From: Fusobacterium mortiferum ATCC 9817
Lineage (GTDB): Bacteria; Fusobacteriota; Fusobacteriia; Fusobacteriales; Fusobacteriaceae
Direction of reading: 5' to 3'
DNA: 64,000 nt
Assembly (NCBI RefSeq): GCF_000158195.2
Contig: NZ_GL987988.1
Span: 547,632-611,631, forward strand
Shown here: piece after piece, positions 1-64,000 of the stretch
How positions within the stretch are numbered: position 1 is the stretch's first letter
Layout of the letters: every line of letters starts with the position of its first letter
Notes under the pieces: model-generated
The model's database searches: none
The model's input: the letters and a program-made list of their open reading frames with translations, nothing else
What the model was told of the DNA's origin: nothing
Program-made: the position numbers and the translations under genes

Positions 1-158
1 TCAAATATGCTCTGTATGTGGTTATTAAAAGAATGGCAAGAAAAACTCTTGATGTAAGAGAGTGGACTTGTTCAGTTTGTCATACTCATCACGATAGAGA
101 TATAAACGCAGCTAAAAATATATTGACTGAAGGTCTAAGAATAAAACAAGCAGTCTAA
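1..158 (+). pseudogene. tnpB: IS200/IS605-family TnpB (OrfB) C-terminal remnant
   Basis: Only the C-terminal zinc-ribbon end of a TnpB-type RNA-guided nuclease is in the window; the gene starts upstream of base 1. The first Cys pair (CSVCG, frame from base 2) is followed by an in-frame TAA at 26-28. The reading frame then moves by one base, and [12 protein letters not shown] plus [13 protein letters not shown] continue in the frame starting at base 3, ending at TAA 156-158. The tail HDRDINAA is diagnostic of the family and holds the last acidic catalytic residue. The stop and the shift together indicate a decayed copy. The rest of the gene cannot be judged from here. Confidence 0.85.
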
Positions 159-159
159 A

Positions 160-290
160 AATAAAAAGAACCGTAGGAACTACGGGGTTAGCTTGGTAAA
201 TATAGTTGGCTAACAAAAGCAACTACTTCCCAAGAAGAAGCTCCCACTTCAAAAATTACAAAGTAATTTTAAGTGGGAGAGGTTCACATC
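160..290 (+). ncRNA. Right end of the IS605-type element, likely TnpB guide (omega/reRNA) scaffold and terminal hairpin
   Basis: Directly after tnpB lies a dense run of hairpins: CCGTAG/CTACGG (171-176/180-185), GTTAGC/GCTAAC (187-192/209-214) and CTTGG/CCAAG (192-196/230-234). Then comes a long imperfect hairpin with outer arms CTCCCACTT/AAGTGGGAG (241-249/271-279) and inner arms AAAATTAC/GTAATTTT (252-259/263-270). In IS200/IS605 elements the subterminal hairpin marks the right end, and the omega RNA overlaps the 3' end of tnpB and runs into this end. The element probably stops just after GGTTCAC (281-287). Hairpins are seen directly; the RNA role and the exact boundary are inferred. Confidence 0.6.
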
Positions 291-334
291 TTATTTATAA
301 TCATAATATAAGTTCAGATATCTAATTTTTTCAA

Positions 335-1693
335 TTAGTTTTTAAAGCTGTGGATAGGAGCAGGAATTCTTCCTCCCCTTTTAATAAAGTCATCACACTT
401 AAATTTATTTACAGCCATAATAGGAGCATATCCAAGTAGTCCACCAAACTCTACCATCTCTCCTACACCTTTTCCAATTACAGGAATAATTCTCACAGCA
501 GTAGTCTTATTATTTACCATTCCAATAGCAGATTCATCAGCTATTATACCAGAGATAGTATAAGCAGATGTATCTCCAGGAATGGCTATCATATCAAGTC
601 CAACTGAACATACACAAGTCATAGCCTCCAATTTTTCTAAAGTAAGTGCACCAATTTTAGCAGCTTCTATCATAGCGTGGTCTTCACTTACAGGAATGAA
701 AGCACCACTCAATCCTCCAACATATGATGAAGCCATTACTCCACCTTTTTTAACGTTGTCATTTAATATAGCAAGAGCAGCAGTAGTTCCAGGAGCACCA
801 GCATGTTCTAGTCCCATCTCTTGGAAAATCTCGGCTATACTATCTCCCACAGCAGGAGTAGGAGCAAGAGATAGATCTATAATTCCAAAAGGAACATTTA
901 ACCTTTTAGCAGCTTCTTGAGCAACTATTTGTCCAGCTCTAGTTATTTTAAAAGCAGTCTTTTTAACTACTTCACAAAGAGTTTCAAAGTCAGCACCTTT
1001 AGCTTCAACAAGAGCTCTTTTTACAACTCCAGGTCCACTTACTCCAACATTTATTACGCAATCAGCTTCTCCAACTCCATGGAAAGCTCCAGCCATAAAT
1101 GGATTATCTTCAACAGCATTACAGAATACTACAAGTTTTGCACAACCTAAACAATCAATATCTTTTGTAAGTTCAGCAGTTTCTACAATAATTTCTCCCA
1201 TTCTTTTTACAGCATCCATATTAATTCCATTTCTTGAAGTTCCAACATTAATTGATGAACAAACTCTTTCAGTAACTTTCATAGCTTCTGGAATAGAGTC
1301 AATAAGTATCTTATCAGCAGGGGTACATCCCTTATGAACAAGGGCAGAAAAACCACCGATAAAGTTTACACCACAATCTTTAGCCGCTCTATCTAAAGTC
1401 TTTGCTATACTTACATAAGAATCAGTTTTACAACCAGCAGCAGCAATAGCAATAGGAGTAACAGATATTCTTTTATTTACAACAGGTATCCCATATTGTC
1501 TAGCTATATCATCTCCAACTTTTACTAAATCTTTAGCATAAGTTGTGATTTTTTTATATATTTTTTCATTGAATTTATCTACATCTGGGTCAGCACAATC
1601 TAAAAGACTAATACCCATAGTTATAGTACGTACATCTAGATTAGACTCAGCAATCATCTTATTAGTTTCTTGAATTTCTACTCTGGAAATCAT
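335..1693 (-). CDS. UPF0210/PFL (DUF711) family protein
   Basis: A 452-residue protein of the UPF0210 (DUF711) family, conserved in many anaerobes and related in fold to glycyl-radical pyruvate-formate-lyase-like proteins; no reaction has been established that I know of. The length is typical and there is no signal peptide. The longest frame begins with TTG at 1696, but ATG at 1693 sits 7 nt after AGGAGG (1701-1706) and is the better start. It lies 18 bp downstream of an ACT-domain gene of the UPF0237 family, and this UPF0237-UPF0210 pairing is a widespread conserved operon. That suggests amino-acid-linked regulation of this protein, but the function is unknown. Confidence 0.9.
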
Positions 1694-1711
1694 CAAAATT
1701 CCTCCTTAATT

Positions 1712-1981
1712 TTATATACGGTGCATACAGTTGAATATATCTTCATGTTGAACTGTAATTTTTACTCCAAGATTATTTCCAATTTCTATTAAATCATCTG
1801 TAAAAGCTTCAAGAGATTTAGAAGCTTTATCAGCATCTACGATCATCATCATATTAAAATACCCACTTACAATAGTTTGAGATATATCAAGAATATTGAT
1901 ATTTACCTCTGATAGATAAGTACAAACTTTAGCAATAATTCCAACTTTATCTGTTCCTAGAACAGTAATAATACATTTCAT
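1712..1981 (-). CDS. ACT domain protein, UPF0237 family
   Basis: An 89-residue stand-alone ACT domain: the start MKCIITVLGTDKVGIIAKV gives the first beta strand and the GI(I/V)A loop that binds small ligands, usually amino acids, in ACT dimers. ATG 1981 follows a good AGGAGG. It is the first gene of a two-gene minus-strand operon with the UPF0210 gene 18 bp downstream. The family is presumed to be a regulatory ligand sensor; the ligand cannot be told from the sequence. Confidence 0.9.
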   Translation of the reverse strand: MKCIITVLGTDKVGIIAKVCTYLSEVNINILDISQTIVSGYFNMMMIVDADKASKSLEAFTDDLIEIGNNLGVKITVQHEDIFNCMHRI

Positions 1982-2076
1982 AAGATCCTCCTAAAATAAT
2001 TATTATATGAAAATTTTATCATAAAACGTGATAAATATCAAACATTAAAAAATATTATATAGATTTTACTATTTAC

Positions 2077-2105
2077 TTGAATGAAAAAATATATTAAGAT
2101 ATAGG
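2077..2105 (+). promoter_or_regulatory. Probable promoter of the DUF4438 gene
   Basis: TTGAAT (2077-2082), a 17-bp spacer and TATAGG (2100-2105) lie about 30 bp before the start codon at 2134. The -10 box is imperfect, so confidence is moderate. Confidence 0.4.
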
Positions 2106-2133
2106 AAATAAAACATTTTGAGGGAGGTATTTC

Positions 2134-3000
2134 ATGATAAAGACAAATAAAGAAAATTTAGTTATGCAATCTGTTGGAGGAAAAGTACATAGCCCAATAA
2201 TATCATCACCATATAGAATAAGTAGAGATGGGAAACCTATGATATTACCAGCTACTGGTGGAATTTCTTACAATGTAAAAGTGGGAGATTCATGTATGAA
2301 ATGGGTAGGAGACCATGTGGAGCCAGGAGTTAGTGTGAGAAATGAAAATACAGTTGAAAATACTGCACTTATGGTATTAGGTTGTATAGGAAATAGAGCT
2401 AGAGTTGTTTCTGGAGATGCTAAGGGAGCAGAGGGATTTGTAACAGGAGGACATGGTGGAATAGAACATACTCTTGTATATTTTGATGAAGAAACTTTAG
2501 ATAAGCTTACTTTAGATGATAAAATTATGGTGAAAGCTTTTGGACAAGGATTAGAGATAGAGGGATTTGAAGATGTAACTTGTATGAATATAGATCCAGA
2601 ACTTTTAGAAAAAATGGATATAAAAATTACAGAGGATGGTTGTTTAGAAGTTCCAGTAGTAACAGAGATACCACCATTTCTTATGGGTTCTGGTGTAGGA
2701 AGTTCTACAGCTTTTTCTGGAGATTACGATATAATGACTGGAGATAAGGAAGCAAATGAGAAGTATGGGATAAACAATCTTAGATTTGGAGATATAGTTT
2801 TACTTCAAGATTGTAATAACTGCTATGGAAGAGATTATCTAAAAGGTTCAGTAACAATTGGAGTAATAGTTCATAGTGATTGTATAAAAGCTGGACATGG
2901 ACCAGGAGTTACTGCTATCATGAGTTGTACTACTTCTAAGATAAAGGGAAAAATAGATAAAAATGCAAATATAGCTTATTATATGGGAATAATCGAATAA
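2134..3000 (+). CDS. DUF4438 family protein
   Basis: A 288-residue protein matching the DUF4438 family, known from structural-genomics work on Thermotoga proteins but without an assigned reaction. The N-terminal third has the glycine-rich stretch ILPATGGISYNVKVGD, the middle has GGHGGIEHT, and the C-terminal part has many Cys and His residues (NNCYGRDY, HSDCIKAGHGPGVT), consistent with a small-molecule or metal-binding enzyme. The start ATG 2134 follows GAGGGAGG. It is a single-gene unit; an inverted repeat with a T run follows at 3052-3110. No secretion signal is seen. Family assignment is by recognition, function unknown. Confidence 0.8.
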   Translation: MIKTNKENLVMQSVGGKVHSPIISSPYRISRDGKPMILPATGGISYNVKVGDSCMKWVGDHVEPGVSVRNENTVENTALMVLGCIGNRARVVSGDAKGAEGFVTGGHGGIEHTLVYFDEETLDKLTLDDKIMVKAFGQGLEIEGFEDVTCMNIDPELLEKMDIKITEDGCLEVPVVTEIPPFLMGSGVGSSTAFSGDYDIMTGDKEANEKYGINNLRFGDIVLLQDCNNCYGRDYLKGSVTIGVIVHSDCIKAGHGPGVTAIMSCTTSKIKGKIDKNANIAYYMGIIE

Positions 3001-3051
3001 TAAAAAAATTTCATTTTTAATATAAATAAAAAATACTTTTAATTTAAAGAG

Positions 3052-3110
3052 AATGATGATATAATCTAAAAATAGATTTTAAGGCTATTAATTTGTATCA
3101 TCATTTTTTA
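3052..3110 (+). terminator. Inverted repeat between DUF4438 and gdhA, possible terminator
   Basis: AATGATGATA (3052-3061) and TATCATCATT (3096-3105) are perfect inverted arms followed by a T run. A small hairpin AATCTA/TAGATT (3063-3068/3073-3078) sits inside the 34-base loop. The left arm overlaps a TATAAT (3060-3065) that could be the -10 of gdhA, so it could be an operator rather than a terminator. Confidence 0.45.
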
Positions 3111-3145
3111 TTATAAATAATAACTACTGGTTAAGGAGGAGAAAA

Positions 3146-4495
3146 ATGAGTATATCAGCAAAGCAATATGTTGAAAATGTAATTGAAAAAGTAAAAAGAC
3201 AAAATAAAGGAGAAGATGAATTTATACAAGCTGTAGAAGAAGTATTGACAAGTCTTACTCCATTTATAGAAAAAAATCCACAATACATAGAAGCAAATAT
3301 ATTAGAGAGAATAGTTGAACCAGAAAGAATAATAATGTTTAAAGTTCCTTGGGAAGATGACAATGGAAATATTCAAGTAAACAGAGGATATAGAGTAGAA
3401 TTCAATGGAGTAATTGGACCATACAAAGGAGGACTTAGATTCCATCCAACAGTTACTTTAGGGGCTATGAAATTTTTAGGATTTGAACAAACTTTTAAAA
3501 ATTCACTTACAGGGTTACCAATAGGTGGAGGAAAAGGAGGAAGTGACTTTAACTCTACTGATAAATCTGAGAGAGAGATAAAAAGATTCTGTGAAAGTTT
3601 TATGACTGAGCTATATCGTCATATAGGTCCAGATAAAGATGTCCCAGCTGGAGATATTGGAGTTTCTGGAAAAGAGATAGGATATCTATTTGGACACTAT
3701 AGAAGAATAAAGGGAGCATATGAAAATGGAGTACTTACAGGGAAACATTTAAACTATGGTGGAAGCAAAATTAGACCTGAAGCAACTGGATATGGACTTA
3801 CTTACTTTACACAAGAGATATTAAAAGATATGGGAGAAACTTTTGAAGGAAAAACTGTAGCAGTATCTGGATATGGAAACGTAGCTTGGGGAACTGCTGA
3901 GAAGATGACAGAATTAGGAGCAAAAGTAGTTACTATCTCTGGGTCAAAAGGATATGTATATGCTAAAGATGGACTTACTAAAGAGCAAATAGATTATATG
4001 CTAGTTTTAAGAGCTAATAAAGATGTAACTTTAAAAGATTTTGCTGAGAAATTTGGATTGGAATATTTTCCTGGACAAAAACCTTGGGGAGTAAAAGTGG
4101 ATATAGCTGCCCCTTGTGCAATTCAAAATGAGATTGTATTAGAGGATGCAAAATTATTAGTAGCTAATGGAGTAAAAGTGGTTTGTGAAGGAGCTAATAT
4201 GCCATGCTCTAATGAGGCAATAGATCTATTTGAAAAAAGTGGAGTAAAATTTGGAGCAGCTAAGGCAGCTAATGCTGGTGGAGTTGCTGTATCAGCTCTT
4301 GAGATGTCACAAAATAGTATGAGATATCAATGGAGTGAAGAGGAAGTAGATAAAAAATTACAAGAGATAATGAAAGGCATCTATCAAAAAGCTAAAGAGA
4401 TGAGTGAAGAGTATGGTGTTACATTAGCAGCTGGAGCTAATATAGCTGGATTTAAAAAAGTTGCTGATACTATGCTTATGCAAGGAAATTATTAA
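3146..4495 (+). CDS. gdhA: NADP-type glutamate dehydrogenase
   Basis: A 449-residue hexameric-type glutamate dehydrogenase interconverting glutamate and 2-oxoglutarate plus ammonia in the cytoplasm. The N-terminal half carries the substrate domain with the PIGGGKGGSDF lysine loop and the GPDKDVPAGDIGV loop. The C-terminal half carries the Rossmann nucleotide site (VSGYGNVAWG) and the late motif GAAKAANAGGVA. Length is normal for the bacterial small GDH. The start ATG follows AAGGAGG. It stands alone, with a strong terminator at about 4529. In amino-acid-fermenting anaerobes such an enzyme links glutamate fermentation to nitrogen assimilation; the NADP preference is from family resemblance. 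Confidence 0.96.
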   Translation: MSISAKQYVENVIEKVKRQNKGEDEFIQAVEEVLTSLTPFIEKNPQYIEANILERIVEPERIIMFKVPWEDDNGNIQVNRGYRVEFNGVIGPYKGGLRFHPTVTLGAMKFLGFEQTFKNSLTGLPIGGGKGGSDFNSTDKSEREIKRFCESFMTELYRHIGPDKDVPAGDIGVSGKEIGYLFGHYRRIKGAYENGVLTGKHLNYGGSKIRPEATGYGLTYFTQEILKDMGETFEGKTVAVSGYGNVAWGTAEKMTELGAKVVTISGSKGYVYAKDGLTKEQIDYMLVLRANKDVTLKDFAEKFGLEYFPGQKPWGVKVDIAAPCAIQNEIVLEDAKLLVANGVKVVCEGANMPCSNEAIDLFEKSGVKFGAAKAANAGGVAVSALEMSQNSMRYQWSEEEVDKKLQEIMKGIYQKAKEMSEEYGVTLAAGANIAGFKKVADTMLMQGNY

Positions 4496-4528
4496 TTGAT
4501 TAAAAAAATCAGTTAATACAAAATATGA

Positions 4529-4587
4529 AAAATAGGGAGCTTGAGAAACGACTTTGTAAAATCGGTTTTAAGCCTCCTATTTTTTTA
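4529..4587 (+). terminator. Terminator after gdhA containing a repeated mini-hairpin
   Basis: Outer arms AATAGG (4531-4536) and CCTATT (4576-4581) extend inward as an almost complete stem, followed by seven T. The loop carries a 27-nt element (4546-4572) that recurs with 23/27 identity at 59234-59260. Confidence 0.8.
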
Positions 4588-4821
4588 TTTTGGACTAATT
4601 ATATGGTTAAAAAATATAGTGTTTTAAGCTTCTAAAATAGTGTTTTTAGCTGAAGCTCTAACCTTGAATTAAAGGGTCTTCTAGGAGATAAAAAAATAAA
4701 AAATACATACGTTATTTTATTTATTTACTAATTATTGTTAATAAAATTGATAAAAATAAAGAAAATATTAAAATTATCTATTTACTTTTTTATAATAAAT
4801 GCAAGAAATATATTTAGTTTT
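4588..4821. other. Gene-free AT-rich stretch with a short direct repeat
   Basis: Together with the terminator this makes a gap of about 330 bp between gdhA and the YchJ-like gene. It holds a 14-nt near-exact direct repeat (4617-4630 and 4638-4651, TAGTGTTTT[A/T]AGCT, 21 bp apart) and the complementary pair AGCTTC/GAAGCT around it. I see no ORF, tRNA or recognisable RNA here. Confidence 0.5.
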
Positions 4822-5163
4822 TTATGAATTATTTATAGGTAACCAACCTTTATAGTACCAATGTCTACCTTTTTTTACAAAGTAGCTTCTCTCATGATGT
4901 ACTACTTCTTCTCCACTAATTAAATCTATATACTTAGCTTTAAACTCTACTATCCCCTCTTTATCAAATTGAGTTCCAGCTATGGTTTCTACAATTTCAA
5001 GACCTAACCATTTAGAATTTTTAGACCATTCTTCTGCTTCTTTCCAATCTATTCCTTTAGCTGTTTTAGGGTCGTGTGTATTTTTTATAAATTCAATATC
5101 TCCCTTAGTATAAGCTTCATATCTAGCTTTCATAAGTTCAAGAGCTGTCTTTGGATTACTCAT
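4822..5163 (-). CDS. YchJ-like (UPF0225-type) NTF2-fold protein without SEC-C motifs
   Basis: A 113-residue protein that aligns by eye with the middle domain of E. coli YchJ: RYEAYTKGDIEFIKNTHDP near the N-terminus, KWLGLEIVE at about 50, and ERSYFVKKGRHWYYKGW near the end. Unlike YchJ it has no N- or C-terminal Cys-rich SEC-C zinc motifs, so it is a bare NTF2-like domain. The start ATG 5163 follows GGAGG. It is divergent from recG, with about 116 bp between them. No reaction is known for this domain. Confidence 0.75.
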   Translation of the reverse strand: MSNPKTALELMKARYEAYTKGDIEFIKNTHDPKTAKGIDWKEAEEWSKNSKWLGLEIVETIAGTQFDKEGIVEFKAKYIDLISGEEVVHHERSYFVKKGRHWYYKGWLPINNS

Positions 5164-5279
5164 CTTTACCTCCGATAATTTTTTATCTTAATTATATCAT
5201 TTTTTTAAAGATATTTCTTTAGAAAGTTAATAATATCTATGATATAATAAAAGATATTGAAAAGGAAAGGAGTGAGAAA

Positions 5280-7334
5280 GTGGGAAGATATAACACAATA
5301 TATTGGCCATTGGAAAACATAGACATCGGTATAGATGCTAAAAATTTAAAAAAGTTAGAGAAGCTGGGAATAAAATCAATAGCTGATATGCTCTACTACT
5401 TTCCAAGAGCCTATGATGATAGAACTAATATAAAAAAAATAGGAGAGTTGAGAGGGGAGGAGTATGTAGTTTTAAAAGCTACACTTATGACTGTAACAGC
5501 TCCCCCTACTCGTTCAGGACTTAAGATGGTAAAAGCTACTGCCACAGATGGAAGTGGGATAATAGAGTTGGTATGGTTTCAGATGCCATATCTTAGAAAA
5601 ACTCTTAAGATAGGAGAGGAATATATATTTATTGGTCAAGTCAAGAGAGGATATATATTTCAGATAGTAAATCCAGAGTTTAAGTTGAGTAGTAATCAAA
5701 AGAGATTAGATGAGGGAGAGATACTCCCAATATATAGTTCAAGTAAGGAGTTACCACAGAACTCTTTAAGAAAACTTATGGAGAAGATGTTAAATACAAC
5801 TCTTGCTGTAATAGAAGAAAATATTCCAGAAGAGATTATAAAAAAATACAAACTTATGGGGAGAAAAGAGGCTCTAAGAGAGATACATTTTCCTAAGAAT
5901 AGTAAAAATTTAGAGGAAGCTAAAAGACGTTTTGCTGTAGAAGAACTTTTAGTTTTAGAGATGGGAATACTCCAGAAAAGGTTTGAAGTGGATAATCAAA
6001 ATATAGAGAGGTATCATCTTGAGGATAAAAAAACTTTAGTGAAAGCTTATCTATCATCTTTACCTTTTGAACTTACTAATGCACAAAAGAGAGTAATCAC
6101 AGAGATATATAAAGACTTAGCAAATGGAAGAGTGGTCAATAGGTTAGTACAGGGAGATGTAGGAAGTGGAAAGACTGCTGTATCTATGGTGTTACTTCTA
6201 TATATGTTAGAAAACTCTTATCAAGGGGTACTTATGGCTCCAACAGAGATATTAGCTGTACAGCATTATCTTTCAGTAAAGGATAAATTTGAAAAACTTG
6301 GAGTGAGAGTAGAACTACTTACAGGAAGTTTTACTGGAAAGAAGAAACAAAGACTTTTAGAAGATATAGCAAATGGAGATGTAGGGATAGTAATAGGAAC
6401 ACATGCACTTATAGAAGAGAGTGTAGTTTTTCATAGATTAGGTATGATAATAATAGATGAGCAACATAGATTTGGAGTATTGCAAAGAAAGGCTCTAAGA
6501 GATAAAGGAGTGCTTGCTAATCTTGTGGTAATGAGTGCTACACCTATTCCACGTTCATTAGCACTGAGTATCTATGGAGATTTAGATGTATCTGTAATAG
6601 ATGAGTTACCACCAGGGAGAAAACCAATTCGTACTAAGTGGATAGCCACAGATGAAGAGATAGAAACTATGTATGATTTTATAGATAAAAAGCTTTCCCA
6701 AGGAAGGCAAGCTTACTTTATAGCTCCACTTATAGAGGAGAGTGAAAAACTTTCAGCAAAATCAACAGCAGAGCTTATGGAAGAGGTAGAAAAATTTTTA
6801 CCAAATTATAAGATAGGAGTTTTACATGGAAAAATGAAAAACTCTGAAAAAGATGAGATAATGAGTAGATTTAAAAATAAAGAATTGGATATCTTAGTAT
6901 CTACAACGGTTATAGAGGTAGGGGTGGACGTACCTAACTCATCTATAATTGTAATCAATAATGCTGAGAGATTTGGACTCTCTGCTCTACATCAACTACG
7001 TGGGAGAGTTGGAAGAGGGCAGTATCAATCTTACTGTTTTTTAGTTTCTAAGACAGATAATGCTACTTCAAAGGCTAGACTTCAAGTTATGGAAGAGACA
7101 CAAGATGGATTTAAAATAGCCGAAGAGGATTTGAGACTTAGAAAGTCTGGAGAGATTTTTGGTACAAGGCAGAGTGGATTAAGTGATTTAAAATTTGTAG
7201 ATATAGTACATGATGTAAAAACTATAAAACTTGTTAAAGATATATGTTATGAATATTTAAAAGAGAATCATGGTGAGATAAAAAATGAATATCTTCTTGT
7301 AGATATTTCTGAAAAGTTTAAAGAGGTAAAATAA
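5280..7334 (+). CDS. recG: ATP-dependent DNA helicase RecG
   Basis: A 684-residue superfamily 2 helicase that remodels stalled forks and Holliday junctions. It has an N-terminal wedge/OB domain (roughly residues 60-150), Walker A GDVGSGKT near 290, the Walker B box DEQH near 393, SATPIPR (motif III), and the C-terminal motifs TTVIEVGVDVPN and QLRGRVGRG. The start is a GTG at 5280 preceded by GGAAAGGAG; no better ATG is near. A TATAAT with a TG extension lies at 5243-5248. The proS gene follows 87 bp later with its own promoter. Confidence 0.97.
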   Translation: MGRYNTIYWPLENIDIGIDAKNLKKLEKLGIKSIADMLYYFPRAYDDRTNIKKIGELRGEEYVVLKATLMTVTAPPTRSGLKMVKATATDGSGIIELVWFQMPYLRKTLKIGEEYIFIGQVKRGYIFQIVNPEFKLSSNQKRLDEGEILPIYSSSKELPQNSLRKLMEKMLNTTLAVIEENIPEEIIKKYKLMGRKEALREIHFPKNSKNLEEAKRRFAVEELLVLEMGILQKRFEVDNQNIERYHLEDKKTLVKAYLSSLPFELTNAQKRVITEIYKDLANGRVVNRLVQGDVGSGKTAVSMVLLLYMLENSYQGVLMAPTEILAVQHYLSVKDKFEKLGVRVELLTGSFTGKKKQRLLEDIANGDVGIVIGTHALIEESVVFHRLGMIIIDEQHRFGVLQRKALRDKGVLANLVVMSATPIPRSLALSIYGDLDVSVIDELPPGRKPIRTKWIATDEEIETMYDFIDKKLSQGRQAYFIAPLIEESEKLSAKSTAELMEEVEKFLPNYKIGVLHGKMKNSEKDEIMSRFKNKELDILVSTTVIEVGVDVPNSSIIVINNAERFGLSALHQLRGRVGRGQYQSYCFLVSKTDNATSKARLQVMEETQDGFKIAEEDLRLRKSGEIFGTRQSGLSDLKFVDIVHDVKTIKLVKDICYEYLKENHGEIKNEYLLVDISEKFKEVK

Positions 7335-7358
7335 TAGTTAAGAAAGATTAAAAAACTT

Positions 7359-7388
7359 TAGACAAAATAAGAGATAATATGATAAAAT
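7359..7388 (+). promoter_or_regulatory. Probable proS promoter
   Basis: TAGACA (7359-7364), an 18-bp spacer and TAAAAT (7383-7388). The surrounding AAAACTTTAGACAAAAT is identical to the sequence upstream of ligA (43381-43397), which supports it as a real -35 region. Confidence 0.55.
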
Positions 7389-7421
7389 ATAAAGTAAAAT
7401 AAAATTTATATGGAGGAAAAA

Positions 7422-9131
7422 ATGAGATTCAGTAAGAGTTATATTAAGACACTTAAAGAAACTCCAAAAGAAGCAGAGATAGCAAGTCATAAACTTCTTT
7501 TGAGAGCTGGAATGATTAAGAAATTAACTAGCGGAGTGTATACTTACCTACCGTTAGGATTAAAAGCTCTTAAAAAAGTAGAAAATATTGTAAGAAGAGA
7601 GATGGATAGAGCAGGAGCTCAAGAGATATTCATGCCAGTATTACAACCAGCTGAACTTTGGAAAGAGAGTGGAAGATGGGAAGTAATGGGGCCTCTTATG
7701 ATGAAATTACAAGATAGAGCTAAGAGAGATTTCGTATTAGGACCAACTCACGAAGAAGTAGTAACTGATGTTATCAGAAATGATGTTGCTTCATACAAGC
7801 AATTACCTTTAAACCTTTACCAAATTCAAACTAAATTTAGAGATGAGATAAGACCAAGATTTGGACTTATGAGAGGAAGAGAGTTTATAATGAAAGATGC
7901 TTACTCTTTCCATGCTACAAGAGAGTCTTTAGATGAAGAGTTTGATAATATGGAAGCTACTTATAAGAGAATTTTCTCAAGCTGTGGTTTAAAATTTAGA
8001 CCTGTTGAGGCTGACTCTGGAGCAATAGGAGGAAGTGGATCAAAAGAGTTCCACGTATTAGCAGATTCTGGAGAAGATGAAATCATCTACTGTGAGAGCT
8101 GTGATTACGCAGCAAACGTAGAAACAGCTGTAAGTAAAGTTTTCCATGCTGAAAAAGAGGAATTAAAAGCTGTAGAATTAGTAGATACTCCAAATGTATC
8201 TAAAATAGAAGATGTAGTAGAATACTTAAAAGTTCCTGTGGAGAGAACAGTAAAAGCTATGATGTATAGAGATATGGGAACTGACCAAGTATATATGGTT
8301 TTAATCAGAGGAGATTATGAAGTTAATGAAACTAAGCTTAAAAATGCTGTAGATGCAATAGAGGTTGAGTTATTAACTGATGAGCAATTAGAAAAGTTAG
8401 GACTAGTAAAAGGATTTATTGGACCATTTGGAATTGATTTAGGAGATATCAAAGTAGTAGCTGATGATACTGTATTAGAGATTACTAATCACACAGCTGG
8501 AGGAAATAAAATAGATACTCACTATATTAATGTAAACTATGGAAGAGATTACAAAGCTGATATAATAAAAGATGTAAAAACTGTAAAACCTGGACACGTT
8601 TGTGAAAAATGTGGAGGAACTCTTGCTTCTGCTAGAGGAATAGAGGTTGGACATATATTCAAACTAGGAACTAAATACTCTGAAAAATTAGAAGCTACAT
8701 TTATAGATGAGAAAGGTGTAACACATCCAATAATAATGGGATGTTATGGAATAGGAGTTTCAAGAACTCTTGCTTCTGCTATTGAGCAAAACAATGATGA
8801 ATTTGGAATTGTTTGGCCATCAGCAATAGCTCCATATGTAGTAGATGTAATTCCAGCTAATATGAAAGATGCTGAACAAGTTGCTCTTGCTGAAGAGTTA
8901 TACAACTCATTATTAGATGAGGGAATAGATACTATACTTGATGATAGAGATGAAAGACCTGGATTTAAATTTAAAGATGCTGACTTAATAGGATTCCCAT
9001 TCAAAGTAATTTGTGGTAAAAAAGCTGCTGAGGGAATTGTTGAGTTAAAGATAAGAAAGACAGGAGAAACTTTTGAAATCTCTAAAGATGAAGTGATATA
9101 TAAAGTAAGAGAGTTAATGAAACAATACTAG
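7422..9131 (+). CDS. proS: Prolyl-tRNA synthetase, bacterial type with editing insert
   Basis: A 569-residue class II aminoacyl-tRNA synthetase charging tRNA-Pro. Motif 1 lies in the first 90 residues, motif 2 in the region FRDEIRPRFGLMRGREF, and motif 3 in GCYGIGVSRTLAS. A long insertion between motifs 2 and 3 (about residues 220-390) is the Ala-editing domain of the bacterial-type enzyme. The C-terminal anticodon-binding domain ends the protein. An upstream in-frame ATG at 7410 is actually part of the ribosome site (ATGGAGGAAAAA), so ATG 7422 is the start. A hairpin terminator follows at 9144. Confidence 0.97.
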   Translation: MRFSKSYIKTLKETPKEAEIASHKLLLRAGMIKKLTSGVYTYLPLGLKALKKVENIVRREMDRAGAQEIFMPVLQPAELWKESGRWEVMGPLMMKLQDRAKRDFVLGPTHEEVVTDVIRNDVASYKQLPLNLYQIQTKFRDEIRPRFGLMRGREFIMKDAYSFHATRESLDEEFDNMEATYKRIFSSCGLKFRPVEADSGAIGGSGSKEFHVLADSGEDEIIYCESCDYAANVETAVSKVFHAEKEELKAVELVDTPNVSKIEDVVEYLKVPVERTVKAMMYRDMGTDQVYMVLIRGDYEVNETKLKNAVDAIEVELLTDEQLEKLGLVKGFIGPFGIDLGDIKVVADDTVLEITNHTAGGNKIDTHYINVNYGRDYKADIIKDVKTVKPGHVCEKCGGTLASARGIEVGHIFKLGTKYSEKLEATFIDEKGVTHPIIMGCYGIGVSRTLASAIEQNNDEFGIVWPSAIAPYVVDVIPANMKDAEQVALAEELYNSLLDEGIDTILDDRDERPGFKFKDADLIGFPFKVICGKKAAEGIVELKIRKTGETFEISKDEVIYKVRELMKQY

Positions 9132-9143
9132 TTTTTAATGTAC

Positions 9144-9190
9144 GAGTGAAAAGGTTCAAAGTTTGAAATAGACTTTTTCACTCTTTTTAT
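9144..9190 (+). terminator. Terminator after proS
   Basis: GAGTGAAAAG (9144-9153) pairs with CTTTTTCACTC (9173-9183), followed by a T-rich run. Confidence 0.85.
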
Positions 9191-9220
9191 TTTATTATTA
9201 TAAAAGATTTTGGAGGAAAA

Positions 9221-10738
9221 ATGTTAAAAAAATTATTAGTGGTATTAACAAGTATGATATTTTTATTCACAGCTTGCGGAGAAAAAGCAGAAACTAAAAA
9301 AGTAAAAGAGGAACTTGTAATAGCTCAAGATGGAGAGGCTAAATCATTGGATATTCATCAAGGAAATGATGGATTTTCTCTAAGAGCAAATAGACTTATC
9401 TATTCAAGACTTGTAGAATCTGATGAAAATATGCAAATTCATCCAGGACTTGCAGAATCTTGGGAGCAAATAGATGATAAAACTATGCAATTTCATCTAA
9501 GAAAAGGAGTAAAATTCCATAATGGATATGATTTTACTGCTGAAGATGTAAAGTTTTCATTTGAAAGAATGATGAACTCTCCTAGAATAGCCTTTGTTTT
9601 ACCACCAATAGAAAAAATAGAAATAGTAGATGATTATACAGTTAATCTTGTAACAAAAACACCATTTGGACCATTATTAGCTCATCTATCACACCCAGCG
9701 TTAGGAATAGTAAGTAAAAAATTATTGACTGAAAATTCAGAGGCTTTAAAAGAGACTCCTATTGGAACAGGAAGCTATAAATTTAAAGAGTGGATATATG
9801 GAGATAGAATAGTTTTAGAAAAAAATGAAGATTTCTATGATAAAAATGAAAAAGGCTTAAAATACATAGTATTTAAAAATGTAATAGAAGCTTCAAATAG
9901 AGCTATAGGATTAGAAGCTGGAGAGATAGATATAGCAATAGCTATCAGTTCAGTAGATGAGGAAAATATAAAAAATAATCCTAAGTTACAACTTTTAACT
10001 AAGCCATCTATATCTTACTCATATATTGGAATGAATATGCAAAAATCTCCATTAAATGATGTAAGAGTAAGAAAAGCAATAAACTATGCTATTGATAAGC
10101 AAGCTATTGTTGATGTAATATTAAATGGGAATGGTAAGGTAGCAACTTCTCCAATAGCTCCAGGAGTTTTTGGATTTACTGATAAAACTAAAAATTATGA
10201 GTACAATGTAGAGAAAGCAAAGGAGCTTATGAAGGAAGCTGGGTATGAAAATGGATTTACTACTAGTATTTTAGTTTTCAGCGGAGAGGCAAATACTCAA
10301 ACAGCTGAGATAGTTCAAGCATATTTAAGAGAGATAGGAATAGATTTAAAAGTTGAAATAGTTGAAACAAGTGCTTATTGGGATATCACTGAAAAAGGAA
10401 GACATGATTTATTCTTAGGTTCATGGGGAGTTGTAACAGGAGATGCTGACTATGGACTTTATGCTATGTACCATTCTTCTGCTAAAGGTGGAGCTGGAAA
10501 CAGAGATTTTTATGAGAATAAAAAAGTTGATGAACTATTAGATAAAGCTAAGATAGAGATTAATCCAGAAACTAGAAAAGAGTTATATGAGGAAGCTCAA
10601 ATTTTAATAGTTGATGATGCTCCAGATGTTATGCTTTATAATAGAAATTTATCAGTTGGTGCTCAAAAGTATATTAAAGGTTTAGGAGTTCATCCTGTGA
10701 CTCTTCATAACTTTGCCACTGTATATGTAGAGGAATAG
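9221..10738 (+). CDS. ABC transporter substrate-binding lipoprotein, family 5 (peptide/nickel type)
   Basis: A 505-residue SBP family 5 protein (OppA/DppA/NikA-like) that would capture oligopeptides or a related solute outside the inner membrane. The N-terminus is a lipoprotein signal with lipobox FTAC (Cys19), so it is membrane anchored. Family hallmarks include SWEQIDDKTMQFHLRKGVKF near 75-95 and the DVRVRKAINYAIDK region near 285. The start ATG follows TTTTGGAGG. No permease or ATPase gene is adjacent, so it is an orphan binding protein that must use a transporter encoded elsewhere. The ligand cannot be told. Confidence 0.9.
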   Translation: MLKKLLVVLTSMIFLFTACGEKAETKKVKEELVIAQDGEAKSLDIHQGNDGFSLRANRLIYSRLVESDENMQIHPGLAESWEQIDDKTMQFHLRKGVKFHNGYDFTAEDVKFSFERMMNSPRIAFVLPPIEKIEIVDDYTVNLVTKTPFGPLLAHLSHPALGIVSKKLLTENSEALKETPIGTGSYKFKEWIYGDRIVLEKNEDFYDKNEKGLKYIVFKNVIEASNRAIGLEAGEIDIAIAISSVDEENIKNNPKLQLLTKPSISYSYIGMNMQKSPLNDVRVRKAINYAIDKQAIVDVILNGNGKVATSPIAPGVFGFTDKTKNYEYNVEKAKELMKEAGYENGFTTSILVFSGEANTQTAEIVQAYLREIGIDLKVEIVETSAYWDITEKGRHDLFLGSWGVVTGDADYGLYAMYHSSAKGGAGNRDFYENKKVDELLDKAKIEINPETRKELYEEAQILIVDDAPDVMLYNRNLSVGAQKYIKGLGVHPVTLHNFATVYVEE

Positions 10739-10765
10739 AATAAGAGATATAATTAGGTGAAAATT

Positions 10766-11215
10766 ATGAAAATAGTATTAAAATCATTTGAAGAACTTAG
10801 TGGAAAAGAAGTTTATAAAATAGGAGAACTTAGAAATCAAGTATTCATAGTTGAACAAAATTGTCCATATTTAGATTTAGATGGAAAGGATTTTAAGTCT
10901 CTTCATCTTTATTTTTTAGATGAAATAGCTGATGAAATTATGTGTTATTGTAGAATACTTCCTAGAGGATTATCTTATCCAGAGGTATCTATTGGTAGGG
11001 TTTTAACCAATGAAAAATATAGAAAAAAGGGATTAGCCAGAAAAATATTACTTCAAGCTATAGAGGTTGCAAAAGAAAAATTTGAAGCAAGAGAGATAAC
11101 CATTGGAGCTCAGAATTATTTAAAAGATTTTTATTCATCTCTTGGTTTTGTTTCTATATCAGAAGTATATGATGAAGATGGTATTTCACATATAGATATG
11201 CAATTAAGGTTTTAA
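10766..11215 (+). CDS. GNAT family N-acetyltransferase, ElaA-like
   Basis: A 149-residue GNAT acyltransferase resembling E. coli ElaA. The early RNQVFIVEQNCPYLDLDGKD stretch and the acetyl-CoA loop (SIGRVLTNEKYRKKGLA, R/KKGLA at about 90) are characteristic, followed by the ElaA-type segment GAQNYLKDFYSSLGF. The longer frame begins with GTG at 10757, but that codon overlaps the ribosome site AGGTGA (10755-10760), so ATG 10766 is preferred. It starts 27 bp after the binding lipoprotein and could be co-transcribed; a strong terminator follows. The acceptor is unknown. Confidence 0.88.
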   Translation: MKIVLKSFEELSGKEVYKIGELRNQVFIVEQNCPYLDLDGKDFKSLHLYFLDEIADEIMCYCRILPRGLSYPEVSIGRVLTNEKYRKKGLARKILLQAIEVAKEKFEAREITIGAQNYLKDFYSSLGFVSISEVYDEDGISHIDMQLRF

Positions 11216-11230
11216 TATAAAAAAGTATTT

Positions 11231-11275
11231 AAAAAGTGGGCTGTTACAATTTTATTTTGTACAGCCCATTTTTTA
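11231..11275 (+). terminator. Terminator after the GNAT gene
   Basis: TGGGCTGT (11237-11244) pairs with ACAGCCCA (11261-11268), followed by six T. Its core GGCTGTTACAA is shared (inverted) with the hairpin at 51714-51761, suggesting a repeated terminator family. Confidence 0.85.
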
Positions 11276-11292
11276 TTAATACTAACTTTTTA

Positions 11293-12012
11293 TTATTTTT
11301 CAACTTTTTTAACAATGTCTAATTGATATAATTCAGTATTCATATATAATTCATTGTAATCAAATAATTCTCCATTTTTTAGATAGGTAATATTTGATAA
11401 TTTTAAAATTGGTGTTTTAGAAGAAATTTTCAGTTTTTCAGCTATTTTTTCTGGAGCAAATACAGGGGCTATATTTTGATAAGATATAGATATTTCCATT
11501 CCATGTTTTTTAGCGTACTCATATTTTGACCCTTCCAATATTTTTACAGACATCTCAGGGTGCTTACTAACTTCCATATATGTTTTTTCAAAAAGAAGTG
11601 GATCATTATCAGCAAATCTGAGTCTTTCAATATAATAAATATTGTCAGTAGGTTTTAATCCCATTATTCTTCCAATATGCTCCCCAGCTTTTATAATTTG
11701 AAATTTTTCAACAATTGACCAAGGTTTTTTCCCCATTTCAATCATATCTTCAGTAAAACTTTTAAGTAGTGGAGAACGCTTTAAAGTATGTTCTTTAGAT
11801 ACAAAAGAACCTTTTCCTTGAATACGATAGATAATTCCCTTATAAGTAAGATTACTCAAAGCTTGTCTTACAGTAACTCTTGAGCAAGAAAATTTTTCTG
11901 CTAGTTCACTTTCCGTTGGTAAAATATCATCAGCCTTAAAAATATTAGAATGAATATTTTCAATGATATAATTTTCAATTACTTGATATTTAGATACTTT
12001 TTTTTCTTCCAT
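11293..12012 (-). CDS. GntR/HutC-family transcriptional regulator (UTRA domain)
   Basis: A 239-residue regulator with an N-terminal winged helix (LPTESELAEKFSCSRVTVRQ, about residues 25-45) and a C-terminal UTRA effector domain ending in the typical NGELFDYNELYMN segment. The longest frame extends upstream to 12060, but ATG 12012 follows AAGGAGA with correct spacing and gives the standard HutC length. It is divergent from the PTS gene with about 150 bp between them, and TACAA-type half sites fill that gap. It likely represses the PTS-nanE-DUF3604-sulfatase operon and itself until a sugar phosphate binds. Ligand inferred only. Confidence 0.93.
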   Translation of the reverse strand: MEEKKVSKYQVIENYIIENIHSNIFKADDILPTESELAEKFSCSRVTVRQALSNLTYKGIIYRIQGKGSFVSKEHTLKRSPLLKSFTEDMIEMGKKPWSIVEKFQIIKAGEHIGRIMGLKPTDNIYYIERLRFADNDPLLFEKTYMEVSKHPEMSVKILEGSKYEYAKKHGMEISISYQNIAPVFAPEKIAEKLKISSKTPILKLSNITYLKNGELFDYNELYMNTELYQLDIVKKVEK

Positions 12013-12053
12013 AATAAAAATCTCCTTAATAAAATAACAACTTATTAATAAAT

Positions 12054-12098
12054 AATACAAGTTCTACAATATATATAATACAACATAAAATTTGTATT
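12054..12098. promoter_or_regulatory. Candidate operator cluster for the GntR regulator
   Basis: AATACAA occurs at 12054-12060 and 12077-12083, TACAA at 12065-12069, and the inverted TTGTATT at 12092-12098. The pair 12077-12083/12092-12098 is a perfect 7-bp inverted repeat with an 8-bp spacer that touches the -35 box. Position and symmetry suit repression by the adjacent HutC-type protein. Confidence 0.55.
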
Positions 12099-12125
12099 GA
12101 CAAGTGAAAATTAATATATTATACT
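12097..12125 (+). promoter_or_regulatory. Promoter of the PTS/sulfatase operon
   Basis: Consensus TTGACA (12097-12102), exactly 17 bp, then TATACT (12120-12125). The start codon of the PTS gene is 40 bp downstream. Confidence 0.85.
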
Positions 12126-12164
12126 CTGCATATAGGGATATAAAATTAATTTGGAGGATTGAAA

Positions 12165-13739
12165 ATGGAAGAAAAAGTAAGTTTAAAAGACAGTTTTGTT
12201 GGAATTGGGCAAAAATTAGGTAAAGCGATAATGATGCCTATTTCTATTTTACCTGTAGCAGGGTTATTTTTAGGGATAGCGGCAGCACTATCATCTGGAG
12301 CAGTAATAAAAGCTTATTCGGTTTTAGATAACTCTTTTTTACAAGGATTATTTAAATTAATGAATGCAGTAGGAAATGGGGTATTTGGAGCTTTACCATT
12401 AATATTTGCAGTAGGAATAGCAGCAGGACTTGCTAAAGCAGAAAAAGGTTCAGCAGGATTATCTGCAGTAGTTGGATACTTTGTTCTTTTAACTGGAACA
12501 GGAGCTTTTATGAGTATACTTGGAAAAGAGGCACCAGCTGGAGCAGATATTCGTTTATATGGACAAGCTATGCAATTTGGAATAAAAACTTTAAATATGA
12601 ATGTATTTGGAGGAGCATTAGCAGGTATAGTAACAGGAGTTGTTCATAATAAATATTATAAAACAAAATTACCAGATGTATTAGCTTTCTTTGGTGGAGC
12701 TAGATTTGTTCCAATAGTAAATACAGTAGTATTTATGGGAATTTCTTTGGTAATGGTATTTATATGGCCAGCAGTAGCAAATATGATATCTTATTTTGGA
12801 ACTATTACTGAAGGTTTAGGATTAGTTGGAGCTTTTATATATGGACTTATTTTAAGAAGTTTCTATGTAATAGGATTACACCATGTATTCTATCTTCCTT
12901 TCTGGACAACAGCAGCTGGAGGAACATTAGAAATAGGTGGAAAAGTAATAGAAGGATGGCAAACAATTTTCTTAGCTCAACTTGCTGATCCAAATACAAC
13001 TCATTATTTTTCAAATATAGCTCTTTATAATAGTGGAAGATATTTCCATATGTTATTTACTATGCCAGCTGTATGTTTAGCTATGTATAGAGCTATACCA
13101 GCAGGTCCAAAAAGAAAAGCAACATTTGGATTTTTATTTTCAATAGCTTTAACAGCTTTTATAACAGGAGTTACTGAACCAATATCATTTGCTTTATTAT
13201 TTGCTTCTCCATTATTATTCGTAGCTGAAGCAATTTCATTTGCGATCTCATTTGTAATAGCAGCTATGGCAAAAGTTACAATAGGTTCAACATTCTCAGC
13301 AGGACTTGTAGAATTTCTATTATTTGGAGTATTCCAAGGAAATGCAAAAACAAATTGGATTTGGATAGTTATTTGGGGAATACCAATTTTTATAGCTAAC
13401 TATTTCTTATTTAAATTATTAATAGAAAAATTAAATGCTAAAACACCTGGTAGAGAAAGTGATGAAGAAGCAGAGAAAAAATTAAGTAATAAATATCAAG
13501 CTGGACAAGCAAAAACAATAGTAGAAGCATTAGGTGGGTTAGATAATATAGATGATTTAGATAACTGTGCTACTAGATTAAGAGTAACAGTAAAAAAATT
13601 AGATAAAGTTAATATAGAGTTATTAAAACAAACAGGAGCTCATAATGTAGTTACTAGAGGAAAAAATCTTCAAGTTATATATGGACCAACTGTGAATCTA
13701 ATAAGAACTGAAATTGATGAGTATATTTCAACTTTATAA
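12165..13739 (+). CDS. PTS transporter EIICB, glucose/N-acetylglucosamine/alpha-glucoside family
   Basis: A 524-residue sugar permease that imports and phosphorylates its substrate. The N-terminal ~400 residues are a hydrophobic EIIC domain (PVAGLFLGIAA start, GLHHVFYLPFW and the TEPISFALLFASP active-site loop). The C-terminal ~85 residues are an EIIB domain with the phosphocysteine motif NCATRLR. No EIIA domain is attached, so EIIA must come from elsewhere. TTG 12159 is in frame, but ATG 12165 fits GGAGG (12153-12157). It is the first gene of an operon with a NanE-like epimerase, DUF3604 and a sulfatase, which argues for a sulfated amino sugar or related sugar as substrate. Confidence 0.93.
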   Translation: MEEKVSLKDSFVGIGQKLGKAIMMPISILPVAGLFLGIAAALSSGAVIKAYSVLDNSFLQGLFKLMNAVGNGVFGALPLIFAVGIAAGLAKAEKGSAGLSAVVGYFVLLTGTGAFMSILGKEAPAGADIRLYGQAMQFGIKTLNMNVFGGALAGIVTGVVHNKYYKTKLPDVLAFFGGARFVPIVNTVVFMGISLVMVFIWPAVANMISYFGTITEGLGLVGAFIYGLILRSFYVIGLHHVFYLPFWTTAAGGTLEIGGKVIEGWQTIFLAQLADPNTTHYFSNIALYNSGRYFHMLFTMPAVCLAMYRAIPAGPKRKATFGFLFSIALTAFITGVTEPISFALLFASPLLFVAEAISFAISFVIAAMAKVTIGSTFSAGLVEFLLFGVFQGNAKTNWIWIVIWGIPIFIANYFLFKLLIEKLNAKTPGRESDEEAEKKLSNKYQAGQAKTIVEALGGLDNIDDLDNCATRLRVTVKKLDKVNIELLKQTGAHNVVTRGKNLQVIYGPTVNLIRTEIDEYISTL

Positions 13740-13774
13740 TTATATAAAATTTTAGTATAATGTAGGTGGGGATT

Positions 13775-14503
13775 ATGAATACTAAAAATAAAAAGATAAT
13801 AGACCAAATAAAGAATGGATTGATACTTTCTTGCCAAGTAAAAAAAACTGATCCATTATATTTACCAGGAATCATAGAAAAATTGGTAGAGTGTGGAGAA
13901 TGGGGAGATGCTTGTGGTTATAGAATAGATACTCCTGAAAACATAGTAAAGGTAAGGGGTATCACAGATAAACCAATTATAGGATTATGGAAAATAAATA
14001 TGGAAACAGAAGATGTATTTATAACTCCAACTATGAAAGAGGTAGATGCTGTAATAGAAGCTGGAGCAGATATAGTGGCAGTAGATGCCACTGATAGATT
14101 AAATAGCAATGGAGAAAAAGCCTACAATATAATTCCTAAAATAAGAGAGAAATATCCTGATATTCTTATTTTAGCAGATATTAGAAATGCTGAAGAAGCA
14201 AAATATGCATTAGAGTTAGGAGCTGATATGGTAGCACCTACTCTATATAGATTTAATGAAAATCCTAAATCAACAGACTCTCCAGTATTTGAAGAGTTAG
14301 TGAGAATAGTAGAGTATTGTAAAGATTTGGGAGTAGTTATAATGGAAGGAAAAATTTGGACTCCAGATGATGCAATAAAAAGTTTGTATTTAGGAGCACA
14401 TGCAGTTGTGGTAGGAAATGCCATAACAAGACCGCATATAACAACTTTAAAATTTACAAGTCTTATGAATAAGTTACAAAGGAAAATACCTTTAAAATAT
14501 TAA
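13775..14503 (+). CDS. nanE: NanE-like N-acylmannosamine-6-phosphate 2-epimerase
   Basis: A 242-residue TIM-barrel protein of the NanE family, which converts N-acetylmannosamine-6-phosphate to N-acetylglucosamine-6-phosphate. Seen: LILSCQVKK at the N-terminus, a lysine in GLWKIN at the position of the NanE catalytic Lys, GADIVAVDATDR, the glutamate of MEGKIWTP, and the closing VVVGNAITRP. The family usually has IKRD where this has WKIN, so the substrate may be shifted. The start ATG 13775 lies 5 nt after AGGTGG; an in-frame GTG at 13766 is inside that ribosome site. Its partner genes in the operon suggest work on a PTS-derived hexosamine phosphate. Confidence 0.82.
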   Translation: MNTKNKKIIDQIKNGLILSCQVKKTDPLYLPGIIEKLVECGEWGDACGYRIDTPENIVKVRGITDKPIIGLWKINMETEDVFITPTMKEVDAVIEAGADIVAVDATDRLNSNGEKAYNIIPKIREKYPDILILADIRNAEEAKYALELGADMVAPTLYRFNENPKSTDSPVFEELVRIVEYCKDLGVVIMEGKIWTPDDAIKSLYLGAHAVVVGNAITRPHITTLKFTSLMNKLQRKIPLKY

Positions 14504-14520
14504 AGAAGGAGAGAAGGGAA

Positions 14521-16062
14521 ATGGGTAAATACAAGATATTATGGAGTGATATGCATAGTAATCTACATCATGAAAAAATAGAGGAGCTACCAAAATGGTT
14601 TGAACAAGTAAAAGAATTATTTGATTTTTGGCCATTTGCATATTATCCATATTATATGAGAAAAGATGAAAGTGGATTAGGGGTAGAAGATAGATATACA
14701 GATGAAAAAGTAGAAAAAGATTGGGAGTATATAAGAGAATTTACTAAAAAGGTAAATGCAGAAGGATTTCCTATGTTTATGGGATATGAGTGGCAAGGAG
14801 CTGGGAAAGATGGAGACCACAATATATTTTTCTTAAATAATAATAACTTACCAGTATTTCCTATGAGATATGAAGAGTTAGTAAAAAAATATAGCGATGA
14901 AAAATGTATTGGAATACCTCATCATTTAGCTTATCAATTGGAACATAGAGGAAAAAATTGGGAAACTCACAATGATAAATTTTCTCCATTTGTAGAAATA
15001 TATTCATCACATGGTTCTAGTGAAAATGATGAGAGTCAAATAGGAATGGATAGACATGTTCATATGGGACCAAGAACAGGAGCTACTGCAGTAGAAAAAG
15101 GATGGGAAAAAGGACATAAGTTTGGAGTAATAGCTTCTGGAGATAACCACTCAGTACCAGGAGTATATGGATTTGGATATATAGCAGTGCTAGCAGAAGA
15201 AAATAGTAAAGAAAGTATATGGGAAGCTTTTGAAAAGAGAAGAGTTTATGGAGTAAGTAAAGATAAAATAAAGTTAGATTTTTCTATTGATGGTGTTGTA
15301 ATGGGAGAAGAAATTGAAGGAAAAGAAAATTCTAAATTAGTATTGGATGTAGAAGCTTCTAATTCAATAGATAGAATAGAGATAATTGAGGATAATATTA
15401 CTACTGATTATATTCCTCATACTTCAACATGGGAAAGAAAAGAATTACCAGAAAATGTAACTTTTAAGTTTAAATTAGATTTAGGTTGGGGTCCAGACAG
15501 AAGAATATTTCCAGATATAGTTTCTAAAAATTGGCATGGAAGCTTAAAAACTTCTGGTAAAATTTTATCAATAGAGAAATGTTGGAGTAATTTTGGACAA
15601 AAATTATATAATGTTACAGAAAATAGTTGTGAGTTTGATATAACATCATATAAAACAACAGCTACTGGAAAATGGATGGGACCAAGTGCTGTAACAACAG
15701 AAGGATTTATATTTGAAATTTCAGCTCCATTAGAGAGTGAAATATTACTAAGAGTTGATGGAAAGGAGTATACTTTAAAAGTAAAAGAGTTATTTGAAAA
15801 TTCAAGACTTATTCCATTATTAGATGAAGCTAAAAAATTATTAAAAGATACATTTAATTTTACAGAATACTATAGAACAGATCCATGGTGGCATAATGCT
15901 TATAAGATAAAAATTTCTAGAGCTGTTCCTAAGATTGGATATACTAGAAGAATAGAAAAAGAGATCAATACTAAAAATATAAATAATATAAGGGTAAGAG
16001 TATGGCAAAGAGATGGTGGAGTAGCATGGAGCTCACCAATATTTATAAAAAAGGAGAAATAA
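14521..16062 (+). CDS. DUF3604 family protein, PHP-like metal-dependent hydrolase
   Basis: A 513-residue DUF3604 protein. The N-terminal half has PHP-like metal sites: WSDMHSNLHHE at the start, MGYEWQG near 90, GIPHHLAY near 140 and ASGDNHSVPG near 205. The C-terminal half is beta-rich and of unknown role. There is no signal peptide, so it is cytoplasmic. It starts 18 bp after nanE with a GGAGAG site and runs almost directly into the sulfatase gene (1-bp gap), so the two are translationally linked. DUF3604 has no established reaction that I know of; the operon suggests a hydrolysis or lyase step on the sulfated sugar phosphate. Confidence 0.8.
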   Translation: MGKYKILWSDMHSNLHHEKIEELPKWFEQVKELFDFWPFAYYPYYMRKDESGLGVEDRYTDEKVEKDWEYIREFTKKVNAEGFPMFMGYEWQGAGKDGDHNIFFLNNNNLPVFPMRYEELVKKYSDEKCIGIPHHLAYQLEHRGKNWETHNDKFSPFVEIYSSHGSSENDESQIGMDRHVHMGPRTGATAVEKGWEKGHKFGVIASGDNHSVPGVYGFGYIAVLAEENSKESIWEAFEKRRVYGVSKDKIKLDFSIDGVVMGEEIEGKENSKLVLDVEASNSIDRIEIIEDNITTDYIPHTSTWERKELPENVTFKFKLDLGWGPDRRIFPDIVSKNWHGSLKTSGKILSIEKCWSNFGQKLYNVTENSCEFDITSYKTTATGKWMGPSAVTTEGFIFEISAPLESEILLRVDGKEYTLKVKELFENSRLIPLLDEAKKLLKDTFNFTEYYRTDPWWHNAYKIKISRAVPKIGYTRRIEKEINTKNINNIRVRVWQRDGGVAWSSPIFIKKEK

Positions 16063-16063
16063 A

Positions 16064-17425
16064 ATGAACGTAATATATATAAATACTCATGATAGTGGTA
16101 GAGTATTAAGTCCCTATGGATATGATATTCCTACTGATAATCTAAAAGAGTTTGCAAAAGATGCCTTAACTTTTACAAATACTTATTGTGTAGGACCAAC
16201 TTGCTCTCCAAGTAGAGCAGGGCTTCTAACTGGGACATATCCTCATCAAAATGGAATGCTAGGTTTAGCTCAAAGAGGATTTTCATTGGCAAAACCAGAA
16301 AATCATTTAGCTAATTTTTTGAAGAATAATGGATATACAACATGTTTATCAGGAATTCAACATGAATATGGATGGTATCTAGATTTAGAAGAAAATGGAC
16401 TACATGATTTAGGATATGAAAATATTTTAACAACTTCATCTAAAGAGTTTGTAAAAGAGGATTTACATATTTGGGATAGAGATAATGCTATGGAAGTTGT
16501 GAAGTGGTTAGATAATTATGATAAAGAAAAACCATTTTTTATGGCTTATGGTATGCATAGTACTCATCGTCCATATCCAATAAAGGTATTGGATAAAATA
16601 GATGAAAGATATGTGAAACCTATTTTCCCTATTACCAATAATGAAGAGAATAGACACGATCATGCTCAATTTATGACAACAGCTTATTATGCTGATGAAA
16701 ATATTAAATTAATTTTAGATGCTTTGAAAAGAAATAAACTATATGAGGATACAATTATAATTTATACAACAGATCATGGAGTAGCTCTTCCATTTAATAA
16801 GTGTAATTTGACTGATAATGGAATAGGAGTAGCTATGATAATAAGAGTACCTGGAGCTAAAAGTAATGGAGAGGTAATGGATAATCTGGTATCACATATA
16901 GATGTATTTCCTACATTGTGTGAACTATTATCATTGGAGAAGCCGGAATATTTAGAAGGAAAGTCATTTAAAAAAGTTTTTGATAATAGTAAAGAAGAGA
17001 TAAGAGATTTTATTTTTTCTGAAATAAATTTTCATACATCTTATGAACCTGTAAGATGTATAAGAACTAATCGTTATAAATACATTAAATATTATGACAA
17101 TAATTGGAATAAAATAAACCTTTCAAATATAGATGAGTCAGACCCTAAAACTTTTTTAATGAAAAATGGGTTAAAAGAGCAAATAAAATATAGAGAGGGA
17201 CTATTTGATCTTTATTATGATCCTAGTGAAAGAAATAACTTAGTTGAGGATGAGAAATCTCAATCTATTTTAGAAGAATTAAGAGAAAAATTATATCAAG
17301 AACAAGTTAGGACAAATGATCCTATATTAGCTGGAGAGCTTGAGATAAAAAAAGGATATAAAGTAAATAAAGTAGAGTGTGAAAAAGCTTCAAGCAAAGA
17401 TAAAAATGATTATATAAGTATGTAA
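16064..17425 (+). CDS. Cytoplasmic sulfatase, N-sulfoglucosamine sulfohydrolase-like
   Basis: A 453-residue type I sulfatase. The formylglycine motif is C-S-P-S-R within PTCSPSRAGLLTGTYPHQNG (Cys about 47), i.e. the cysteine type that needs an anSME or FGE maturase; neither is in the window. TTDHG near 238 supplies metal/sulfate ligands, and the C-terminal PVRCIRTNRYKYIKYYDN resembles heparan N-sulfatase (SGSH)-like enzymes. There is no signal peptide, so the substrate must be inside the cell, in keeping with PTS uptake. The ribosome site AAGGAG overlaps the stop of the DUF3604 gene. A strong terminator follows. The subfamily call is by eye. Confidence 0.88.
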   Translation: MNVIYINTHDSGRVLSPYGYDIPTDNLKEFAKDALTFTNTYCVGPTCSPSRAGLLTGTYPHQNGMLGLAQRGFSLAKPENHLANFLKNNGYTTCLSGIQHEYGWYLDLEENGLHDLGYENILTTSSKEFVKEDLHIWDRDNAMEVVKWLDNYDKEKPFFMAYGMHSTHRPYPIKVLDKIDERYVKPIFPITNNEENRHDHAQFMTTAYYADENIKLILDALKRNKLYEDTIIIYTTDHGVALPFNKCNLTDNGIGVAMIIRVPGAKSNGEVMDNLVSHIDVFPTLCELLSLEKPEYLEGKSFKKVFDNSKEEIRDFIFSEINFHTSYEPVRCIRTNRYKYIKYYDNNWNKINLSNIDESDPKTFLMKNGLKEQIKYREGLFDLYYDPSERNNLVEDEKSQSILEELREKLYQEQVRTNDPILAGELEIKKGYKVNKVECEKASSKDKNDYISM

Positions 17426-17426
17426 G

Positions 17427-17470
17427 AAAAAAAGGTAGCAAAGTGAAAAGGATTTTGCTACCTTTTTTTA
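17427..17470 (+). terminator. Terminator of the PTS-nanE-DUF3604-sulfatase operon
   Basis: GGTAGCAAA pairs with TTTGCTACC (loop about 10 nt) flanked by A and T runs; the last T run is at 17463-17469. Confidence 0.88.
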
Positions 17471-17568
17471 TACATAGAAAATTGAAGATAGAAAAAAGAT
17501 AATTTATAAAAAATAAAAATGTGATATAATATAAAAATGAAAAATAAAAATATAGAAAGGGAAAAATT

Positions 17569-18351
17569 ATGACAAATTTATTCAATCTAATCGTATCTTT
17601 ATTAGCAACAACAACAGGAGCAATTAGTGGGATAGGTGGCGGAATAATAATAAAACCAGTGTATGATGCATTTTCAGGATTACCTATCCCTACAATAAAC
17701 TTTATGTCTGGATGTACTGTTTTTTCCATGAGTATAGTTTCACTTTTAAAAAGTAGAAATAGTGGAGTAAAATTAGATAAAGTAAAGAGTACTACTTTGG
17801 CATTAGGGGCAGCAGTAGGTGGAATAATAGGGAAACAAATTTTTCAGCTAACAAAAGCAATATTTAAAAATGATAATTTTATAGGAGCTGGACAAGCAAT
17901 TATTCTTATAATTATGACTCTATATGTATTTTGGTTTATAAAAAATAAAGAGAAAATAACTATGAAGAATGTAAATAATTTAGGGATAGCTGCTTTAATT
18001 GGTTTTTCTTTAGGAATGATATCAGCTTTTTTAGGAATAGGTGGTGGACCTATCAATATAGCTATACTTGCTTATTTTTTTAATATGAATTCTAAGACTT
18101 GTTCACTAAATTCAATATATATAATTTTCTTTTCACAGACAACAAGTTTACTTACAACATTTATAACTAAAACAGTTCCAACTTATAATTCTATGGATTT
18201 AATTTTTATGATAATTGGAGGAATTGCAGGGGGATTTATAGGAAGTACAATTTCTAAAAGATTATCAAATAAGGGAGTAGATAAAATATTTTCAGTTGTT
18301 TTAATGATTATTTTGATAATATGTACATATAATTTTTTTAGATTTATCTAA
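17569..18351 (+). CDS. TauE/SafE family sulfite/sulfonate exporter-like permease
   Basis: A 260-residue membrane protein with about eight hydrophobic segments and the duplicated glycine motif of the family: SGIGGGIIIKP near the N-terminus and FLGIGGGPINIAI in the middle. TauE/SafE proteins export sulfite, sulfonates or related oxyanions. It lies between two sulfatase genes, so export of sulfate or sulfite released from sulfated sugars is a reasonable inference. The start ATG follows AAAGGG, with a TG-extended TATAAT at 17525-17530. It has its own terminator at 18390. Confidence 0.85.
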   Translation: MTNLFNLIVSLLATTTGAISGIGGGIIIKPVYDAFSGLPIPTINFMSGCTVFSMSIVSLLKSRNSGVKLDKVKSTTLALGAAVGGIIGKQIFQLTKAIFKNDNFIGAGQAIILIIMTLYVFWFIKNKEKITMKNVNNLGIAALIGFSLGMISAFLGIGGGPINIAILAYFFNMNSKTCSLNSIYIIFFSQTTSLLTTFITKTVPTYNSMDLIFMIIGGIAGGFIGSTISKRLSNKGVDKIFSVVLMIILIICTYNFFRFI

Positions 18352-18389
18352 AAAATTATAAATGAATATTATAGTTTTTTAGTATTTTG

Positions 18390-18426
18390 AAGCTGTAGAC
18401 AGTTAATTTGTTTATAGCTTTTTTGA
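18390..18426 (+). terminator. Terminator after the TauE/SafE gene
   Basis: AAGCTGTAGACA (18390-18401) pairs with TGTTTATAGCTT (18409-18420), with two G-U pairs, followed by TTTT. Confidence 0.75.
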
Positions 18427-18514
18427 TTATAATGAAATTTTGATTTAATTTATAGAGAAAATTTAATACCTATGTTATAATAGAAAAGAAAAGATGTAGA
18501 AAAGAGTGGGAAAA

Positions 18515-19699
18515 ATGAAGATAAAAGATATTAAAGAAAAAAATACCTCTAAAATACTAAATTACTTAAGAAAAAATGAAGGAATATCCAAAAAAGATTT
18601 ATCAGAAGGAATAAAACTTTCACCAAGTACAGTAACAGATTTATGTGCACCTTTATTAAAAGAGAAAATTATAGAAGAAATTGGAATGTTAGAGAGTGAT
18701 AAACCAGGAAGAAAAAAAGTTTTATTAAAAATAAATTATGATTATAAAAAAGTAATAGGAATAGATAATAAAAAAAAATAAAACAACAATAATTATAACA
18801 AATTTAAAAGGGGATATTTTAAATAAAATAATTTTAGAACTAGAAAACCAAGAACCAGAAAAATATTTGAAACAACTGCTAGAATATTTAGAAAAGTTTT
18901 TATTAGACACTAAAATAAGTTTTACTGAAATTTTAGGAATTGGAATAGGAGTTGTAGGAGCAGTAGATTCAGTAGAAGGAAAAACAATTGACTTCATAGG
19001 ATTTTGGAATGAAGAGGTTTTTCTAAAAAAAAATTTTTGAAAAAAAATTTAAATGTTCCTATTATAGTTAGTAATAATGTTAAAAATTTAGCTATTCAAC
19101 AAATGTTTATTAATAATGATTTAAATGATTTCTTTCTATTAAAATATGGAATAGGAGTAGGAGGAAGTTTAGTCATTGGAGGAGAATTATTTAAAAAAGA
19201 TTCTGCATTTAGTGGAGAAGTAGGACATTCAATAGTAATAGATGATAATGAAATTTGTCCAATTTGTAAAAGACGTGGTTGTTTCGAAAATAATTTTTCA
19301 GAAAAAGCACTAATAAAGAAAGTAAAAAAAATATTTAATAGTGAAAAAATGCCAATTTTATATAATTTAGCGAAAGGAGATGAAAAAAATATTGATTTTA
19401 AGAAAATATTAAAAGCTGGAAGTTTAGGAGAAAATGAGATATTAATTTTATTGGAAGAAGCTTCTAAATATTTAGGAATAATATTATTAAATATGTTTAC
19501 TCTTTTTTATCCTAAGAAGATAATATTATGTGGAGAAATATTTAAAAACGAAATTTTTATTAACTATCTTTTTTCTTATATTCACCAAAAGCAAATATTA
19601 GATTTTAAAAAAATAATAGTTGTAAGCGAAATTGATACGGATAAAGAATTAAAATCGAGTGTATACCCTGTGATTAAAGAAAAATTTTATAATATATAA
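18515..19699 (+). pseudogene. ROK-family regulator/kinase-like gene with two compensating poly(A) frameshifts
   Basis: Three frame segments make one ROK repressor. Residues 1-88 hold a winged helix (ISKKDLSEGIKLSPSTVTDL) and run to an A9 tract at 18770-18778, where an extra A gives a stop. The middle (about 18780-19036, KTTIIITNLKGDIL... GIGVVGAVDS) ends at a second A9 tract (19027-19035 region), where one A is missing. The last part (19037-19699) has GGSLVIGGELF and the ROK zinc motif CPICKRRGCF. A8 and A10 would restore a protein of about 395 residues. It may be a true pseudogene, a sequencing artefact, or be expressed by slippage. It sits before the second sulfatase and likely regulates it. 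ATG 18515 is preferred over GTG 18506. Confidence 0.82.
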
Positions 19700-19708
19700 A
19701 TAAATTGA

Positions 19709-19747
19709 AATAAAAGAGCTATAAAAGTATAGCTCTTTTATTTTTTT
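19709..19747 (+). terminator. Terminator after the ROK gene
   Basis: AAAAGAGCTATA and TATAGCTCTTTT form a perfect stem with a 4-nt loop, followed by a T run up to 19747. Confidence 0.88.
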
Positions 19748-19831
19748 ATAAATTTGTTCCAAGATATGTTTTATAAATAAATGTATTAAAATAATATAAA
19801 AAAAACAGAAAATATAATATTTAAAAAAATA

Positions 19832-19860
19832 TTGACACAATAATAAGTTAGAGGTATAAA
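19832..19860 (+). promoter_or_regulatory. Promoter of the sulfatase-SSS operon
   Basis: TTGACA (19832-19837), a 17-bp spacer, TATAAA (19855-19860). Confidence 0.8.
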
Positions 19861-19872
19861 TATATTACAATA

Positions 19873-19888
19873 TTTAATTCGAATTAAA
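19873..19888. promoter_or_regulatory. 16-bp perfect palindrome just after the sulfatase promoter, candidate operator
   Basis: TTTAATTCGAATTAAA is a complete palindrome about 6-21 bp after the predicted transcription start, a typical roadblock operator position. The neighbouring ROK-family gene is the obvious candidate binder, but this is inferred. Confidence 0.55.
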
Positions 19889-19914
19889 AAAATAATTATT
19901 TAGGAGGAAGTTTA

Positions 19915-21486
19915 ATGAAAAAAAGACCTAATATTCTATTGATAACAAGTGACCAACAACATTTTAATACAATAGGAGCTTTTAATAAAGAAATTATAAC
20001 TCCAAATTTAGATAGACTTGTTAGGGAAGGAACAACATTTGATAGAGCCTATTGTCCTAATCCAACTTGTACTCCTACAAGAGGGTCTATAATTACAGGA
20101 AAATATCCAAGTCAACATGGTGCTTGGACTTTAGGTGTAAAATTACCAGAAACAGAAAATACAATAGGTAATGAATTTAGAAAGGCTGGATATAAGAGTG
20201 CTTTAATAGGAAAAGCACATTTTCAACCATTGGCTTCAACTCTGGAGTTTCCATCCTTAGAAGCTTATCCATGTCTACAAGATTTGGAATTTTGGAGAAG
20301 TTATAAAGGTATATTTTATGGGTTTGATCACGTAGAACTTGCTAGAAATCACACAAATGAAGCTCATGTAGGGCAACATTACGCACTTTGGTTAGAAGAA
20401 AAAGGATGTAAAAATTGGAGAGATTATTATTTAGAGTCAACAGGAAATATGTCAGAAAAAGAATATCCTAGATTAGAAATTTTAGTTGAACAAGAAGGAA
20501 ATATTTTAAATAGTAGAAGAAATTGGGGTAAATGGGAGATACCAGAAAAATACCATTATAATACTTGGATAGCTGAAAGAACAAATAAAATGTTAGAAGA
20601 ATATAAAAATAATGACGAAAGCTTCTTTTTATGGGCAAGTTTTTTTGATCCACATCCTGAATATTTTGTTCCCGAGCCATGGGCCTCAATGTATGACCCA
20701 GAAAAATTAACTATAAATGGATTAGTTCCAGGAGAACATTTAAAGAATCCACCACATTTTCAAAAAACACAAGAAGAGAATCCTAATTTTGATGAATATA
20801 AAGAAACAGGATTTGGAATTCATGGAATGCACTCTCACCTTCAAAAAATAGAAGATATAAAGAAAGATTTAGCTTTATACTATGGAATGGTATCAATGAT
20901 GGACAAATATATAGGAGAAATTTTAAATAAATTAGATGAACTTGGTTTAGCAGAAGATACAATAGTTGTATTCACAACAGACCATGGACATTTTGTAGGA
21001 CAACATGGATTAATTAGAAAAGGTCCATTTCATTATGAAGATTTAATAAAAGTACCATTTATTGTTAGGTATCCAAATCATGTTCCTGAAAATAAAGTTT
21101 CTTCATCTATTCAGTCGTTAGTAGACTTAGCGCCAACATTTTTAAGCTTTTGTGATTTAAAAATACCTTATGATATGACAGGAATAGACCAGAAAAAAGT
21201 CTGGGAAAATCCAGATTTAGAAGTAAGAGACCATGCTATTTGTGAAAATCATCATGAACCAACAACAATTCATTTAAAAACTTATGTAGATAAAAGATAT
21301 AAGATAACTGTTTACTATAACAAAACTTATGGAGAGTTGTATGACTTACAAGAAGACCCAAATGAAATAAATAATCTTTGGGATAACGAAGATTATAAAG
21401 AGCTAAAATCAGAACTTTTACTTAAATATATATGGGCAGAATTAGGAAAAGAACCAATGTGGATGCCTAGAATAAAACAAGCTTAA
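19915..21486 (+). CDS. Sulfatase, arylsulfatase/YidJ-like
   Basis: A 523-residue type I sulfatase. N-terminal metal residues lie in PNILLITSDQQH; the formylglycine motif C-T-P-T-R is in NPTCTPTRGSIITGKYPSQ (Cys about 46). GKAHF near 98 and TTDHGHFVGQHG near 350 complete the site, and ELYDLQEDPNEINNL is the usual C-terminal segment. No signal peptide is present, so it is cytoplasmic. The cysteine-type site requires a maturase encoded elsewhere. Together with the symporter 40 bp downstream it mirrors the E. coli yidJ-yidK pair. The start ATG follows TAGGAGG. The natural substrate is unknown. Confidence 0.9.
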   Translation: MKKRPNILLITSDQQHFNTIGAFNKEIITPNLDRLVREGTTFDRAYCPNPTCTPTRGSIITGKYPSQHGAWTLGVKLPETENTIGNEFRKAGYKSALIGKAHFQPLASTLEFPSLEAYPCLQDLEFWRSYKGIFYGFDHVELARNHTNEAHVGQHYALWLEEKGCKNWRDYYLESTGNMSEKEYPRLEILVEQEGNILNSRRNWGKWEIPEKYHYNTWIAERTNKMLEEYKNNDESFFLWASFFDPHPEYFVPEPWASMYDPEKLTINGLVPGEHLKNPPHFQKTQEENPNFDEYKETGFGIHGMHSHLQKIEDIKKDLALYYGMVSMMDKYIGEILNKLDELGLAEDTIVVFTTDHGHFVGQHGLIRKGPFHYEDLIKVPFIVRYPNHVPENKVSSSIQSLVDLAPTFLSFCDLKIPYDMTGIDQKKVWENPDLEVRDHAICENHHEPTTIHLKTYVDKRYKITVYYNKTYGELYDLQEDPNEINNLWDNEDYKELKSELLLKYIWAELGKEPMWMPRIKQA

Positions 21487-21526
21487 GAATTATTTGGAAA
21501 TTTAAAATATAGACGGGGTGATAATA

Positions 21527-23227
21527 ATGAATATATTAGCAATAGGGTCATTTATATTTTTTACAGTTTTAGTTGCTGTAATTTCTTGGTATTTTACAAA
21601 AGATGAAAATCTTGAAACAAATACAGGTTATTTTTTAGGAGGAAGAAGCTTAAGTGGAGTTGTAATAGCAGGTTCATTACTTCTTACAAATTTATCAACA
21701 GAACAATTAGTTGGAATGAATGGAAATGCTTTTATGGGTGGCTTATCAGTTATAGGATATGAGGTTACTTCAGGTATAACTTTGATATTTATGGGATTAT
21801 ATTTTTTACCAAGATATTTGAAAAGTGGTTTTACAACTGTACCTCAATTTTTAGAAGAAAGATATGATAAAGGAACAAGAAATTTAGTAGCAATTCTATT
21901 TTTGATAAGTTTAGGAGTAATATCTTTACCAATTATCCTTTATTCTGGTGGAATCGCTATGAACGCTTTGTTTAATGTATCGGATATGTTAAATATTTCA
22001 GAAAATGCGGCTTTAATAGTAAGTATATGGGGAATTGGAATAGTTGGAGGAATATATGCAATATTTGGAGGATTGAAAGCTGTTGCGGTTTCAGATACTA
22101 TAAATGGAGTAGGTTTAGTAATAGGAGGATTATTAATACCTATTTTAGGATTTAAAGTTTTAGGAGATGGAAGTGTCTTAAATGGAATAGAACAACTTGT
22201 AATAAATAGTCCTGAAAAATTAAATGCAATAGGTGGAACAACAGATCCAGTTCCTTTTTCAACACTATTTACAGGAATTTTATTAATTAATACATTTTAT
22301 TGGTGTACAAACCAAGTTATAGTTCAAAGAGCTTTTGGAGCACAAAATTTAGCTGAGGGACAAAAAGGAGTAATATATGCAGGACTTTTAAAAATATTTG
22401 CTCCAATAATTTTAGCTATCCCTGGAGTTATAGCTTATCAACTATATGGATCAGAAATAACAAAAGGAGATTTTGCATATCCAATATTAGTAAATAGAGT
22501 TCTACCTACTTATTTAGTTGGATTCTTTGGAGCTGTTTTATTCGGTGCTATTTTAAGTTCTTTTAACTCATCATTAAACTCAGCTTCAACAATTTTCTGC
22601 TTAGATATCTTTAAACCGTTATTTGCTCCAAATATTGATGATAAAAAACTAGTTAAAGTTGGAAAAATATTTGGAACAGTATTGGGATTAATTTCAATAT
22701 TTATGGCTCCATATATTGCAAATGCTCCAAATGGTTTATTTGATTTTATGAAAAAATTTATGGGATTTTTCAATGTTCCAACTTTAGTAATTGTATTTGT
22801 TGGTTTTTTCTCTAAAAAAATACCACCTATTGCAGCTAAAATATCAATATTTGTTTTCATGTTTTTGTATGGGGTATTTCAATTTGTATATAAAGTTAAT
22901 ATAAGTTTTTTACACTTATTAGGCGGATTATTTATATTATGTATTTGTATAATGGTTATAATAGGATATATAGCTCCAATGAAAGTTCCATATACTCAAC
23001 AAGAGAAAGAAGAAGTTACATTAATAGAGTGGAAATATGCTAAACCAGTATGTGGATTAATTGTAACAACAACAGTTTATGTGTATGTTCTTCTTTCTCC
23101 AATAGGAGTAGTAGGACTAAAAGAAAATATAGGAAATAAATTTATATTAGTAACATTAGTATACTTAATTATATCAGGAATTATATTTTTCTTTTTAAAT
23201 AAAACTAATAAAAAATTTAATTTATAA
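21527..23227 (+). CDS. Sodium:solute symporter (SSS/SLC5), YidK-like
   Basis: A 566-residue, strongly hydrophobic symporter with about 14 membrane segments. GYFLGGRSLSG, LLLTNLSTEQLVGMNG and GFFGAVLFGAILSSFNSSLNSAST match E. coli YidK closely by eye. It would import a sugar or sulfated sugar with Na+. A GTG at 21518 is in frame but lies inside the ribosome site GGGGTGAT, so ATG 21527 is chosen. It forms an operon with the upstream sulfatase. A bidirectional terminator separates it from gltS on the other strand. Confidence 0.9.
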   Translation: MNILAIGSFIFFTVLVAVISWYFTKDENLETNTGYFLGGRSLSGVVIAGSLLLTNLSTEQLVGMNGNAFMGGLSVIGYEVTSGITLIFMGLYFLPRYLKSGFTTVPQFLEERYDKGTRNLVAILFLISLGVISLPIILYSGGIAMNALFNVSDMLNISENAALIVSIWGIGIVGGIYAIFGGLKAVAVSDTINGVGLVIGGLLIPILGFKVLGDGSVLNGIEQLVINSPEKLNAIGGTTDPVPFSTLFTGILLINTFYWCTNQVIVQRAFGAQNLAEGQKGVIYAGLLKIFAPIILAIPGVIAYQLYGSEITKGDFAYPILVNRVLPTYLVGFFGAVLFGAILSSFNSSLNSASTIFCLDIFKPLFAPNIDDKKLVKVGKIFGTVLGLISIFMAPYIANAPNGLFDFMKKFMGFFNVPTLVIVFVGFFSKKIPPIAAKISIFVFMFLYGVFQFVYKVNISFLHLLGGLFILCICIMVIIGYIAPMKVPYTQQEKEEVTLIEWKYAKPVCGLIVTTTVYVYVLLSPIGVVGLKENIGNKFILVTLVYLIISGIIFFFLNKTNKKFNL

Positions 23228-23230
23228 AAG

Positions 23231-23276
23231 AAAAGAGTAAGATAAGAAATTTTATTTCTAGCTTACTCTTTTTTAT
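23231..23276. terminator. Bidirectional terminator between SSS and gltS
   Basis: AAGAGTAAG and CTTACTCTT arms with T run on the plus side and A-rich 5' flank, usable from both convergent genes. Confidence 0.8.
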
Positions 23277-23291
23277 TATTTAAAATTATTT

Positions 23292-24680
23292 TTAATTTCC
23301 CTTAAACTCTTTTCCTAAAAATATATGACTACTAATTATAGAAAGGAGTAAGATGATTATTCCGATTCCGAGTGCTACCATAGCTGTAAAACCAGCTCCA
23401 GAAGTCAAAGGCATCAAGATAAACATATTTAACGTAGCAAAATATATTATACCAGTTATTGTGTAAGATAAAGAGTAATTAGCAAGTACAGGACTTTCTA
23501 AATTAGGGTCACAAATACGAAGTAAGAGAACTCCTGTTAAGAAAACACCAGTGCTCATACCTAGAGTTGCAATCATCTGTTCAAACCAATATCCTTTTAA
23601 ATATCTTTTGCAGAAAAAGAAAAGAGCCCCAGTGGTAACAATATATCCAATAATAACCATTACTAGTATAGGAACTATATAGGATGCTACTGCTTTTATA
23701 GGTAAGCTTGCTATAGCAGCAATAACAGCATATTCTGTAAAAGAACCAGAGATTTTACTTTTCACTTTATCATCAACTAAATATTGAAGATTTAATTTAT
23801 TCATAGTCCACCAAATACCAAACATAACTATCATAGCATATGCCCAAACAGAGATACTACTCAATACAGGAATTTGGAATTTTTTTGTTATTGACAGGAT
23901 TAAATATGCCACTCCACAAGCTACAAATATAAGTGCAGCATGAAATGCTACTGTATCTATTGAAGAAGATAGAGTTGTTTCTCTTCCTATTGAATTTTGT
24001 TTTGAGATATCTTTTTGGAATCCTATACGAATAGGTTCTGGAATATCAGCTGGTTTAGTTAGCATAGCAGTTTGCCCATGACGTGCAGCCCAGTTAATTA
24101 AGGCAATTCCAATTAAAATTCCTCCCACTATTCCAAAGGTAGCAGTTGTTGTAGCAACCCCTTGTGAAGTTTGCCAGTAAGGTAGATTTAAACCAGATAA
24201 AATATTACCTAATGTACCAGCAGTTCCATGTCCTCCTACAAATCCAATAGCAAGTTCTATTCCAAATACATCATATAAATTTTCATTAGAAAATAAAACA
24301 TGAGTTCCATACCCTATTGCAAATTGAAATAATGAAACTACTAATCCTATTCCCATTAAAGGAAAAATATTTTTTAAAAAATCAGCTTCCTTATTTTTCC
24401 CTTTAGCTCCAATAGATAAACCTAGAGGAACAGCAGCAACAACAGGAACTATAAAAACTCCAGGTAAAAGTGAATAGATATTAAACCACTCTTTTGGAAC
24501 TGGTAATAAATCAAAACATTGTGGTCCTAATATTAAAAGTAGAAATCCTCCTATAATTCCAGCTGGGATAAAAGTTTTTTGAAATATTTTTACTTTCGCT
24601 CTTATAAAAACACCAAGTAATAAAAAAACACCAAGTAAAGCTAGACTTTTTAAAAAATCTGTAAGTATTGCATTTGTCAT
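23292..24680 (-). CDS. gltS: Sodium/glutamate symporter, GltS (ESS) family
   Basis: A 462-residue membrane protein of the ESS family with two homologous halves of hydrophobic segments. Characteristic motifs are GGHGTAGT in the first half and the STGVFLTGVLLLRI region in the second, with a hydrophilic linker near 215-240. It would take up glutamate with Na+, which fits a bacterium that ferments glutamate and carries gdhA. The start ATG 24680 follows GGAGGAAAG. It is transcribed alone; the convergent terminator at 23231 serves its end. Confidence 0.9.
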   Translation of the reverse strand: MTNAILTDFLKSLALLGVFLLLGVFIRAKVKIFQKTFIPAGIIGGFLLLILGPQCFDLLPVPKEWFNIYSLLPGVFIVPVVAAVPLGLSIGAKGKNKEADFLKNIFPLMGIGLVVSLFQFAIGYGTHVLFSNENLYDVFGIELAIGFVGGHGTAGTLGNILSGLNLPYWQTSQGVATTTATFGIVGGILIGIALINWAARHGQTAMLTKPADIPEPIRIGFQKDISKQNSIGRETTLSSSIDTVAFHAALIFVACGVAYLILSITKKFQIPVLSSISVWAYAMIVMFGIWWTMNKLNLQYLVDDKVKSKISGSFTEYAVIAAIASLPIKAVASYIVPILVMVIIGYIVTTGALFFFCKRYLKGYWFEQMIATLGMSTGVFLTGVLLLRICDPNLESPVLANYSLSYTITGIIYFATLNMFILMPLTSGAGFTAMVALGIGIIILLLSIISSHIFLGKEFKGN

Positions 24681-24790
24681 TTTACTTTCCTCCTTATGTA
24701 CATATAAAATAGATAATATAGTATTACTATAAAATTATAAAAAAGCTAATTCATATTTTATATGAAAGTATTTATTTAAATTATAAAATA

Positions 24791-24822
24791 GGATTATTAT
24801 AATAATTTTATTATAATAATCC
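24791..24822. terminator. Perfect 15-bp hairpin between panF and gltS
   Basis: Arms 24791-24805 and 24808-24822 (GGATTATTATAATAA and its complement) with a 2-nt gap. It lies just after the stop of panF on the minus strand. Only a weak T run follows, so terminator strength is uncertain. Confidence 0.55.
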
Positions 24823-24836
24823 CAGTTTAAAAATAA

Positions 24837-26285
24837 TTAAAAATTAAAAAATATATCTATTATTTTTTCATCATTAGGTTCTCCAGCATAGGAACCAATA
24901 ATGAAAACAAGAGAACTAACGAATAATACAGGAACAATAGTATGCATTCCTAAAATAGAGATTTTACATACAGTGAGATAAATAAAAGTTATAAATCCAA
25001 ATATCATAGAAGCAATAGCTCCAGTAGAATTTGCTTTTTTCCAGAAAAGACCAAATACAATAGGGCAAAAGAAAGTAGCCTCCAATCCAGCAAAAGCAAA
25101 TAGATTAATCCAAACTAATAAATCAGGTGGATTTAAAGATAGTAAAAATACTATTATTCCAAATCCTAGAGAAGCCATAAAGGATAATTTTTTTATTTTT
25201 TCTGTACTAGCTTCCTTATTTACATAGTGAGAGTACAAATCTTTTACAATAGTAGCTGAAGTCATAATTAGAAGAGAGTCTACAGTTGACATAATGGCTG
25301 CAAGTGGACCTCCTATAAACACTCCAGCAAGTATAGGATGAAGATTTTTTAGTGCAAGTATAGGGATAATTTTATCTCCAACATCAACACCAGGAGCAAC
25401 TGCAACTCCCATAACTCCAACTAAGTGCATCCCTAACATTAAAAGTCCTACAACTGATGTTCCTATTATCATAGCTCTATGAAGAGAATTGCTATCTTTA
25501 AATCCCATACATCTCACAGTAGTAGATGGGTAGCCTAAAAGTCCAATTCCTACTAATACCCAAAAGGACATAATAAAAGGTTTGGCAATATTTCCATTGG
25601 AAGTAGGAGTTAACATTTCAGGATGAGTTTTGGCAATAGAAAGCATAATATTTTCCATACCATTTCCATTTTTTAAGATAACATAGAATAAAACTCCTGT
25701 AGCAATTAACATCACTACTCCTTGAATAGCATCAGTTAAGACTACTGCCCTAAATCCTCCAAAAGATGTATAGGCTATAACTACTGATGAGAAAAGAATA
25801 AGTCCAATAAAATATGGATATCCAGTAACTGCTTCAAAAAGTCTAGCTCCACCAATAAATTGAGCTACAATAGTTCCTATAAAAAATATTAGCATAGTGA
25901 TAGATGCTAAGATTACTACAATATCACTTTTATATCTAGCTCTCAATAAATCTATAATAGTTACTCCATTTATTCTTCTAGAGATAATGGCTAATTTTTT
26001 TCCTATAATTCCAAGAGTAAAAAAAGCAGTAGGAACTTGGATACAAGCTAAGAGTACCCATCCCAATCCCAATTTGTATGCAATTCCAGGTCCTCCTATA
26101 AAAGAACTAGCACCAACATAGGAAGCTATTATAGTCATAGCAAGGACAAAGCCTCCCATATTTCTACTTCCTATAAAATACTCTTCAGTAAAATTTACAT
26201 CTTTACTATGTTTTATCTGATTGACTTTGTAAGCAATACCTAACATAAGTAAAAGGTAAAGTAAAACAGGAATAAGTGTTAACAT
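24837..26285 (-). CDS. panF: Sodium/pantothenate symporter PanF
   Basis: A 482-residue SSS-family permease with about 13 membrane segments. EEYFIGSRNMGGFVLAMTI, ASYVGASSFIGGPG and GGPLAAIMSTVDSLLIMTSA match PanF, which imports pantothenate with Na+ for coenzyme A synthesis. Its start overlaps the end of yhdT by 7 bp, so the two are translationally coupled, and the yhdT-panF pairing is the same as in E. coli. A HAD phosphatase gene precedes both in the same operon. Confidence 0.93.
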   Translation of the reverse strand: MLTLIPVLLYLLLMLGIAYKVNQIKHSKDVNFTEEYFIGSRNMGGFVLAMTIIASYVGASSFIGGPGIAYKLGLGWVLLACIQVPTAFFTLGIIGKKLAIISRRINGVTIIDLLRARYKSDIVVILASITMLIFFIGTIVAQFIGGARLFEAVTGYPYFIGLILFSSVVIAYTSFGGFRAVVLTDAIQGVVMLIATGVLFYVILKNGNGMENIMLSIAKTHPEMLTPTSNGNIAKPFIMSFWVLVGIGLLGYPSTTVRCMGFKDSNSLHRAMIIGTSVVGLLMLGMHLVGVMGVAVAPGVDVGDKIIPILALKNLHPILAGVFIGGPLAAIMSTVDSLLIMTSATIVKDLYSHYVNKEASTEKIKKLSFMASLGFGIIVFLLSLNPPDLLVWINLFAFAGLEATFFCPIVFGLFWKKANSTGAIASMIFGFITFIYLTVCKISILGMHTIVPVLFVSSLVFIIGSYAGEPNDEKIIDIFFNF

Positions 26286-26533
26286 TTTTTCTCCTCCTCT
26301 AGTGGTACATCTTTAAAGAATAGTTTTACAGCAATAAAAACTAAAATATTAATAACAACTAGTCCAAGTACGCAAGAGTAGAAGAACCATTCTGGAAGTC
26401 CAAATATATATTTGAAATTTTCTACATCTTCACTATCAGTATGTAAATATGCAAAATAGTACCACCAAGCAAAATAAAAAATATATAATATTAAAGTTAT
26501 GATTACCTCTTTATTTATCTGTTTATCTCTCAT
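26279..26533 (-). CDS. yhdT: YhdT family small membrane protein
   Basis: An 84-residue protein with two hydrophobic segments (roughly residues 10-28 and 50-73), matching the YhdT/DUF997 family that accompanies panF. The SSS partner role is inferred only from this conserved pairing. It overlaps panF by 7 bp and lies 9 bp after the HAD gene, so it is the middle gene of a three-gene operon. Confidence 0.87.
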   Translation of the reverse strand: MRDKQINKEVIITLILYIFYFAWWYYFAYLHTDSEDVENFKYIFGLPEWFFYSCVLGLVVINILVFIAVKLFFKDVPLEEEKKC

Positions 26534-26542
26534 TTTATACCT

Positions 26543-27325
26543 CTATAAGTTAAAGAATTTTTCTAAATATCTTGCTACTCCATCTTCTTTGTTAGATAAA
26601 GTAACATTAGAAAAAAAATCTTTTAAAAGTTCTTGTGAATTTTCCATAATAACTGGATGTCCAACAGTTTTTAACATATCTAAATCATTTTCTCCATCTC
26701 CAAAAGCCATAAAATCATCAGGAGTTAGGTTAAATATTCTAGCAAGATTTTCTATACCAGTTCCTTTAGTACAATTTTTAGGTGCAATATCAATACAAGT
26801 TGGTTGTGATAGCATTATCTCAGCAAGGTGAGAAAATTTATTTTTTAATATATTAACAAGTTCAATTAAAACTTTAGGGTTATCATCAGAAACAATTATC
26901 TTATTTAAATCGGGAATATCCTCTTCCTTTTCAACAGCTACTTCTGTAAAAAGAGGTCTACTAGTAAAATCTTCAACAGGTTCATCTTTACTATGAAAAT
27001 AAAATTCGTTTAAAAAGGCACTGTAAAAAAGATTATTTTTTCTAATCTCTTTTAATATCTCTGTAACGATTTTCTTAGGTATTCTTTTATCAAGGATACA
27101 TTCTCCTTCTGGAGTATAGATATTAGCTCCATTATTGCAGATGAGATAGGGATTAATGCCAAGTTGTTTTAAAATACCTTGAACTCCTTGCTGTCCTCTC
27201 CCAGTAGCAATAGCGAAATTTACATTCTTTTTAACAAGTTTATCAATTGTTCTAATAGTATATTCACTTACAATATTGTGAGAATGTAAAAGAGTTCCAT
27301 CTAAATCAGATACAACAAATTTCAT
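26543..27325 (-). CDS. Cof-type HAD-IIB sugar-phosphate phosphatase
   Basis: A 260-residue HAD hydrolase of the Cof/YbiV type. The nucleophile motif is DLDGTLL (Asp7), motif II the Thr of ATGR, and motifs III/IV the Lys near 190 and GDGENDLDML near 210; the cap is of type C2B. It dephosphorylates small phosphorylated sugars or cofactors; the substrate is not predictable. The start follows AGGTGAT. First gene of the operon with yhdT and panF. Confidence 0.92.
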   Translation of the reverse strand: MKFVVSDLDGTLLHSHNIVSEYTIRTIDKLVKKNVNFAIATGRGQQGVQGILKQLGINPYLICNNGANIYTPEGECILDKRIPKKIVTEILKEIRKNNLFYSAFLNEFYFHSKDEPVEDFTSRPLFTEVAVEKEEDIPDLNKIIVSDDNPKVLIELVNILKNKFSHLAEIMLSQPTCIDIAPKNCTKGTGIENLARIFNLTPDDFMAFGDGENDLDMLKTVGHPVIMENSQELLKDFFSNVTLSNKEDGVARYLEKFFNL

Positions 27326-27401
27326 TTAGTTATCACCTCGTATAAAAATATATTCTATTTTACATTAAAATTATAAAATTAGAAAGAAAAAAATGAAAAA
27401 C

Positions 27402-27430
27402 TTGACAAAATAAAATAAAAGGAGTATATT
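27402..27430 (+). promoter_or_regulatory. Promoter of the DUF134-NifX-ATPase operon
   Basis: TTGACA (27402-27407), 17-bp spacer, TATATT (27425-27430). Confidence 0.82.
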
Positions 27431-27435
27431 TTAAA

Positions 27436-27449
27436 TGTGCATATGCACA
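27436..27449. promoter_or_regulatory. Palindromic operator candidate at the transcription start of the DUF134 operon
   Basis: TGTGCATATGCACA is a perfect 14-bp palindrome that begins about 6 bp after the -10 box, in the start region of the message and 22 bp before the start codon. The first gene encodes a helix-turn-helix DUF134 protein, which makes autoregulation likely. Confidence 0.6.
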
Positions 27450-27470
27450 AAATTGTTTTAGGAGGATTTT

Positions 27471-27761
27471 ATGCCGAGATGTAAAAAACAGAGATGTTGT
27501 CGTATTTTAGAAAATGAAAGAGTGTTTAAACCTATTGGTATTCCTATGGTTGAACTGGAGTCAGTAGAGATAGAAATAGATGAACTAGAAGCAATAAGAC
27601 TTTGTGATTATGAAGGAAAGAGCCAAATAGAAACTGCTGAACTTATGCAGATATCTAGGGGAACTGTTCAAAGAATACTAAACTCTGGAAGGAAAAAAAT
27701 ATTGGATGCTTTGTTACATCAAAAAGCAATAAAATTAAAAAATACAGGAGATGAGAAGTGA
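27471..27761 (+). CDS. DUF134 (UPF0251) helix-turn-helix protein
   Basis: A 96-residue DNA-binding protein of DUF134. MPRCKKQRCCR opens it, followed by FKPIGIPMVELESVEI and IDELEAIRLCDYEG; the helix-turn-helix is in QIETAELMQISRGTVQRIL (about residues 53-71), similar to sigma region 4. It heads the operon, and its stop TGA overlaps the next ATG by one base. Proteins of this family often lie beside NifX/NifB-like genes. It likely regulates this operon through the palindrome at 27436. The extra Cys in the first ten residues could bind a metal or cluster. Confidence 0.9.
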   Translation: MPRCKKQRCCRILENERVFKPIGIPMVELESVEIEIDELEAIRLCDYEGKSQIETAELMQISRGTVQRILNSGRKKILDALLHQKAIKLKNTGDEK

Positions 27762-28141
27762 TGGCAAATGAAATTTTAAGAGTGGGATTTCCAACAAATG
27801 ATGAGGTAACAGTAGAGGAGCATTTTGGACATTGTGAAAAATTTGTAGTATATTCAGTAAAAGAGGGAGAAATAGTAAAGAAAGAGGTATTAGATGCCCC
27901 AGAGCATGCTCCAGGAGTATTTCCAAAATTTATAGCTGAAAATAATATAAATGTAGTAATAACAGGTGGAATGGGACAAAGAGCTATTGACCTAATCAAA
28001 GCTAATGGTGGACAGGTTATATTGGGAGCAAGTGGAGAAATAAAAGAGGTACTAGAGGTATATCTACAAGGAAGTCTATATTCTAAGGGATCTGCTTGTG
28101 CATATCATCACCATGAAGAGGGACATAAGTGTGAACACTAA
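27761..28141 (+). CDS. NifX/NifB C-terminal family protein with His/Cys tail
   Basis: A 126-residue dinitrogenase iron-molybdenum cofactor family protein. The fold is marked by EEHFGHCEKF near 22 and VVITGGMGQRAIDL near 70. The tail is metal-ligand rich: GSACAYHHHEEGHKCEH. The start ATG 27761 overlaps the DUF134 stop. No nitrogenase genes are present, so a role in handling a metal cluster for another enzyme, or in sensing redox, is more likely than nitrogen fixation. It is co-transcribed with a shorter paralogue and two ferredoxin-ATPases. Confidence 0.88.
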   Translation: MANEILRVGFPTNDEVTVEEHFGHCEKFVVYSVKEGEIVKKEVLDAPEHAPGVFPKFIAENNINVVITGGMGQRAIDLIKANGGQVILGASGEIKEVLEVYLQGSLYSKGSACAYHHHEEGHKCEH

Positions 28142-28146
28142 TTATT

Positions 28147-28164
28147 AAGGGAGGAAACTCCCTT
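28147..28164 (+). promoter_or_regulatory. Intercistronic hairpin with GAAA tetraloop
   Basis: AAGGGAG (28147-28153), GAAA, CTCCCTT (28158-28164): a very stable small hairpin between the two NifX-like genes. There is no full T run after it, so it may act as partial terminator or as an mRNA-end stabiliser. Confidence 0.55.
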
Positions 28165-28192
28165 TATATTTTATCAAAATTTGGAGGAGAGT

Positions 28193-28561
28193 ATGAAGAT
28201 AGCGATAGCATTAGAGGAAAATAGATATGATTCAAATGTAGATAGAAGGGTTGGAAGAGCATCATATTTTATTTTGGTAGATTCAGAAACTAATGAGTAT
28301 GAAATAATAGAAAATGAAGCCAAAGATGAAGTTACAGGAGCAGGACTTAAGGTTATAAAAAATCTAGTTAGTTTAGGAGTAGAGGAATTAATAGCTGGAG
28401 AAGTAGGACCAAAGGCTATTGTTTTGATAGAGGAGTTTGATTTACCTGTATATAGATTAGGAGAATTAACAACTGTAAAAGAGGTATTAGAAGCTTATAG
28501 AGAGAAAAAATTAGAAAGATTTGATTTTTCATCTAAACCACAAGGACTTAGAATGGCATAG
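28193..28561 (+). CDS. NifX/NifB-like family protein, second copy
   Basis: A 122-residue paralogue of the previous protein: MKIAIALEENRYDSNVDRRVGRASYF lacks the HFGHC Cys/His loop, but LVSLGVEELIAGEVGPKA keeps the family core. With the ligand loop changed, it is probably a divergent partner rather than a redundant copy. ATG 28193 follows TTGGAGG; an in-frame TTG at 28181 is part of that site. It runs on into the first ATPase gene 9 bp later. Confidence 0.8.
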   Translation: MKIAIALEENRYDSNVDRRVGRASYFILVDSETNEYEIIENEAKDEVTGAGLKVIKNLVSLGVEELIAGEVGPKAIVLIEEFDLPVYRLGELTTVKEVLEAYREKKLERFDFSSKPQGLRMA

Positions 28562-28570
28562 GAGGAAAAT

Positions 28571-29401
28571 ATGAAAATAGCTGTTTTAAGTGGAAAGGGT
28601 GGAACAGGAAAAACTACTGTAAGTACTAGTCTTGCTTTTATAAGTGGGATTCCAATATTAGATATGGATATAGAAGCTCCCAATACTCAACTTTTTTTAA
28701 AGGGGAAAAAATTTAAAGAGAATAAAGTAAAATCTTGCTATCCAGAAGTAGATATGTCTAAATGCAACCTTTGTGGAGAGTGTGGAAAGTTTTGTAGGTT
28801 TAATGCCATAATCCCAGCTAAAAATAGAGTTATTGTTTTTGAAGAGAGTTGTCACGACTGTGGTGGTTGTGAAATAATTTGTAAATTTGGAGCTATTACT
28901 TGGAGAGCTAGAGAAATAGGAAAAATATTTTGTGGAAAAACATATTTTAATTCAAAGATGGAATATGGAAAATTAAACATAGGAGAGATGTCTGGAGTAA
29001 AAATTATAAAACATATGTATAGAGAAAATATAGAGAAAAATTTAATAATAGATTGCCCTCCTGGAACTTCATGTACTACTGTAGCAGCAGTGGAAAAATC
29101 TGATTATGCAATAGTTGTTACAGAGCCATCTCCCTTTGGCTTGAGTGATATGAAATTGGTATTAAAACTTTTGAGAGATTTAAAAATTCCTTTTGGGATA
29201 GTAATAAATAAAGCTGACTCAAAAGAAAATTTAGTAGAAAATTATTATCAAGAGGAAGGTATAGAGATATTAGAAAAGATTCCTTTTGATAGAAAGATAG
29301 CTAAAAATTATTCTGAAGGAAATATTATAGCTGATATTTTACCAGAGTATAGGAAGAGTTTTGAAAAAATTTTAAAGAGGGTGCAAAAGTATGGAGATTA
29401 A
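28571..29401 (+). CDS. MinD/Mrp-type ATPase with inserted 2x[4Fe-4S] ferredoxin domain, copy 1
   Basis: A 276-residue P-loop ATPase (deviant Walker A GKGGTGKTT) with a ferredoxin insertion at about residues 60-115 containing two CxxCxxC-type cluster motifs (CNLCGECGKFC and CHDCGGCEIIC). DCPPGTSC near 157 is the Walker B region. These nucleotide-binding iron-sulfur proteins always come as adjacent pairs with NifX-like genes. They may assemble or transfer clusters; the client is unknown. The start follows AGGAGG, and its end overlaps the next gene by 11 bp. Confidence 0.92.
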   Translation: MKIAVLSGKGGTGKTTVSTSLAFISGIPILDMDIEAPNTQLFLKGKKFKENKVKSCYPEVDMSKCNLCGECGKFCRFNAIIPAKNRVIVFEESCHDCGGCEIICKFGAITWRAREIGKIFCGKTYFNSKMEYGKLNIGEMSGVKIIKHMYRENIEKNLIIDCPPGTSCTTVAAVEKSDYAIVVTEPSPFGLSDMKLVLKLLRDLKIPFGIVINKADSKENLVENYYQEEGIEILEKIPFDRKIAKNYSEGNIIADILPEYRKSFEKILKRVQKYGD

Positions 29402-30233
29402 AGAGATATTAGTGATTTCAGGAAAAGGTGGAACAGGAAAAACTACAATAACTTCTTCAATTATTCCATACTTTGATAGCTTGGTAATAGGGGATTGTGA
29501 TGTAGATGCTCCAAATTTGAAGATACTTTTAAATCCTTCAGAGAAAGAGAAAAATGGATTTTTAGGAATGAAAAAAGCAAAAATAGATAGTGAAAAATGT
29601 ATTCATTGTAATAGATGCTATGAATACTGTAAATTTGAAGCTATGGATAATGTGCAAAAATGTGAAGGGTGTGGAGTGTGTGAATATATCTGTCCAGTAG
29701 GAGCTATTGAGATGATAGAAAATAGAGTTGGAGATATAATGGTAGGGGAAACAGAGTATGGAACAATGGTACATGCTTGTTTGGAACCTGGAGAGGAAAA
29801 TTCTGGAAAACTTGTAGCTGAGGTAAGAAGAAAAGCTAAAAAGATAGCTCAATTAGATGGAAAAGAGTATATAATTTTAGATGGAGCACCTGGAGTAGCT
29901 TGTAATGTAATAAGTTCTTTAACAGGAGTAAAGAGAGTTGTAATAGTAACTGAACCTACACTTTCAGGCTTACATGACTTAGAGAGGGTAGTAAATTTAG
30001 TAGAGAGATTTAGAGTAAAACCATGTTTTGTTATAAATAAATTTGATATCTCTATTGAAATGACAGATAAGATAGAGACTTATTTAAATAATTTAGGTTA
30101 TAAAATATCTATGAAAATTCCATTTGATAAGAAAATATTTAAGGCTATTATGGAAAATAAAATTCCTTCAATAGCAGAGAAAAAATTTTTTGAAGATTTA
30201 GGAATAAGAGAATTAATAGAAGAATTAAAATAA
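29391..30233 (+). CDS. MinD/Mrp-type ATPase with inserted 2x[4Fe-4S] ferredoxin domain, copy 2
   Basis: A 280-residue paralogue of the upstream ATPase with GKGGTGKTT, then CIHCNRCYEYC and CEGCGVCEYICP as two cluster motifs, and DGAPGVACNV as Walker B region. The 11-bp overlap with copy 1 points to tight co-expression and probably a heterodimer. Its ferredoxin domain keeps eight Cys, as does copy 1. A terminator follows at 30241, shared with the convergent adenine deaminase gene. Confidence 0.92.
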   Translation: MEIKEILVISGKGGTGKTTITSSIIPYFDSLVIGDCDVDAPNLKILLNPSEKEKNGFLGMKKAKIDSEKCIHCNRCYEYCKFEAMDNVQKCEGCGVCEYICPVGAIEMIENRVGDIMVGETEYGTMVHACLEPGEENSGKLVAEVRRKAKKIAQLDGKEYIILDGAPGVACNVISSLTGVKRVVIVTEPTLSGLHDLERVVNLVERFRVKPCFVINKFDISIEMTDKIETYLNNLGYKISMKIPFDKKIFKAIMENKIPSIAEKKFFEDLGIRELIEELK

Positions 30234-30240
30234 AAAGATT

Positions 30241-30279
30241 TTGGGGATATTGAAATTTAAAAATTTATAATATCCCCAA
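30241..30279. terminator. Bidirectional terminator between the ATPase operon and ade
   Basis: TTGGGGATAT (30241-30250) pairs with ATATCCCCAA (30270-30279), loop AT-rich. Confidence 0.75.
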
Positions 30280-30294
30280 TTATTAATTAAAAAC

Positions 30295-32049
30295 TTAGAA
30301 TTGTTTAATAATCTCTTGTTTAACTACATCAATTAGTCCCATATCACTAAGCTTTACTTCAGGAATAACTATAAGAGAGAGTGTACTAGGTCTAGTAATA
30401 GGGCTAGCACTTTCTATCCCATAATCCCTTAAAACTTTATTCATATCTACAATATAATTTCCCAACTCATAAGCAGAGTTTTTAGATAACATTCCACCTA
30501 TAGGGAAAGGTAGTTCTTTAACAACTTTTTCATTTTCAACAACTACAATACCACCAGCTATATTTTTTACTCTTTGAGCAGCAACTAAGGCATCAATAGG
30601 TTTTTTATAGATAATAGTTAAGTTATGTGAGTCATGAGAATAAGTAGTTGCAATAGCTCCTCTATTTACATAGAAATTTTCTACTACAGCAATAGCTTTT
30701 GTTTTCTTACCATATCTATTGATAGAGATTGCAAAGTTAAGTTCGTCTCCTTCTAAATCTACATAGCCATCTTTTACATTTACAGTAAAAGTTTTCTTTC
30801 TAGTAACACTTGAAATTTTATTAATATATTCCATTCCTACTATTTCTAATTTTCCATTTTCAATAGGAGCTTTTATCATAAAATCTTCAACTTTTAGTTC
30901 ATCTATATTGATAGTATTTTTATTTTCTAAATCTATATGAGGTTTATTAATTTGAACAAGTAGTTTATTATTTTCTGCTACAAGCTCTCCTTCAAAAAAT
31001 ACCTTTTCAACATTAATATCTTTTAGGTTATCAATTACTAACATATCAGCAAAATAGCTAGGAGCAATAGCACCACGTTTATCTAATCTATATATTTGGG
31101 CAGTATTAAGAGTTACAGCTCTAATTGCTTCAATTGGTTCTAAACCAGCTTTTATAGCAACTCTTACACAGTCATTAATATGTCCCTTTTCTAAAATATC
31201 TTTAGGTTCTCTATCATCGGTACAAAGAGTTAGATTTCTAGGAGATTTAAAACTTTTTATATTTTCAATGATAGATGCTATATTTTTTGAGATAGAACTT
31301 TCTCTAGCATCTACGGTCATACCTTTTCTTATTTTATCAATAGCATGGACTCCATCTCTAGTTTCATGACAAGTATAAGGACCACCACAAAGATATGCAG
31401 AAAGTTCACTACCTTGCAATTCTGGAGAGTGTCCTTGTAAAAACATATTTTTTCTATAAGCTACATCAATTATATCTTCCATTCTTTTATCGTTGTGAAT
31501 TACTCCAATATAATCCATAACTTCTCCAAGTCCTAAGATTCTATCTTTTTCCAAAAGTTTATCTACTAAATCTGCATCAAATTCAGCACCTGTATTTTCA
31601 AGTTTCATAACAGATGGAATACATGATGGCACAAGGAAATACTGATTCATTGGAAGATTTTCAGAAGCTTTAAGCATATAGTTAAGCCCTTCTTCTCCTA
31701 ATGCATTACAAATTTCGTGAGGATCAGCTATAATAGTAGTAGTTCCTTTTGGTATTATAGCTTCAGCAAAATGATATGGAGTAAGATGGCTGCTTTCAAT
31801 ATGTAGATGTGAGTCTATAAATCCAGGTACTAGATATTTTCCTTGAATATCAATAATTTTATCTGCTTTTTTAAAACTATCTTTTTCAACTTCTACAATG
31901 TCAGCAATATATTTTTTATAGATATAGATATTAGCTAAATAGATTTCTCCTGAGAAAACATTTACAAGATTAGCATTTTCTAGTTTTAAAGTGGCATTAC
32001 TATATCCCATAGCGACTTTTATTAGTTCTCTTCTTTCTTCTTTAGTCAT
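30295..32049 (-). CDS. ade: Adenine deaminase
   Basis: A 584-residue amidohydrolase converting adenine to hypoxanthine. Metal ligands are seen in PGFIDSHLHIESS (near 72) and DPHEICNALG, and later in GHSPELQGSEL; CTDDREP near 272 is the family's late acidic site. The C-terminal domain ends with SALIVIPEVKLSDMG-like sequence typical of bacterial Ade. Length is normal. The start ATG 32049 follows AAGGGGGG. It is transcribed alone, serving purine salvage. No purine riboswitch structure was recognised in front of it. Confidence 0.95.
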   Translation of the reverse strand: MTKEERRELIKVAMGYSNATLKLENANLVNVFSGEIYLANIYIYKKYIADIVEVEKDSFKKADKIIDIQGKYLVPGFIDSHLHIESSHLTPYHFAEAIIPKGTTTIIADPHEICNALGEEGLNYMLKASENLPMNQYFLVPSCIPSVMKLENTGAEFDADLVDKLLEKDRILGLGEVMDYIGVIHNDKRMEDIIDVAYRKNMFLQGHSPELQGSELSAYLCGGPYTCHETRDGVHAIDKIRKGMTVDARESSISKNIASIIENIKSFKSPRNLTLCTDDREPKDILEKGHINDCVRVAIKAGLEPIEAIRAVTLNTAQIYRLDKRGAIAPSYFADMLVIDNLKDINVEKVFFEGELVAENNKLLVQINKPHIDLENKNTINIDELKVEDFMIKAPIENGKLEIVGMEYINKISSVTRKKTFTVNVKDGYVDLEGDELNFAISINRYGKKTKAIAVVENFYVNRGAIATTYSHDSHNLTIIYKKPIDALVAAQRVKNIAGGIVVVENEKVVKELPFPIGGMLSKNSAYELGNYIVDMNKVLRDYGIESASPITRPSTLSLIVIPEVKLSDMGLIDVVKQEIIKQF

Positions 32050-32117
32050 AATTTTCCCCCCTTAATTTAAGTTTGTTTATATACAAATATTATAACATAT
32101 TTAAAACGTAAGATACA

Positions 32118-32150
32118 AAATAAAAAGTAGAGAGTATTCACTCTCTACTA
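32118..32150 (-). terminator. Terminator of the Spy/CpxP-like and two-component operon
   Basis: AGTAGAGAGT (32126-32135) and ACTCTCTACT (32140-32149) form a hairpin; reading on the minus strand it is followed by TTTTTATTTT. Confidence 0.85.
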
Positions 32151-32157
32151 TAAAAAA

Positions 32158-32511
32158 TTAGTTGTTTATTGGAGTAGTAGATGTTTGAGTATTAAATCTA
32201 GCTTCAAATCTTTCTCTCATAGTACAAGTTCTATTTTTAGCTTCTTGTGTAGCTATTTCGATATTTAACTTTTCTATTTTATTCCAATCAGGTTTTTCAT
32301 TTAATAATTCTTTTCTAACCTCAAGTCTTTTTTCTTCGATTAATATTCTAGCTCTTTCAAGTTCAGGATTTACCCTATAGTTATTATTTTTCATTTTCAT
32401 CATATGTGGTGGTACAGGTGGAGTAGGTTCATTTTGAAAATCATGCATTTTAGCAAAACCAGTTGAGCTAATAGCTAAAATCATTAATGTTCCAATAAAT
32501 ATTTTTTTCAT
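32158..32511 (-). CDS. Small exported Spy/CpxP-like protein
   Basis: A 117-residue protein with a signal peptide (MKKIFIGTLMILAISSTGFA, cleavage after Ala20 likely), then a Pro/Met/Asn-rich stretch and a charged helical region (NPELERARILIEEKRLEVRKELL). This arrangement resembles Spy/CpxP/ZraP periplasmic proteins that damp a two-component envelope-stress system, but the LTxxQ motifs are not clear. It follows the kinase gene on the same strand, which supports the CpxP-like idea. ATG 32511 is preferred over GTG 32520, which overlaps the ribosome site. Confidence 0.65.
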   Translation of the reverse strand: MKKIFIGTLMILAISSTGFAKMHDFQNEPTPPVPPHMMKMKNNNYRVNPELERARILIEEKRLEVRKELLNEKPDWNKIEKLNIEIATQEAKNRTCTMRERFEARFNTQTSTTPINN

Positions 32512-32570
32512 ATATATCACTTCCTAATTTTATCTTTTCTTTGATTAAATTATAGAGGGAAATTATGTCC

Positions 32571-33900
32571 TCAATATGTCAAAATGAATTTGAAATATTT
32601 TTTTTCTATTTTGATAGAATAGCTAATAGAATGTAAATCTAAAATTCTTTTGATAAGTGATAATCCTAAACCACTTCCTTCAATATTTAATTCATTAGCA
32701 GATGTTCCTCTATAAAATGGTTGAAAAAGGTTATCAATATTTTCTTTTTCTGTTAAGTACATAGGATTTTCAAAAATTATATTATTATCCTCTTGGTAGA
32801 TATTTATAATAGAATTCTCAGGGGAATATTTTAAAGCATTATTAACAAGATTATCTAAAACAACTTTAAAAAGTTTATTATTAACAAAAATATTTAAATT
32901 CTTGATTTTGATATCCCATTCAATATCTTTTTTTAGCTCTAAAAATTCAAATTTTTCAATACTTTCGTTTAATAAATTTAAAAAGCTACACTCCTCTTTA
33001 TCTAATTTTTTTTCTTAAAGATGAAAGTTTAGAAATGAGAAGTAAGTCGTTAACTAAGGATGTCATCTCTCTACTTTCCTTTAGCAAGACTCTATAGTAA
33101 TCTTTTTTTATTTTTTCATCAGTAATAGTTCCATTGAGTAATGCTTGTACATGAGTATTTATAACTGTGATTGGAGTTTTTAATTCATGGGATGCATTAG
33201 AAACAAAACTGTTTAGATTATCAATAGAGGAGGAAATACTTTTAGACATAATATTTATATTTTTTCCTAGCTCGTTTAATTCGTCAGTAGTATTAATATT
33301 TACATCTTCAGAAAAATCTAAATTGGTAATTTGTTTAGCCACTCTATTTAACTCAAAAATATTTTTAGTAATTTTTTTAGCAAAAAATCTGCACAGAAAA
33401 ATACTTAAAATCATCGTTAGAAAAAATGTTATTAAATGTAATGAATATACCTCATGTCTATGACTACTCATAACAGATAGAGAGGTTGTAACAAAAAGTA
33501 GCTCTCCATTAGGGAGTTCTTCTTTATAAACAAGCAACATTATATTAGAAAAAGGTAATTTTTTTATATGAAATCCATCTTCAAGTTGAGTAAAGTATTT
33601 ATCTTCATAGTTATAATAGGTATCATCTTTATCATAGATATCAGTGTCATTTTCTGAGAGAATATACAGATTAATACCCTCTTTGTTTTTTAGTTCAGAA
33701 GCATAATCTTTAAAAATATATTCATCTATTGAAAGCTTTTTAGCGTTATTTACAATTTCTAATATCTCACTTTTTTTTCTATCAATATAGAAAGAATCAG
33801 CTAAGAAAGTACTGAAAAGATAGCTTACTGTAACAGTGAAAATAATTAAAAATATAGAGAAAATAAATATTTTTTGAAAAAGATTAATTTTTATTTTCAT
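32571..33900 (-). pseudogene. Sensor histidine kinase, frameshifted at an A8 tract
   Basis: The kinase runs from ATG 33900: a membrane segment at 10-30, a sensor region, a second segment near 150-170, HAMP, and the H box SHELKTPITVINTHVQALL. At 33006-33013 a run of eight A on the coding strand shifts the frame and gives an early stop after LSSLRKKIR. With A7 the frame continues as LDKEECSFLNLLNESIEKF..., with the N box LVNNALKYSPE and G2 box GSGLGLSLIKRI. The restored protein is about 442 residues. Its start overlaps the response regulator by 17 bp. Without slippage the protein lacks the ATPase domain and would be inactive. Confidence 0.85.
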
Positions 33901-34549
33901 CAAAACTATACCCCATTCCTCTTATTGTTTTAAGTAAGAAACTATAATCTCCTAGTTTTTTACGTATTCTTTTGACTAGAGTATCCACTACTCTATCATC
34001 TCCTTCAAAATCAAATCCCCAAATTTCGTTTAAAAGGTAATCTCTTGAAAATATGATTCCTTTATTTTTTATCATATATTCTAAAAATTGTATCTCTCTT
34101 CTAGTAAGCTCGCTATTTTCTCCATTGATAGTAATCTCACCCTTTTTTATATCAAAAGAAAAATTTTCAAACTTGTAGATATTATTATCATCTAACTTTA
34201 AAAGTTTTTTTACTTTTAGTAATAAAATTTTAAGGTTAAAAGGTTTAGTAATATAATCATCAGCTCCAATACTTAAACCATTGTATTCATCACTGTCAGA
34301 ATCCCTAGCTGTCATCATAATTATTGGGATATTAGAAGTTTCACGTATCTCTTTGCATACTTCCCAACCTAATTTTTTAGGTAGATTTATATCAAGTAGT
34401 ATTAAATCAGGTTTTTCATTATAAAATTTATCTACACCATTCTCACCATCAAATGCTTTAATTATTTCAAATCCCTCTTGTGAAAAAGTATCTTCAAGAA
34501 CTTGAGCAAGAGGTTTTTCATCTTCTATAATTAAAATTTTTCTCTTCAT
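33884..34549 (-). CDS. OmpR/PhoB-family response regulator
   Basis: A 221-residue response regulator. The receiver domain has the acidic pair in IEDEKP, the phospho-Asp in LILLDINLPKK (about 52), Thr in MMTARD and Lys in YITKPFN. The C-terminal winged helix has the OmpR ending VVDTLVKRIRKKLGDYSFLLKTIRGMGYSF. The start ATG 34549 has only a weak ribosome site. Its end overlaps the kinase start by 17 bp. With the kinase and the small exported protein downstream it forms a CpxRA/CpxP-like envelope unit by arrangement; the stimulus is unknown. Confidence 0.93.
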   Translation of the reverse strand: MKRKILIIEDEKPLAQVLEDTFSQEGFEIIKAFDGENGVDKFYNEKPDLILLDINLPKKLGWEVCKEIRETSNIPIIMMTARDSDSDEYNGLSIGADDYITKPFNLKILLLKVKKLLKLDDNNIYKFENFSFDIKKGEITINGENSELTRREIQFLEYMIKNKGIIFSRDYLLNEIWGFDFEGDDRVVDTLVKRIRKKLGDYSFLLKTIRGMGYSFDENKN

Positions 34550-34691
34550 ATTTTAATCACATCCGTTAATAAAAGTTTATAGTTAATATTATAACATAAA
34601 ATTTCTTTAAGATATATATGTTTTAAAATAGATTATTAAAAACAATAAAAAAACTTTTTTAAAAAAAATAAATCATAATAAATAAAAAATA

Positions 34692-34720
34692 TTGACAATT
34701 GTGAGAAAATGTTGTATTCT
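34692..34720 (+). promoter_or_regulatory. Promoter of the DeoR-regulated operon
   Basis: TTGACA (34692-34697), 17-bp spacer, TATTCT (34715-34720). Because of it, the upstream parts of the long open frame starting at 34692 cannot be coding. Confidence 0.8.
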
Positions 34721-34778
34721 TATGTTAGTAAATGTTGATAAATGTGATAAAATGTTGAAAGATGTGGTTAAGATGTTA
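34709..34778. promoter_or_regulatory. Seven helically phased ATGT repeats in the DeoR operon control region
   Basis: ATGT(T/G)(G/A)-type hexamers occur at 34709, 34722, 34732, 34742, 34752, 34762 and 34773, with steps of 13, 10, 10, 10, 10 and 11 bp. They run from inside the promoter spacer to the start codon of the DeoR gene. DeoR-family repressors commonly bind repeated sites, so this is likely the operator array. Confidence 0.6.
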
Positions 34779-35549
34779 GCAGAAGGAAGATTAAAAGAAA
34801 TAGAAAGAATTTTAAATGAAAAAGGCAGTGTAATCATAAGTAATTTAAGTAAAATATTTAAGGTTTCAGAAGAGACAATAAGAAGAGATTTAGAAAAATT
34901 AGAAAAGAAGAATATTTTAAAAAGAGTAAGAGGAGGAGCGTATTTATTATCTGATAATGATAAACAAGTTCCACTAGAAATAAGAGAACAAATTTTTTTA
35001 GAAGAAAAACATGAGATAGCTCAAGAATGTGTAAACCATATAGAAGATGGGGAAACGCTTATGATAGATAGCAGTACAACAGCTATATGTGTAGCACAGG
35101 AAATAGAAAAAAAGGGATTGAAGTTGAAAGTTATAACTAATTCAATAAAAGTGGTAGAAATTTTTGAAAATTCTAAATGGGTTGATGTTGTTTGTATAGG
35201 AGGTGTTTTAAGAAAAAGGACAAAATCTTTTGTTGGAAACAAAGCGGTTGAACAATTGAAGGACTTGAGGGCTACAAAAGCACTAATAAGCTGTACAGCT
35301 ATAGATAAAGTTTTTGGAATAACAGATGATAGTGAAAGAGAAGCAGAAATAAGAAAAATAATGATAAAAAATTCATTAAAAGTATTTTTACTTGCTGATA
35401 GAACAAAATTTGATAATTTAGAAGCTCATTTGATATCAGAACTGGAAAATATTGATGTAGTTATTACTGATAAAAAGATATCAGAAGAATGGCAAAAAAA
35501 AGCAAAAGAAAATAAAGTTGAAATAATTTATACTCATATAGAAAATTGA
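34773..35549 (+). CDS. DeoR-family transcriptional regulator
   Basis: A 258-residue regulator with an N-terminal HTH (VIISNLSKIFKVSEETIRRD, residues about 20-40) and a C-terminal DeoRC sensor domain (DSSTTAICVAQEI, VITNSIKVVEIF, CIGG) related to sugar-phosphate isomerases. An open frame extends back to 34692, but that is inside the promoter, so translation starts later; MLAEGRLKEIERIL from 34773 is the normal DeoR start, with 34752 as alternative. It is the first gene of the operon and probably senses the sugar phosphate made by MtnK or MtnA. Confidence 0.9.
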   Translation: MLAEGRLKEIERILNEKGSVIISNLSKIFKVSEETIRRDLEKLEKKNILKRVRGGAYLLSDNDKQVPLEIREQIFLEEKHEIAQECVNHIEDGETLMIDSSTTAICVAQEIEKKGLKLKVITNSIKVVEIFENSKWVDVVCIGGVLRKRTKSFVGNKAVEQLKDLRATKALISCTAIDKVFGITDDSEREAEIRKIMIKNSLKVFLLADRTKFDNLEAHLISELENIDVVITDKKISEEWQKKAKENKVEIIYTHIEN

Positions 35550-35576
35550 TAATATTATAGATAATTAGGAGGGAAA

Positions 35577-36743
35577 ATGGAAAATTTTATTTTTACTAAT
35601 CCAACAAAAATATTATTTGGAAGAGGGTACTATGAAAAAGTAGGGAGTTATGTTGAAAAATATAGTAAAAAAATAATGTTGCATTATGAAGGAAATGGAG
35701 AAATTATAAAAAAATTAGGTATTTATGAAAAAATAGTTGAATCTTTAAGAAAATATGGAATAGAGTTTATAGAATTAGGAGGAGTAGTACCAAATCCAAA
35801 ACTTTCATTAGTATATGAAGGAATAAAAATCTGTAAAGAAAATAAAATAGGATTTATACTAGCAGTAGGAGGAGGTAGTGTTATAGATTCAGCTAAAGCT
35901 ATATCTTTAGGGACAGTATATGAAGGGGATGTTTGGGATTTTTTTAATGGAAAAGCTGAACCAAATAAAACTTTAGGAGTGGGGGTAGTTTTAACGATTC
36001 CTAGAGCTGGATCAGAAATGTCTGAAAGCTCCATAATAAGTAATGAAGAGTTAAAATTAAAGAGTGTGTGTGATAGTGAATACAATTTTCCTAAGTTTTC
36101 AATTTTAAATCCAGAAGTTTGCTATACTATTCCTAAACATTTAATGGCTTGTGGAGTTGCGGATATAATGTCCCATCTTATGGAGAGATACTTTTCTAAA
36201 AGTAAAGGAACGCAATTGAGTGATGCTTTACTTGAAAGTACTATGAGGATTGTCTTAAAATATGGAAAGAAAATTTTAGAAAATCCAAATGATTATAATA
36301 ATTGTGAACAAATAATGTGGGCAGCTACTATAGCTCATAATGGAATGATTTCTTCAGGAAGAATAGCAGATTGGAGTTCTCATAGAATAGAACATGAAAT
36401 AAGCGCTTTATACAATATAACTCATGGAGCAGGAATGGCAATAATTTTTCCAGCTTGGTTAAAGTATGTAAAAGAAGAAAATATAGAAATATTATCAAAA
36501 TTTGCTAGAAATGTTTTTTTATTAAAAGAGGAAGATGATGAAAAAATTTCTAATAATGGAATAGAAAATTTAGAAAAATTTTTTATAGATTTAGGATTAA
36601 AGGTGAAATTAGAAGATTTTGGAGTTGATGATAAAAATTTTGAATTGATGGCAGAAAAAGCTTTGTGTGGAAATCAATTTTTAGGAAGATTTAAACAATT
36701 ATCAAAATTAGATATTGTAAATATATTAAAATTAGCAAGATAG
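35577..36743 (+). CDS. Iron-containing alcohol dehydrogenase, BDH/YqhD-like
   Basis: A 388-residue group III Fe-ADH that reduces aldehydes with NAD(P)H. The Rossmann motif is AVGGGSVIDSAKAI near 98; metal ligands are Asp and His in ADIMSHLMERY near 195, and His in HRIEHEISALY and NITHGAGMA near 262-282. The protein lies between the DeoR regulator and the class II aldolase, so it most likely reduces the aldehyde made by that aldolase (2-methylthioacetaldehyde or acetaldehyde). The ribosome site is AGGAGG. The substrate is inferred from context; the family alone gives only an aldehyde/alcohol. Confidence 0.9.
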   Translation: MENFIFTNPTKILFGRGYYEKVGSYVEKYSKKIMLHYEGNGEIIKKLGIYEKIVESLRKYGIEFIELGGVVPNPKLSLVYEGIKICKENKIGFILAVGGGSVIDSAKAISLGTVYEGDVWDFFNGKAEPNKTLGVGVVLTIPRAGSEMSESSIISNEELKLKSVCDSEYNFPKFSILNPEVCYTIPKHLMACGVADIMSHLMERYFSKSKGTQLSDALLESTMRIVLKYGKKILENPNDYNNCEQIMWAATIAHNGMISSGRIADWSSHRIEHEISALYNITHGAGMAIIFPAWLKYVKEENIEILSKFARNVFLLKEEDDEKISNNGIENLEKFFIDLGLKVKLEDFGVDDKNFELMAEKALCGNQFLGRFKQLSKLDIVNILKLAR

Positions 36744-36752
36744 GAGGAAAAA

Positions 36753-37418
36753 ATGTTACTTGAAGAGGAAAGAAAAGAAATAATAATTTATGGGAAAAAA
36801 ATGATACAAGATTCTCTTACAAAGGGAACTGGAGGAAATATAAGTATTTTTGTACCAGATAAAAATTTGATGGCAATTACTCCTAGTGGAATTGACTATT
36901 TAAAATTAAATCCAGAAGATATAGTAATATTAGATGTAGAAACTGGCAAAGTTATTGAAGGAGAAAGAGTACCATCAAGTGAAAGTGATATGCATAGAAT
37001 TTTCTATAAATATAGAAAAGATTTAAAAGCTATAGTACATACACATTCTAAATATGCTAGTGGTTTATCTTGTACTGGACAAGGATTACCAGCAGTACAT
37101 TATCTTTTGGCGGTAGCAGGAACTGAAATTCCATGTGCTGAGTATGCAACATATGGAACAGTAAAGTTAGCAAAAAATGCTTATGAGGCGATGAAAGGAA
37201 CAAAAGCAATATTATTAAGTAATCATGGAATGTTAACTGGAGGAAAAGATTTAGCTGAAGCTTATAATATTGCTGAAAATGTTGAATTTTGCTGTGAATT
37301 ATATTTTATTTCAAAAGTGGTAGGAGAACCTAAAATATTACCTAAAAAAGAGATGGAAGATATGATTGAGAGATTTAAGGAATATGGAAAAAGGAGTGAA
37401 GAACATGAAGAAATTTAA
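36753..37418 (+). CDS. Class II aldolase, FucA/Ald2-like
   Basis: A 221-residue zinc aldolase of the fuculose-phosphate family. Seen: TGGNIS near the N-terminus, the catalytic Glu in PSSESDMH, zinc histidines in IVHTHSKYA and LSNHGM. It would cleave a 1-phospho-ketose to DHAP and a small aldehyde. With MtnK and MtnA in the same operon the likely substrate is 5-methylthioribulose-1-phosphate or 5-deoxyribulose-1-phosphate (DHAP shunt), rather than fuculose-1-phosphate. It lies 9 bp after the dehydrogenase gene. Confidence 0.88.
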   Translation: MLLEEERKEIIIYGKKMIQDSLTKGTGGNISIFVPDKNLMAITPSGIDYLKLNPEDIVILDVETGKVIEGERVPSSESDMHRIFYKYRKDLKAIVHTHSKYASGLSCTGQGLPAVHYLLAVAGTEIPCAEYATYGTVKLAKNAYEAMKGTKAILLSNHGMLTGGKDLAEAYNIAENVEFCCELYFISKVVGEPKILPKKEMEDMIERFKEYGKRSEEHEEI

Positions 37419-37457
37419 GGTTAACTAAACATATAAATATAAAGGAGGATTAGAAAA

Positions 37458-38753
37458 ATGGAGAAAAAAGGGAGTGTAAAAGGATTAATTCCACTATTTG
37501 TATTTTTGGGATTGTATGCAGGAGCAGCTATTTTAACAGGTAATTTTGGAACAATGCCACTACTTACAGCATTTATGATAACAATGGGGGTAGCATTATT
37601 CCTCAATAGAGGTAGAGAAAAGAAAACGTTAGATGAAAAAATTGAGATGTTTTGTAAAGGTGCCGGAGATTCTACATTAATTTTAATGATGCTGATATTT
37701 TTATTAGCTGGAGCATTTTATTCAGTTGCTGATGCAATGGGAGCTGTTAGCTCAACAGTTAATTTTGGATTATCAGTTTTACCAGCTAAATTATTATTAC
37801 CAGGATTATTTTTAGTTGGATGTGCTTTAAGTTTTTCAATGGGAACTTCAATGGGAACAGTAAGTGCCTTAACACCAGTTGCAGTGGGAATAGCAAGAGA
37901 AACAGGAATAGCTTTACCATTAGTTTGTGGAGTTGTAATAGGTGGAGCAATGTTTGGAGATAATATGTCTTTTATATCAGATACTACAATAGCTGCTACA
38001 AGAACACAAGAAGTAGGGATGAAAGATAAATTTAAAGTTAACTTTGCAATAGTATTACCAGCTGTAATAATAAATCTCATTGCTATTTCAATAATGGGAG
38101 GACAAGGAGTTGTTGGAAAAGTATATGAATATAGTTTAATTAATATTATTCCTTATTTATCAATAATAGTATTTTCTTTAATAGGATTAAATGTTTTTAT
38201 AGTTTTAGGATTGGGTATTGGAATAGGATTAGTAATAGGATTAGTTCATGGTAGTTTTACATTCTTTGAAATATTTGGAATATTACAAAGAGGATTAGGT
38301 TGGATGGAAGATATGGCTATGATTGCTATGGTTGTAGGTGGGGTTGTTGCTTTAATGAAACATCTAGGTGGAATAGACTTTATTCTTGAAAACTTAACAT
38401 CTAGAATAAAATCTAAAAAAGGAGCAGAATTTGGAATAGCAGCTTTAGTAAGTGTTTTAGATTTAGCGACAACAAATAATACTGTTTCTATAATTACAGC
38501 AGGACCATTAGCTAGAGATATAGCAGATGAATTTAATGTAGATCGTAAAAGAGTTGCCGGTCTTTTAGATCTATTTTCTTCAGCTTTCCAAGGATTGATG
38601 CCATATGCAGGGCAAATACTTATGGCAGCAGGAATGGCTCAAATATCTCCAGCATCAATAGTCCCATATTCTTGGTATTCAATGTTAATGATAGTTATGG
38701 GAATTTTTTCGATAATAACAGGTATTCCTAACTTTAAATCAACAAATGAATAA
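37458..38753 (+). CDS. NhaC-family Na+-coupled transporter
   Basis: A 431-residue membrane protein with about eleven hydrophobic segments, in the NhaC superfamily: the core GTSMGTVSALTPVAVGIA and AMFGDNMSFISDTTIAATR are clear. NhaC superfamily members include the predicted methionine transporter MetT, so an amino acid or nucleoside-derived substrate such as methionine or 5-methylthioribose is more likely here than simple Na+/H+ exchange. It sits between the aldolase and mtnA. Ribosome site AAAGGAGG. Confidence 0.85.
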   Translation: MEKKGSVKGLIPLFVFLGLYAGAAILTGNFGTMPLLTAFMITMGVALFLNRGREKKTLDEKIEMFCKGAGDSTLILMMLIFLLAGAFYSVADAMGAVSSTVNFGLSVLPAKLLLPGLFLVGCALSFSMGTSMGTVSALTPVAVGIARETGIALPLVCGVVIGGAMFGDNMSFISDTTIAATRTQEVGMKDKFKVNFAIVLPAVIINLIAISIMGGQGVVGKVYEYSLINIIPYLSIIVFSLIGLNVFIVLGLGIGIGLVIGLVHGSFTFFEIFGILQRGLGWMEDMAMIAMVVGGVVALMKHLGGIDFILENLTSRIKSKKGAEFGIAALVSVLDLATTNNTVSIITAGPLARDIADEFNVDRKRVAGLLDLFSSAFQGLMPYAGQILMAAGMAQISPASIVPYSWYSMLMIVMGIFSIITGIPNFKSTNE

Positions 38754-38813
38754 CATTATAATTATACACTAAAATAAAATAAAAGTAAAAATAAAAATAT
38801 TAAGGTGAAGTCA

Positions 38814-39863
38814 ATGAAAAGAATGGATGAAGGATTAGCATTTATGCTAAGATATGAAAATATAGCATGGTATGAAAATGGGAAAGTAAAAATATTAGAT
38901 AGAAGAATTTATCCGAGAGAGATAAAATTTGTTGAATGCAAAACATATTTAGAAGTAAAACAGGCTGTTACTGATATGGTTACTCAAAGTGCAGGACCAT
39001 ATACAGCAGTAGGAATGGGAATGGCTCTAGCTGCATATCAATCTAAAGGAATGCAGAATGATGAAAGAAAAGAATATTTAAAACAGGCAGCTATAGAAAT
39101 TGCAAATGCAAGACCTACAACTGCTAATAGAATGAAACTAATAACTATGGCTTGTTATGAAGTAGGAGTAAAAGCTATCGATGAAAATAAATGTCCTATT
39201 GAGGCTATTTTTAATAGAACAATAGATTCTTTAGAGAGAAGATATAGAAGAATGTCAGAGGTTGCTAAGAATTTAGTAAAAATGTTTCCTAAAAAAGGAA
39301 AAGTAATGACACAATGTTTTGGAGAAACAATTGTTGGGTGTATGGGAAGAGAAATAAAAAATCAAAATAAAGATATTGAATTTTATTGTCCTGAAACAAG
39401 GCCATACCTACAAGGAGCACGATTAACCGCAAGTGTATTAAAGGATCAAGGTTTTAAAGTGATTGTAATTACAGATAATATGCCTGCTTGGACTATGAAA
39501 GAGAAAAAAATAGATGTATTTACTTCAGCAGCTGATTCTATATGTATGGATGGACATATTGTAAATAAGATAGGAACTTTACAAATAGCAATAGTAGCTA
39601 AGCATTTTGGAATTCCTTATTTTGTGACAGGAATACCAGATCAAGACAAATTATTAGAAAATATAATTATTGAAGAAAGAGATCCAAAAGATGTATTAGA
39701 ATGTAATGGAGTAAAAAATACTTTATCTGGAGTAGAAGGATACTATCCATCTTTTGATATAACTCCACCCTATTTAATAAGTGGAATAGTAACAGATCAA
39801 GGAGTATATTCTCCTTATAATTTAAAAGATTATTTTGAAAATGAAGTAGAGCAATATTACTAG
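38814..39863 (+). CDS. mtnA: MtnA-like sugar-1-phosphate isomerase (eIF-2B family)
   Basis: A 349-residue member of the eIF-2B alpha/beta/delta-MtnA family. It keeps the ARPTTANRM segment, the catalytic Cys in VMTQCFGE, the ETRPYLQGARLTA block, ITDNMPA, and the Asp in AADSICMDGHIVNKIGT. MtnA isomerises 5-methylthioribose-1-phosphate to the ribulose form. It differs from typical MtnA at several usually fixed positions, so it may use 5-deoxyribose-1-phosphate. GTG 38805 is inside the ribosome site AAGGTGA; ATG 38814 is the start. MtnK follows 10 bp later. Confidence 0.83.
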   Translation: MKRMDEGLAFMLRYENIAWYENGKVKILDRRIYPREIKFVECKTYLEVKQAVTDMVTQSAGPYTAVGMGMALAAYQSKGMQNDERKEYLKQAAIEIANARPTTANRMKLITMACYEVGVKAIDENKCPIEAIFNRTIDSLERRYRRMSEVAKNLVKMFPKKGKVMTQCFGETIVGCMGREIKNQNKDIEFYCPETRPYLQGARLTASVLKDQGFKVIVITDNMPAWTMKEKKIDVFTSAADSICMDGHIVNKIGTLQIAIVAKHFGIPYFVTGIPDQDKLLENIIIEERDPKDVLECNGVKNTLSGVEGYYPSFDITPPYLISGIVTDQGVYSPYNLKDYFENEVEQYY

Positions 39864-39873
39864 GGGTGAAAAT

Positions 39874-41058
39874 ATGACTAATTATAGTGAACATTTCAAA
39901 TTAGATACAACTTCAGCAAAAGAGTATATAAAATTTTTAAAAATATTTGGAAATGAAGATGAATTAGAATGTGACGAAATTGGTGATGGAAATATAAATT
40001 ATATTTTCAGAATAAAAAATATGACAACAGGAAAATCAGTTGTATTAAAACAAGCAGATAAATTTTTACGTTCTTCTGGAAGAACTTTAGATTTAAATAG
40101 AAATAGAATAGAAGCAGAAATATTACAGCTTCAAAGTCAATATTCTCCAAACTCTATTCCTAAAATTTATCATTATGATGACGTAATGTGTGCAATAATT
40201 ATGGAGGATATATCAGAATATAAAAATTTAAGACTAGAACTTATGAAAGGAAAAATATTTCCAAATTTTGCAAATGAGATAAGTAGTTTTTTAGTCGACA
40301 CATTATTACCAACAACAGACTTGGTTTTAGATAGAGGAGAGAAAAAAGAAAGAGTACAAAGATTTATAAATAAGGAATTATGTGATATATCTGAATGTTT
40401 AGTATTTACAGAACCTTATACAAATGATAGAAATAGAAATATTATTATAGATGAAAATAAAGAATATGTAGAAAAATACCTTTATTCGGACTTAGATTTA
40501 CATTTAGAAGTAGGAAAACTAAAAAATAATTTTATGAATAATGCTCAAGCATTAATACATGGAGATTTACACTCAGGTTCTATTTTCATAAATGAAAAAG
40601 GAATTAAGGTAATAGATCCAGAGTTTGCTTTTTATGGACCTATGGGATATGATATTGGAAATGTTATAGGAAATTTATTTTTTGCATTAGTGAATAGAAA
40701 ACACTTAATGTTATCAGAAAATAAAGATGAATTTATAAATTGGTTAAAAGATACTATAAAAAATATTTTTGATATGTTTAAAGAGAAATTTATAAAAAAA
40801 TATGATTTACTAGTAAAGGATTCAATATATATAAATCCTAAATTTAAAAATTGGTATCTGAATACAATTCTTTCTGATAGTATTGGAATGGCAGGGCTTG
40901 AAATTATAAGAAGGGTTGTAGGAGACTCGAAAGTTTTAGAAATAACAGCAATAGAAAATATAGAAAAAAGAGTAGTTATAGAAAGAGAACTTATAGAAAT
41001 AGGAATAAGATTAATAAAAAATAGAGAAATTATCAAAGAAGGAAAAGATTTATTTTAA
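39874..41058 (+). CDS. mtnK: MtnK-like S-methyl-5-thioribose kinase
   Basis: A 394-residue APH-fold sugar kinase. ELECDEIGDGNINYIFRIKN is the nucleotide loop, SVVLKQADKFLRSSGR supplies the Lys, LIHGDLHSGSIFI is the catalytic Asp block and VIDPEFAFYGPMGYDIGN is the metal site, all as in MtnK. It phosphorylates 5-methylthioribose (or 5-deoxyribose) at C1 with ATP. It is flanked by the MtnA-like isomerase and methionine gamma-lyase. The ribosome site GGGGTGA is good. Confidence 0.9.
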   Translation: MTNYSEHFKLDTTSAKEYIKFLKIFGNEDELECDEIGDGNINYIFRIKNMTTGKSVVLKQADKFLRSSGRTLDLNRNRIEAEILQLQSQYSPNSIPKIYHYDDVMCAIIMEDISEYKNLRLELMKGKIFPNFANEISSFLVDTLLPTTDLVLDRGEKKERVQRFINKELCDISECLVFTEPYTNDRNRNIIIDENKEYVEKYLYSDLDLHLEVGKLKNNFMNNAQALIHGDLHSGSIFINEKGIKVIDPEFAFYGPMGYDIGNVIGNLFFALVNRKHLMLSENKDEFINWLKDTIKNIFDMFKEKFIKKYDLLVKDSIYINPKFKNWYLNTILSDSIGMAGLEIIRRVVGDSKVLEITAIENIEKRVVIERELIEIGIRLIKNREIIKEGKDLF

Positions 41059-41073
41059 GAGAGGGTAAGTAAT

Positions 41074-42267
41074 ATGAAAGATTTAAAAAATAAAGGAATA
41101 GGAACAAAAGCTATTCATGGAGGAGTTATAAAAAATAAATATGGAGCATTAGCTACGCCTATCTATCAGACTTCAACTTTTGTATTTAAAAATGTAGAAG
41201 AAGGAGCAAAAAGATTTTTAGGGGAAGAAGAAGGTTATATTTATAGTAGATTATCTAATCCTACTTTAACAGTTGCAGAAGAAAAAGTAGCGATATTAGA
41301 AAATGGAGAAAAAGCATTAGCTACAAGTTCCGGAATGGGAGCTATTTCAGCAACTCTATGGACTTTATTAAAGGCAGGTGATCATGTACTTGCAGATAAA
41401 ACATTATATGGTTGTACTTATGCTTATATAAGTCATGGTTTAACTAAGTTTGGTGTAGAAGTTGATTTTGTTGATATGAGTGATTTAGAAGAAGTAAAAA
41501 TAAAATTAAAAGATAATACAAAAGTAATATATTTAGAAACACCTGCAAATCCAAATCTTAAAATAGTAGATATACAAAAAATATCAGAGCTATCACACAA
41601 TAAAAATTCAAATATAAAAGTAGTTGTAGATAATACTTTTGCAACACCATTTTGTCAAAAGCCCCTTTTACTAGGCGCTGATATTGTTGTACACTCTGCA
41701 ACAAAATATTTAAATGGACATGGGGATGTTATAGCAGGATTTGTAGTTGGAAGTCAAGAAATGATAAATGATATTAGAACAGTAGGTTTAAAAGATATGA
41801 CAGGAGCGGTATTGGGACCAAATGAGGCATTTTTGATAATAAGAGGATTGAAAACTTTCGAAATAAGAATGCAAAAGCATTGTGAAAATGCTATGAAAGT
41901 AGCAGAATTTTTAGAACAAAATGAAAAAGTAGAAAAAGTTTATTATTCAGGATTAAAGACTCATGTAGGATATGAGGTAGCGGTGAAGCAAATGCAAGCT
42001 TTTGGTGGAATATTAGCGTTTGAGGTAAAAGGAGGATTAGAAGCTGGTAAAAAATTATTAAATAATTTAGAAATGATAACAATAGCTGTTTCATTAGGAG
42101 ATGCAGAAACATTAATACAACATCCAGCGTCAATGACACATTCACCTTATACAAAAGAAGAAAGAGAATTGGCTGGAATAACAGATGGATTGATTAGATT
42201 ATCAGTTGGATTAGAAAATGTAGAAGATATTATTTTGGATTTAGAAAAAGCTTTTTTGAAAATATAA
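41074..42267 (+). CDS. megL: Methionine gamma-lyase (Cys/Met metabolism PLP enzyme)
   Basis: A 397-residue PLP enzyme of the trans-sulfuration family. The PLP lysine is in VVHSATKYLNGHGDV (about 208), the substrate tyrosine in YIYSRLSNPT, and SSGMGAISATLWTLL plus VSLGDAETLIQHPASMTHS are family signatures. The ending TDGLIRLSVGLENVEDI is normal. Methionine gamma-lyase splits methionine to methanethiol, 2-oxobutyrate and ammonia, a known activity of Fusobacterium. Distinguishing it from cystathionine gamma-lyase/synthase by eye is uncertain, but operon context with MTA-sugar genes supports methionine. Last gene of the operon, with a long terminator. Confidence 0.85.
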   Translation: MKDLKNKGIGTKAIHGGVIKNKYGALATPIYQTSTFVFKNVEEGAKRFLGEEEGYIYSRLSNPTLTVAEEKVAILENGEKALATSSGMGAISATLWTLLKAGDHVLADKTLYGCTYAYISHGLTKFGVEVDFVDMSDLEEVKIKLKDNTKVIYLETPANPNLKIVDIQKISELSHNKNSNIKVVVDNTFATPFCQKPLLLGADIVVHSATKYLNGHGDVIAGFVVGSQEMINDIRTVGLKDMTGAVLGPNEAFLIIRGLKTFEIRMQKHCENAMKVAEFLEQNEKVEKVYYSGLKTHVGYEVAVKQMQAFGGILAFEVKGGLEAGKKLLNNLEMITIAVSLGDAETLIQHPASMTHSPYTKEERELAGITDGLIRLSVGLENVEDIILDLEKAFLKI

Positions 42268-42276
42268 GATAAAATA

Positions 42277-42337
42277 AAAATTCTCCCTTAAGTATTAATA
42301 TGAAATATTTAGTTAATACTAGGGGAGAATTTTATTT
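42277..42337 (+). terminator. Long terminator of the DeoR-MtnA-MtnK-MegL operon
   Basis: Arms AAAATTCTCCC (42277-42287) and GGGAGAATTTT (42323-42333) extend inward through AGTATTAA/TTAATACT, followed by TATTT. The stem is about 20 bp. Confidence 0.88.
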
Positions 42338-42360
42338 AATAGAAAAATATATTGTCAAGA

Positions 42361-43302
42361 TTATTGGTTTTGACTAGCTGTTAGCATGAAAGGAACTACT
42401 TGTTTCTTTCTAGAAACTACTCCCTCTAACCAAGCTGTTTTATTTTCTAATTTTACATTGAAAGCTTTCTCAACTAACTCTGGGCATGTTCCAACAGTTA
42501 ATACATAAGAACCAGCTTTTATAATATCAGTTATTACTAATACAAATAAATCGTAGTTAGATTTTTCACTCATAGAGTTCATAGCAGCTTCTAATTCAGC
42601 TTGAGTATTTAAAAGTCCAGCAACATCAACAGTATTAACTTGAGCAACTGCTACTTTTTTACCATTCATATCAAACTCTTTCATATCTATTGTAATAATC
42701 TCTTCTGGAGTTTTATCAGATAATGAAGTTCCTTCTATTAATAACTTCATTCCATAATCTTCATAATTTTCCTCTCCACAGATTTTAGAAAGCTCTTTTA
42801 CAGCTTCTACATCTTCTGGTGTGCAAGTAGGAGATTTAAATAATAATGTATCAGATATGATAGCACTCATCATAAGCCCAGCAGCTTTTTTAGATGGAGT
42901 GATTCCAGCTTGTTTAAATAGTCTATAGATTAGAGTACAAGTACATCCAACTGTATCAGCAGTTATTTTTAATGGCTCATCAGTAGTTAGAGCAAATTTG
43001 TGGTGGTCTACTACTTCTAATATTTTAGCAGATTCAATTCCATCAGCTGTTTGAGCTTTTTCGTTATGGTCAACTAAGATAACCTCTTTTTTTCCATTTT
43101 CATCAGCATTTACATTCTCTATAAATAGAGGTGCTTCTGCTCCAAAATGGTTTAAAGCAAATTGAGTTTCTTTACTAACATTTCCTAATCTACAAGGGAT
43201 AACATTTACACCTTGAGCATTTTTTAACTCAGCAAAAGATATAGCTGAACATATAGAATCAGTATCTGGATTTTTGTGTCCAAAAACAAGAATTTGTTTC
43301 AT
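42361..43302 (-). CDS. ppaC: Manganese-dependent inorganic pyrophosphatase
   Basis: A 313-residue family II pyrophosphatase (DHH superfamily) hydrolysing PPi to phosphate. Metal motifs: GHKNPDTDS at the start, ILVDHN-like VDHNEKAQ near 75, and the DHH box VVDHHKF near 95; the C-terminal SRKKQVVP binds the pyrophosphate. Normal length. The start follows AAGGAGG. It ends at the convergent terminator of the megL operon. Confidence 0.95.
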   Translation of the reverse strand: MKQILVFGHKNPDTDSICSAISFAELKNAQGVNVIPCRLGNVSKETQFALNHFGAEAPLFIENVNADENGKKEVILVDHNEKAQTADGIESAKILEVVDHHKFALTTDEPLKITADTVGCTCTLIYRLFKQAGITPSKKAAGLMMSAIISDTLLFKSPTCTPEDVEAVKELSKICGEENYEDYGMKLLIEGTSLSDKTPEEIITIDMKEFDMNGKKVAVAQVNTVDVAGLLNTQAELEAAMNSMSEKSNYDLFVLVITDIIKAGSYVLTVGTCPELVEKAFNVKLENKTAWLEGVVSRKKQVVPFMLTASQNQ

Positions 43303-43387
43303 AAGTCCTCCTTAAAAAAATATATATTTACTTACATATCATACCATTTTTTTTAGAATTTAGGAATAGGAAATTTATAAAAAACTT

Positions 43388-43417
43388 TAGACAAAATTAA
43401 AGAAATTATATTATAAT
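43388..43417 (+). promoter_or_regulatory. Probable ligA promoter
   Basis: TAGACA (43388-43393), 18-bp spacer, TATAAT (43412-43417). The 17-base context AAAACTTTAGACAAAAT is identical to the one before proS. Confidence 0.6.
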
Positions 43418-43451
43418 TACATTGTAAAGTTTAATTGAGAGGAGAAATATT

Positions 43452-45464
43452 GTGGAAAAATATATAAAAGAGTTGAGAGAAAAGATAAAAAAATATAGTG
43501 ATTACTACTATACAAATAATGAAAGTTTAATATCTGATGTAGAGTTTGATAAGTTGTTAGTTGAGTTAAAGGAGTTAGAAGAAAAATATCCAGAGTATAA
43601 GGAAAAAAACTCTCCTACAGAAATAGTAGGAGCTACAAGTCTTAAAGAAACAAAGTTTCAAAAGGTAGCCCATAAAAAACCTATGTTAAGTTTATCTAAC
43701 TCATATAATGAGGGAGATATATCTGATTTTATAGAGAGAGTAAAAAAACTTTTACCAGAAGAGAAAAACTTAGCCTATGCTTTAGAGTTAAAATTAGACG
43801 GTTTATCCTTAAGTATTCAATATGAAGAGGGAAAACTTGTAAGAGCCGTAACAAGAGGAGATGGAACAGTAGGAGAAGATGTTACAGAAAATATTTTGGA
43901 GATAGAATCTATCCCTAAAATTTTAAAAGAGAAAGTAAGCATAGAGATAAGGGGAGAAGTGGTATTACCTCTATCTAAGTTTGAAGAGTTAAATAAAAAA
44001 AGAATGGAAAATGGGGAAGAAGTTTTTGCTAATCCAAGAAATGCTGCTGCTGGAACTTTAAGACAATTAGATTCAAGTATTATAAAGGAAAGAGGATTGG
44101 ATGCCTATTTTTATTTTTTAGTAGATGCTCAAAACTATGGAGTGAAAACTCATAGTGAAAGTATAGAATATCTTGCTAAACTCGGAATAAAGACAACAGG
44201 AGTATGTGAGGTATTGAAAAACTCTTCTGAACTTATATCTAGAATTGAGTATTGGGGAGAAAAGAGAGAAAGTTTAGATTATGAAACAGATGGAATGGTA
44301 ATAAAAGTGGACAATATAGAGCTATGGGATAAGTTAGGAAATACTACTAAAAGCCCTAGATGGGCAATAGCTTTTAAATTCCCAGCTAAACAAGTTACAA
44401 CAAAGATATTAGGAGTTACTTGGCAAGTGGGAAGAACAGGTAAAGTTACTCCAGTAGCAGAGCTTGAAGAGGTAGAGTTATCAGGAAGTAGAGTAAAAAG
44501 AGCAAGTTTACATAACTATCAAGAGATAGAGAGAAAAGATATCAGAATAGGTGATAGTGTATTTATAGAAAAAGCTGCAGAGATAATACCTCAAGTAGTA
44601 AAGGCTGTAAAGGAGTTAAGAGATGGAAATGAAATAATAATAAAAGAGCCTACTCATTGTCCAATATGTAATACAAAGGTAGAAAGAGAAGAGGGACAGG
44701 TAGATATCAGGTGTCCAAATATAAGTTGTCCAGGAAAAATAGAGGGAGAATTGATCTATTTTGTATCTCGTGATGCTATGAATATAGCTGGTTTTGGTAG
44801 TAAAATAGTAGAAAATATGTTAAGACTTGGATTTATAAAAAATATTGTAGATATATATGAGTTAAAAAATCATAGAGAAGAATTAGAAAAACTAGAAAAA
44901 ATGGGTAAAAAAAGTGTGGATAATCTTCTTACAGCTATTGAAAATAGTAAAACAAGAGAGTATTCAAAAGTTTTATGTGCTTTAGGAATACCTTTTGTAG
45001 GTAAAACTTCAGCAAAACTTTTAGCTGATTCAAGTGGGAATATTGATAAACTTATGAGTATGAGTGTAGAGGAACTAATGGAGATAGAAGGAATAGGAGA
45101 TAAGATGGCACAAGCTATCTTTGATTTCTTTAGAGATGAAGAGAAGAAAAAGCTTATAGAGGGGTTAAAAGCACATGGACTTACTTTCATTCAAGAGAGA
45201 AAAGAGGAGTTACCAGCTGAAGAGAAAGTATTCACAGGAAAAACATTTTTATTTACAGGAACATTACAAAATTTCACAAGAAATGAAATAAAAGAAGAGA
45301 TAGAAAAACTTGGTGGGAAAAATCTTTCTGCTGTAAGCAAAAATTTAGATTATTTAATAGTGGGAGAAAAGGCAGGAAGTAAGCTAAAGAAAGCTCAAGA
45401 GTTAGGAACTGTAAAGATAATAACAGAAGAGGAGTTTATGAAAATCTGTGGAAAAAAGAGTTAA
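43452..45464 (+). CDS. ligA: NAD-dependent DNA ligase LigA
   Basis: A 670-residue bacterial ligase that seals nicks with NAD+. The AMP-binding lysine is in ELKLDGLSLS (about 117), the tetra-Cys zinc finger is CPICNTKVEREEG then CPNISCPG (about 400-425), helix-hairpin-helix repeats follow, and the C-terminal BRCT domain is GKTFLFTGTLQNF... (about 595-665). The start is GTG 43452 with GAGGAG site. It is followed by secA with its own promoter. Confidence 0.97.
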   Translation: MEKYIKELREKIKKYSDYYYTNNESLISDVEFDKLLVELKELEEKYPEYKEKNSPTEIVGATSLKETKFQKVAHKKPMLSLSNSYNEGDISDFIERVKKLLPEEKNLAYALELKLDGLSLSIQYEEGKLVRAVTRGDGTVGEDVTENILEIESIPKILKEKVSIEIRGEVVLPLSKFEELNKKRMENGEEVFANPRNAAAGTLRQLDSSIIKERGLDAYFYFLVDAQNYGVKTHSESIEYLAKLGIKTTGVCEVLKNSSELISRIEYWGEKRESLDYETDGMVIKVDNIELWDKLGNTTKSPRWAIAFKFPAKQVTTKILGVTWQVGRTGKVTPVAELEEVELSGSRVKRASLHNYQEIERKDIRIGDSVFIEKAAEIIPQVVKAVKELRDGNEIIIKEPTHCPICNTKVEREEGQVDIRCPNISCPGKIEGELIYFVSRDAMNIAGFGSKIVENMLRLGFIKNIVDIYELKNHREELEKLEKMGKKSVDNLLTAIENSKTREYSKVLCALGIPFVGKTSAKLLADSSGNIDKLMSMSVEELMEIEGIGDKMAQAIFDFFRDEEKKKLIEGLKAHGLTFIQERKEELPAEEKVFTGKTFLFTGTLQNFTRNEIKEEIEKLGGKNLSAVSKNLDYLIVGEKAGSKLKKAQELGTVKIITEEEFMKICGKKS

Positions 45465-45479
45465 AAAATATACCTTTAT

Positions 45480-45508
45480 TTGACTAATAACTCATTTTAT
45501 GGTAGCAT
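45480..45508 (+). promoter_or_regulatory. Probable secA promoter
   Basis: TTGACT (45480-45485), 17-bp spacer, TAGCAT (45503-45508). Confidence 0.5.
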
Positions 45509-45554
45509 ATAGTCTGAAGAAGTGTATTTAAAAAAATTAAAGAGAGGAACATCA

Positions 45555-48224
45555 ATGATAGGAAATATTTTTAAAAAGATTTTTGGAACTAAAAATGATA
45601 GAGAAGTAAAAAGAATTAGAAAAATAGTTGCTGCTATCAATTCTTTAGAGCCAGATTTCGAAAAATTAACAGATGAACAATTAAGAGAAAAAACAGCAAT
45701 TTTTAAGAAGAGATTAGCTCAAGGAGAAACTTTAGATGATATTATGGTAGAGGCATTTGCTACTGTAAGAGAGGCATCAAAAAGAGTACTTGGTATGAGA
45801 CATTATGATGTACAACTTATTGGAGGAATTGTACTTCATGAAGGAAAAATAACAGAGATGAAAACTGGAGAGGGAAAAACTTTGGTTGCTACTTGTCCAG
45901 TGTACCTAAATGCTTTAGCAGGAAAGGGAGTTCATGTTATCACAGTAAATGACTATCTTGCTGCTAGAGATAGAGAGATGATGGGTAGATTATACTCTTT
46001 CTTGGGACTTACTTCTGGAGTTATTTTAAATGGTATCTCCGGAGAGGAGAGAAAGGCTGCTTATAATTGTGATATCACATATGGTACTAACTCTGAATTT
46101 GGATTTGACTATTTAAGAGATAATATGGTAGGAAGCTTAGAAGAAAAAGTACAAAGACCACTTAACTACTGTATAGTTGACGAGGTTGATTCTATTCTTA
46201 TAGATGAAGCAAGAACACCACTTATTATTTCTGGAGCAGCAGAAGACTCTACTAAATGGTATCAAATCTTCTATCAAGTAGTTTCTATGTTAAATAGAAG
46301 TTATGAAACAGAGGGAATAAAAGATGTAAAATTAAAAAAAGAGTTACCAGCTGAAAAGTTTGGAGATTATGAAGTAGATGAAAAAGCAAAAAATATAGTT
46401 TTAACTGAAAAAGGTATAGCTAAAGTAGAAAAATTCTTAAAATTAGAAAATCTATATTCTCCAGAAAATGTAGAGTTAACTCACTATTTAAATCAAGCTT
46501 TAAAAGCTAAAGAGTTATTTAAAAGAGATAGAGATTATCTTGTAAGAGAGGGACAAGTAATAATCATAGATGAATTTACTGGAAGAGCTATGGAAGGAAG
46601 AAGATATTCAGATGGACTTCACCAAGCGATAGAAGCTAAAGAGGGAGTACACATAGCTGGAGAAAATCAAACTCTTGCAACTATAACATTACAAAACTAT
46701 TTTAGAATGTATAATAAACTTTCTGGTATGACTGGTACAGCTGAAACAGAAGCAGCAGAATTTGTACATACTTATGGATTGCAAATAGTAGTTATACCAA
46801 CAAATAAACCAGTACAAAGAATAGACCATGCTGACTTAGTTTATAAGACACGTAAAGAGAAGATAGAGGCTATTATAAAAAGAATAGAAGAGTTACATGC
46901 TAAAGGTCAACCTGTGCTTGTAGGTACTATTTCTATTAAAAGTTCGGAGGAATTATCTGAGCTATTAAAAGCTAGGGGAATAAAACATAATGTATTAAAT
47001 GCTAAATACCATGCAAAAGAAGCTGAGATAGTTGCTCAAGCTGGAAGATTTGGAGCTGTAACTATTGCTACAAACATGGCAGGTAGAGGAACGGATATTA
47101 TGTTAGGAGGAAATCCAGAGTTCTTAGCTGTGGCAGAGGTAGGAAGTAGAGAAGCTGAAAATTATGATGAAGTATTGAAAAAATATGAGGTTCAATGTAA
47201 GGAAGAGGGAGAAAAGGTAAAATCAATAGGTGGACTTTTTATACTTGGTACTGAAAGACATGAATCAAGAAGAATAGATAATCAATTAAGAGGAAGAGCA
47301 GGAAGACAAGGAGACCCAGGAGAATCAGAATTCTACCTATCTTTAGAAGATGATTTAATGAGACTATTTGGTTCTGATAGAGTAAAAACTGTAATGGAAA
47401 AATTAGGACTTCCAGAGGGAGAACCTATAACTCATCCAATGATAAATAAAGCTATTGCAAATGCTCAAACTAAGATAGAGTCAAGAAACTTTGGAATCAG
47501 AAAAAATCTATTAGAGTATGATGATGTAATGAATAAACAAAGAACTGCTATCTATGATAGTAGAAATGAAGCAATGGCTAAGGAAGATTTAAAAGATAGT
47601 ATTATTAAGATGTTACATGAAGTTATCTACTCTCAGGTAGCAAAGAGATTTGTGGGAGAATACAAAGAAGATTGGGATATGTCAGGTCTTGCTGAATACT
47701 TAAGAGATAACTATGGTTATATTATAGAAGATATGACAGAGTATAAATCTATGAGTATAGAAGATTATAGCAAAAAAATCTTTGATGCTATCTGTGCTCA
47801 ATATGATGAAAAAGAGTCTAAAGTTGGAAGAGATTTAATGAGAAGACTTGAAAAATACATTTTATTTGAAGTAATTGATGCTAGATGGAGAGAACACTTA
47901 AAAGCTTTAGATGGATTAAAAGAGGGAATTTACTTAAGAGCTTATGGTCAAAAAAATCCAGTTGTAGAATATAAGTTAGTATCAGGAGAACTTTATGAGC
48001 AAATGGTAGAAACTATAAAAGAGCAAGCTACTTCTTTCTTATTTAAAGTAATAATAAAAAATCATGAAGAGGAAGAGGTAAATATGAAAGATGAAAATGA
48101 GAGTGTAGAGTATACTTCTGAAGATGAAAATGGTGTGGAAGTAGAAGAAGGAGAATTAACACCAGATTCTCCTTGTCCTTGTGGAAGTGGAAAAAAATAT
48201 AAAAATTGTTGTGGAAGAGTATAA
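45555..48224 (+). CDS. secA: Protein translocase ATPase SecA
   Basis: An 889-residue preprotein translocase motor at the SecYEG channel. Walker A is EMKTGEGKT (about 95-103), DEAD-like DEVDSIL near 205, the second RecA fold has [16 protein letters not shown], and the C-terminus has the SEC-C zinc tail [13 protein letters not shown] that binds SecB or ribosome. The longer frame from 45522 adds 11 residues; ATG 45555 fits GAGAGGAA. The lipoprotein gene follows 11 bp later with its ribosome site right after the stop. Confidence 0.97.
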
Positions 48225-48235
48225 GGAGGCTAATA

Positions 48236-48976
48236 ATGAAAAAAATAGTAGCAGGACTTTTTGTAGTGGCTTTACTTGCTTCATGTAGTTCGTTGGAGAA
48301 AGGAGCTTCATTAGAAAAAAAATACTCTATTACTAAGGAGTCAGCAAAAGAGTGGGACAAAACAATAATACAAGTTGTAGAGGGAGAATCTTTGATAGAG
48401 GATTGGTATGGAAATGAAAATCCAATTATCTATTTAAGAAAAACTGGAAAGATGAGTGAAAAAGACTTCAATTTCTTAACTTCATTAGAGAAAAAAGATG
48501 CAACAACTATTACAGATGAAGAGTATAGTGATTTCTTAGACTTAGTAAATAAATACAATAAAAAATTACCGAGAAAGTTTTATTTAGCTGATGAAAATCT
48601 AAAAAATCCTAAAGGACTTGTTGATAGAATGGTAAGAGAATCATTTGTAAAAATGGAAAATCCATCTAACCATATAAAAAATGTAGTAGCAACTCAAGAA
48701 GAGTGGGAGCAAATAGTAGCTTTTTCTCAACAAAATGACTTATCAGAAAAAGATACTAAAAAATTAAGAAAGATTTTAAATAAATTTATAAAGAGAAATG
48801 AGTTCTATGATGAAAGAGCTTGGTACAATAGAGAGATATCAGATAGAGTTATAAAAATTACAAATATAGATGCTAAGGAAAATACAACTTCATTAGAGCA
48901 AAATAATGTAAATGCTAAAGCATTATATATAGCATATCCAGAATATTTTTCTACTTTAGATAAATGGGATGATTAA
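48236..48976 (+). CDS. Uncharacterised lipoprotein downstream of secA
   Basis: A 246-residue protein with a lipoprotein signal and lipobox LLASC (Cys17), hence membrane-anchored outside the cytoplasm. The rest is charged and probably helical, with no domain I recognise. The in-frame ATG at 48206 is inside secA and lacks a ribosome site; ATG 48236 follows AAGGAGG. The tight link to secA suggests co-transcription. Function not known. Confidence 0.75.
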   Translation: MKKIVAGLFVVALLASCSSLEKGASLEKKYSITKESAKEWDKTIIQVVEGESLIEDWYGNENPIIYLRKTGKMSEKDFNFLTSLEKKDATTITDEEYSDFLDLVNKYNKKLPRKFYLADENLKNPKGLVDRMVRESFVKMENPSNHIKNVVATQEEWEQIVAFSQQNDLSEKDTKKLRKILNKFIKRNEFYDERAWYNREISDRVIKITNIDAKENTTSLEQNNVNAKALYIAYPEYFSTLDKWDD

Positions 48977-48988
48977 TTAAGATAAAAA

Positions 48989-49033
48989 AGTTAAGGGGGA
49001 GAGGAGAAATTTTTTCTCTCCTTTAACTATTTA
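48989..49033 (+). terminator. Terminator after the secA-lipoprotein unit
   Basis: AGTTAAGGGGGAGAG and CTCTCCTTTAACT make an imperfect stem with a T-rich loop at about 48989-49027; only a short TATTT follows, so read-through into the PHP gene is possible. Confidence 0.55.
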
Positions 49034-49045
49034 AAGGAGAATTTT

Positions 49046-49876
49046 ATGGAAGTAGATATGCATATTCATACTATAGAGTCAGATGGAACTTATACTCCAG
49101 AGGAGATTATAGTTAGAGCAATAAAAAATAATGTAATAGCTTTAGCAATAACAGACCATGATACTGTATCTGGAGTGGAGAAAGGAAAAGAGATAGCTGA
49201 TAAATATGGAATGGAGTTTATAAAAGGTATAGAGATATCTTGTAATGAAGATAATTTAGAGATACATATATTGGGATATTTTTTAAACTTAGATGATAAA
49301 AATTTTTTGTCAGAGTTAGATGAATTGGAAAAGGCTAGAGATAAAAGAAATAGAAAAATTATAGAAAAATTTGAAAAAATTGGTATAATAATAGATATAG
49401 AGGAACTTAAAACTTTTGCTCCTGGTAAAATTATAAGTCGATTACACTTTGCTAATTATCTTTTAGAAAAAGGTATAGTTAGCAGTAAAAATGAAGCCTT
49501 TAGCAAATATTTAGGAAATGGTGGTCTAACTTATGTTCCTAAAGAGAATTTTCCACCAGAAAGAGCTGTAAGAATGATAAAAGAAAATGGTGGTTTTGTA
49601 TCCCTAGCACATCCTAAATTAATTACTTTAAATGATGAAGTATTGAATAATCTCATTGTAAGATTGAAAGAGTGTGGATTAGATGCCCTTGAAACTCAGT
49701 ATAGTTCATTTACAAAATTAGAAAAGCAAAAATATAAAAGACTTGCTAAAAAATATGGTTTACTAATAACTGGTGGTTCTGATTTTCATGGTGAAAATAG
49801 AGAGGGAGTAGATTTAGGAGATGCAGGATTGGAGTACTCTCAGTTTGAAAAAATTAAAAAATATTTAAAAAGATAG
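49046..49876 (+). CDS. PHP-domain phosphoesterase, RNase AM/YciV-like
   Basis: A 276-residue PHP protein. Metal-binding motifs: DMHIHTIESDGT at the start, ITDHDT near 36, GIEISC near 62, SLAHPK near 185 and SDFHG near 247. The family has 3',5'-nucleoside bisphosphate phosphatase and 5'-3' exoribonuclease activity (YciV, RNase AM), acting in RNA turnover. The start follows AAAGGAG. It begins an operon with hldD and uppP. Confidence 0.88.
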   Translation: MEVDMHIHTIESDGTYTPEEIIVRAIKNNVIALAITDHDTVSGVEKGKEIADKYGMEFIKGIEISCNEDNLEIHILGYFLNLDDKNFLSELDELEKARDKRNRKIIEKFEKIGIIIDIEELKTFAPGKIISRLHFANYLLEKGIVSSKNEAFSKYLGNGGLTYVPKENFPPERAVRMIKENGGFVSLAHPKLITLNDEVLNNLIVRLKECGLDALETQYSSFTKLEKQKYKRLAKKYGLLITGGSDFHGENREGVDLGDAGLEYSQFEKIKKYLKR

Positions 49877-49888
49877 AGGAGGATAATT

Positions 49889-50887
49889 ATGATAATAGTA
49901 ACTGGTGCAGCTGGAATGATAGGAAGTGCAATGGTATGGAAACTTAATGAGATGGGAAGAAATGACATTATTGTTGTAGATAAACTAAGAACAGAGGAAA
50001 AATGGTTAAATCTTAGAAAGAGAGATTATGCTGATTGGGTAGATAGAGATGAGTTATTTAATTGGCTAGCTAATCCAGCAAATGCTGGAAAAATAACTGG
50101 AGTAGTTCATATGGGAGCTTGTTCCGCCACTACCGAAAGAGATGGAGATTTCTTAATGGAGAATAACTATGGATATAGTAAAAAGTTATGGGATTTTTGT
50201 GCTGCTAGACAAATACCATATGTATATGCTTCATCAGCAGCTACTTATGGAGCTGGAGAGCTAGGATATAATGATGATGTAACTCCAGAGGAACTAAAAA
50301 AATTACAACCATTAAATAAATATGGATACTCTAAAAAAATATTTGATGACTGGGCTTTTAAACAAAGTATAGCTCCAAAACAATGGTGTGGACTTAAGTT
50401 CTTCAACGTATATGGACCGCAAGAGTACCATAAAGGAAGAATGGCTTCTATGGTATTCCACACATTTAATCAGTATAGAGATAATGGTGGAGTAAAACTT
50501 TTTAAATCTCATAAAGAGGGATTTAAAGATGGAGAACAACTTAGAGATTTTGTCTATTTAAAAGATGTAGTAGATGTAATGTATTTCTTATTAACTGAAA
50601 AAGTAGAATCTGGAGTATATAATATAGGAACAGGAGAAGCGAGAAGTTTCTTAGATTTATCTATGGCAACTATGAGAGCTGCTTCTAATAATCCAGAATT
50701 AAAAGTGGAAGATGTAGTGGAATTTATTCCTATGCCTGAAGATTTAAGAGGAAGATATCAATATTTTACACAAGCTTCAATGGAAAAATTAAAGAGAACT
50801 GGATACACTAAGAAGTTTACTTCATTAGAAGAGGGAGTAAAAGATTATGTTCAAAACTATTTAGCTAAAGAAGACTCGTACTTATAA
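49889..50887 (+). CDS. hldD: ADP-glyceromanno-heptose 6-epimerase
   Basis: A 332-residue extended SDR enzyme that interconverts the ADP-D- and ADP-L-heptose epimers for LPS inner-core synthesis. The NAD loop TGAAGMIGS is at the start, HMGACSATTERDGD near 75, ASSAATYG near 112 and the catalytic YGYSKKIFD near 145. It fits an LPS-bearing Gram-negative envelope. It lies 12 bp after the PHP gene and 12 bp before uppP. Confidence 0.95.
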   Translation: MIIVTGAAGMIGSAMVWKLNEMGRNDIIVVDKLRTEEKWLNLRKRDYADWVDRDELFNWLANPANAGKITGVVHMGACSATTERDGDFLMENNYGYSKKLWDFCAARQIPYVYASSAATYGAGELGYNDDVTPEELKKLQPLNKYGYSKKIFDDWAFKQSIAPKQWCGLKFFNVYGPQEYHKGRMASMVFHTFNQYRDNGGVKLFKSHKEGFKDGEQLRDFVYLKDVVDVMYFLLTEKVESGVYNIGTGEARSFLDLSMATMRAASNNPELKVEDVVEFIPMPEDLRGRYQYFTQASMEKLKRTGYTKKFTSLEEGVKDYVQNYLAKEDSYL

Positions 50888-50899
50888 GGTGGTAGGTAG

Positions 50900-51709
50900 A
50901 TGAATCCTTTTTTAATAGTTGTAATACTTGGAATTGTAGAGGGAATGACGGAGTTTCTTCCTGTAAGTAGTACTGGTCATATGATTTTAGTAGAGAAGTT
51001 TATAGGAAATGGAAATCTCTCTAAAAATTTTATGGAAAGTTTCCTAATAATTGTTCAACTTGGAGCTATTTTAGCAGTTGTTATATATTTTTGGAAGGAT
51101 TTAACTCCTTTTGTAAAGGAAAAAAATCAGTTTATTTCAAGAATTAGATTGTGGACAAAAGTTATAATAGGTGTTTTGCCTGCTGCAATTATAGGATTAT
51201 TATTAGATGACTATATATCAGCATATTTTATGGATAATGTTTTTGTAGTAGCAACAACATTGATCTTTTATGGAATAATTCTTATATTAATAGAAAAATA
51301 TTACAAAACTGCTGGAAAAATAGATACATTAGGAAAATTAAGTTATAAATTAGCTTTTATAATAGGATTTTTTCAATGTTTAGCAATGATACCAGGAACA
51401 TCTAGATCAGGCTCTACAATAATAGGAAGTTTACTTTTAGGACTTTCTAGAGGAGTAGCTACAGAGTTTTCTTTTTTCTTGGCTATACCTACAATGTTTG
51501 GAGCTACACTTTTAAAACTTATAAAAAATGGTATGAATTATTCAACACAGGAATGGCGACTTATAGGAGTAGGAACAATAGTTTCTTTTTTAGTAGCATA
51601 CTTAGTTATAAAATGGTTTATGAGTTATATAAAGAAAAAAGATTTTGTATTTTTTGGAGTATATAGAATAATCTTAGGAATTTTAGTTTTAATAGCTTTA
51701 TTTATTTAA
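50900..51709 (+). CDS. uppP: Undecaprenyl-diphosphate phosphatase UppP (BacA)
   Basis: A 269-residue membrane phosphatase recycling the undecaprenyl carrier for peptidoglycan and O-antigen. The first motif EGMTEFLPVSSTGH (about 14-27) and the second PGTSRSGSTIIG (about 165-176) are intact. About seven membrane segments. The start follows GGTGG/AGG. A terminator hairpin follows. Confidence 0.95.
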   Translation: MNPFLIVVILGIVEGMTEFLPVSSTGHMILVEKFIGNGNLSKNFMESFLIIVQLGAILAVVIYFWKDLTPFVKEKNQFISRIRLWTKVIIGVLPAAIIGLLLDDYISAYFMDNVFVVATTLIFYGIILILIEKYYKTAGKIDTLGKLSYKLAFIIGFFQCLAMIPGTSRSGSTIIGSLLLGLSRGVATEFSFFLAIPTMFGATLLKLIKNGMNYSTQEWRLIGVGTIVSFLVAYLVIKWFMSYIKKKDFVFFGVYRIILGILVLIALFI

Positions 51710-51713
51710 AAAT

Positions 51714-51761
51714 ATGGGGGATGGTACAATTTAAATTTTGTAACAGCCTCCTATATTTTTT
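51714..51761 (+). terminator. Terminator after uppP
   Basis: An imperfect stem ATATGGGGGAT...GTACAA / TTTGTAACAGCCTCCTATAT followed by TTTTTT. The core resembles the hairpin at 11231-11275 on the opposite strand. Confidence 0.7.
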
Positions 51762-51809
51762 AATTATATTGAAGTATATAAAAAATAAATAAAAACAACT
51801 GTAATTATT

Positions 51810-51838
51810 TTGAACTATTTTAAGAGTTATGATATAAT
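51810..51838 (+). promoter_or_regulatory. Promoter of the YcdX-like gene
   Basis: TTGAAC (51810-51815), 17-bp spacer, TG-extended TATAAT (51833-51838). Confidence 0.75.
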
Positions 51839-51895
51839 ATAGATTGTTAGAAAAATAGTATTTTAAAAAACTAAAAGTTGAGAAGGGAGGGAAAG

Positions 51896-52633
51896 ATGAG
51901 ATACCCTATTGATTTACATATACATACTAGTGTTAATCCTCATGCATATAGTACTTTGGAAGAAAATATAAGAAGTGCTACTGAAAAAAATATGAAAGTA
52001 ATAGCTATAACAAATCATGGACCAGCATTACAAGATTCTCCTCATTGGTGGAGTTTGGTAAACATGAGAGTTATTCCTGAGTATGTAGGAGACTTAAGAG
52101 TTTTAAAGGGCGTAGAAACAAATATAATAGATGAAAATGGAAATTTTGATATAAATCAAAGAATATATGATATTATGGATATAATTTTATGTGGACTTCA
52201 TACTATTGAAGCCTATGGAGAGCCAGGATATAGCTTAAAAAATACAGAGGCTGTAATCAATATGATTAGAAGTCAAAAAGTAGATATTATGGTACATTTA
52301 GGGAATCCACAATTTCCATTGGAATATGAATTAGTAGTAATGGAAGCAGTAAAAGCTGGAGTAGCTATTGAGATAAATAATTCATCATTAAAAGGTTCTA
52401 GAAAAGGTTCAAGGGAAAATTGTAAAAAAATATTAGAGTTTTGTAAAAAACATAATGCCTTAGTAGCTTTAGGAACAGATTCACATATTTCTTATGATAT
52501 AGGAGAATTCCAAGAAGCTGAAAAATTAATTTCTGAGGTAGATTATCCTGTTGAAAAAATTATAAATTATTCAATAGAGAATCTTGAAGAGTTTTTAAAA
52601 AATAGAAAAAATAAGAGAGTAAAAAGAATTTAA
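51896..52633 (+). CDS. YcdX-like PHP phosphatase
   Basis: A 245-residue PHP hydrolase resembling E. coli YcdX, a trinuclear-zinc phosphatase. Motifs are DLHIHTSVNPHA at the start, ITNHGP near 40, GVETNI near 75, HLGNP near 131 and GTDSHIS near 193. The in-frame TTG 51878 is not needed; ATG 51896 follows GGGAGG. Single-gene unit with its own promoter. Substrate unknown. Confidence 0.9.
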   Translation: MRYPIDLHIHTSVNPHAYSTLEENIRSATEKNMKVIAITNHGPALQDSPHWWSLVNMRVIPEYVGDLRVLKGVETNIIDENGNFDINQRIYDIMDIILCGLHTIEAYGEPGYSLKNTEAVINMIRSQKVDIMVHLGNPQFPLEYELVVMEAVKAGVAIEINNSSLKGSRKGSRENCKKILEFCKKHNALVALGTDSHISYDIGEFQEAEKLISEVDYPVEKIINYSIENLEEFLKNRKNKRVKRI

Positions 52634-52635
52634 AA

Positions 52636-52678
52636 AACATGTGTAATTTAACTCTTTACTAATAAGCTTACACATGTT
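52636..52678 (+). terminator. Hairpin after the YcdX-like gene
   Basis: AACATGTGTAA (52636-52646) and TTACACATGTT (52668-52678) form an 11-bp stem; the following bases are ATAATTT rather than a strong T run. Its 3' arm shares bases 52674-52678 with the next inverted repeat. Confidence 0.55.
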
Positions 52679-52719
52679 ATAATTTATCTAGATTTCATTT
52701 AGGAGGTAAATTATAACAT
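52674..52719 (+). promoter_or_regulatory. 13-bp inverted repeat enclosing the ribosome site of the NMO-like gene
   Basis: ATGTTATAATTTA (52674-52686) pairs with TAAATTATAACAT (52707-52719), which ends in the start codon ATG itself. AGGAGG (52701-52706) is in the loop. The 5' arm overlaps the 3' arm of the preceding hairpin, so the two structures exclude each other. Confidence 0.55.
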
Positions 52720-53656
52720 GGTAAAAATAGGAGATTTAGAGATAAAAGTACCAATAATTCAAGGTGGAATGGCTATTAGAGTTTCTATGGCAAAATTAGC
52801 TGCAGCTGTAGCCAATGAAGGTGGAGTAGGAGTAATAGCAGGAACAACTTTATCTACTGATGAATTAAAAGCAGAAATAAAAAAAGCAAGAGATATGATT
52901 ACTAATGAAGGTGGAGCTTTAGCAGTAAATATAATGTTTGCTGTTACTAATTTCATGGATTTAGTAAAAGCTTCAATAGAAGCTGGAATAGATATAATTA
53001 TATTTGGAGCTGGATTTTCAAGAGATATATTTGAAGTAGTAAAAGGAACAGGAGTAAAAGTAATTCCAATTGTATCTACATTAAAGCTTGCAAAAATCTC
53101 TCAAAAACTTGGAGCAGATGCAATAGTTGTAGAGGGTGGAAATGCAGGAGGACACTTAGGAACAAATTTAGATTCTTGGGATATAATGGAAGAGATTACT
53201 AAAAATATAGATATACCTGTATTTGGAGCTGGAGGAGTAATTACTCCAGAAGATGCAGAAAGAATGCTTTCACTTGGAGTAGATGGTGTACAAATGGGAA
53301 GTAGATTTGTAGCATCAGAAGAGTGTGAGGTAGACGATTTCTTTAAAAATATGTATGTGAATGCCAAAGAGGGAGATATAGTGGAGATGATGAGTTCTGC
53401 TGGATTACCAGCTAATGCCATCATCAGTCCTTTTGTTCAAAAAATATTAGACGATAATCCAGATAAACCAACACATTGTGTAAAATGTTTAAAAAAATGT
53501 ACATATAAATTTTGTGTAAATGAAAGATTAGTAAGGGGTCATAATGGAGATTATGAAGGTGGAATTTTCTTTGCAGGAAAGGATGCATGGAAAATTAATG
53601 AAATTCTTTCTGTACATGAAATATTCAATAGATTTAAAAAAGTATTTAAAGAATAA
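52718..53656 (+). CDS. Nitronate monooxygenase/FabK-like flavoprotein with C-terminal Cys cluster
   Basis: A 312-residue TIM-barrel flavoprotein of the NMO/enoyl reductase II superfamily. PIIQGGMAIRVS at the start, IIFGAGF near 90, EGGNAGGHLG near 140 and GAGGVITPED near 170 bind FMN and substrate. Its C-terminus carries CVKCLKKCTYKFC (about 253-265), which resembles a metal/cluster site and is not in the downstream FabK paralogue. It may be a nitronate monooxygenase-like oxidoreductase; the substrate is unknown. It precedes fabK by 20 bp, and the two likely share an mRNA. Confidence 0.8.
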   Translation: MVKIGDLEIKVPIIQGGMAIRVSMAKLAAAVANEGGVGVIAGTTLSTDELKAEIKKARDMITNEGGALAVNIMFAVTNFMDLVKASIEAGIDIIIFGAGFSRDIFEVVKGTGVKVIPIVSTLKLAKISQKLGADAIVVEGGNAGGHLGTNLDSWDIMEEITKNIDIPVFGAGGVITPEDAERMLSLGVDGVQMGSRFVASEECEVDDFFKNMYVNAKEGDIVEMMSSAGLPANAIISPFVQKILDDNPDKPTHCVKCLKKCTYKFCVNERLVRGHNGDYEGGIFFAGKDAWKINEILSVHEIFNRFKKVFKE

Positions 53657-53676
53657 GAGAGTAATTAGGAGGATTT

Positions 53677-54630
53677 ATGGAAAATAACAAAATCTGTAAA
53701 CTACTGGGAATAAAATACCCAATATTTCAAGGAGCTATGGCTTGGATAGCTAATGGAAATTTAGCAGGGCATGTATCTAAAGATGGAGGATTAGGAATAA
53801 TTGCTGGTGGAGGTATGCCAGTAGATATTTTGAGAGAAGAGATAAGAAAAGTAAAATCTATTACTTCTAATCCATTTGGTGTAAACTTAATGCTTATGAT
53901 GGCTGATGTTGAAAAGCAAATAGAGGTATGTATAGAAGAGGGAGTACCAGTAGTAACAACAGGTGCAGGAAATCCAGGGCCTTATATGGAGAGATTAAAA
54001 GCAGCAGGAATAAAAGTAATTCCAGTAGTTGCTTCAGTAGCACTTGCTAAAAGAATGGAGAAAATAGGAGCAGATGCAGTAATAGCTGAAGGAATGGAAG
54101 GAGGAGGACACATAGGAACTCTAACTACTATGTCATTAGTGCCTCAAGTAGTAGAAGCTGTAAACATTCCAGTAATAGCAGCTGGTGGTATAGCTGGTGG
54201 AAAACAATTTTTAGCTGCACTTTCACTAGGAGCAGAGGGAATCCAAGTAGGGACAAAATTCTTAGTAGCTAATGAATGTACAGTACATGAAAACTATAAA
54301 AAAGTAATCTTAAAAGCTAAGGATAGATCAACTGTTTCAACAGGAAACTATACTGGACATCCTGTAAGAGTTATTGAAAATAAATTTGCTAAACAAATAT
54401 TAGAGATGGAAAAAGTAGGAACTCCTAAAGAAGAGATAGAAAAATTAGGAACAGGTAGATTAAGACTTGCTGTTGTAGATGGAGATGTTGAAAATGGAAG
54501 TGTTATGGCAGGACAAGTAGCAGCAATGGTTAATGAACCTATGAGTACAAAAGAGATATTAGAAGGATTTATGAGAGAGCTAGAAGAAGAAAAAGTAAAG
54601 CTAGCTGAAAGAATGAATTCTTGGAAATAG
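53677..54630 (+). CDS. fabK: Enoyl-ACP reductase II FabK
   Basis: A 317-residue FMN-dependent enoyl-[acyl carrier protein] reductase, the last step of fatty acid elongation. [49 protein letters not shown] and [11 protein letters not shown] are the FMN and NADPH loops of FabK. It would replace FabI, as in other anaerobes and streptococci. The start follows AGGAGG. A terminator is at 54651. Confidence 0.9.
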
Positions 54631-54650
54631 AATGTTAATTTAAAGTAAAG

Positions 54651-54692
54651 AAGGAAAAGAGCTAAATAAGGATTAGTATCTTTTCCTTTTTT
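54651..54692 (+). terminator. Terminator after fabK
   Basis: AAGGAAAAGA (54651-54660) pairs with TCTTTTCCTT (54679-54688), followed by T run. Confidence 0.85.
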
Positions 54693-54748
54693 ATATATTA
54701 TGGTATAATTGTAGTGTAAAAATAAGTTAGGGATAAAGGAGAAAAACT

Positions 54749-55549
54749 ATGAAAATTAAAGCTATAGCCCTTGATTTAGATGGAACACTCCTTACATCTG
54801 ATAAAAAAATATCTGATATAAATAAAGAGGTCTTGAAATACTTAGAAAATAAAGGAGTAAAAATATTTATTGTTACAGGAAGAACATATATCTCAGCAAA
54901 ACCTTTTGCACAAGAATTGGGAATAGATAGTTCTATAATTGCTTATAATGGAGCAAAGGTTGTAAATTATAAAAATGATGAACTTATTTTTAATTTGCCA
55001 CTAGAAGAGAAATATTCAAAAAAAATTATAAAGATGGCAAAAGAGAAGGGTTTTCATGTTAATTTATACCAAAATAATAAATGGTTTGTTGAAGAGTTAG
55101 ATAATGATGAAACTAGACACTATGCTAATCATACAGGTCTTACTCCTGTGAAAAAATCTTTTGATAGTTTTGATGATTATTCTATGACTAAAATAACAAT
55201 ACAAAATATGGAAAACTCAAAAGAGTTTAATGAGTTTTGTGATGAGATAAAAGATGTTTTAGGAAATGATGTTTATACTGCTAAATCTCAATCTTTTTTA
55301 TTTGAAGTCTTAAATAAAAATGTAAATAAAGGATTAGTTTTAGAAAAAGTATTAAAATCATATGGAATCTCAACAGAAGAGTGTGTAGCTTTTGGAGATG
55401 CCAATAATGATTTAGAGATGTTGACTACAGTAAAATATGGTGTAGCTATGGGAAACTCTGATATAGAATTGAAAAGACAAGTAAACTATGTAACTGACAC
55501 TAATGATAACAATGGTGTAGCAAAATTTTTAAAAAAATATTTCTTTTGA
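54749..55549 (+). CDS. Cof-type HAD-IIB phosphatase
   Basis: A 266-residue HAD hydrolase: DLDGTLL (nucleophile Asp about 10), VTGRTY, and the closing GDANNDLEML near 212. It is a second Cof-type phosphatase in the window, of similar architecture to the one at 26543. A TG-extended TATAAT lies at 54704-54709. Substrate unknown. Its stop codon overlaps the guaA promoter. Confidence 0.92.
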   Translation: MKIKAIALDLDGTLLTSDKKISDINKEVLKYLENKGVKIFIVTGRTYISAKPFAQELGIDSSIIAYNGAKVVNYKNDELIFNLPLEEKYSKKIIKMAKEKGFHVNLYQNNKWFVEELDNDETRHYANHTGLTPVKKSFDSFDDYSMTKITIQNMENSKEFNEFCDEIKDVLGNDVYTAKSQSFLFEVLNKNVNKGLVLEKVLKSYGISTEECVAFGDANNDLEMLTTVKYGVAMGNSDIELKRQVNYVTDTNDNNGVAKFLKKYFF

Positions 55550-55574
55550 CACATTTTTGAATTTATGATAAAAT
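55546..55574 (+). promoter_or_regulatory. guaA promoter, overlapping the upstream stop codon
   Basis: TTGACA (55546-55551), 17-bp spacer, TAAAAT (55569-55574). The mRNA leader is about 69 nt and has a small stem, AACAGGG/CCCGTT around 55608-55627. I recognise no known riboswitch in it. Confidence 0.75.
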
Positions 55575-55649
55575 TTATAAATATAAAAATTAAAATTTTA
55601 AAGTTTTCAACAGGGTATCAGCCCGTTTATTTTAAATATGGAGGTTAAA

Positions 55650-57188
55650 ATGAAAGAAAATAGTATTATTATACTAGACTTTGGTTCTCAATACAATCAA
55701 TTGATTGCTAGAAGAGTCAGAGAAATGGGTGTTTATGCTGAAGTTGTTCCTTATTTCGAGCCTTTAGACAAAATACTTGCTAGAAAGCCTAAGGGAATTA
55801 TCTTATCAGGAGGACCTGCTTCTGTATATTTAGAAGGAGCTCCAACAATAAGTAAAGAATTATATCAACAGGGGATTCCAGTATTAGGTATTTGCTATGG
55901 AATGCAAATCACTACTCACTTAATGGGAGGAGAGGTAGCTAGAGCGGATAAACAAGAGTTTGGTAAAGCTGAGTTAATAATTGATGATGTAAACAGTCCA
56001 TTATTCCAAAATGTACCAAATAACTCTAAAGTTTGGATGAGTCATAATGACCATGTAACAAAAATGGCACCTGGATTTGTTCAAATCGGACATACAGATT
56101 CATGTGTAGCGGCTACTTACAACAAGGATATCAATACTTATTGTATCCAATTCCATGCTGAAGTTACTCATTCAGAGTATGGAACTCAAATCCTTAGAAA
56201 CTTTGTATTTAATGTAGCTGGTTGTGAACAAAACTGGTCTATGGGTAACTACATAGAAGAAACTATAAAAAATATTAGAGAGACAGTAGGAGATAAGAAA
56301 GTATTATTAGGACTTTCTGGAGGAGTTGACTCATCAGTAGCTGCCACTTTAATTCATAAAGCTATAGGAGATCAACTAACTTGTATCTTTGTTGATACTG
56401 GACTTTTAAGAAAAGATGAAGCTAAAAAAGTAATGGAAGTATATGGAGAAAACTTCCATATGAATATAAAATGTGTAGATGCAGAAGAGAGATTCCTTTC
56501 TAAATTAGCAGGGGTATCTGATCCAGAATCTAAAAGAAAAATAATAGGAAAAGAGTTTATTGAAGTGTTTGATGAAGAAGCAGCAAAACTTACTGATGTA
56601 GAATTTCTAGCTCAAGGAACTATTTATCCGGATGTTATTGAATCTATGTCTGTAAAAGGACCTTCTATGACAATTAAGTCACATCATAATGTAGGTGGAC
56701 TTCCTGAAGATATGAAATTTAAACTTCTTGAGCCATTAAGAGAACTTTTCAAAGATGAAGTAAGGAAAGTTGGAAGAGAGTTGGGAATTCCTGATCATAT
56801 GGTTGATAGACATCCATTCCCAGGACCTGGACTTGGAATTAGAATCTTAGGAGAAGTTAGCAAAGAAAAAGCTGATATTTTAAGAGAAGCTGATGATATA
56901 TTTATTGAAGAATTAAGAAAAGCTGATTTATATAATAAAGTAAGCCAAGCTTTCGTAGTGCTATTACCAGTAAAATCAGTAGGAGTAATGGGAGACGAGA
57001 GAACTTATGAGTATACAGCTGTTTTAAGATCTGCTAATACAATAGATTTTATGACTGCTACTTGGTCTCATTTACCATTTGATTTCTTAGAAAGAGTATC
57101 TAATAGAATTTTAAATGAAGTTAAAGGAATTAACAGATTAACTTACGATATCTCTTCTAAGCCACCTGCAACAATAGAATGGGAATAA
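55650..57188 (+). CDS. guaA: GMP synthase (glutamine-hydrolysing)
   Basis: A 512-residue enzyme converting XMP to GMP. The N-terminal class I amidotransferase has the nucleophile Cys in GICYGMQ (about 83) and FHAEVTHSEYG. The ATP-pyrophosphatase domain has GLSGGVDSSV near 228. The dimerisation domain ends with KPPATIEWE. An in-frame ATG at 55638 is part of the ribosome site (ATGGAGG); ATG 55650 is the start. The prophage region begins on the opposite strand 120 bp after its stop; guaA 3' ends are known insertion sites for mobile elements. Confidence 0.97.
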   Translation: MKENSIIILDFGSQYNQLIARRVREMGVYAEVVPYFEPLDKILARKPKGIILSGGPASVYLEGAPTISKELYQQGIPVLGICYGMQITTHLMGGEVARADKQEFGKAELIIDDVNSPLFQNVPNNSKVWMSHNDHVTKMAPGFVQIGHTDSCVAATYNKDINTYCIQFHAEVTHSEYGTQILRNFVFNVAGCEQNWSMGNYIEETIKNIRETVGDKKVLLGLSGGVDSSVAATLIHKAIGDQLTCIFVDTGLLRKDEAKKVMEVYGENFHMNIKCVDAEERFLSKLAGVSDPESKRKIIGKEFIEVFDEEAAKLTDVEFLAQGTIYPDVIESMSVKGPSMTIKSHHNVGGLPEDMKFKLLEPLRELFKDEVRKVGRELGIPDHMVDRHPFPGPGLGIRILGEVSKEKADILREADDIFIEELRKADLYNKVSQAFVVLLPVKSVGVMGDERTYEYTAVLRSANTIDFMTATWSHLPFDFLERVSNRILNEVKGINRLTYDISSKPPATIEWE

Positions 57189-57195
57189 TCGCTGA

Positions 57196-57241
57196 TTTTT
57201 AATCTAAGTATTGATTTTATTGAGTTAGTTTAGATTAAAAA
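57196..57241. terminator. 12-bp perfect hairpin after guaA
   Basis: TTTTTAATCTAA (57196-57207) and TTAGATTAAAAA (57230-57241), loop 22 nt. No T run follows the 3' arm, so it is a stem of uncertain role rather than a clear terminator. Confidence 0.5.
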
Positions 57242-57279
57242 AAGGCTCTGACAATAAAATGACAATGTTTTAAAAATTT

Positions 57280-57308
57280 ACCTCTAGTAATTTAACTAGG
57301 GGTTTTTA
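57280..57308. terminator. Terminator at the guaA/prophage junction
   Basis: ACCTCTAGT (57280-57288) pairs with ACTAGGGGT (57295-57303) with one G-U, followed by TTTT on the plus strand. It separates guaA from the convergent prophage genes. Confidence 0.65.
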
Positions 57309-57310
57309 TG

Positions 57311-57796
57311 TTATTTTTTCTTATACTCTTGATATTGAGTAAGAACTTTTTTTAATTTTTCAGGAATTGGAATCCCACAAATAGAAGCATTTTCTAAAAT
57401 ACTTAATCCTTCATTTGAAATAAATACTCCTACAGCTAGAGTTTTAATAGCTAGTTTACCATCAAAAAGAATATCTAATTGATAGGCTAACACTATAATC
57501 AGGATAATCATAACTTTTTTTAAAATACCTATTATCCCAGCTTTAGAATTTGCTGTACAAGTAATAAAAGCTTTTATAACTCCAGATAAGTAATCCACAG
57601 TCATTAGTATTAATAAAACATTCATGGCATCATCTTGCCCACCTGTAACAAGAAAAATAAAGGCTACTAGACTTCCTAATCCTATTGTTATCCCATTTCC
57701 AAGTATTTTTATGACATCAACTATAAGTAATATGAAATTCCCAAGTATTTCCCATAGTGTTTCTCCTGTTGCTCTAATAAATTCTCCCATACTCAC
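57311..57796 (-). CDS. Phage holin, family 4 type
   Basis: A 161-residue membrane protein with about four hydrophobic segments, of the phage_holin_4 family (also in toxin-secretion holins). GGQDDAMNVLLILMTVDYLSGVIKAF is the familiar core (shown only in part: MTVDYLSGVIKAF). It makes the membrane hole that releases the endolysin. The start ATG 57796 follows AAAGGAGTG. It is the last gene before the guaA junction. Confidence 0.85.
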   Translation of the reverse strand: MSMGEFIRATGETLWEILGNFILLIVDVIKILGNGITIGLGSLVAFIFLVTGGQDDAMNVLLILMTVDYLSGVIKAFITCTANSKAGIIGILKKVMIILIIVLAYQLDILFDGKLAIKTLAVGVFISNEGLSILENASICGIPIPEKLKKVLTQYQEYKKK

Positions 57797-57800
57797 TCCT

Positions 57801-58046
57801 TTAGTTTGTAAATAAATAATTTATAAATTTGTCAAAAACATTAAACCAATAAGGTGTAATAGCTAAGGATGGAAATAGAGATGCTAATACACACATTAAA
57901 AATACTCCTATGAAAATAAAAGCTAATGTTTTAGAAAATACATCTATTTTTTTTATTTCAATATCTTGTTGTTTTTCTGCATCCTTGCTTCTTTTAAAAA
58001 TAATATCTAATAATTTACTTCCTAGACTAACCAAAGTATTTATCAT
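57801..58046 (-). CDS. Small phage membrane protein, possible accessory holin/antiholin
   Basis: An 81-residue protein with a charged N-terminal half (FKRSKDAEKQQDIEIKKID) and one or two hydrophobic segments (about 39-60). Its position between endolysin and holin suggests a second lysis protein such as an antiholin; the sequence matches no family I recognise. AAGGAG ribosome site. Confidence 0.55.
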   Translation of the reverse strand: MINTLVSLGSKLLDIIFKRSKDAEKQQDIEIKKIDVFSKTLAFIFIGVFLMCVLASLFPSLAITPYWFNVFDKFINYLFTN

Positions 58047-58067
58047 TTAATCTCCTTTTTCGCAAGC

Positions 58068-58481
58068 TTACGAATTTTTATATTGAAAATGAGGATAATC
58101 ACTAAAGTTTTTCCAATCTCCTCCCCACTCGATATTATATTTTTTCATTAATTCTCTAGCTGAATCTGCTACATCTTTAAATACTTTTTTATTCCAATTA
58201 CTTTTATTATCAATAATTACAGCTATATCAAAAGCATATCCTAATCCATCAGCTTTTACTTGATGTTTAGATTTTATTTTATAACCATCACATTTAGTTA
58301 CAATTTTTCCTGGTATAGTTCTTCCTTGTTGATATATTTTATTCTGCTCTTCTGCTGTTCTAACTCCACAGGTTATACTGATATCATATGGAGTTACTTT
58401 TATTAATTCTGTAGCAAATTCTTGTAATTTTGGGTGTAATCCCTCTAAGTTATTTAAACTTCTTTTACTAAATTTATACAT
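58068..58481 (-). CDS. M15-family endolysin (D-Ala-D-Ala carboxypeptidase/L-Ala-D-Glu endopeptidase type)
   Basis: A 137-residue peptidase of the M15/VanY fold. Zinc ligands lie in SKHQVKADGLGYAFDIA (His about 75, Asp about 88) and WGGDWKNFSDYPHFQ (His near 131). As phage endolysin it cuts peptidoglycan peptides. No signal peptide, so it depends on the holin. It starts after AAGGAG. Confidence 0.9.
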   Translation of the reverse strand: MYKFSKRSLNNLEGLHPKLQEFATELIKVTPYDISITCGVRTAEEQNKIYQQGRTIPGKIVTKCDGYKIKSKHQVKADGLGYAFDIAVIIDNKSNWNKKVFKDVADSARELMKKYNIEWGGDWKNFSDYPHFQYKNS

Positions 58482-58577
58482 ATATTTTCTCCTTATTTGT
58501 CAATTTTTTTATCAAGATAAACTCAATGTTTACAGCACTTAAATTTTTTTATTTTTCACAAATAATCCCTCCTTATT

Positions 58578-59153
58578 TTATTTATTCCAATAACTTTTAA
58601 TGTTATTGTATCTTCTTTTGACATCTTGGGGATTTATTTGTCCCCATTTTTGATTAAGTTTAAATTTTAATATCATTTCTGGAGTTATTACCTCTCCTTT
58701 TTCTTTAAGCCATTTGTGCATCTGGCCATTGTAACTTAAAAATAATTGATTATGGTAATCCAGTAGATGAATAAATGTTTCACTATCTTGTACTTCAATA
58801 TCTAGAATGAGAGTAGATAGATATTCTATACTACTCTTTATATGAGATAAATCTAAATCATCTATTTCTTTTTTGTGTTCCTGGAGCTTAATTGTTAAAT
58901 CATCTATAGATGGGTCTAGTGATAGTAATCTTTCAATATCCTTATCACTAAATCCTATTCCTTTTAAGAAATTTCTAGCAGCAGGATTACCTGTTACATC
59001 AAATTGACTTCTTCCAAAGCTGTAACCACTCTTTCCTCCAGCATAAGAAAAGCGATATGGAGCTCTTGGATTATCTCCTACCTCATTTAATGCTATTGCT
59101 TGCATAGCAGAGATAGGATTAATTTTAGGAATTATATCTTTTATTTTCATCAT
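58578..59153 (-). CDS. Lysozyme-like phage protein
   Basis: A 191-residue protein with an early Glu (ALNEVG, about 24) and the block GGKSGYSFGRSQFDVTGNP (about 39-57) that resembles lysozyme-like active sites, where Glu and the G(S)FGxxQ loop lie in the cleft. A second murein-cutting enzyme beside the M15 endolysin would be unusual but known. Two adjacent ATGs (59153, 59150); 59150 has better spacing to AGGAGG. Call by pattern only. Confidence 0.6.
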   Translation of the reverse strand: MMKIKDIIPKINPISAMQAIALNEVGDNPRAPYRFSYAGGKSGYSFGRSQFDVTGNPAARNFLKGIGFSDKDIERLLSLDPSIDDLTIKLQEHKKEIDDLDLSHIKSSIEYLSTLILDIEVQDSETFIHLLDYHNQLFLSYNGQMHKWLKEKGEVITPEMILKFKLNQKWGQINPQDVKRRYNNIKSYWNK

Positions 59154-59205
59154 ATTCCTCCTTTTTTATCAGATATAACTGACAAAAATATTATTTTAGG
59201 TAATT

Positions 59206-59257
59206 TTATAAGTTATACTTGATAACTTATAAAAAACGACCTCGCAAAATCGTTTTT
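59206..59257. terminator. Double hairpin between prophage genes, second half a repeated mini-element
   Basis: TTATAAGTTAT/ATAACTTATAA (59206-59216/59222-59232) and AAAAACGA/TCGTTTTT (59232-59239/59250-59257), with T runs on both strands. The second hairpin is part of a 27-nt element (59234-59260) matching 4546-4572 at 23 of 27 positions. Confidence 0.65.
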
Positions 59258-59302
59258 AAGGCACATCAAAAGTAAAAGAGGTATTAAAGTATGACTAGGA
59301 TA

Positions 59303-59620
59303 TTAGAAAAATTTATTGAATCTATTTTTAAATTTTTCTAAGGCATCAGATGGCTTAGGAATAACTATTTCCTCTTCCCCAACTTCTTCTAAAGCAGCTA
59401 CTTTTAAAACTTCTTCTTTTTGCTCTTCAGGGAATAATACTTTTTCAGCATTGTCCATAAATTCATTGTAATCATCTAAAACATGAGCATCTTCCATCTT
59501 ATCTTTTCCTCTTGGAGTATCTAGTTTTTTATATTCTTCATATTGCTCTCTTAAACCTTGTATTCCTTCTTCTCTTTCTACAATTCCTCTTAATACTTTT
59601 ATTTCTTCTTTTGTTAACAT
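59303..59620 (-). CDS. Uncharacterised phage protein, short paralogue of the tail assembly-like protein
   Basis: A 105-residue acidic, helical protein. Its QYEEYKKLDTPRGKDKME and C-terminal SDALEKFKNRFNKFF resemble QYREYEGMDTPSTIKEME and SKALETFKNKFNSK of the upstream 310-residue protein, so it looks like a duplicate of that protein's C-terminal domain. AAAAGGAGTG ribosome site. The function is not known; tail-fibre assembly is a guess from position. Confidence 0.55.
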   Translation of the reverse strand: MLTKEEIKVLRGIVEREEGIQGLREQYEEYKKLDTPRGKDKMEDAHVLDDYNEFMDNAEKVLFPEEQKEEVLKVAALEEVGEEEIVIPKPSDALEKFKNRFNKFF

Positions 59621-59638
59621 AATAAATCACTCCTTTTT

Positions 59639-60571
59639 TTATTTTGAATTAAATTTATTTTTAAAAGTTTCTAATGCTTTACTTGCATGTGGTATATCTA
59701 TTTCTTTTTCAACTAAAGCTATAGTTCTAGCTCTTACTTGTTTTTGTTCTTGTAATGAGTACATCAAAGTTCTAAGCTCTATCATCATAGTTACATACTC
59801 TTCTGAAAGAGCTGGGTCTTGTAATTCCATTTCTTTAATGGTTGATGGAGTATCCATTCCTTCATACTCTCTATATTGAGCTTGAACTCTATCATAATCA
59901 GTAGTTAAGTCTATCCAAATATGATTTTCCTTATCCCAGTCATTAACAAGATATTTAGGAGGACAAGGAACTGTAATAAGTTCTTGCTTTTCTTCATCTA
60001 TATATTGTCCTGGTTCTAGTATAATGATATTTTCTTTGAATATTACTTCATTTTCAGAGAGTTTTCTTTGTCCTCTTTGGTATTTTTCATACTCTGTTGC
60101 TTCTCTAATTATATTTCCCTCATCTATTGAGATATAGAAAGGGATATCTTTTCCAAAATGACTATATACCTCTTTTTGAAAATATTGATTAGGATTTTTT
60201 AAAGGTTTTGGAAACACTGCTATTACTTGAGATTTATGGAACTTATCAGCATAAGCTTTATCAAGATAAAAATATTGTTTTTCAGGGTCTACCTCAACTT
60301 CTTCATCAAAATCACTTTCTACTTCTTGAATTTCTTCTGATAACATTCTAGGTGCTATTTCTTCTATCTCAATAAGTTCTTCAATATTATTTAAGGTTTC
60401 ATTATATTTGAATTTATGAGGAATATCTATCCCTTCATAAATTAGTATTTCTTGAATATTAAAGCATACTTTTCTTTCTTCAAGCTCTTCTTGGCTTATT
60501 TCTTTTTCAGATACAGCAATACATTTTGCTATACCTTGTTTTGCTAACTCTTTATCTAAATAAAATAACAT
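59639..60571 (-). CDS. Phage tail-fibre assembly-like protein
   Basis: A 310-residue protein rich in Glu, without a fold I can name. It starts with MLFYLDKELAKQGIAKCIAV and repeats that idea at about 103-125 (YFYLDKAYADKFHKSQVIAV), so the N-terminal half contains an internal duplication. The C-terminal 100 residues match the next ORF. Its position right after the tail-fibre gene and invertible segment is where Tfa-type chaperones lie. AAAGGAG ribosome site. Confidence 0.55.
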   Translation of the reverse strand: MLFYLDKELAKQGIAKCIAVSEKEISQEELEERKVCFNIQEILIYEGIDIPHKFKYNETLNNIEELIEIEEIAPRMLSEEIQEVESDFDEEVEVDPEKQYFYLDKAYADKFHKSQVIAVFPKPLKNPNQYFQKEVYSHFGKDIPFYISIDEGNIIREATEYEKYQRGQRKLSENEVIFKENIIILEPGQYIDEEKQELITVPCPPKYLVNDWDKENHIWIDLTTDYDRVQAQYREYEGMDTPSTIKEMELQDPALSEEYVTMMIELRTLMYSLQEQKQVRARTIALVEKEIDIPHASKALETFKNKFNSK

Positions 60572-60649
60572 TTATAAACTCCTTTCTTATTAATTATATA
60601 TATATAACTATTTAGTTTTCTTTTCTCATAACTCTCTAACATAGCTTGT

Positions 60650-60668
60650 AATTTAAAAATTTCTGTCC
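60650..60668 (+). repeat. Inverted repeat, outer copy of the predicted DNA-inversion site
   Basis: AATTTAAAAATTTCTGTCC; the same 19 bases occur in reverse orientation at 61589-61607. It marks the left border of the invertible segment. Confidence 0.8.
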
Positions 60669-61119
60669 TTTCCCAGTAAATTCACTATATCTTTCACTAG
60701 GTAATGAAAATCCCTCAACTTTATGGTTAGGTACTACATGGGCTAAGCAAGAAGGTAGGTTTTTACTGGGTAGTAGTTCATCTTATGGATTAGGAATTAC
60801 TGGAGGAGCTAGTACTGTTAAACTAACTATTGCTAACTTACCTAGTCATACACATAGTGCCACTACTGCTGCTCATACTCATACTCAGCCAGCTCATACT
60901 CATAAAATAAAAGGATATAATAATGAACAAGCTGATGGTCCTAATTTAGCTGGAGCTGGAGGATGGGAGACTACTAAAAATGCAATAACAGAAAGTGCTG
61001 GAGGAGAAACAACAGGAAGTGCATCTCCAGTAACTTCAATAGGAGCAACAGGAAGTGGAACAGCTTTCTCTATTATGCCACCTTACTTGGTAGTCAATAT
61101 ATGGAAAAGACTAAGTTAG
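60652..61119 (+). CDS. Silent alternative C-terminus of the tail fibre (no start codon, opposite strand)
   Basis: An open frame of 155 codons on the plus strand without start codon or ribosome site, preceded directly by a stop (TAA 60649-60651). It begins FKNFCPF inside the inverted repeat, as the expressed fibre does at residue 85, and continues LGTTWAKQEGRFLLGSS, then HTHS and HTHTQPAHTHK repeats, ending PPYLVVNIWKRLS. This is a collar/fibre C-terminus homologous to that of the minus-strand gene (LGTTWQKIEGRFLLGTS, ...MWLRLT). Inversion of 60650-61607 would attach it in frame to the fibre N-terminus, giving a protein of 239 residues. Confidence 0.85.
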   Translation, partial: FKNFCPFPVNSLYLSLGNENPSTLWLGTTWAKQEGRFLLGSSSSYGLGITGGASTVKLTIANLPSHTHSATTAAHTHTQPAHTHKIKGYNNEQADGPNLAGAGGWETTKNAITESAGGETTGSASPVTSIGATGSGTAFSIMPPYLVVNIWKRLS

Positions 61120-61123
61120 TCTT
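61107..61123. repeat. Palindrome where the two fibre C-termini meet
   Basis: AAGACTAAGTTAGTCTT has 8-bp arms around G61115. The two stop codons overlap within it: the plus frame ends at 61119 and the minus frame at 61111, a 9-bp overlap. Confidence 0.7.
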
Positions 61124-61857
61124 AGCCACATGTGAACTGTATAATAAGCTGGTGTGATATCCAAGGCTTGTCCATTACCTAAATTCACTGTTTGAGGTTG
61201 AGCTGTATTAGTAGTTCCTGTCCAAGAACGTGAGGCTTGAAAGCCAATTTTATATCCAGAACCACTATCTCCACCGTGTCCACCTAATCCAGTTTGCTTT
61301 GTATAAAATGCTCCACTTCCAGCATATTTTATATAATTTGATGTATAAAAATCTCCAGTAATTTCCATAGTACCTCTTGAAAGAGAGAAACTATCAAGTT
61401 GGATTTTTACAGCTGGGAGATTAGCTTGAGTAATAGTTTTAGCATTACTACCACCAGTGGCTTTACTAGCTCCACTACCTGAAGTACCAAGTAAGAAACG
61501 ACCTTCTATCTTCTGCCAAGTGGTACCTAAAAAGATACTAGATGGGTTAGTAGAATTAGTAGTTAAATAGATATCTCCCACTTTAAATGGACAGAAATTT
61601 TTAAATTTCTCATTAATTTCACTTTCAGTAAAGTATCTATCATCATGTGTATGACTTTTAGGAGCATAATCATGTGTATGAGAAGTATTAGCTTTTTTCT
61701 TTAGTTCTCCATTATAATATCCCATTAAAGCAGCTACGAGAGCTTCAGTGCTCTCATAGTCTACTAATTTCTTTAAAGCTTTTTCTAATGCTTGAGTATA
61801 TACTTCACTAATACCAAGTTGTTCTTTAACTAAGTTTATTCTTTCTTTTAAACTCAT
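61111..61857 (-). CDS. Phage tail fibre, expressed form with switchable C-terminus
   Basis: A 248-residue tail-fibre/collar protein. Residues 1-84 are constant: a helical start, then HTHDYAPKSHTHDDRYFTE. From residue 85 (FKNFCP, encoded by the inverted repeat) the variable part runs with GDIYLTTNSTNPSS, FLGTTWQKIEGRFLLG and a Gly/Ser-rich tip ending VHMWLRLT. The ribosome site is AAGGAG before ATG 61857. Its 3' end overlaps the silent alternative C-terminus on the other strand by 9 bp. This layout is that of an invertible host-range gene such as Mu S/U. Confidence 0.85.
   Translation of the reverse strand: MSLKERINLVKEQLGISEVYTQALEKALKKLVDYESTEALVAALMGYYNGELKKKANTSHTHDYAPKSHTHDDRYFTESEINEKFKNFCPFKVGDIYLTTNSTNPSSIFLGTTWQKIEGRFLLGTSGSGASKATGGSNAKTITQANLPAVKIQLDSFSLSRGTMEITGDFYTSNYIKYAGSGAFYTKQTGLGGHGGDSGSGYKIGFQASRSWTGTTNTAQPQTVNLGNGQALDITPAYYTVHMWLRLT
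61589..61607 (-). repeat. Inverted repeat, inner copy of the predicted DNA-inversion site
   Basis: GGACAGAAATTTTTAAATT is the exact reverse complement of 60650-60668, and lies inside the tail-fibre frame as codons for FKNFCP. The flanking A makes AAATTTTTAAATTT, a dyad around a TT centre. Confidence 0.8.
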
Positions 61858-61869
61858 ATTATCAACTCC

Positions 61870-62658
61870 TTAAGCTCCAGCTCCTTTATATTTATCAATA
61901 ATGGCTTGAGCTTCTTCTTCCGTCATTGTATTATTTAAGGCTGTTTCTACTGTTGTTGCTTTTGATAAAGCACTCTCAGCTGTACTTTTAGCTGTATTAG
62001 CTGTTTGACTAGCTGTTCCAGCTTGTTGTAAAGCTGAGGCACTATCAGTAGCTGCTTTATTCCATTTAGTTTTTTCTGCATCTGTTACAAATCTATGACT
62101 TGTATCCTCAGTTATCATAGAAGCTGGATGACTAGATGGATGAGTATAATTATTAGCTCCAGCTTGGATACCATCTAATTTTTTCTTGTCTTCCTTACTC
62201 ATTAAACCATCTGAACTTTGAGTAGCGTTTCCAGGTAAAAATAAATCTCCTAATGCTTGCCAATCATTAACTTCTTCAGCTTCATAAATTAACATAGTAT
62301 TCTTATTTTTATAAGTTGGTTCTTGAGTTACTATTACATAGTATCCTTCTTTTGGAGCTGGAATAGCAGATTTTAAAGCTTCCAAAGTTTCATATACTCC
62401 CTTCCAAGCTAGCCCACTAGCAAAGGTATTTATTGCTGCCGTTAATTGTTCTTGTGATACTTTATCACCCCAAGTTTTTTTCTCTTGAGGACTTACAAAC
62501 TTTTTGCTATCTGTCTCTGTTACTTGGTCAGCACTATGTGTATGTGAAGATTCTGCTTTTGTTTTTATTAATGCTATAATCTCTTTAGCTAAAAGGTCAT
62601 AAGCTACTTCATCTATTATTTTCTTTCCATTTGCTAGCATATTTACTAATTTTTCCAT
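61870..62658 (-). CDS. Phage tail fibre protein
   Basis: A 262-residue fibre protein with the typical blocks SSHTHSADQVTETDSKKFVSP (shown in part: HTHSADQVTETDSKKFV), then YYVIVTQEPTYKNKN, LDGIQAGANNYTHP and FVTDAEKTKWNKA, followed by an Ala/Ser/Thr-rich helical stretch. It ends EEEAQAIIDKYKGAGA, a tail shared with the next two upstream genes. Likely upstream partner of the switchable fibre. The ribosome site is TAGGAGTG. Confidence 0.8.
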   Translation of the reverse strand: MEKLVNMLANGKKIIDEVAYDLLAKEIIALIKTKAESSHTHSADQVTETDSKKFVSPQEKKTWGDKVSQEQLTAAINTFASGLAWKGVYETLEALKSAIPAPKEGYYVIVTQEPTYKNKNTMLIYEAEEVNDWQALGDLFLPGNATQSSDGLMSKEDKKKLDGIQAGANNYTHPSSHPASMITEDTSHRFVTDAEKTKWNKAATDSASALQQAGTASQTANTAKSTAESALSKATTVETALNNTMTEEEAQAIIDKYKGAGA

Positions 62659-62670
62659 ATTTCATCACTC

Positions 62671-63219
62671 CTATTTTTTATACTTATTTATTATTGCTTG
62701 TGCTTCTTCTAAAGTAATGATATCCTTTTGCATATCATCTTTAAGTTGGTCCGCATACTCTTTTAATTCATTTTTAGAATTTTTTAAAATCTCATATAAC
62801 TCATCTACTATATCTTTTACATATTCTTTTTCATCACTAGGTAATAAAGGCTCTAGAAATTCCCAATCTTTTTTTTCAACAACATGGAAATATACTTCTT
62901 GAATACTACCTACTATCTTTCCTCTATCAGAATTTCTTAATACTAATCTACAAAATACTTTTCCAAATCCCTGTAATATTTCATTAGGAATAGCAATATC
63001 TATATTAGTAGTTATTGTACTATCTATTTCCTTCTCAACTACATAAGGCTCAGTAGGATTATTAGAACTGCAAAATACAGCTCTAATATTACCTTGAAAA
63101 TCTTTTAAATTTTTTAAAACTATTTTTATATTTCCTATTCCGTAGTCGCCTTGGAGGAAAAATATGGGAGAAAAATTTGCAATTCTAAGTATATCCCAAT
63201 ATACAATCATTTCTTTCAA
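62671..63219 (-). CDS. Baseplate/receptor-binding upper protein-like (BppU-type) phage protein
   Basis: A 182-residue protein whose FFLQGDYGIGNIKIVLKN near 22 resembles the N-terminal domain of BppU baseplate proteins. A helical C-terminal third ends in EEAQAIINKYKK. The best start is TTG 63219, 9 nt after AGGAGG that lies at the end of the upstream gene; ATG 63210 is too far (18 nt). The BppU resemblance is by eye. Confidence 0.6.
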   Translation of the reverse strand: MKEMIVYWDILRIANFSPIFFLQGDYGIGNIKIVLKNLKDFQGNIRAVFCSSNNPTEPYVVEKEIDSTITTNIDIAIPNEILQGFGKVFCRLVLRNSDRGKIVGSIQEVYFHVVEKKDWEFLEPLLPSDEKEYVKDIVDELYEILKNSKNELKEYADQLKDDMQKDIITLEEAQAIINKYKK

Positions 63220-63223
63220 GATA

Positions 63224-63484
63224 TCACTCCTCCTTAACCTTATACTTTTCCACTAAAGCTGTCATTTCTTGAGGAGTAGTTATTTTAGGATTTATATTAA
63301 TTACACCATTTTCATCAATAGAAATAGTTTCTCCTATTTTTATTCTTCCTAATTCTGTCTTAGTTGCTTTTTTTATCAACTCTTCATCAAGAATATCCAT
63401 GTTATCATTAAATACTCTTATATCTGCTACCTCAGTATCCCAATTTGGTTTTTTTAAATTAAGATTAGGTGTTAATTCTGGCAT
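63224..63484 (-). CDS. Small phage tail-fibre-like protein
   Basis: An 86-residue protein: LNLKKPNWDTEVADIRVFNDNMDILDEEL is the pattern often found at the start of phage tail-fibre proteins (shown in part: FNDNMDILDEEL). It ends PQEMTALVEKYKVKEE, another version of the KYK tail seen in the next two genes. Its ATG shares one base with the stop of the DUF2313-like gene. Confidence 0.6.
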   Translation of the reverse strand: MPELTPNLNLKKPNWDTEVADIRVFNDNMDILDEELIKKATKTELGRIKIGETISIDENGVININPKITTPQEMTALVEKYKVKEE

Positions 63485-64000
63485 TAAATTCCCTCCTTTT
63501 TCATAACTTCTTCCCAGGTAAATTGGCTATAATATTCCCAAGTTTTAGGGGGTAAATCTCCCCATAATCTATATCTATATTGAAAATTTATTCCTAAATG
63601 AGCTGGCTTAGCTTCTCCTAGTGATGCTTTTAAAACTTCAATATCATCTGGAATACCAATTAAAGAAATAAAAACTATTTCAATAGTTCCATCGATAAAT
63701 TTAACATCAATTTCTCCATTTCTCCAGCTATTAGCAATAGTTTGGAGTAACTCTAAATCACATTTACCTGTTGTTTTCCATCTTGCTTCTATTTCAATTC
63801 TTTTTCCTTCAATAGTGGTAGATTTAGTTTTATAATTTAATTCTTTTTCAAGTTCTTGAATCCTCTCTAATGACATAGTAGAGAATAAGAACTCTTTTCC
63901 AAGTAAAGTCATCTTATCTTTTACTTCATCTAAATGTAATCCAGCTGGATTTAAAATAGCATTAATAAACTCATCTTTTCTAATTATTTTATGTAAATTA
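63484..64000 (-). CDS. DUF2313 (YmfQ/gp48-type) tail protein, truncated by the window edge
   Basis: The frame is open to base 64000, so the N-terminal part is missing. Visible is LNPAGLHLDEVKDK before the ATG at 63912, which agrees with DUF2313 continuing upstream, and ELLQTIANSWRNGEIDVKF and HLGINFQYRYRLWGDLPP at the C-terminal end. DUF2313 proteins follow baseplate J genes in Mu- and P2-like contractile phages. The apparent start at 63912 is internal. Confidence 0.78.
   Translation of the reverse strand, partial: NLHKIIRKDEFINAILNPAGLHLDEVKDKMTLLGKEFLFSTMSLERIQELEKELNYKTKSTTIEGKRIEIEARWKTTGKCDLELLQTIANSWRNGEIDVKFIDGTIEIVFISLIGIPDDIEVLKASLGEAKPAHLGINFQYRYRLWGDLPPKTWEYYSQFTWEEVMKKEGI

Follow-up and report, generated by a model that had tools for sequence, protein, structure and literature searches.

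In a 64,000-nucleotide stretch of Fusobacterium mortiferum ATCC 9817 (the window), a DUF3604-labelled protein forms the core of a compact operon, here called module A. On the comparisons below, we judge it narrowly probable that this module imports N-sulfoglucosamine (GlcNS), a constituent of heparin, and that the DUF3604 protein is a metal-dependent N-sulfatase acting on it, probably as GlcNS-6-phosphate. A wider proposal falls somewhat short of probable: DUF3604/PHP proteins may constitute a new formylglycine-free, metal-dependent sulfamidase class, whose Fusobacteriota/Bacillota clade would be a cytoplasmic branch acting on GlcNS-6-phosphate supplied by the PTS.

Two separate modules in the window

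The genes named by the first-pass annotation (EIICB, NanE-like epimerase, DUF3604 protein, two sulfatases, TauE/SafE permease and YidK-like symporter) were all found in place through open reading frames and Pfam/NCBIfam profiles (Table 1). Its description of a single island controlled by GntR and ROK had to be abandoned, as a terminator follows the first sulfatase and, in four relatives (G025-G028), module B lies at least 0.78 Mb from the DUF3604 operon (0.78 to 2.4 Mb by record coordinates). The ROK gene, second sulfatase and YidK-like symporter are thus an independent module. In the window the ROK reading frame is broken by two frameshifts, near runs of nine A (18770-18778 and 19025-19033); its relatives are intact, at 396 aa, in G025, G026 and G028 and split in G027. 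The terminator hairpin (-21.8 kcal/mol, z -8.05) was equalled by none of 200 shuffles; a simple terminator scan omitted it.

Table 1. Features of the two modules and the intervening unit
Feature	Position	Strand	Evidence or composition
Module A			GntR; EIICB, NanE-like, DUF3604, S1_8-like sulfatase (four-gene operon with divergent regulator)
GntR/UTRA regulator, module A	11293..12060	-	PF07702 102.2 bits, PF00392 63 bits; divergent from operon
Putative GntR operator	12087..12108	+	centred on TGTATTGACA at 12093-12102
PTS EIICB, glucose superfamily	12159..13739	+	PF02378 199.3 bits, PF00367 49.5 bits
NanE-like sugar-phosphate 2-epimerase, diverged paralogue	13766..14503	+	NF002231 208.8 bits, cut-off 189
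DUF3604-labelled PHP-fold hydrolase, proposed cytoplasmic N-sulfoglucosamine(-6-phosphate) N-sulfatase	14521..16062	+	predicted fold, homology
S1_8-like Cys-type sulfatase (CSPSR), module A	16064..17425	+	PF00884 145.5 bits
Intrinsic terminator closing module A operon	17427..17469	+	hairpin then T, after first sulfatase
TauE/SafE permease, separate unit, candidate sulfate/sulfite exporter	17569..18351	+	PF01925 106.3 bits, cut-off 32.6
Module B			ROK gene, second sulfatase (CTPTR), YidK-like symporter
ROK-family repressor gene, broken, module B	18506..19699	+	three-frame reading
Second Cys-type sulfatase (CTPTR), module B	19915..21486	+	PF00884 163.4 bits
YidK-like sodium:solute symporter, module B	21518..23227	+	NF007790 747.8 bits, cut-off 401

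Orthologues of the second sulfatase (84-86%) occur in four relatives, always paired with the symporter. The same pair constitutes yidJ-yidK of Escherichia coli, where YidJ matches the module B sulfatase at 27% and YidK the symporter at 49%; yidL adjoins the pair there, whereas module B has the ROK regulator, broken in the window genome.

Gene neighbourhoods were compared at 50 DUF3604 loci, taking neighbours within 10 kb, with some loci ending at contig ends. A TauE match was located near DUF3604 in five of these, the window locus included, and a GntR match in 26. The putative operator overlaps a -35 box (TTGACA, 12097-12102) followed by the -10 box TATACT (to 12125), and its motif recurs, with at most one mismatch, in the 500-base stretch upstream of GntR at 23 of the 26 loci, against a background of 0.038 per 500 bases. 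The promoter over it gave 11 of 12 matches, but the scan returned fewer promoter-like sites than shuffles did. The pattern TTGTATTGACAA occurs once in the genome, at this site, and its reversed control six times. Conservation therefore backs a putative operator through which GntR would repress the module A operon.

The DUF3604 protein and its Bacteroides homologue

The DUF3604 profile PF12228 matches the protein at 30.5 bits (gathering cut-off 20.4), but the alignment spans 36 of 591 profile positions; 35 of the 36 members of set A1 also match. The AF2 model (pLDDT 92.6) aligns with the PHP fold of 2anu (Z 17.0, rmsd 3.4, 208 aligned), 3e38 (Z 16.6, 219 aligned) and 7rty (Z 15.1, 210), so a PHP fold is predicted. 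PHP enzymes are usually esterases. Among 46 aligned homologues, D10, H12, D35, E90, D99, H134, H135, R143, W147, E159, H164 and D208 are invariant; the putative metal set comprises D10, H12, E90, H134, H135, H164 and D208, all from this group, together with H210 (44/46). From the invariant residues we infer a metal site and a metal-dependent hydrolase. Position 14, a likely metal ligand, is Asn in 37 homologues, the window protein among them, and His in nine. The only NCBIfam model matched was CehA/McbA (NF038032), a carbamate-hydrolase family acting on carbamate pesticides (PMC8292978); the window protein (31.2 bits) and the Bacteroides homologue (57.3) both fall below its cut-off of 80.

The homologue in Bacteroides finegoldii shares 28.1% identity with the window protein over 99% (E 1e-39), and a profile-profile comparison by hhalign gave probability 100 and E 2.8e-66 over 466 columns. 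It sits between a ROK gene and a sulfatase matching 5g2v (GlcNAc-6-sulfatase, 1163.8 bits), in a heparin locus ordered PL12-SGBP-SusC-SusD-GH88/DUF4995-PL12-sulfatase-X-ROK-MFS-DUF4962, X being the homologue. The same functions are named for B. thetaiotaomicron from BT4662 down to BT4652 in the relevant section of PMC9067506, X corresponding to BT4655. By synteny, the homologue thus appears to hold the BT4655 slot and would be the counterpart of BT4655. Deletion of BT4655 is reported to leave GlcNS in the medium, the protein being termed a novel sulfatase family (PMC10154612) and described as not predicted to be formylglycine-dependent (PMC11980591); in reviews it figures as a genetically supported glucosamine N-sulfatase, the evidence being deletion phenotypes (PMC10154612).

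The window and BT4655-slot proteins share full-length homology, putative metal residues and links to sulfatase and amino-sugar genes. In contrast, the B. finegoldii protein is extended at its N-terminus, by what is annotated as a 'Tat pathway signal sequence', and is flanked by heparin lyases and GH88, whereas the window protein has a PTS neighbour, no leader by reading of its sequence, and Asn14 where the clade of the BT4655-slot protein has His. The two fall in separate deep clades (split 100/99; midpoint root, long-branch warnings), which, with Asn14, means that the reaction may differ. The window protein is therefore considered homologous to the BT4655-slot protein and probably similar in action; orthology is not claimed.

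Neighbouring genes and the choice of substrate

Sulfatases lie within 10 kb of DUF3604 at 37 of the 50 loci and a detected transporter at 44; profile search found no sulfatase at 13 and no transporter at six, some of them contig-cut. Five PF00884 genes are spread over the 2.67 Mb of the window genome, so that about 4% of randomly placed +/-10 kb stretches would contain one (arithmetic for this genome only), and the pairing exceeds chance. The gene-neighbour comparison suggested by the first-pass annotation found a recurrent association, and these frequencies, together with the Bacteroides heparin-locus homologue, lend good support to its core idea of a cytoplasmic sulfated-hexosamine pathway with DUF3604 as a new step. 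Sulfatase number differs from locus to locus while DUF3604 is constant.

As had been proposed, both window sulfatases are Cys-type, and their N-termini, MNVIYINTHDSGR and MKKRPNILLITSDQ, contain no signal peptide by reading alone. An anSME scoring 412.2 bits (cut-off 349.45) is encoded at another place in the genome, and profile search of the genome found no FGE, a combination that suits Cys-type sulfatases; by PF00884, C-x-P-x-R and a genomic maturase, both are S1 formylglycine enzymes. Profile A2, built from the family of the module A sulfatase, matched S1_8A best (9bb9, 208.5 bits; SGSH 4mhx, 158.5), aligning almost full length to 9bb9 and from position 21 to human SGSH. Among the closest known counterparts of this S1_8-like, Cys-type sulfatase are SGSH and the Pedobacter heparinus GlcNS N-sulfatase; those two are formylglycine enzymes, lysosomal and periplasmic respectively, and DUF3604 is predicted to have another fold.

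An S1_8-like sulfatase accompanies DUF3604 at 35 of 50 loci (36 counted, minus L067), which would be odd if both enzymes took the N-sulfate. One alternative, which we hold to be unlikely, is that this sulfatase is the operon's N-sulfatase, the imported amino sugar losing another group (an O-sulfate, acyl/carbamoyl group or phosphoester) to DUF3604. The esterase habit of PHP enzymes, the sub-threshold CehA/McbA match and the alignments to S1_8A, nearly end to end, and to SGSH all suit it, as do reports that S1_8 includes the periplasmic GlcNS N-sulfatase of P. heparinus (PMC10154612) and that S1_8A is monosaccharide-specific (PMC12549532). S1_8 is, however, described as also holding 2-O-sulfatases, so membership leaves N-specificity unfixed, and the homologue in the BT4655 slot speaks for DUF3604. 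So does G036, a draft genome (99% complete, about 90 contigs) with EIICB and DUF3604, in which no anSME exceeded the cut-off (best 31.1 bits) and the single PF00884 gene above cut-off lacks the C/S-x-P/A-x-R motif; no formylglycine sulfatase was thus found there, which counts for DUF3604 working without such enzymes.

A glucosamine substrate is favoured by the transporters of some loci. The window EIICB (alternative start ATG at 12165) is below every substrate-specific NCBIfam cut-off (GlcNAc, TIGR01998, 356.4 of 553.2; glucose, 436.1 of 591.8), which counts against the GlcNS reading. Four sulfatase-free loci were checked against the GlcNAc model: the DUF3604-adjacent EIICB of L031 and L027 exceed its cut-off (561.2 and 561.5), that of L033 is slightly under (533.2), and that of G036 (L032, gene cut by a contig end) reaches 470.4, with 92% identity to the L031 protein over 403 residues. 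NagB is over its cut-off at L065 (288.5; cut-off 236.9). GlcNAc-type PTS and NagB at some loci count for the glucosamine class, and NagA, above cut-off in all 12 Fusobacteriota carriers of DUF3604, argues that DUF3604 is no stand-in for a missing deacetylase there. NanE lies close to DUF3604 at just nine of 50 loci and is thus accessory and weak substrate evidence; a stronger NanE elsewhere in the genome (PF04131 232.7 versus 140.7 bits; NF002231 306.7) is 37% identical to the window copy. Of the earlier suggestion that an SGSH-like sulfatase with NanE indicates an N- or O-sulfated hexosamine, the sulfated hexosamine stands as a likely substrate class, while DUF3604 is favoured as the N-sulfatase and NanE carries little weight.

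Other contexts fit GlcNS less well. TctABC occurs alone at eight of 50 loci, and with a PTS at one; such transport would yield no 6-phosphate, which counts against the GlcNS-6-phosphate route there. Heparinase II/III matches turned up in only three of 12 Fusobacteriota carriers, and one of the three is a short fragment containing a stop, which counts against a heparin-derived substrate. Proteobacterial homologues adjoin ABC transporters and a sulfatase in three of four annotated loci, which counts for the N-sulfatase reading; distant homologues in Palleronia, two Haloarcula and Natrinema have no annotated sulfatase in the surrounding stretch, which counts against an N-sulfatase. The haloarchaeal and Palleronia contexts, which do not resemble heparan sulfate use, together with the deep clade split and the change of His14 to Asn, suit another reading, that DUF3604 cleaves a different anionic amino-sugar derivative (an O-sulfate or a non-GlcNS sulfamate) and that the Bacteroides likeness reflects a broad sulfo-sugar hydrolase class; as PTS type, NagB and NanE point to glucosamine at some loci, we regard it as improbable.

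Least credible is a glycosidase-like or uronyl hydrolase acting on an imported (sulfated) glycosaminoglycan disaccharide in place of GH88, which we consider very unlikely. Streptococcus pneumoniae is reported to import hyaluronan disaccharides by PTS with cytoplasmic processing, as envisaged for the window, but there an unsaturated glucuronyl hydrolase acts and the passages on it mention no sulfatase (PMC9067506). The constancy of DUF3604 amid changing sulfatase numbers and the failure to find GH88 in seven of 12 Fusobacteriota carriers would suit such an enzyme; yet GH88 occurs elsewhere in the other five, the window genome among them, and in B. finegoldii a GH88 match shares the locus with the homologue. 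Furthermore, a GH4 gene adjoins DUF3604 in Halolactibacillus loci, and no kdg/kdu genes were found among 30 neighbour representatives scanned with Pfam.

Proposed pathway and implications

In the favoured N-sulfatase pathway, module A would scavenge sulfated glucosamine, most likely GlcNS that other bacteria or the cell's own lyases release from heparin or heparan sulfate; EIICB would import it and phosphorylate it to GlcNS-6-phosphate. DUF3604, by homology to the BT4655-slot protein, would hydrolyse the N-S bond in the cytoplasm, giving sulfate and GlcN-6-phosphate, which would enter the Nag route. The anSME-matured S1_8-like sulfatase might act on multiply sulfated forms, taking off a further sulfate (perhaps 3-O), the NanE-like protein might salvage a C2-epimeric amino-sugar phosphate, and TauE may export sulfate.

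De-N-sulfation of heparin glucosamine in Bacteroides has been assigned genetically to an uncharacterised family (BT4655; PMC10154612). The present comparisons link the BT4655 slot both with the PHP/DUF3604 fold and with compact PTS operons of Fusobacteriota and Bacillota, offering a predicted fold, candidate catalytic residues, a putatively soluble cytoplasmic enzyme that would not need anSME, and a testable substrate. If the proposal is true, a non-formylglycine class would be added to the sulfatase classification and the 'unknown function' annotation of the DUF3604 family corrected; many gut bacteria would use N-sulfated glucosamine without a maturation enzyme, and cross-feeding would explain what becomes of free GlcNS in the gut.

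Organisation of the locus

All the genes named in the first-pass annotation were found at the locus, within a source genome of 2.67 Mb, although its description as one island held only for gene content. In module A, a GntR gene on the minus strand is followed by genes for EIICB, a NanE-like protein, DUF3604 and an S1_8-like sulfatase, separated by intergenic gaps of 26, 17 and 1 bases, and the operon ends in a terminator, after which the TauE gene stands alone. Module B comprises a ROK repressor gene, the second sulfatase and a YidK-like symporter, and it is kept together in four relatives, three with an intact ROK gene and one (G027) with a split one; in record coordinates, its distance to module A there is 0.78 to 2.4 Mb. 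The supposed unit is thus two modules lying side by side, and a single regulon for both is weakened by the terminator after module A and by the separate location of module B in these relatives.

Two frameshifts, each close to nine consecutive A, interrupt the ROK gene of the window; they could reflect a real pseudogene, slippage or assembly error. The window was scanned for Rfam families and tRNA genes, with no match. Elsewhere in the genome, two further sulfatase and YidK-like symporter pairs were observed, giving three with module B.

Coordinates of features discussed in the text
Feature	Genome or locus	Position
ROK gene, module B	window	18506-19699
Sulfatase and YidK-like symporter pair	L098, source genome	7586-11897
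Sulfatase and YidK-like symporter pair	L099, source genome	5118-8260
Stretch with heparinase II/III gene	L128, source genome (C2:243-251 kb)	2907-10153
SIS_2 protein adjoining DUF3604	L035	12905-14311
SIS_2 protein adjoining DUF3604	L068	5178-6626
Choline-sulfatase-like protein (example)	L043	8611-10005
DUF3604 gene in two pieces	G027, contig C1	2377632-2379163
Homologue and neighbours, Palleronia plasmid	L117	6579-12976

Gene neighbourhood and distribution of DUF3604

Neighbours within 10 kb were counted at 50 DUF3604 loci, several of them cut by contig ends, so that the counts are lower bounds; L055, which has the same gene order as L027, and L074, a fragment without a DUF3604 match, were left out. 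A sulfatase was present at 37 of the 50 loci, being of the S1_8-like type at 35 (36 in the raw output, less L067 with only 22% identity), while a third, choline-sulfatase-like type (CVPSR/CVPAR; alignment A3) accompanied DUF3604 at 15. A transporter was detected at 44 loci, comprising glucose-family PTS (12), mannose-family PTS (19, plus two that bear an additional label), sucrose-like PTS (3) and TctABC (8); in those two, L038 and L054, the additional label is a weak match (26-32% identity), and the mannose-PTS IIA and IIB of L053 are not included in the 44. Other neighbours were GntR (26), NanE (9), TauE (5) and anSME (4). Halolactibacillus loci also carry FGE, anSME, NagB, EIIA and GH4, and L068 carries NagB (236.0 of 236.9 bits), a partial NagA-like gene, NanE and SIS genes. 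At two loci a SIS_2 protein, PRK02947-like where tested (L035), adjoins DUF3604 and may act as an isomerase or deaminase on an amino-sugar phosphate.

Of 98 Fusobacteriota genomes, 12, this one included, have orthologues with at least 50% identity, and five more have remote matches. The species-genome search gave 40 DUF3604 loci; one is a Cetobacterium, and all the others but one carry titles of Bacillota (Erysipelotrichaceae, Lachnospiraceae, Clostridium, Gemmiger, Halolactibacillus, Maledivibacter and others). The window protein falls near Erysipelotrichaceae in a tree where some of these forks are open, its nearest relative being L035 at 70%, and the operator-like motif is common to Fusobacteriota and Bacillota loci; taken together, tree position and shared motif suggest that the operon moved by transfer between the two phyla. 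A scan of viral contigs yielded 26 pattern matches, none encoding a DUF3604 relative. In the relative G027, the DUF3604 gene lies in two pieces, and no anSME exceeded the cut-off (best 61.3 bits).

Twelve of 13 homologue records were examined, H23 (Halomontanus) being left out, and part of the contexts would suit sulfated sugars. In Roseateles, Salipiger and Marinovum, a sulfatase and an ABC sugar transporter accompany the homologue, with a SIS protein and a kinase as well in Salipiger; a sulfatase and FGE lie near the homologue in Halomicrobium, TauE and a sulfate exporter without a sulfatase in Natrinema, and RpiR and nagE in Cetobacterium somerae. In the Sinorhizobium and Subdoligranulum records, which have no gene table, stretches resembling a sulfatase were located by tblastn at a distance of 2 to 4 kb from the homologue, and no annotated sulfatase was found in the Palleronia and two Haloarcula stretches. 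On the Palleronia plasmid, the homologue has an ABC transporter on one side and a glutamine-synthetase-family gene on the other, an order that, speculatively, would suit a sulfamate with subsequent glutamylation of its amine.

Predicted fold and relation to BT4655

The AlphaFold2 model of DUF3604 (36 sequences) reached a pLDDT of 92.6, and over its first 250 residues it resembles PHP structures (2anu, Z 17.0; 3e38, 16.6; PsfC 7rty, 15.1), the C-terminal part giving only Ig-like rows (Z 8.6 or less). Sequence searches of the PDB returned only weak matches, all to unrelated chains, adhesin and armadillo-repeat chains among them. Thirteen of 24 checked positions, hand-picked mostly from columns invariant in the DUF3604 alignment A1, do not vary among the 46 sequences compared, and likely metal ligands are among them. 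Alignment A1 leaves out five of the 40 species-genome loci as frameshifted or partial (L042, L069, L072, L073, L074); alignments A4 (10) and A5 (6) were hand-picked.

Among plasmid records, a protein search found 12 with a DUF3604 homologue, one from Bacteroides finegoldii, whose homologue belongs to a locus for heparin (PL12 genes, SGBP, SusC, SusD, GH88/DUF4995, PL12, sulfatase, DUF3604 homologue, ROK, MFS, DUF4962). The adjoining sulfatase matches the solved GlcNAc-6-sulfatase 5g2v (1163.8 bits). B. thetaiotaomicron BT4662 down to BT4652 encode the same functions, with BT4655 in the slot of the DUF3604 homologue (PMC9067506); deletion of BT4655 impaired growth on heparin and left GlcNS in the medium, and the protein was assigned to a novel sulfatase family not in SulfAtlas (PMC10154612), not predicted to be formylglycine-dependent (PMC11980591). 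The B. finegoldii protein in this slot and the window DUF3604 are homologous over their full length, as are the Bacteroides-type and window-type groups, but the two groups form deeply split clades (in a tree with long-branch warnings), and the window's PTS/Tct clade has Asn instead of His at position 14. The literature search found nothing tying BT4655 or DUF3604 to the PHP fold and nothing relevant on DUF3604 itself; a 2017 PNAS paper on B. thetaiotaomicron GAG sulfation may already name the family.

Proposed role and substrate supply

Computation supports the operon structure, the conserved operator-like motif, the family, the fold prediction, the gene association and the BT4655-slot homology. 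In the proposed mechanism, GlcNS would be the substrate of module A, the PTS would 6-phosphorylate the imported sugar, DUF3604 would hydrolyse the N-S bond and TauE may act as exporter. Some carriers bear on whether DUF3604 needs a sulfatase partner. G036 (99% complete, about 90 contigs) carries EIICB and DUF3604, with no anSME over the cut-off (best 31.1 bits) and a single PF00884 gene over it, which lacks the C/S-x-P/A-x-R motif; in G032 there is a single S-type sulfatase, which by reading has a leader, and anSME lies next to it. Among the EIICB partners, those of L031 (G032) and L027 (G014) exceed the cut-off for GlcNAc-PTS, that of L033 scores 533.2 of 553.2 bits, and that of G036, cut by a contig end, scores 470.4 bits yet is 92% identical to the L031 protein. 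On these findings, a GlcNAc-like PTS product can probably be processed by DUF3604 by itself.

A role as substitute NagA in Fusobacteriota was rejected, NagA exceeding the cut-off in 12 of 12 carriers, and one as GH88 substitute was weakened, the B. finegoldii locus holding both GH88 and the homologue. With both proteins present at 35 of the 50 loci, the S1_8-like sulfatase would be expected to act on another position if DUF3604 takes the N-sulfate; a 6-O-sulfate would block 6-phosphorylation by the PTS, and therefore 3-O-sulfate is a first, weakly favoured guess.

The source genome also holds a stretch with a sulfatase, GH88, an MFS carrier, two LUD-domain genes and a heparinase II/III gene, possibly a glycosaminoglycan locus, and about 14 kb from it L099 carries PTS genes of the galactosamine/N-acetylgalactosamine type (IIB, 213.0 of 180 bits). 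By virtue of this stretch, the organism may make part of its substrate itself; a heparinase II/III match is absent in nine of the 12 Fusobacteriota carriers, which are more likely scavengers.

Follow-up and report, generated by a model that had tools for sequence, protein, structure and literature searches.

Analysis of a prophage of Fusobacterium mortiferum ATCC 9817 revealed a 958-bp segment that is, in our judgment, very probably a two-cassette orphan remnant of the tyrosine-recombinase-driven tail-fibre shufflons carried by Fusobacteriaceae prophages. Recombination at the two 19-bp sites bounding this segment would invert the intervening 958 bp and join the constant N-terminus of the fibre (residues 1-84) to the other of two Gp10_C tips. 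In relatives of the locus, the inverting enzyme is predicted to be an armless XerC/D-like tyrosine recombinase whose gene lies within the array; here, the recombinase gene and a second pair of cassettes are missing, and what was most likely a Rin-like shufflon would have decayed to an orphan two-state switch, either locked in its present orientation or flipped rarely by a related recombinase acting in trans from another phage or prophage.

The DNA analyzed (hereafter, the window) is a 64,000-nucleotide stretch spanning positions 547632-611631 of contig C2 of the F. mortiferum genome (G000). The prophage begins at about 57.3 kb of the window, after guaA, and continues past the window end; genes for the tail, baseplate, capsid, portal and terminase follow. 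Its relevant features are listed below, with reference to two relatives harboring the same site, L048 (in genome G022 of the same genus) and L047 (a phage from IMG/VR).

59154-59302: junction at which a tyrosine recombinase and a second pair of cassettes are present in the relatives but not here (from DNA matches to L048 and L047)
59303-59620, minus strand: 105-aa ORF with similarity (34% over 83 aa) to the 3′ end of the 310-aa gene, probably a leftover of rearrangement
59639-60571, minus strand: 310-aa gene adjoining the fibre, without Pfam or PHROG match, likely fibre-associated; L048 has a 76% identical gene at the corresponding position
60650-60668, plus strand: outer recombination site, 19 bp, AATTTAAAAATTTCTGTCC (direct reading)
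60650-61607: putative invertible segment, 958 bp (in-silico inversion; inversion seen in a related array)
60652-61119, plus strand: alternative fibre C-terminus, silent, 155 codons with a Gp10_C domain and no usable start codon
61107-61123: palindrome AAGACTAAGTTAGTCTT, tail-to-tail end of both frames, with overlapping stops
61111-61857, minus strand: tail-fibre gene, 248 aa, with constant N-terminus (1-84), site and Gp10_C domain (residues 91-246)
61589-61607, minus strand: inner recombination site, in frame in the fibre gene, encoding FKNFCP (residues 85-90; direct reading)

The two arms are exact reverse complements of each other over 19 bp and each occurs once in the window. Thirty Markov simulations of the 64-kb sequence gave no exact 19-bp repeat with inverted arms 100-2000 bp apart, and a mean of 0.03 such repeats of 17 bp per simulated window. 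When the site was written in the W/Y-degenerate form AATTWAAAAATTTCTGYCC, it was present in just three of the 61 genomes of the family (the same pattern read backwards, used as a control, gave one match in total), and its two occurrences in the F. mortiferum genome are the two arms. The plus-strand frame at 60652-61119 is directly preceded by a stop and remains open for 155 codons, without any start upstream of codon 142. Both tips match the Pfam family Gp10_C (PF21939) with E-values of about 1e-14, the domain starting where the site ends, and are about 47% identical to each other in aligned DNA, as opposed to the exact identity of the arms. In-silico inversion of the 958 bp yielded an intact fibre of 239 residues of which the first 91 are unchanged, such that both orientations of the segment encode intact fibres. 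The anatomy given in the preliminary description of this DNA, from the perfect repeat and its in-frame inner copy to the startless opposite frame, the homologous tail-to-tail C-termini and the replacement of a 248-residue fibre by a 239-residue one, was thus reproduced in every particular, and the silent tip is intact, without decay. As in shufflons, each C-terminus is opened by an inverted copy of one short site that is rare elsewhere in the genome, and a startless alternative C-terminus lies silent, in the same phase, at the repeat of the site that follows the constant fibre N-terminus. Judging from domain similarity, the fibre may bind a receptor, in which case a swap of tips would change receptor specificity.

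The two relatives carry larger arrays of this type. In L048, the site differs from that of the window by one letter and occurs four times, twice per orientation, each copy opening a different Gp10_C-type tip; a 329-codon frame encoding a tyrosine recombinase lies between two tail-to-tail pairs of tips. L047 likewise carries four copies of the site, with another single-letter difference, and four tips, and the recombinase in its array shares 78-80% identity with the L048 enzyme. Both arrays run from the fibre through a first pair, a gene in fibre-assembly position, the recombinase and a second pair to the lysis genes; the window has the fibre, one pair, the 310-aa gene, the 105-aa ORF and then the lysis genes. 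Window positions 59300-59342 match the L048 DNA found just before the recombinase, where similarity to L048 stops, and positions 58608-59169 match L047, similarity to which resumes just after the last of its sites; the recombinase and the second pair are thus missing exactly at this point. We infer from this comparison that they were lost here rather than gained in the relatives. Since the dedicated tyrosine invertase present in the arrays of L047 and L048 is absent from the prophage, the locus is best described as an orphan derivative of a shufflon rather than as a full member.

The relationships among tips fit a past exchange between silent and expressed positions. The silent tip of the window shares 68% identity with one of the silent tips of L048 (dN 0.30 and dS 0.94, values that are rough at such divergence), a tip 54% identical to the same silent tip is fused to an ordinary fibre in genome G025, and the nearest relative of the expressed tip of the window (62%) is silent in L048. 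In genome G006, the end of contig C52 coincides with the end of a window-type site within the fibre gene, and contig C63 breaks off 57 bp past another copy of the site; such contig ends, like the N gaps described below, are indirect signs of inversion. As a candidate second orphan, G006 is no more than suggestive, its assembly holding a decayed recombinase only and no Gp10_C tip. None of the assemblies and viral contigs that we searched had the exact segment of the window in the opposite orientation; IMG/VR, queried with the exact 19-mer and the degenerate site, returned L047 as its sole match and thus no strain with the opposite orientation.

The absence of a recombinase from the window, pointed out in the preliminary description, extends to the rest of the prophage, where none was found other than an ordinary integrase at C2:631.4 kb. 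This integrase was considered as the inverting enzyme and set aside, for it has an arm-binding domain, is of the normal type and shows no sign of a role in inversion. A search of the whole genome with the L048 enzyme retrieved two related recombinases, distant integrases and nothing else; as the two belong to other clades, the cognate enzyme is, to judge from an assembly that is 99.9% complete, absent, making the switch an orphan. No serine invertase was found near the prophage: the prophage has no PF00239 match, the nearest on the contig lies about 130 kb away, and a small serine invertase adjoins another prophage fragment, beside which no array turned up. That enzyme (C2:1097068-1097772, or 12069-12773 of L139) sits beside a contig-end prophage fragment sharing 311 bp at 98% identity with window positions 58551-58861. 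Separately, a short intergenic element at window positions 59204-59292 is repeated at C2:1097001-1097062 and C5:49454-49521, near lysis or invertase genes, and has no Rfam match; nor did any part of the window from 57200 to 64000. A scan of genome contigs revealed no relatives of the fibre protein, and DNA matches to named phages were distant and confined to the lysis genes.

Thirteen of the 61 genomes of the family harbor the array enzyme. The array recombinases have the PF00589 catalytic domain without any match to an arm-binding domain, and 20 of them share, without exception, the RHRHY residues R165, H260, R263, H285 and Y295 (numbered as in L048) as well as K190. In most arrays, the sites encode [K/stop][LF]xN[LF] and have an AATT-n4-AATTT-like core, and within each array the site letters are invariant while the flanking codons vary. 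The enzymes associated with FKN-type sites (L047, L048 and L120) form one clade with a support of 0.999. Of the two recombinases of the F. mortiferum genome, one belongs to the LQN clade and the other to the LDN/LEN clade, both of which go with other sites. The two are intact, with identities of 52% and 48% to the enzyme of L048. They are encoded at C2:778938-779894 and C5:53003-53950, each in a prophage array of its own: L052 (C2:771000-789000; LQN-type site, array at L052 4430-8898) and L053 (C5:44000-63000; LDN-type site, array at L053 7334-10721). Both arrays contain 100-N gaps and duplicated tips that are 100% identical, as would be expected if several arrangements had been sequenced together, which makes them indirect evidence of switching. 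The window prophage has neither, and its segment assembled cleanly in one orientation; this lends no more than indirect support to locking.

Inversion itself was observed in a related array. Cetobacterium sp. 2A carries one prophage in triplicate, with flanks that are 99.9-100% identical between copies. The arrays of the copies differ by inversions: one inversion of 1001 bp separates L116 from L118, and one of 2277 bp separates L117 from L118. All ends of these inversions fall at a 13-bp repeat, ATTAGAGAATTTA, and the recombinase is 73% identical to that of L052 and about 55% identical to that of L048. Arrays of this family thus demonstrably invert, at a site which, in Cetobacterium, differs from that of the window. 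Taken with the homologous same-site arrays, these three inversion states bear out the proposal, made from the letters of the window, of an invertible segment exchanging the fibre C-terminus; present-day switching of this particular segment would have to do without its cognate recombinase, which is missing from the prophage and the genome alike.

The same kind of locus was noticed in the named Fusobacterium phages phiRTG5 (L112; OR492272.1) and Funu1 (L113; KR131710.1) and in a plasmid (L132; NZ_CP077186.1); there, the annotation calls the recombinase an integrase and lists the silent tips as hypothetical proteins. The largest array seen (L079; IMGVR_UViG_2940373808_000003, positions 3934-7913) has about ten LENL-type sites and different tips on both strands. 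Scans of plasmids further brought up distant recombinases beside tape-measure genes, and ones 35-37% identical were seen directly upstream of or near tape-measure-like genes in phage-plasmids and phages of 130-165 kb of Bacillus, Limosilactobacillus and Lysinibacillus (L129, L130 and L131).

That the segment should still be actively switching, through the action in trans of the recombinase at C2:778938-779894, that at C5:53003-53950 or another one, appears unlikely. The genome does hold these two intact homologues, the AATT-n4-AATTT-like core is common to most site types, the perfect identity of the arms fits continued use, and Rci-type invertases are documented to use non-cognate sites to some extent (PMC11852207), by analogy with which trans action on the window segment could take place. 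The sites of the window, however, differ in centre and flank from those of L052 and L053, the two recombinases belong to other clades, and the segment is free of gaps in its one orientation, unlike the two enzyme-bearing arrays. We similarly regard as doubtful the corollary that the fibre type of one phage is set by its neighbor, the orphan switch being flipped by the recombinase of a different prophage in the same cell.

Two further explanations are far less probable. Mu and P1 switch their fibres with serine invertases, and the F. mortiferum genome encodes one such enzyme (a phrog_125 match of 234 aa, the DNA invertase at C2:1097068-1097772), beside a prophage fragment. Yet it is encoded about 490 kb away from the segment, no invertible array was recognized in the 9 kb examined beside it, and in both same-site relatives a tyrosine recombinase lies inside the array, leaving very little room for inversion by an enzyme of the Gin/Cin/Hin type. 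Nor do we give much credence to a fixed tail-to-tail duplication of tips in which the repeat reflects chance or conserved codons and nothing inverts. A prophage devoid of recombinase and a single orientation are what such a duplication would leave, but the arms match exactly over 19 bp whereas the tips share about 47% of their aligned DNA, flanking codons vary within an array in which the site letters do not, the silent frame is startless and still undecayed, and a sibling array inverts. Our preferred reading remains that of a two-cassette remnant of a tyrosine-recombinase shufflon.

In the shufflon of plasmid R64, the tyrosine recombinase Rci acts at short asymmetric sfx sites to exchange the C-terminus of PilV, a pilus-tip adhesin. 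The Fusobacteriaceae arrays resemble it in their type of recombinase, their short asymmetric sites and the exchange of C-terminal segments of an adhesin, but differ from it in site sequence and enzyme, and what they exchange is Gp10_C domains of a phage fibre rather than PilV C-termini. The G segment of Mu and the C segment of P1 are inverted by the serine recombinases Gin and Cin at 26-bp gix/cix sites with the help of an enhancer. The parallel drawn to them in the preliminary description holds for function, a two-state inversion replacing the C-terminus of a phage tail fibre, but not for the class of enzyme, the arrays of the relatives holding tyrosine recombinases, in line with its own caveat that the recombinase might be of another type.

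The closest known system is the Rin shufflon of Bifidobacterium prophages (PMC6109161), a similar locus of which occurs in Eggerthella lenta prophages (PMC8778435). Shared with Rin are a phage fibre or receptor-binding protein whose N-terminus stays constant while its C-termini can be swapped, short repeats that keep the codon phase, inversions that set one prophage copy apart from another, and a comparable armless XerD-like tyrosine recombinase in the array that is distinct from the integrase. Differences lie in the phylum, the Gp10_C tip domain, the often tail-to-tail cassettes, the site (13-19 bp encoding [LF]xN[LF] in Fusobacteriaceae versus the 11-bp TTCCCTAACCC of Rin) and, in the window copy, the missing enzyme. 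Bifidophages 689b-1 and Bb423phi2 also have a simple two-state inverted locus in the structural gene region with no adjoining recombinase, for which trans action was proposed (PMC6109161). Theirs, however, involves an 8-bp repeat and genes of unknown function and was actually observed in opposite orientations, whereas the window locus exchanges fibre tips, has known enzyme-bearing relatives and was seen in one orientation.

Our search of the literature joining Fusobacterium, prophage and shufflon returned no paper, and no report in Fusobacteriota was found. Thus, while the kind of system is already known from the Rin loci of bifidophages, we did not find the tyrosine-recombinase tail-fibre shufflon family of Fusobacteriaceae described in the literature searched. 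The present finding points to such a family in Fusobacteriaceae phages, the enzyme of which goes under the name of integrase in named phages. A single genome in which two arrays have an enzyme and a third lacks one, all three using different sites, makes the orthogonality or cross-action of the recombinases testable, and the orphan array allows the fate of a phase-variable fibre after the loss of its enzyme to be asked directly.
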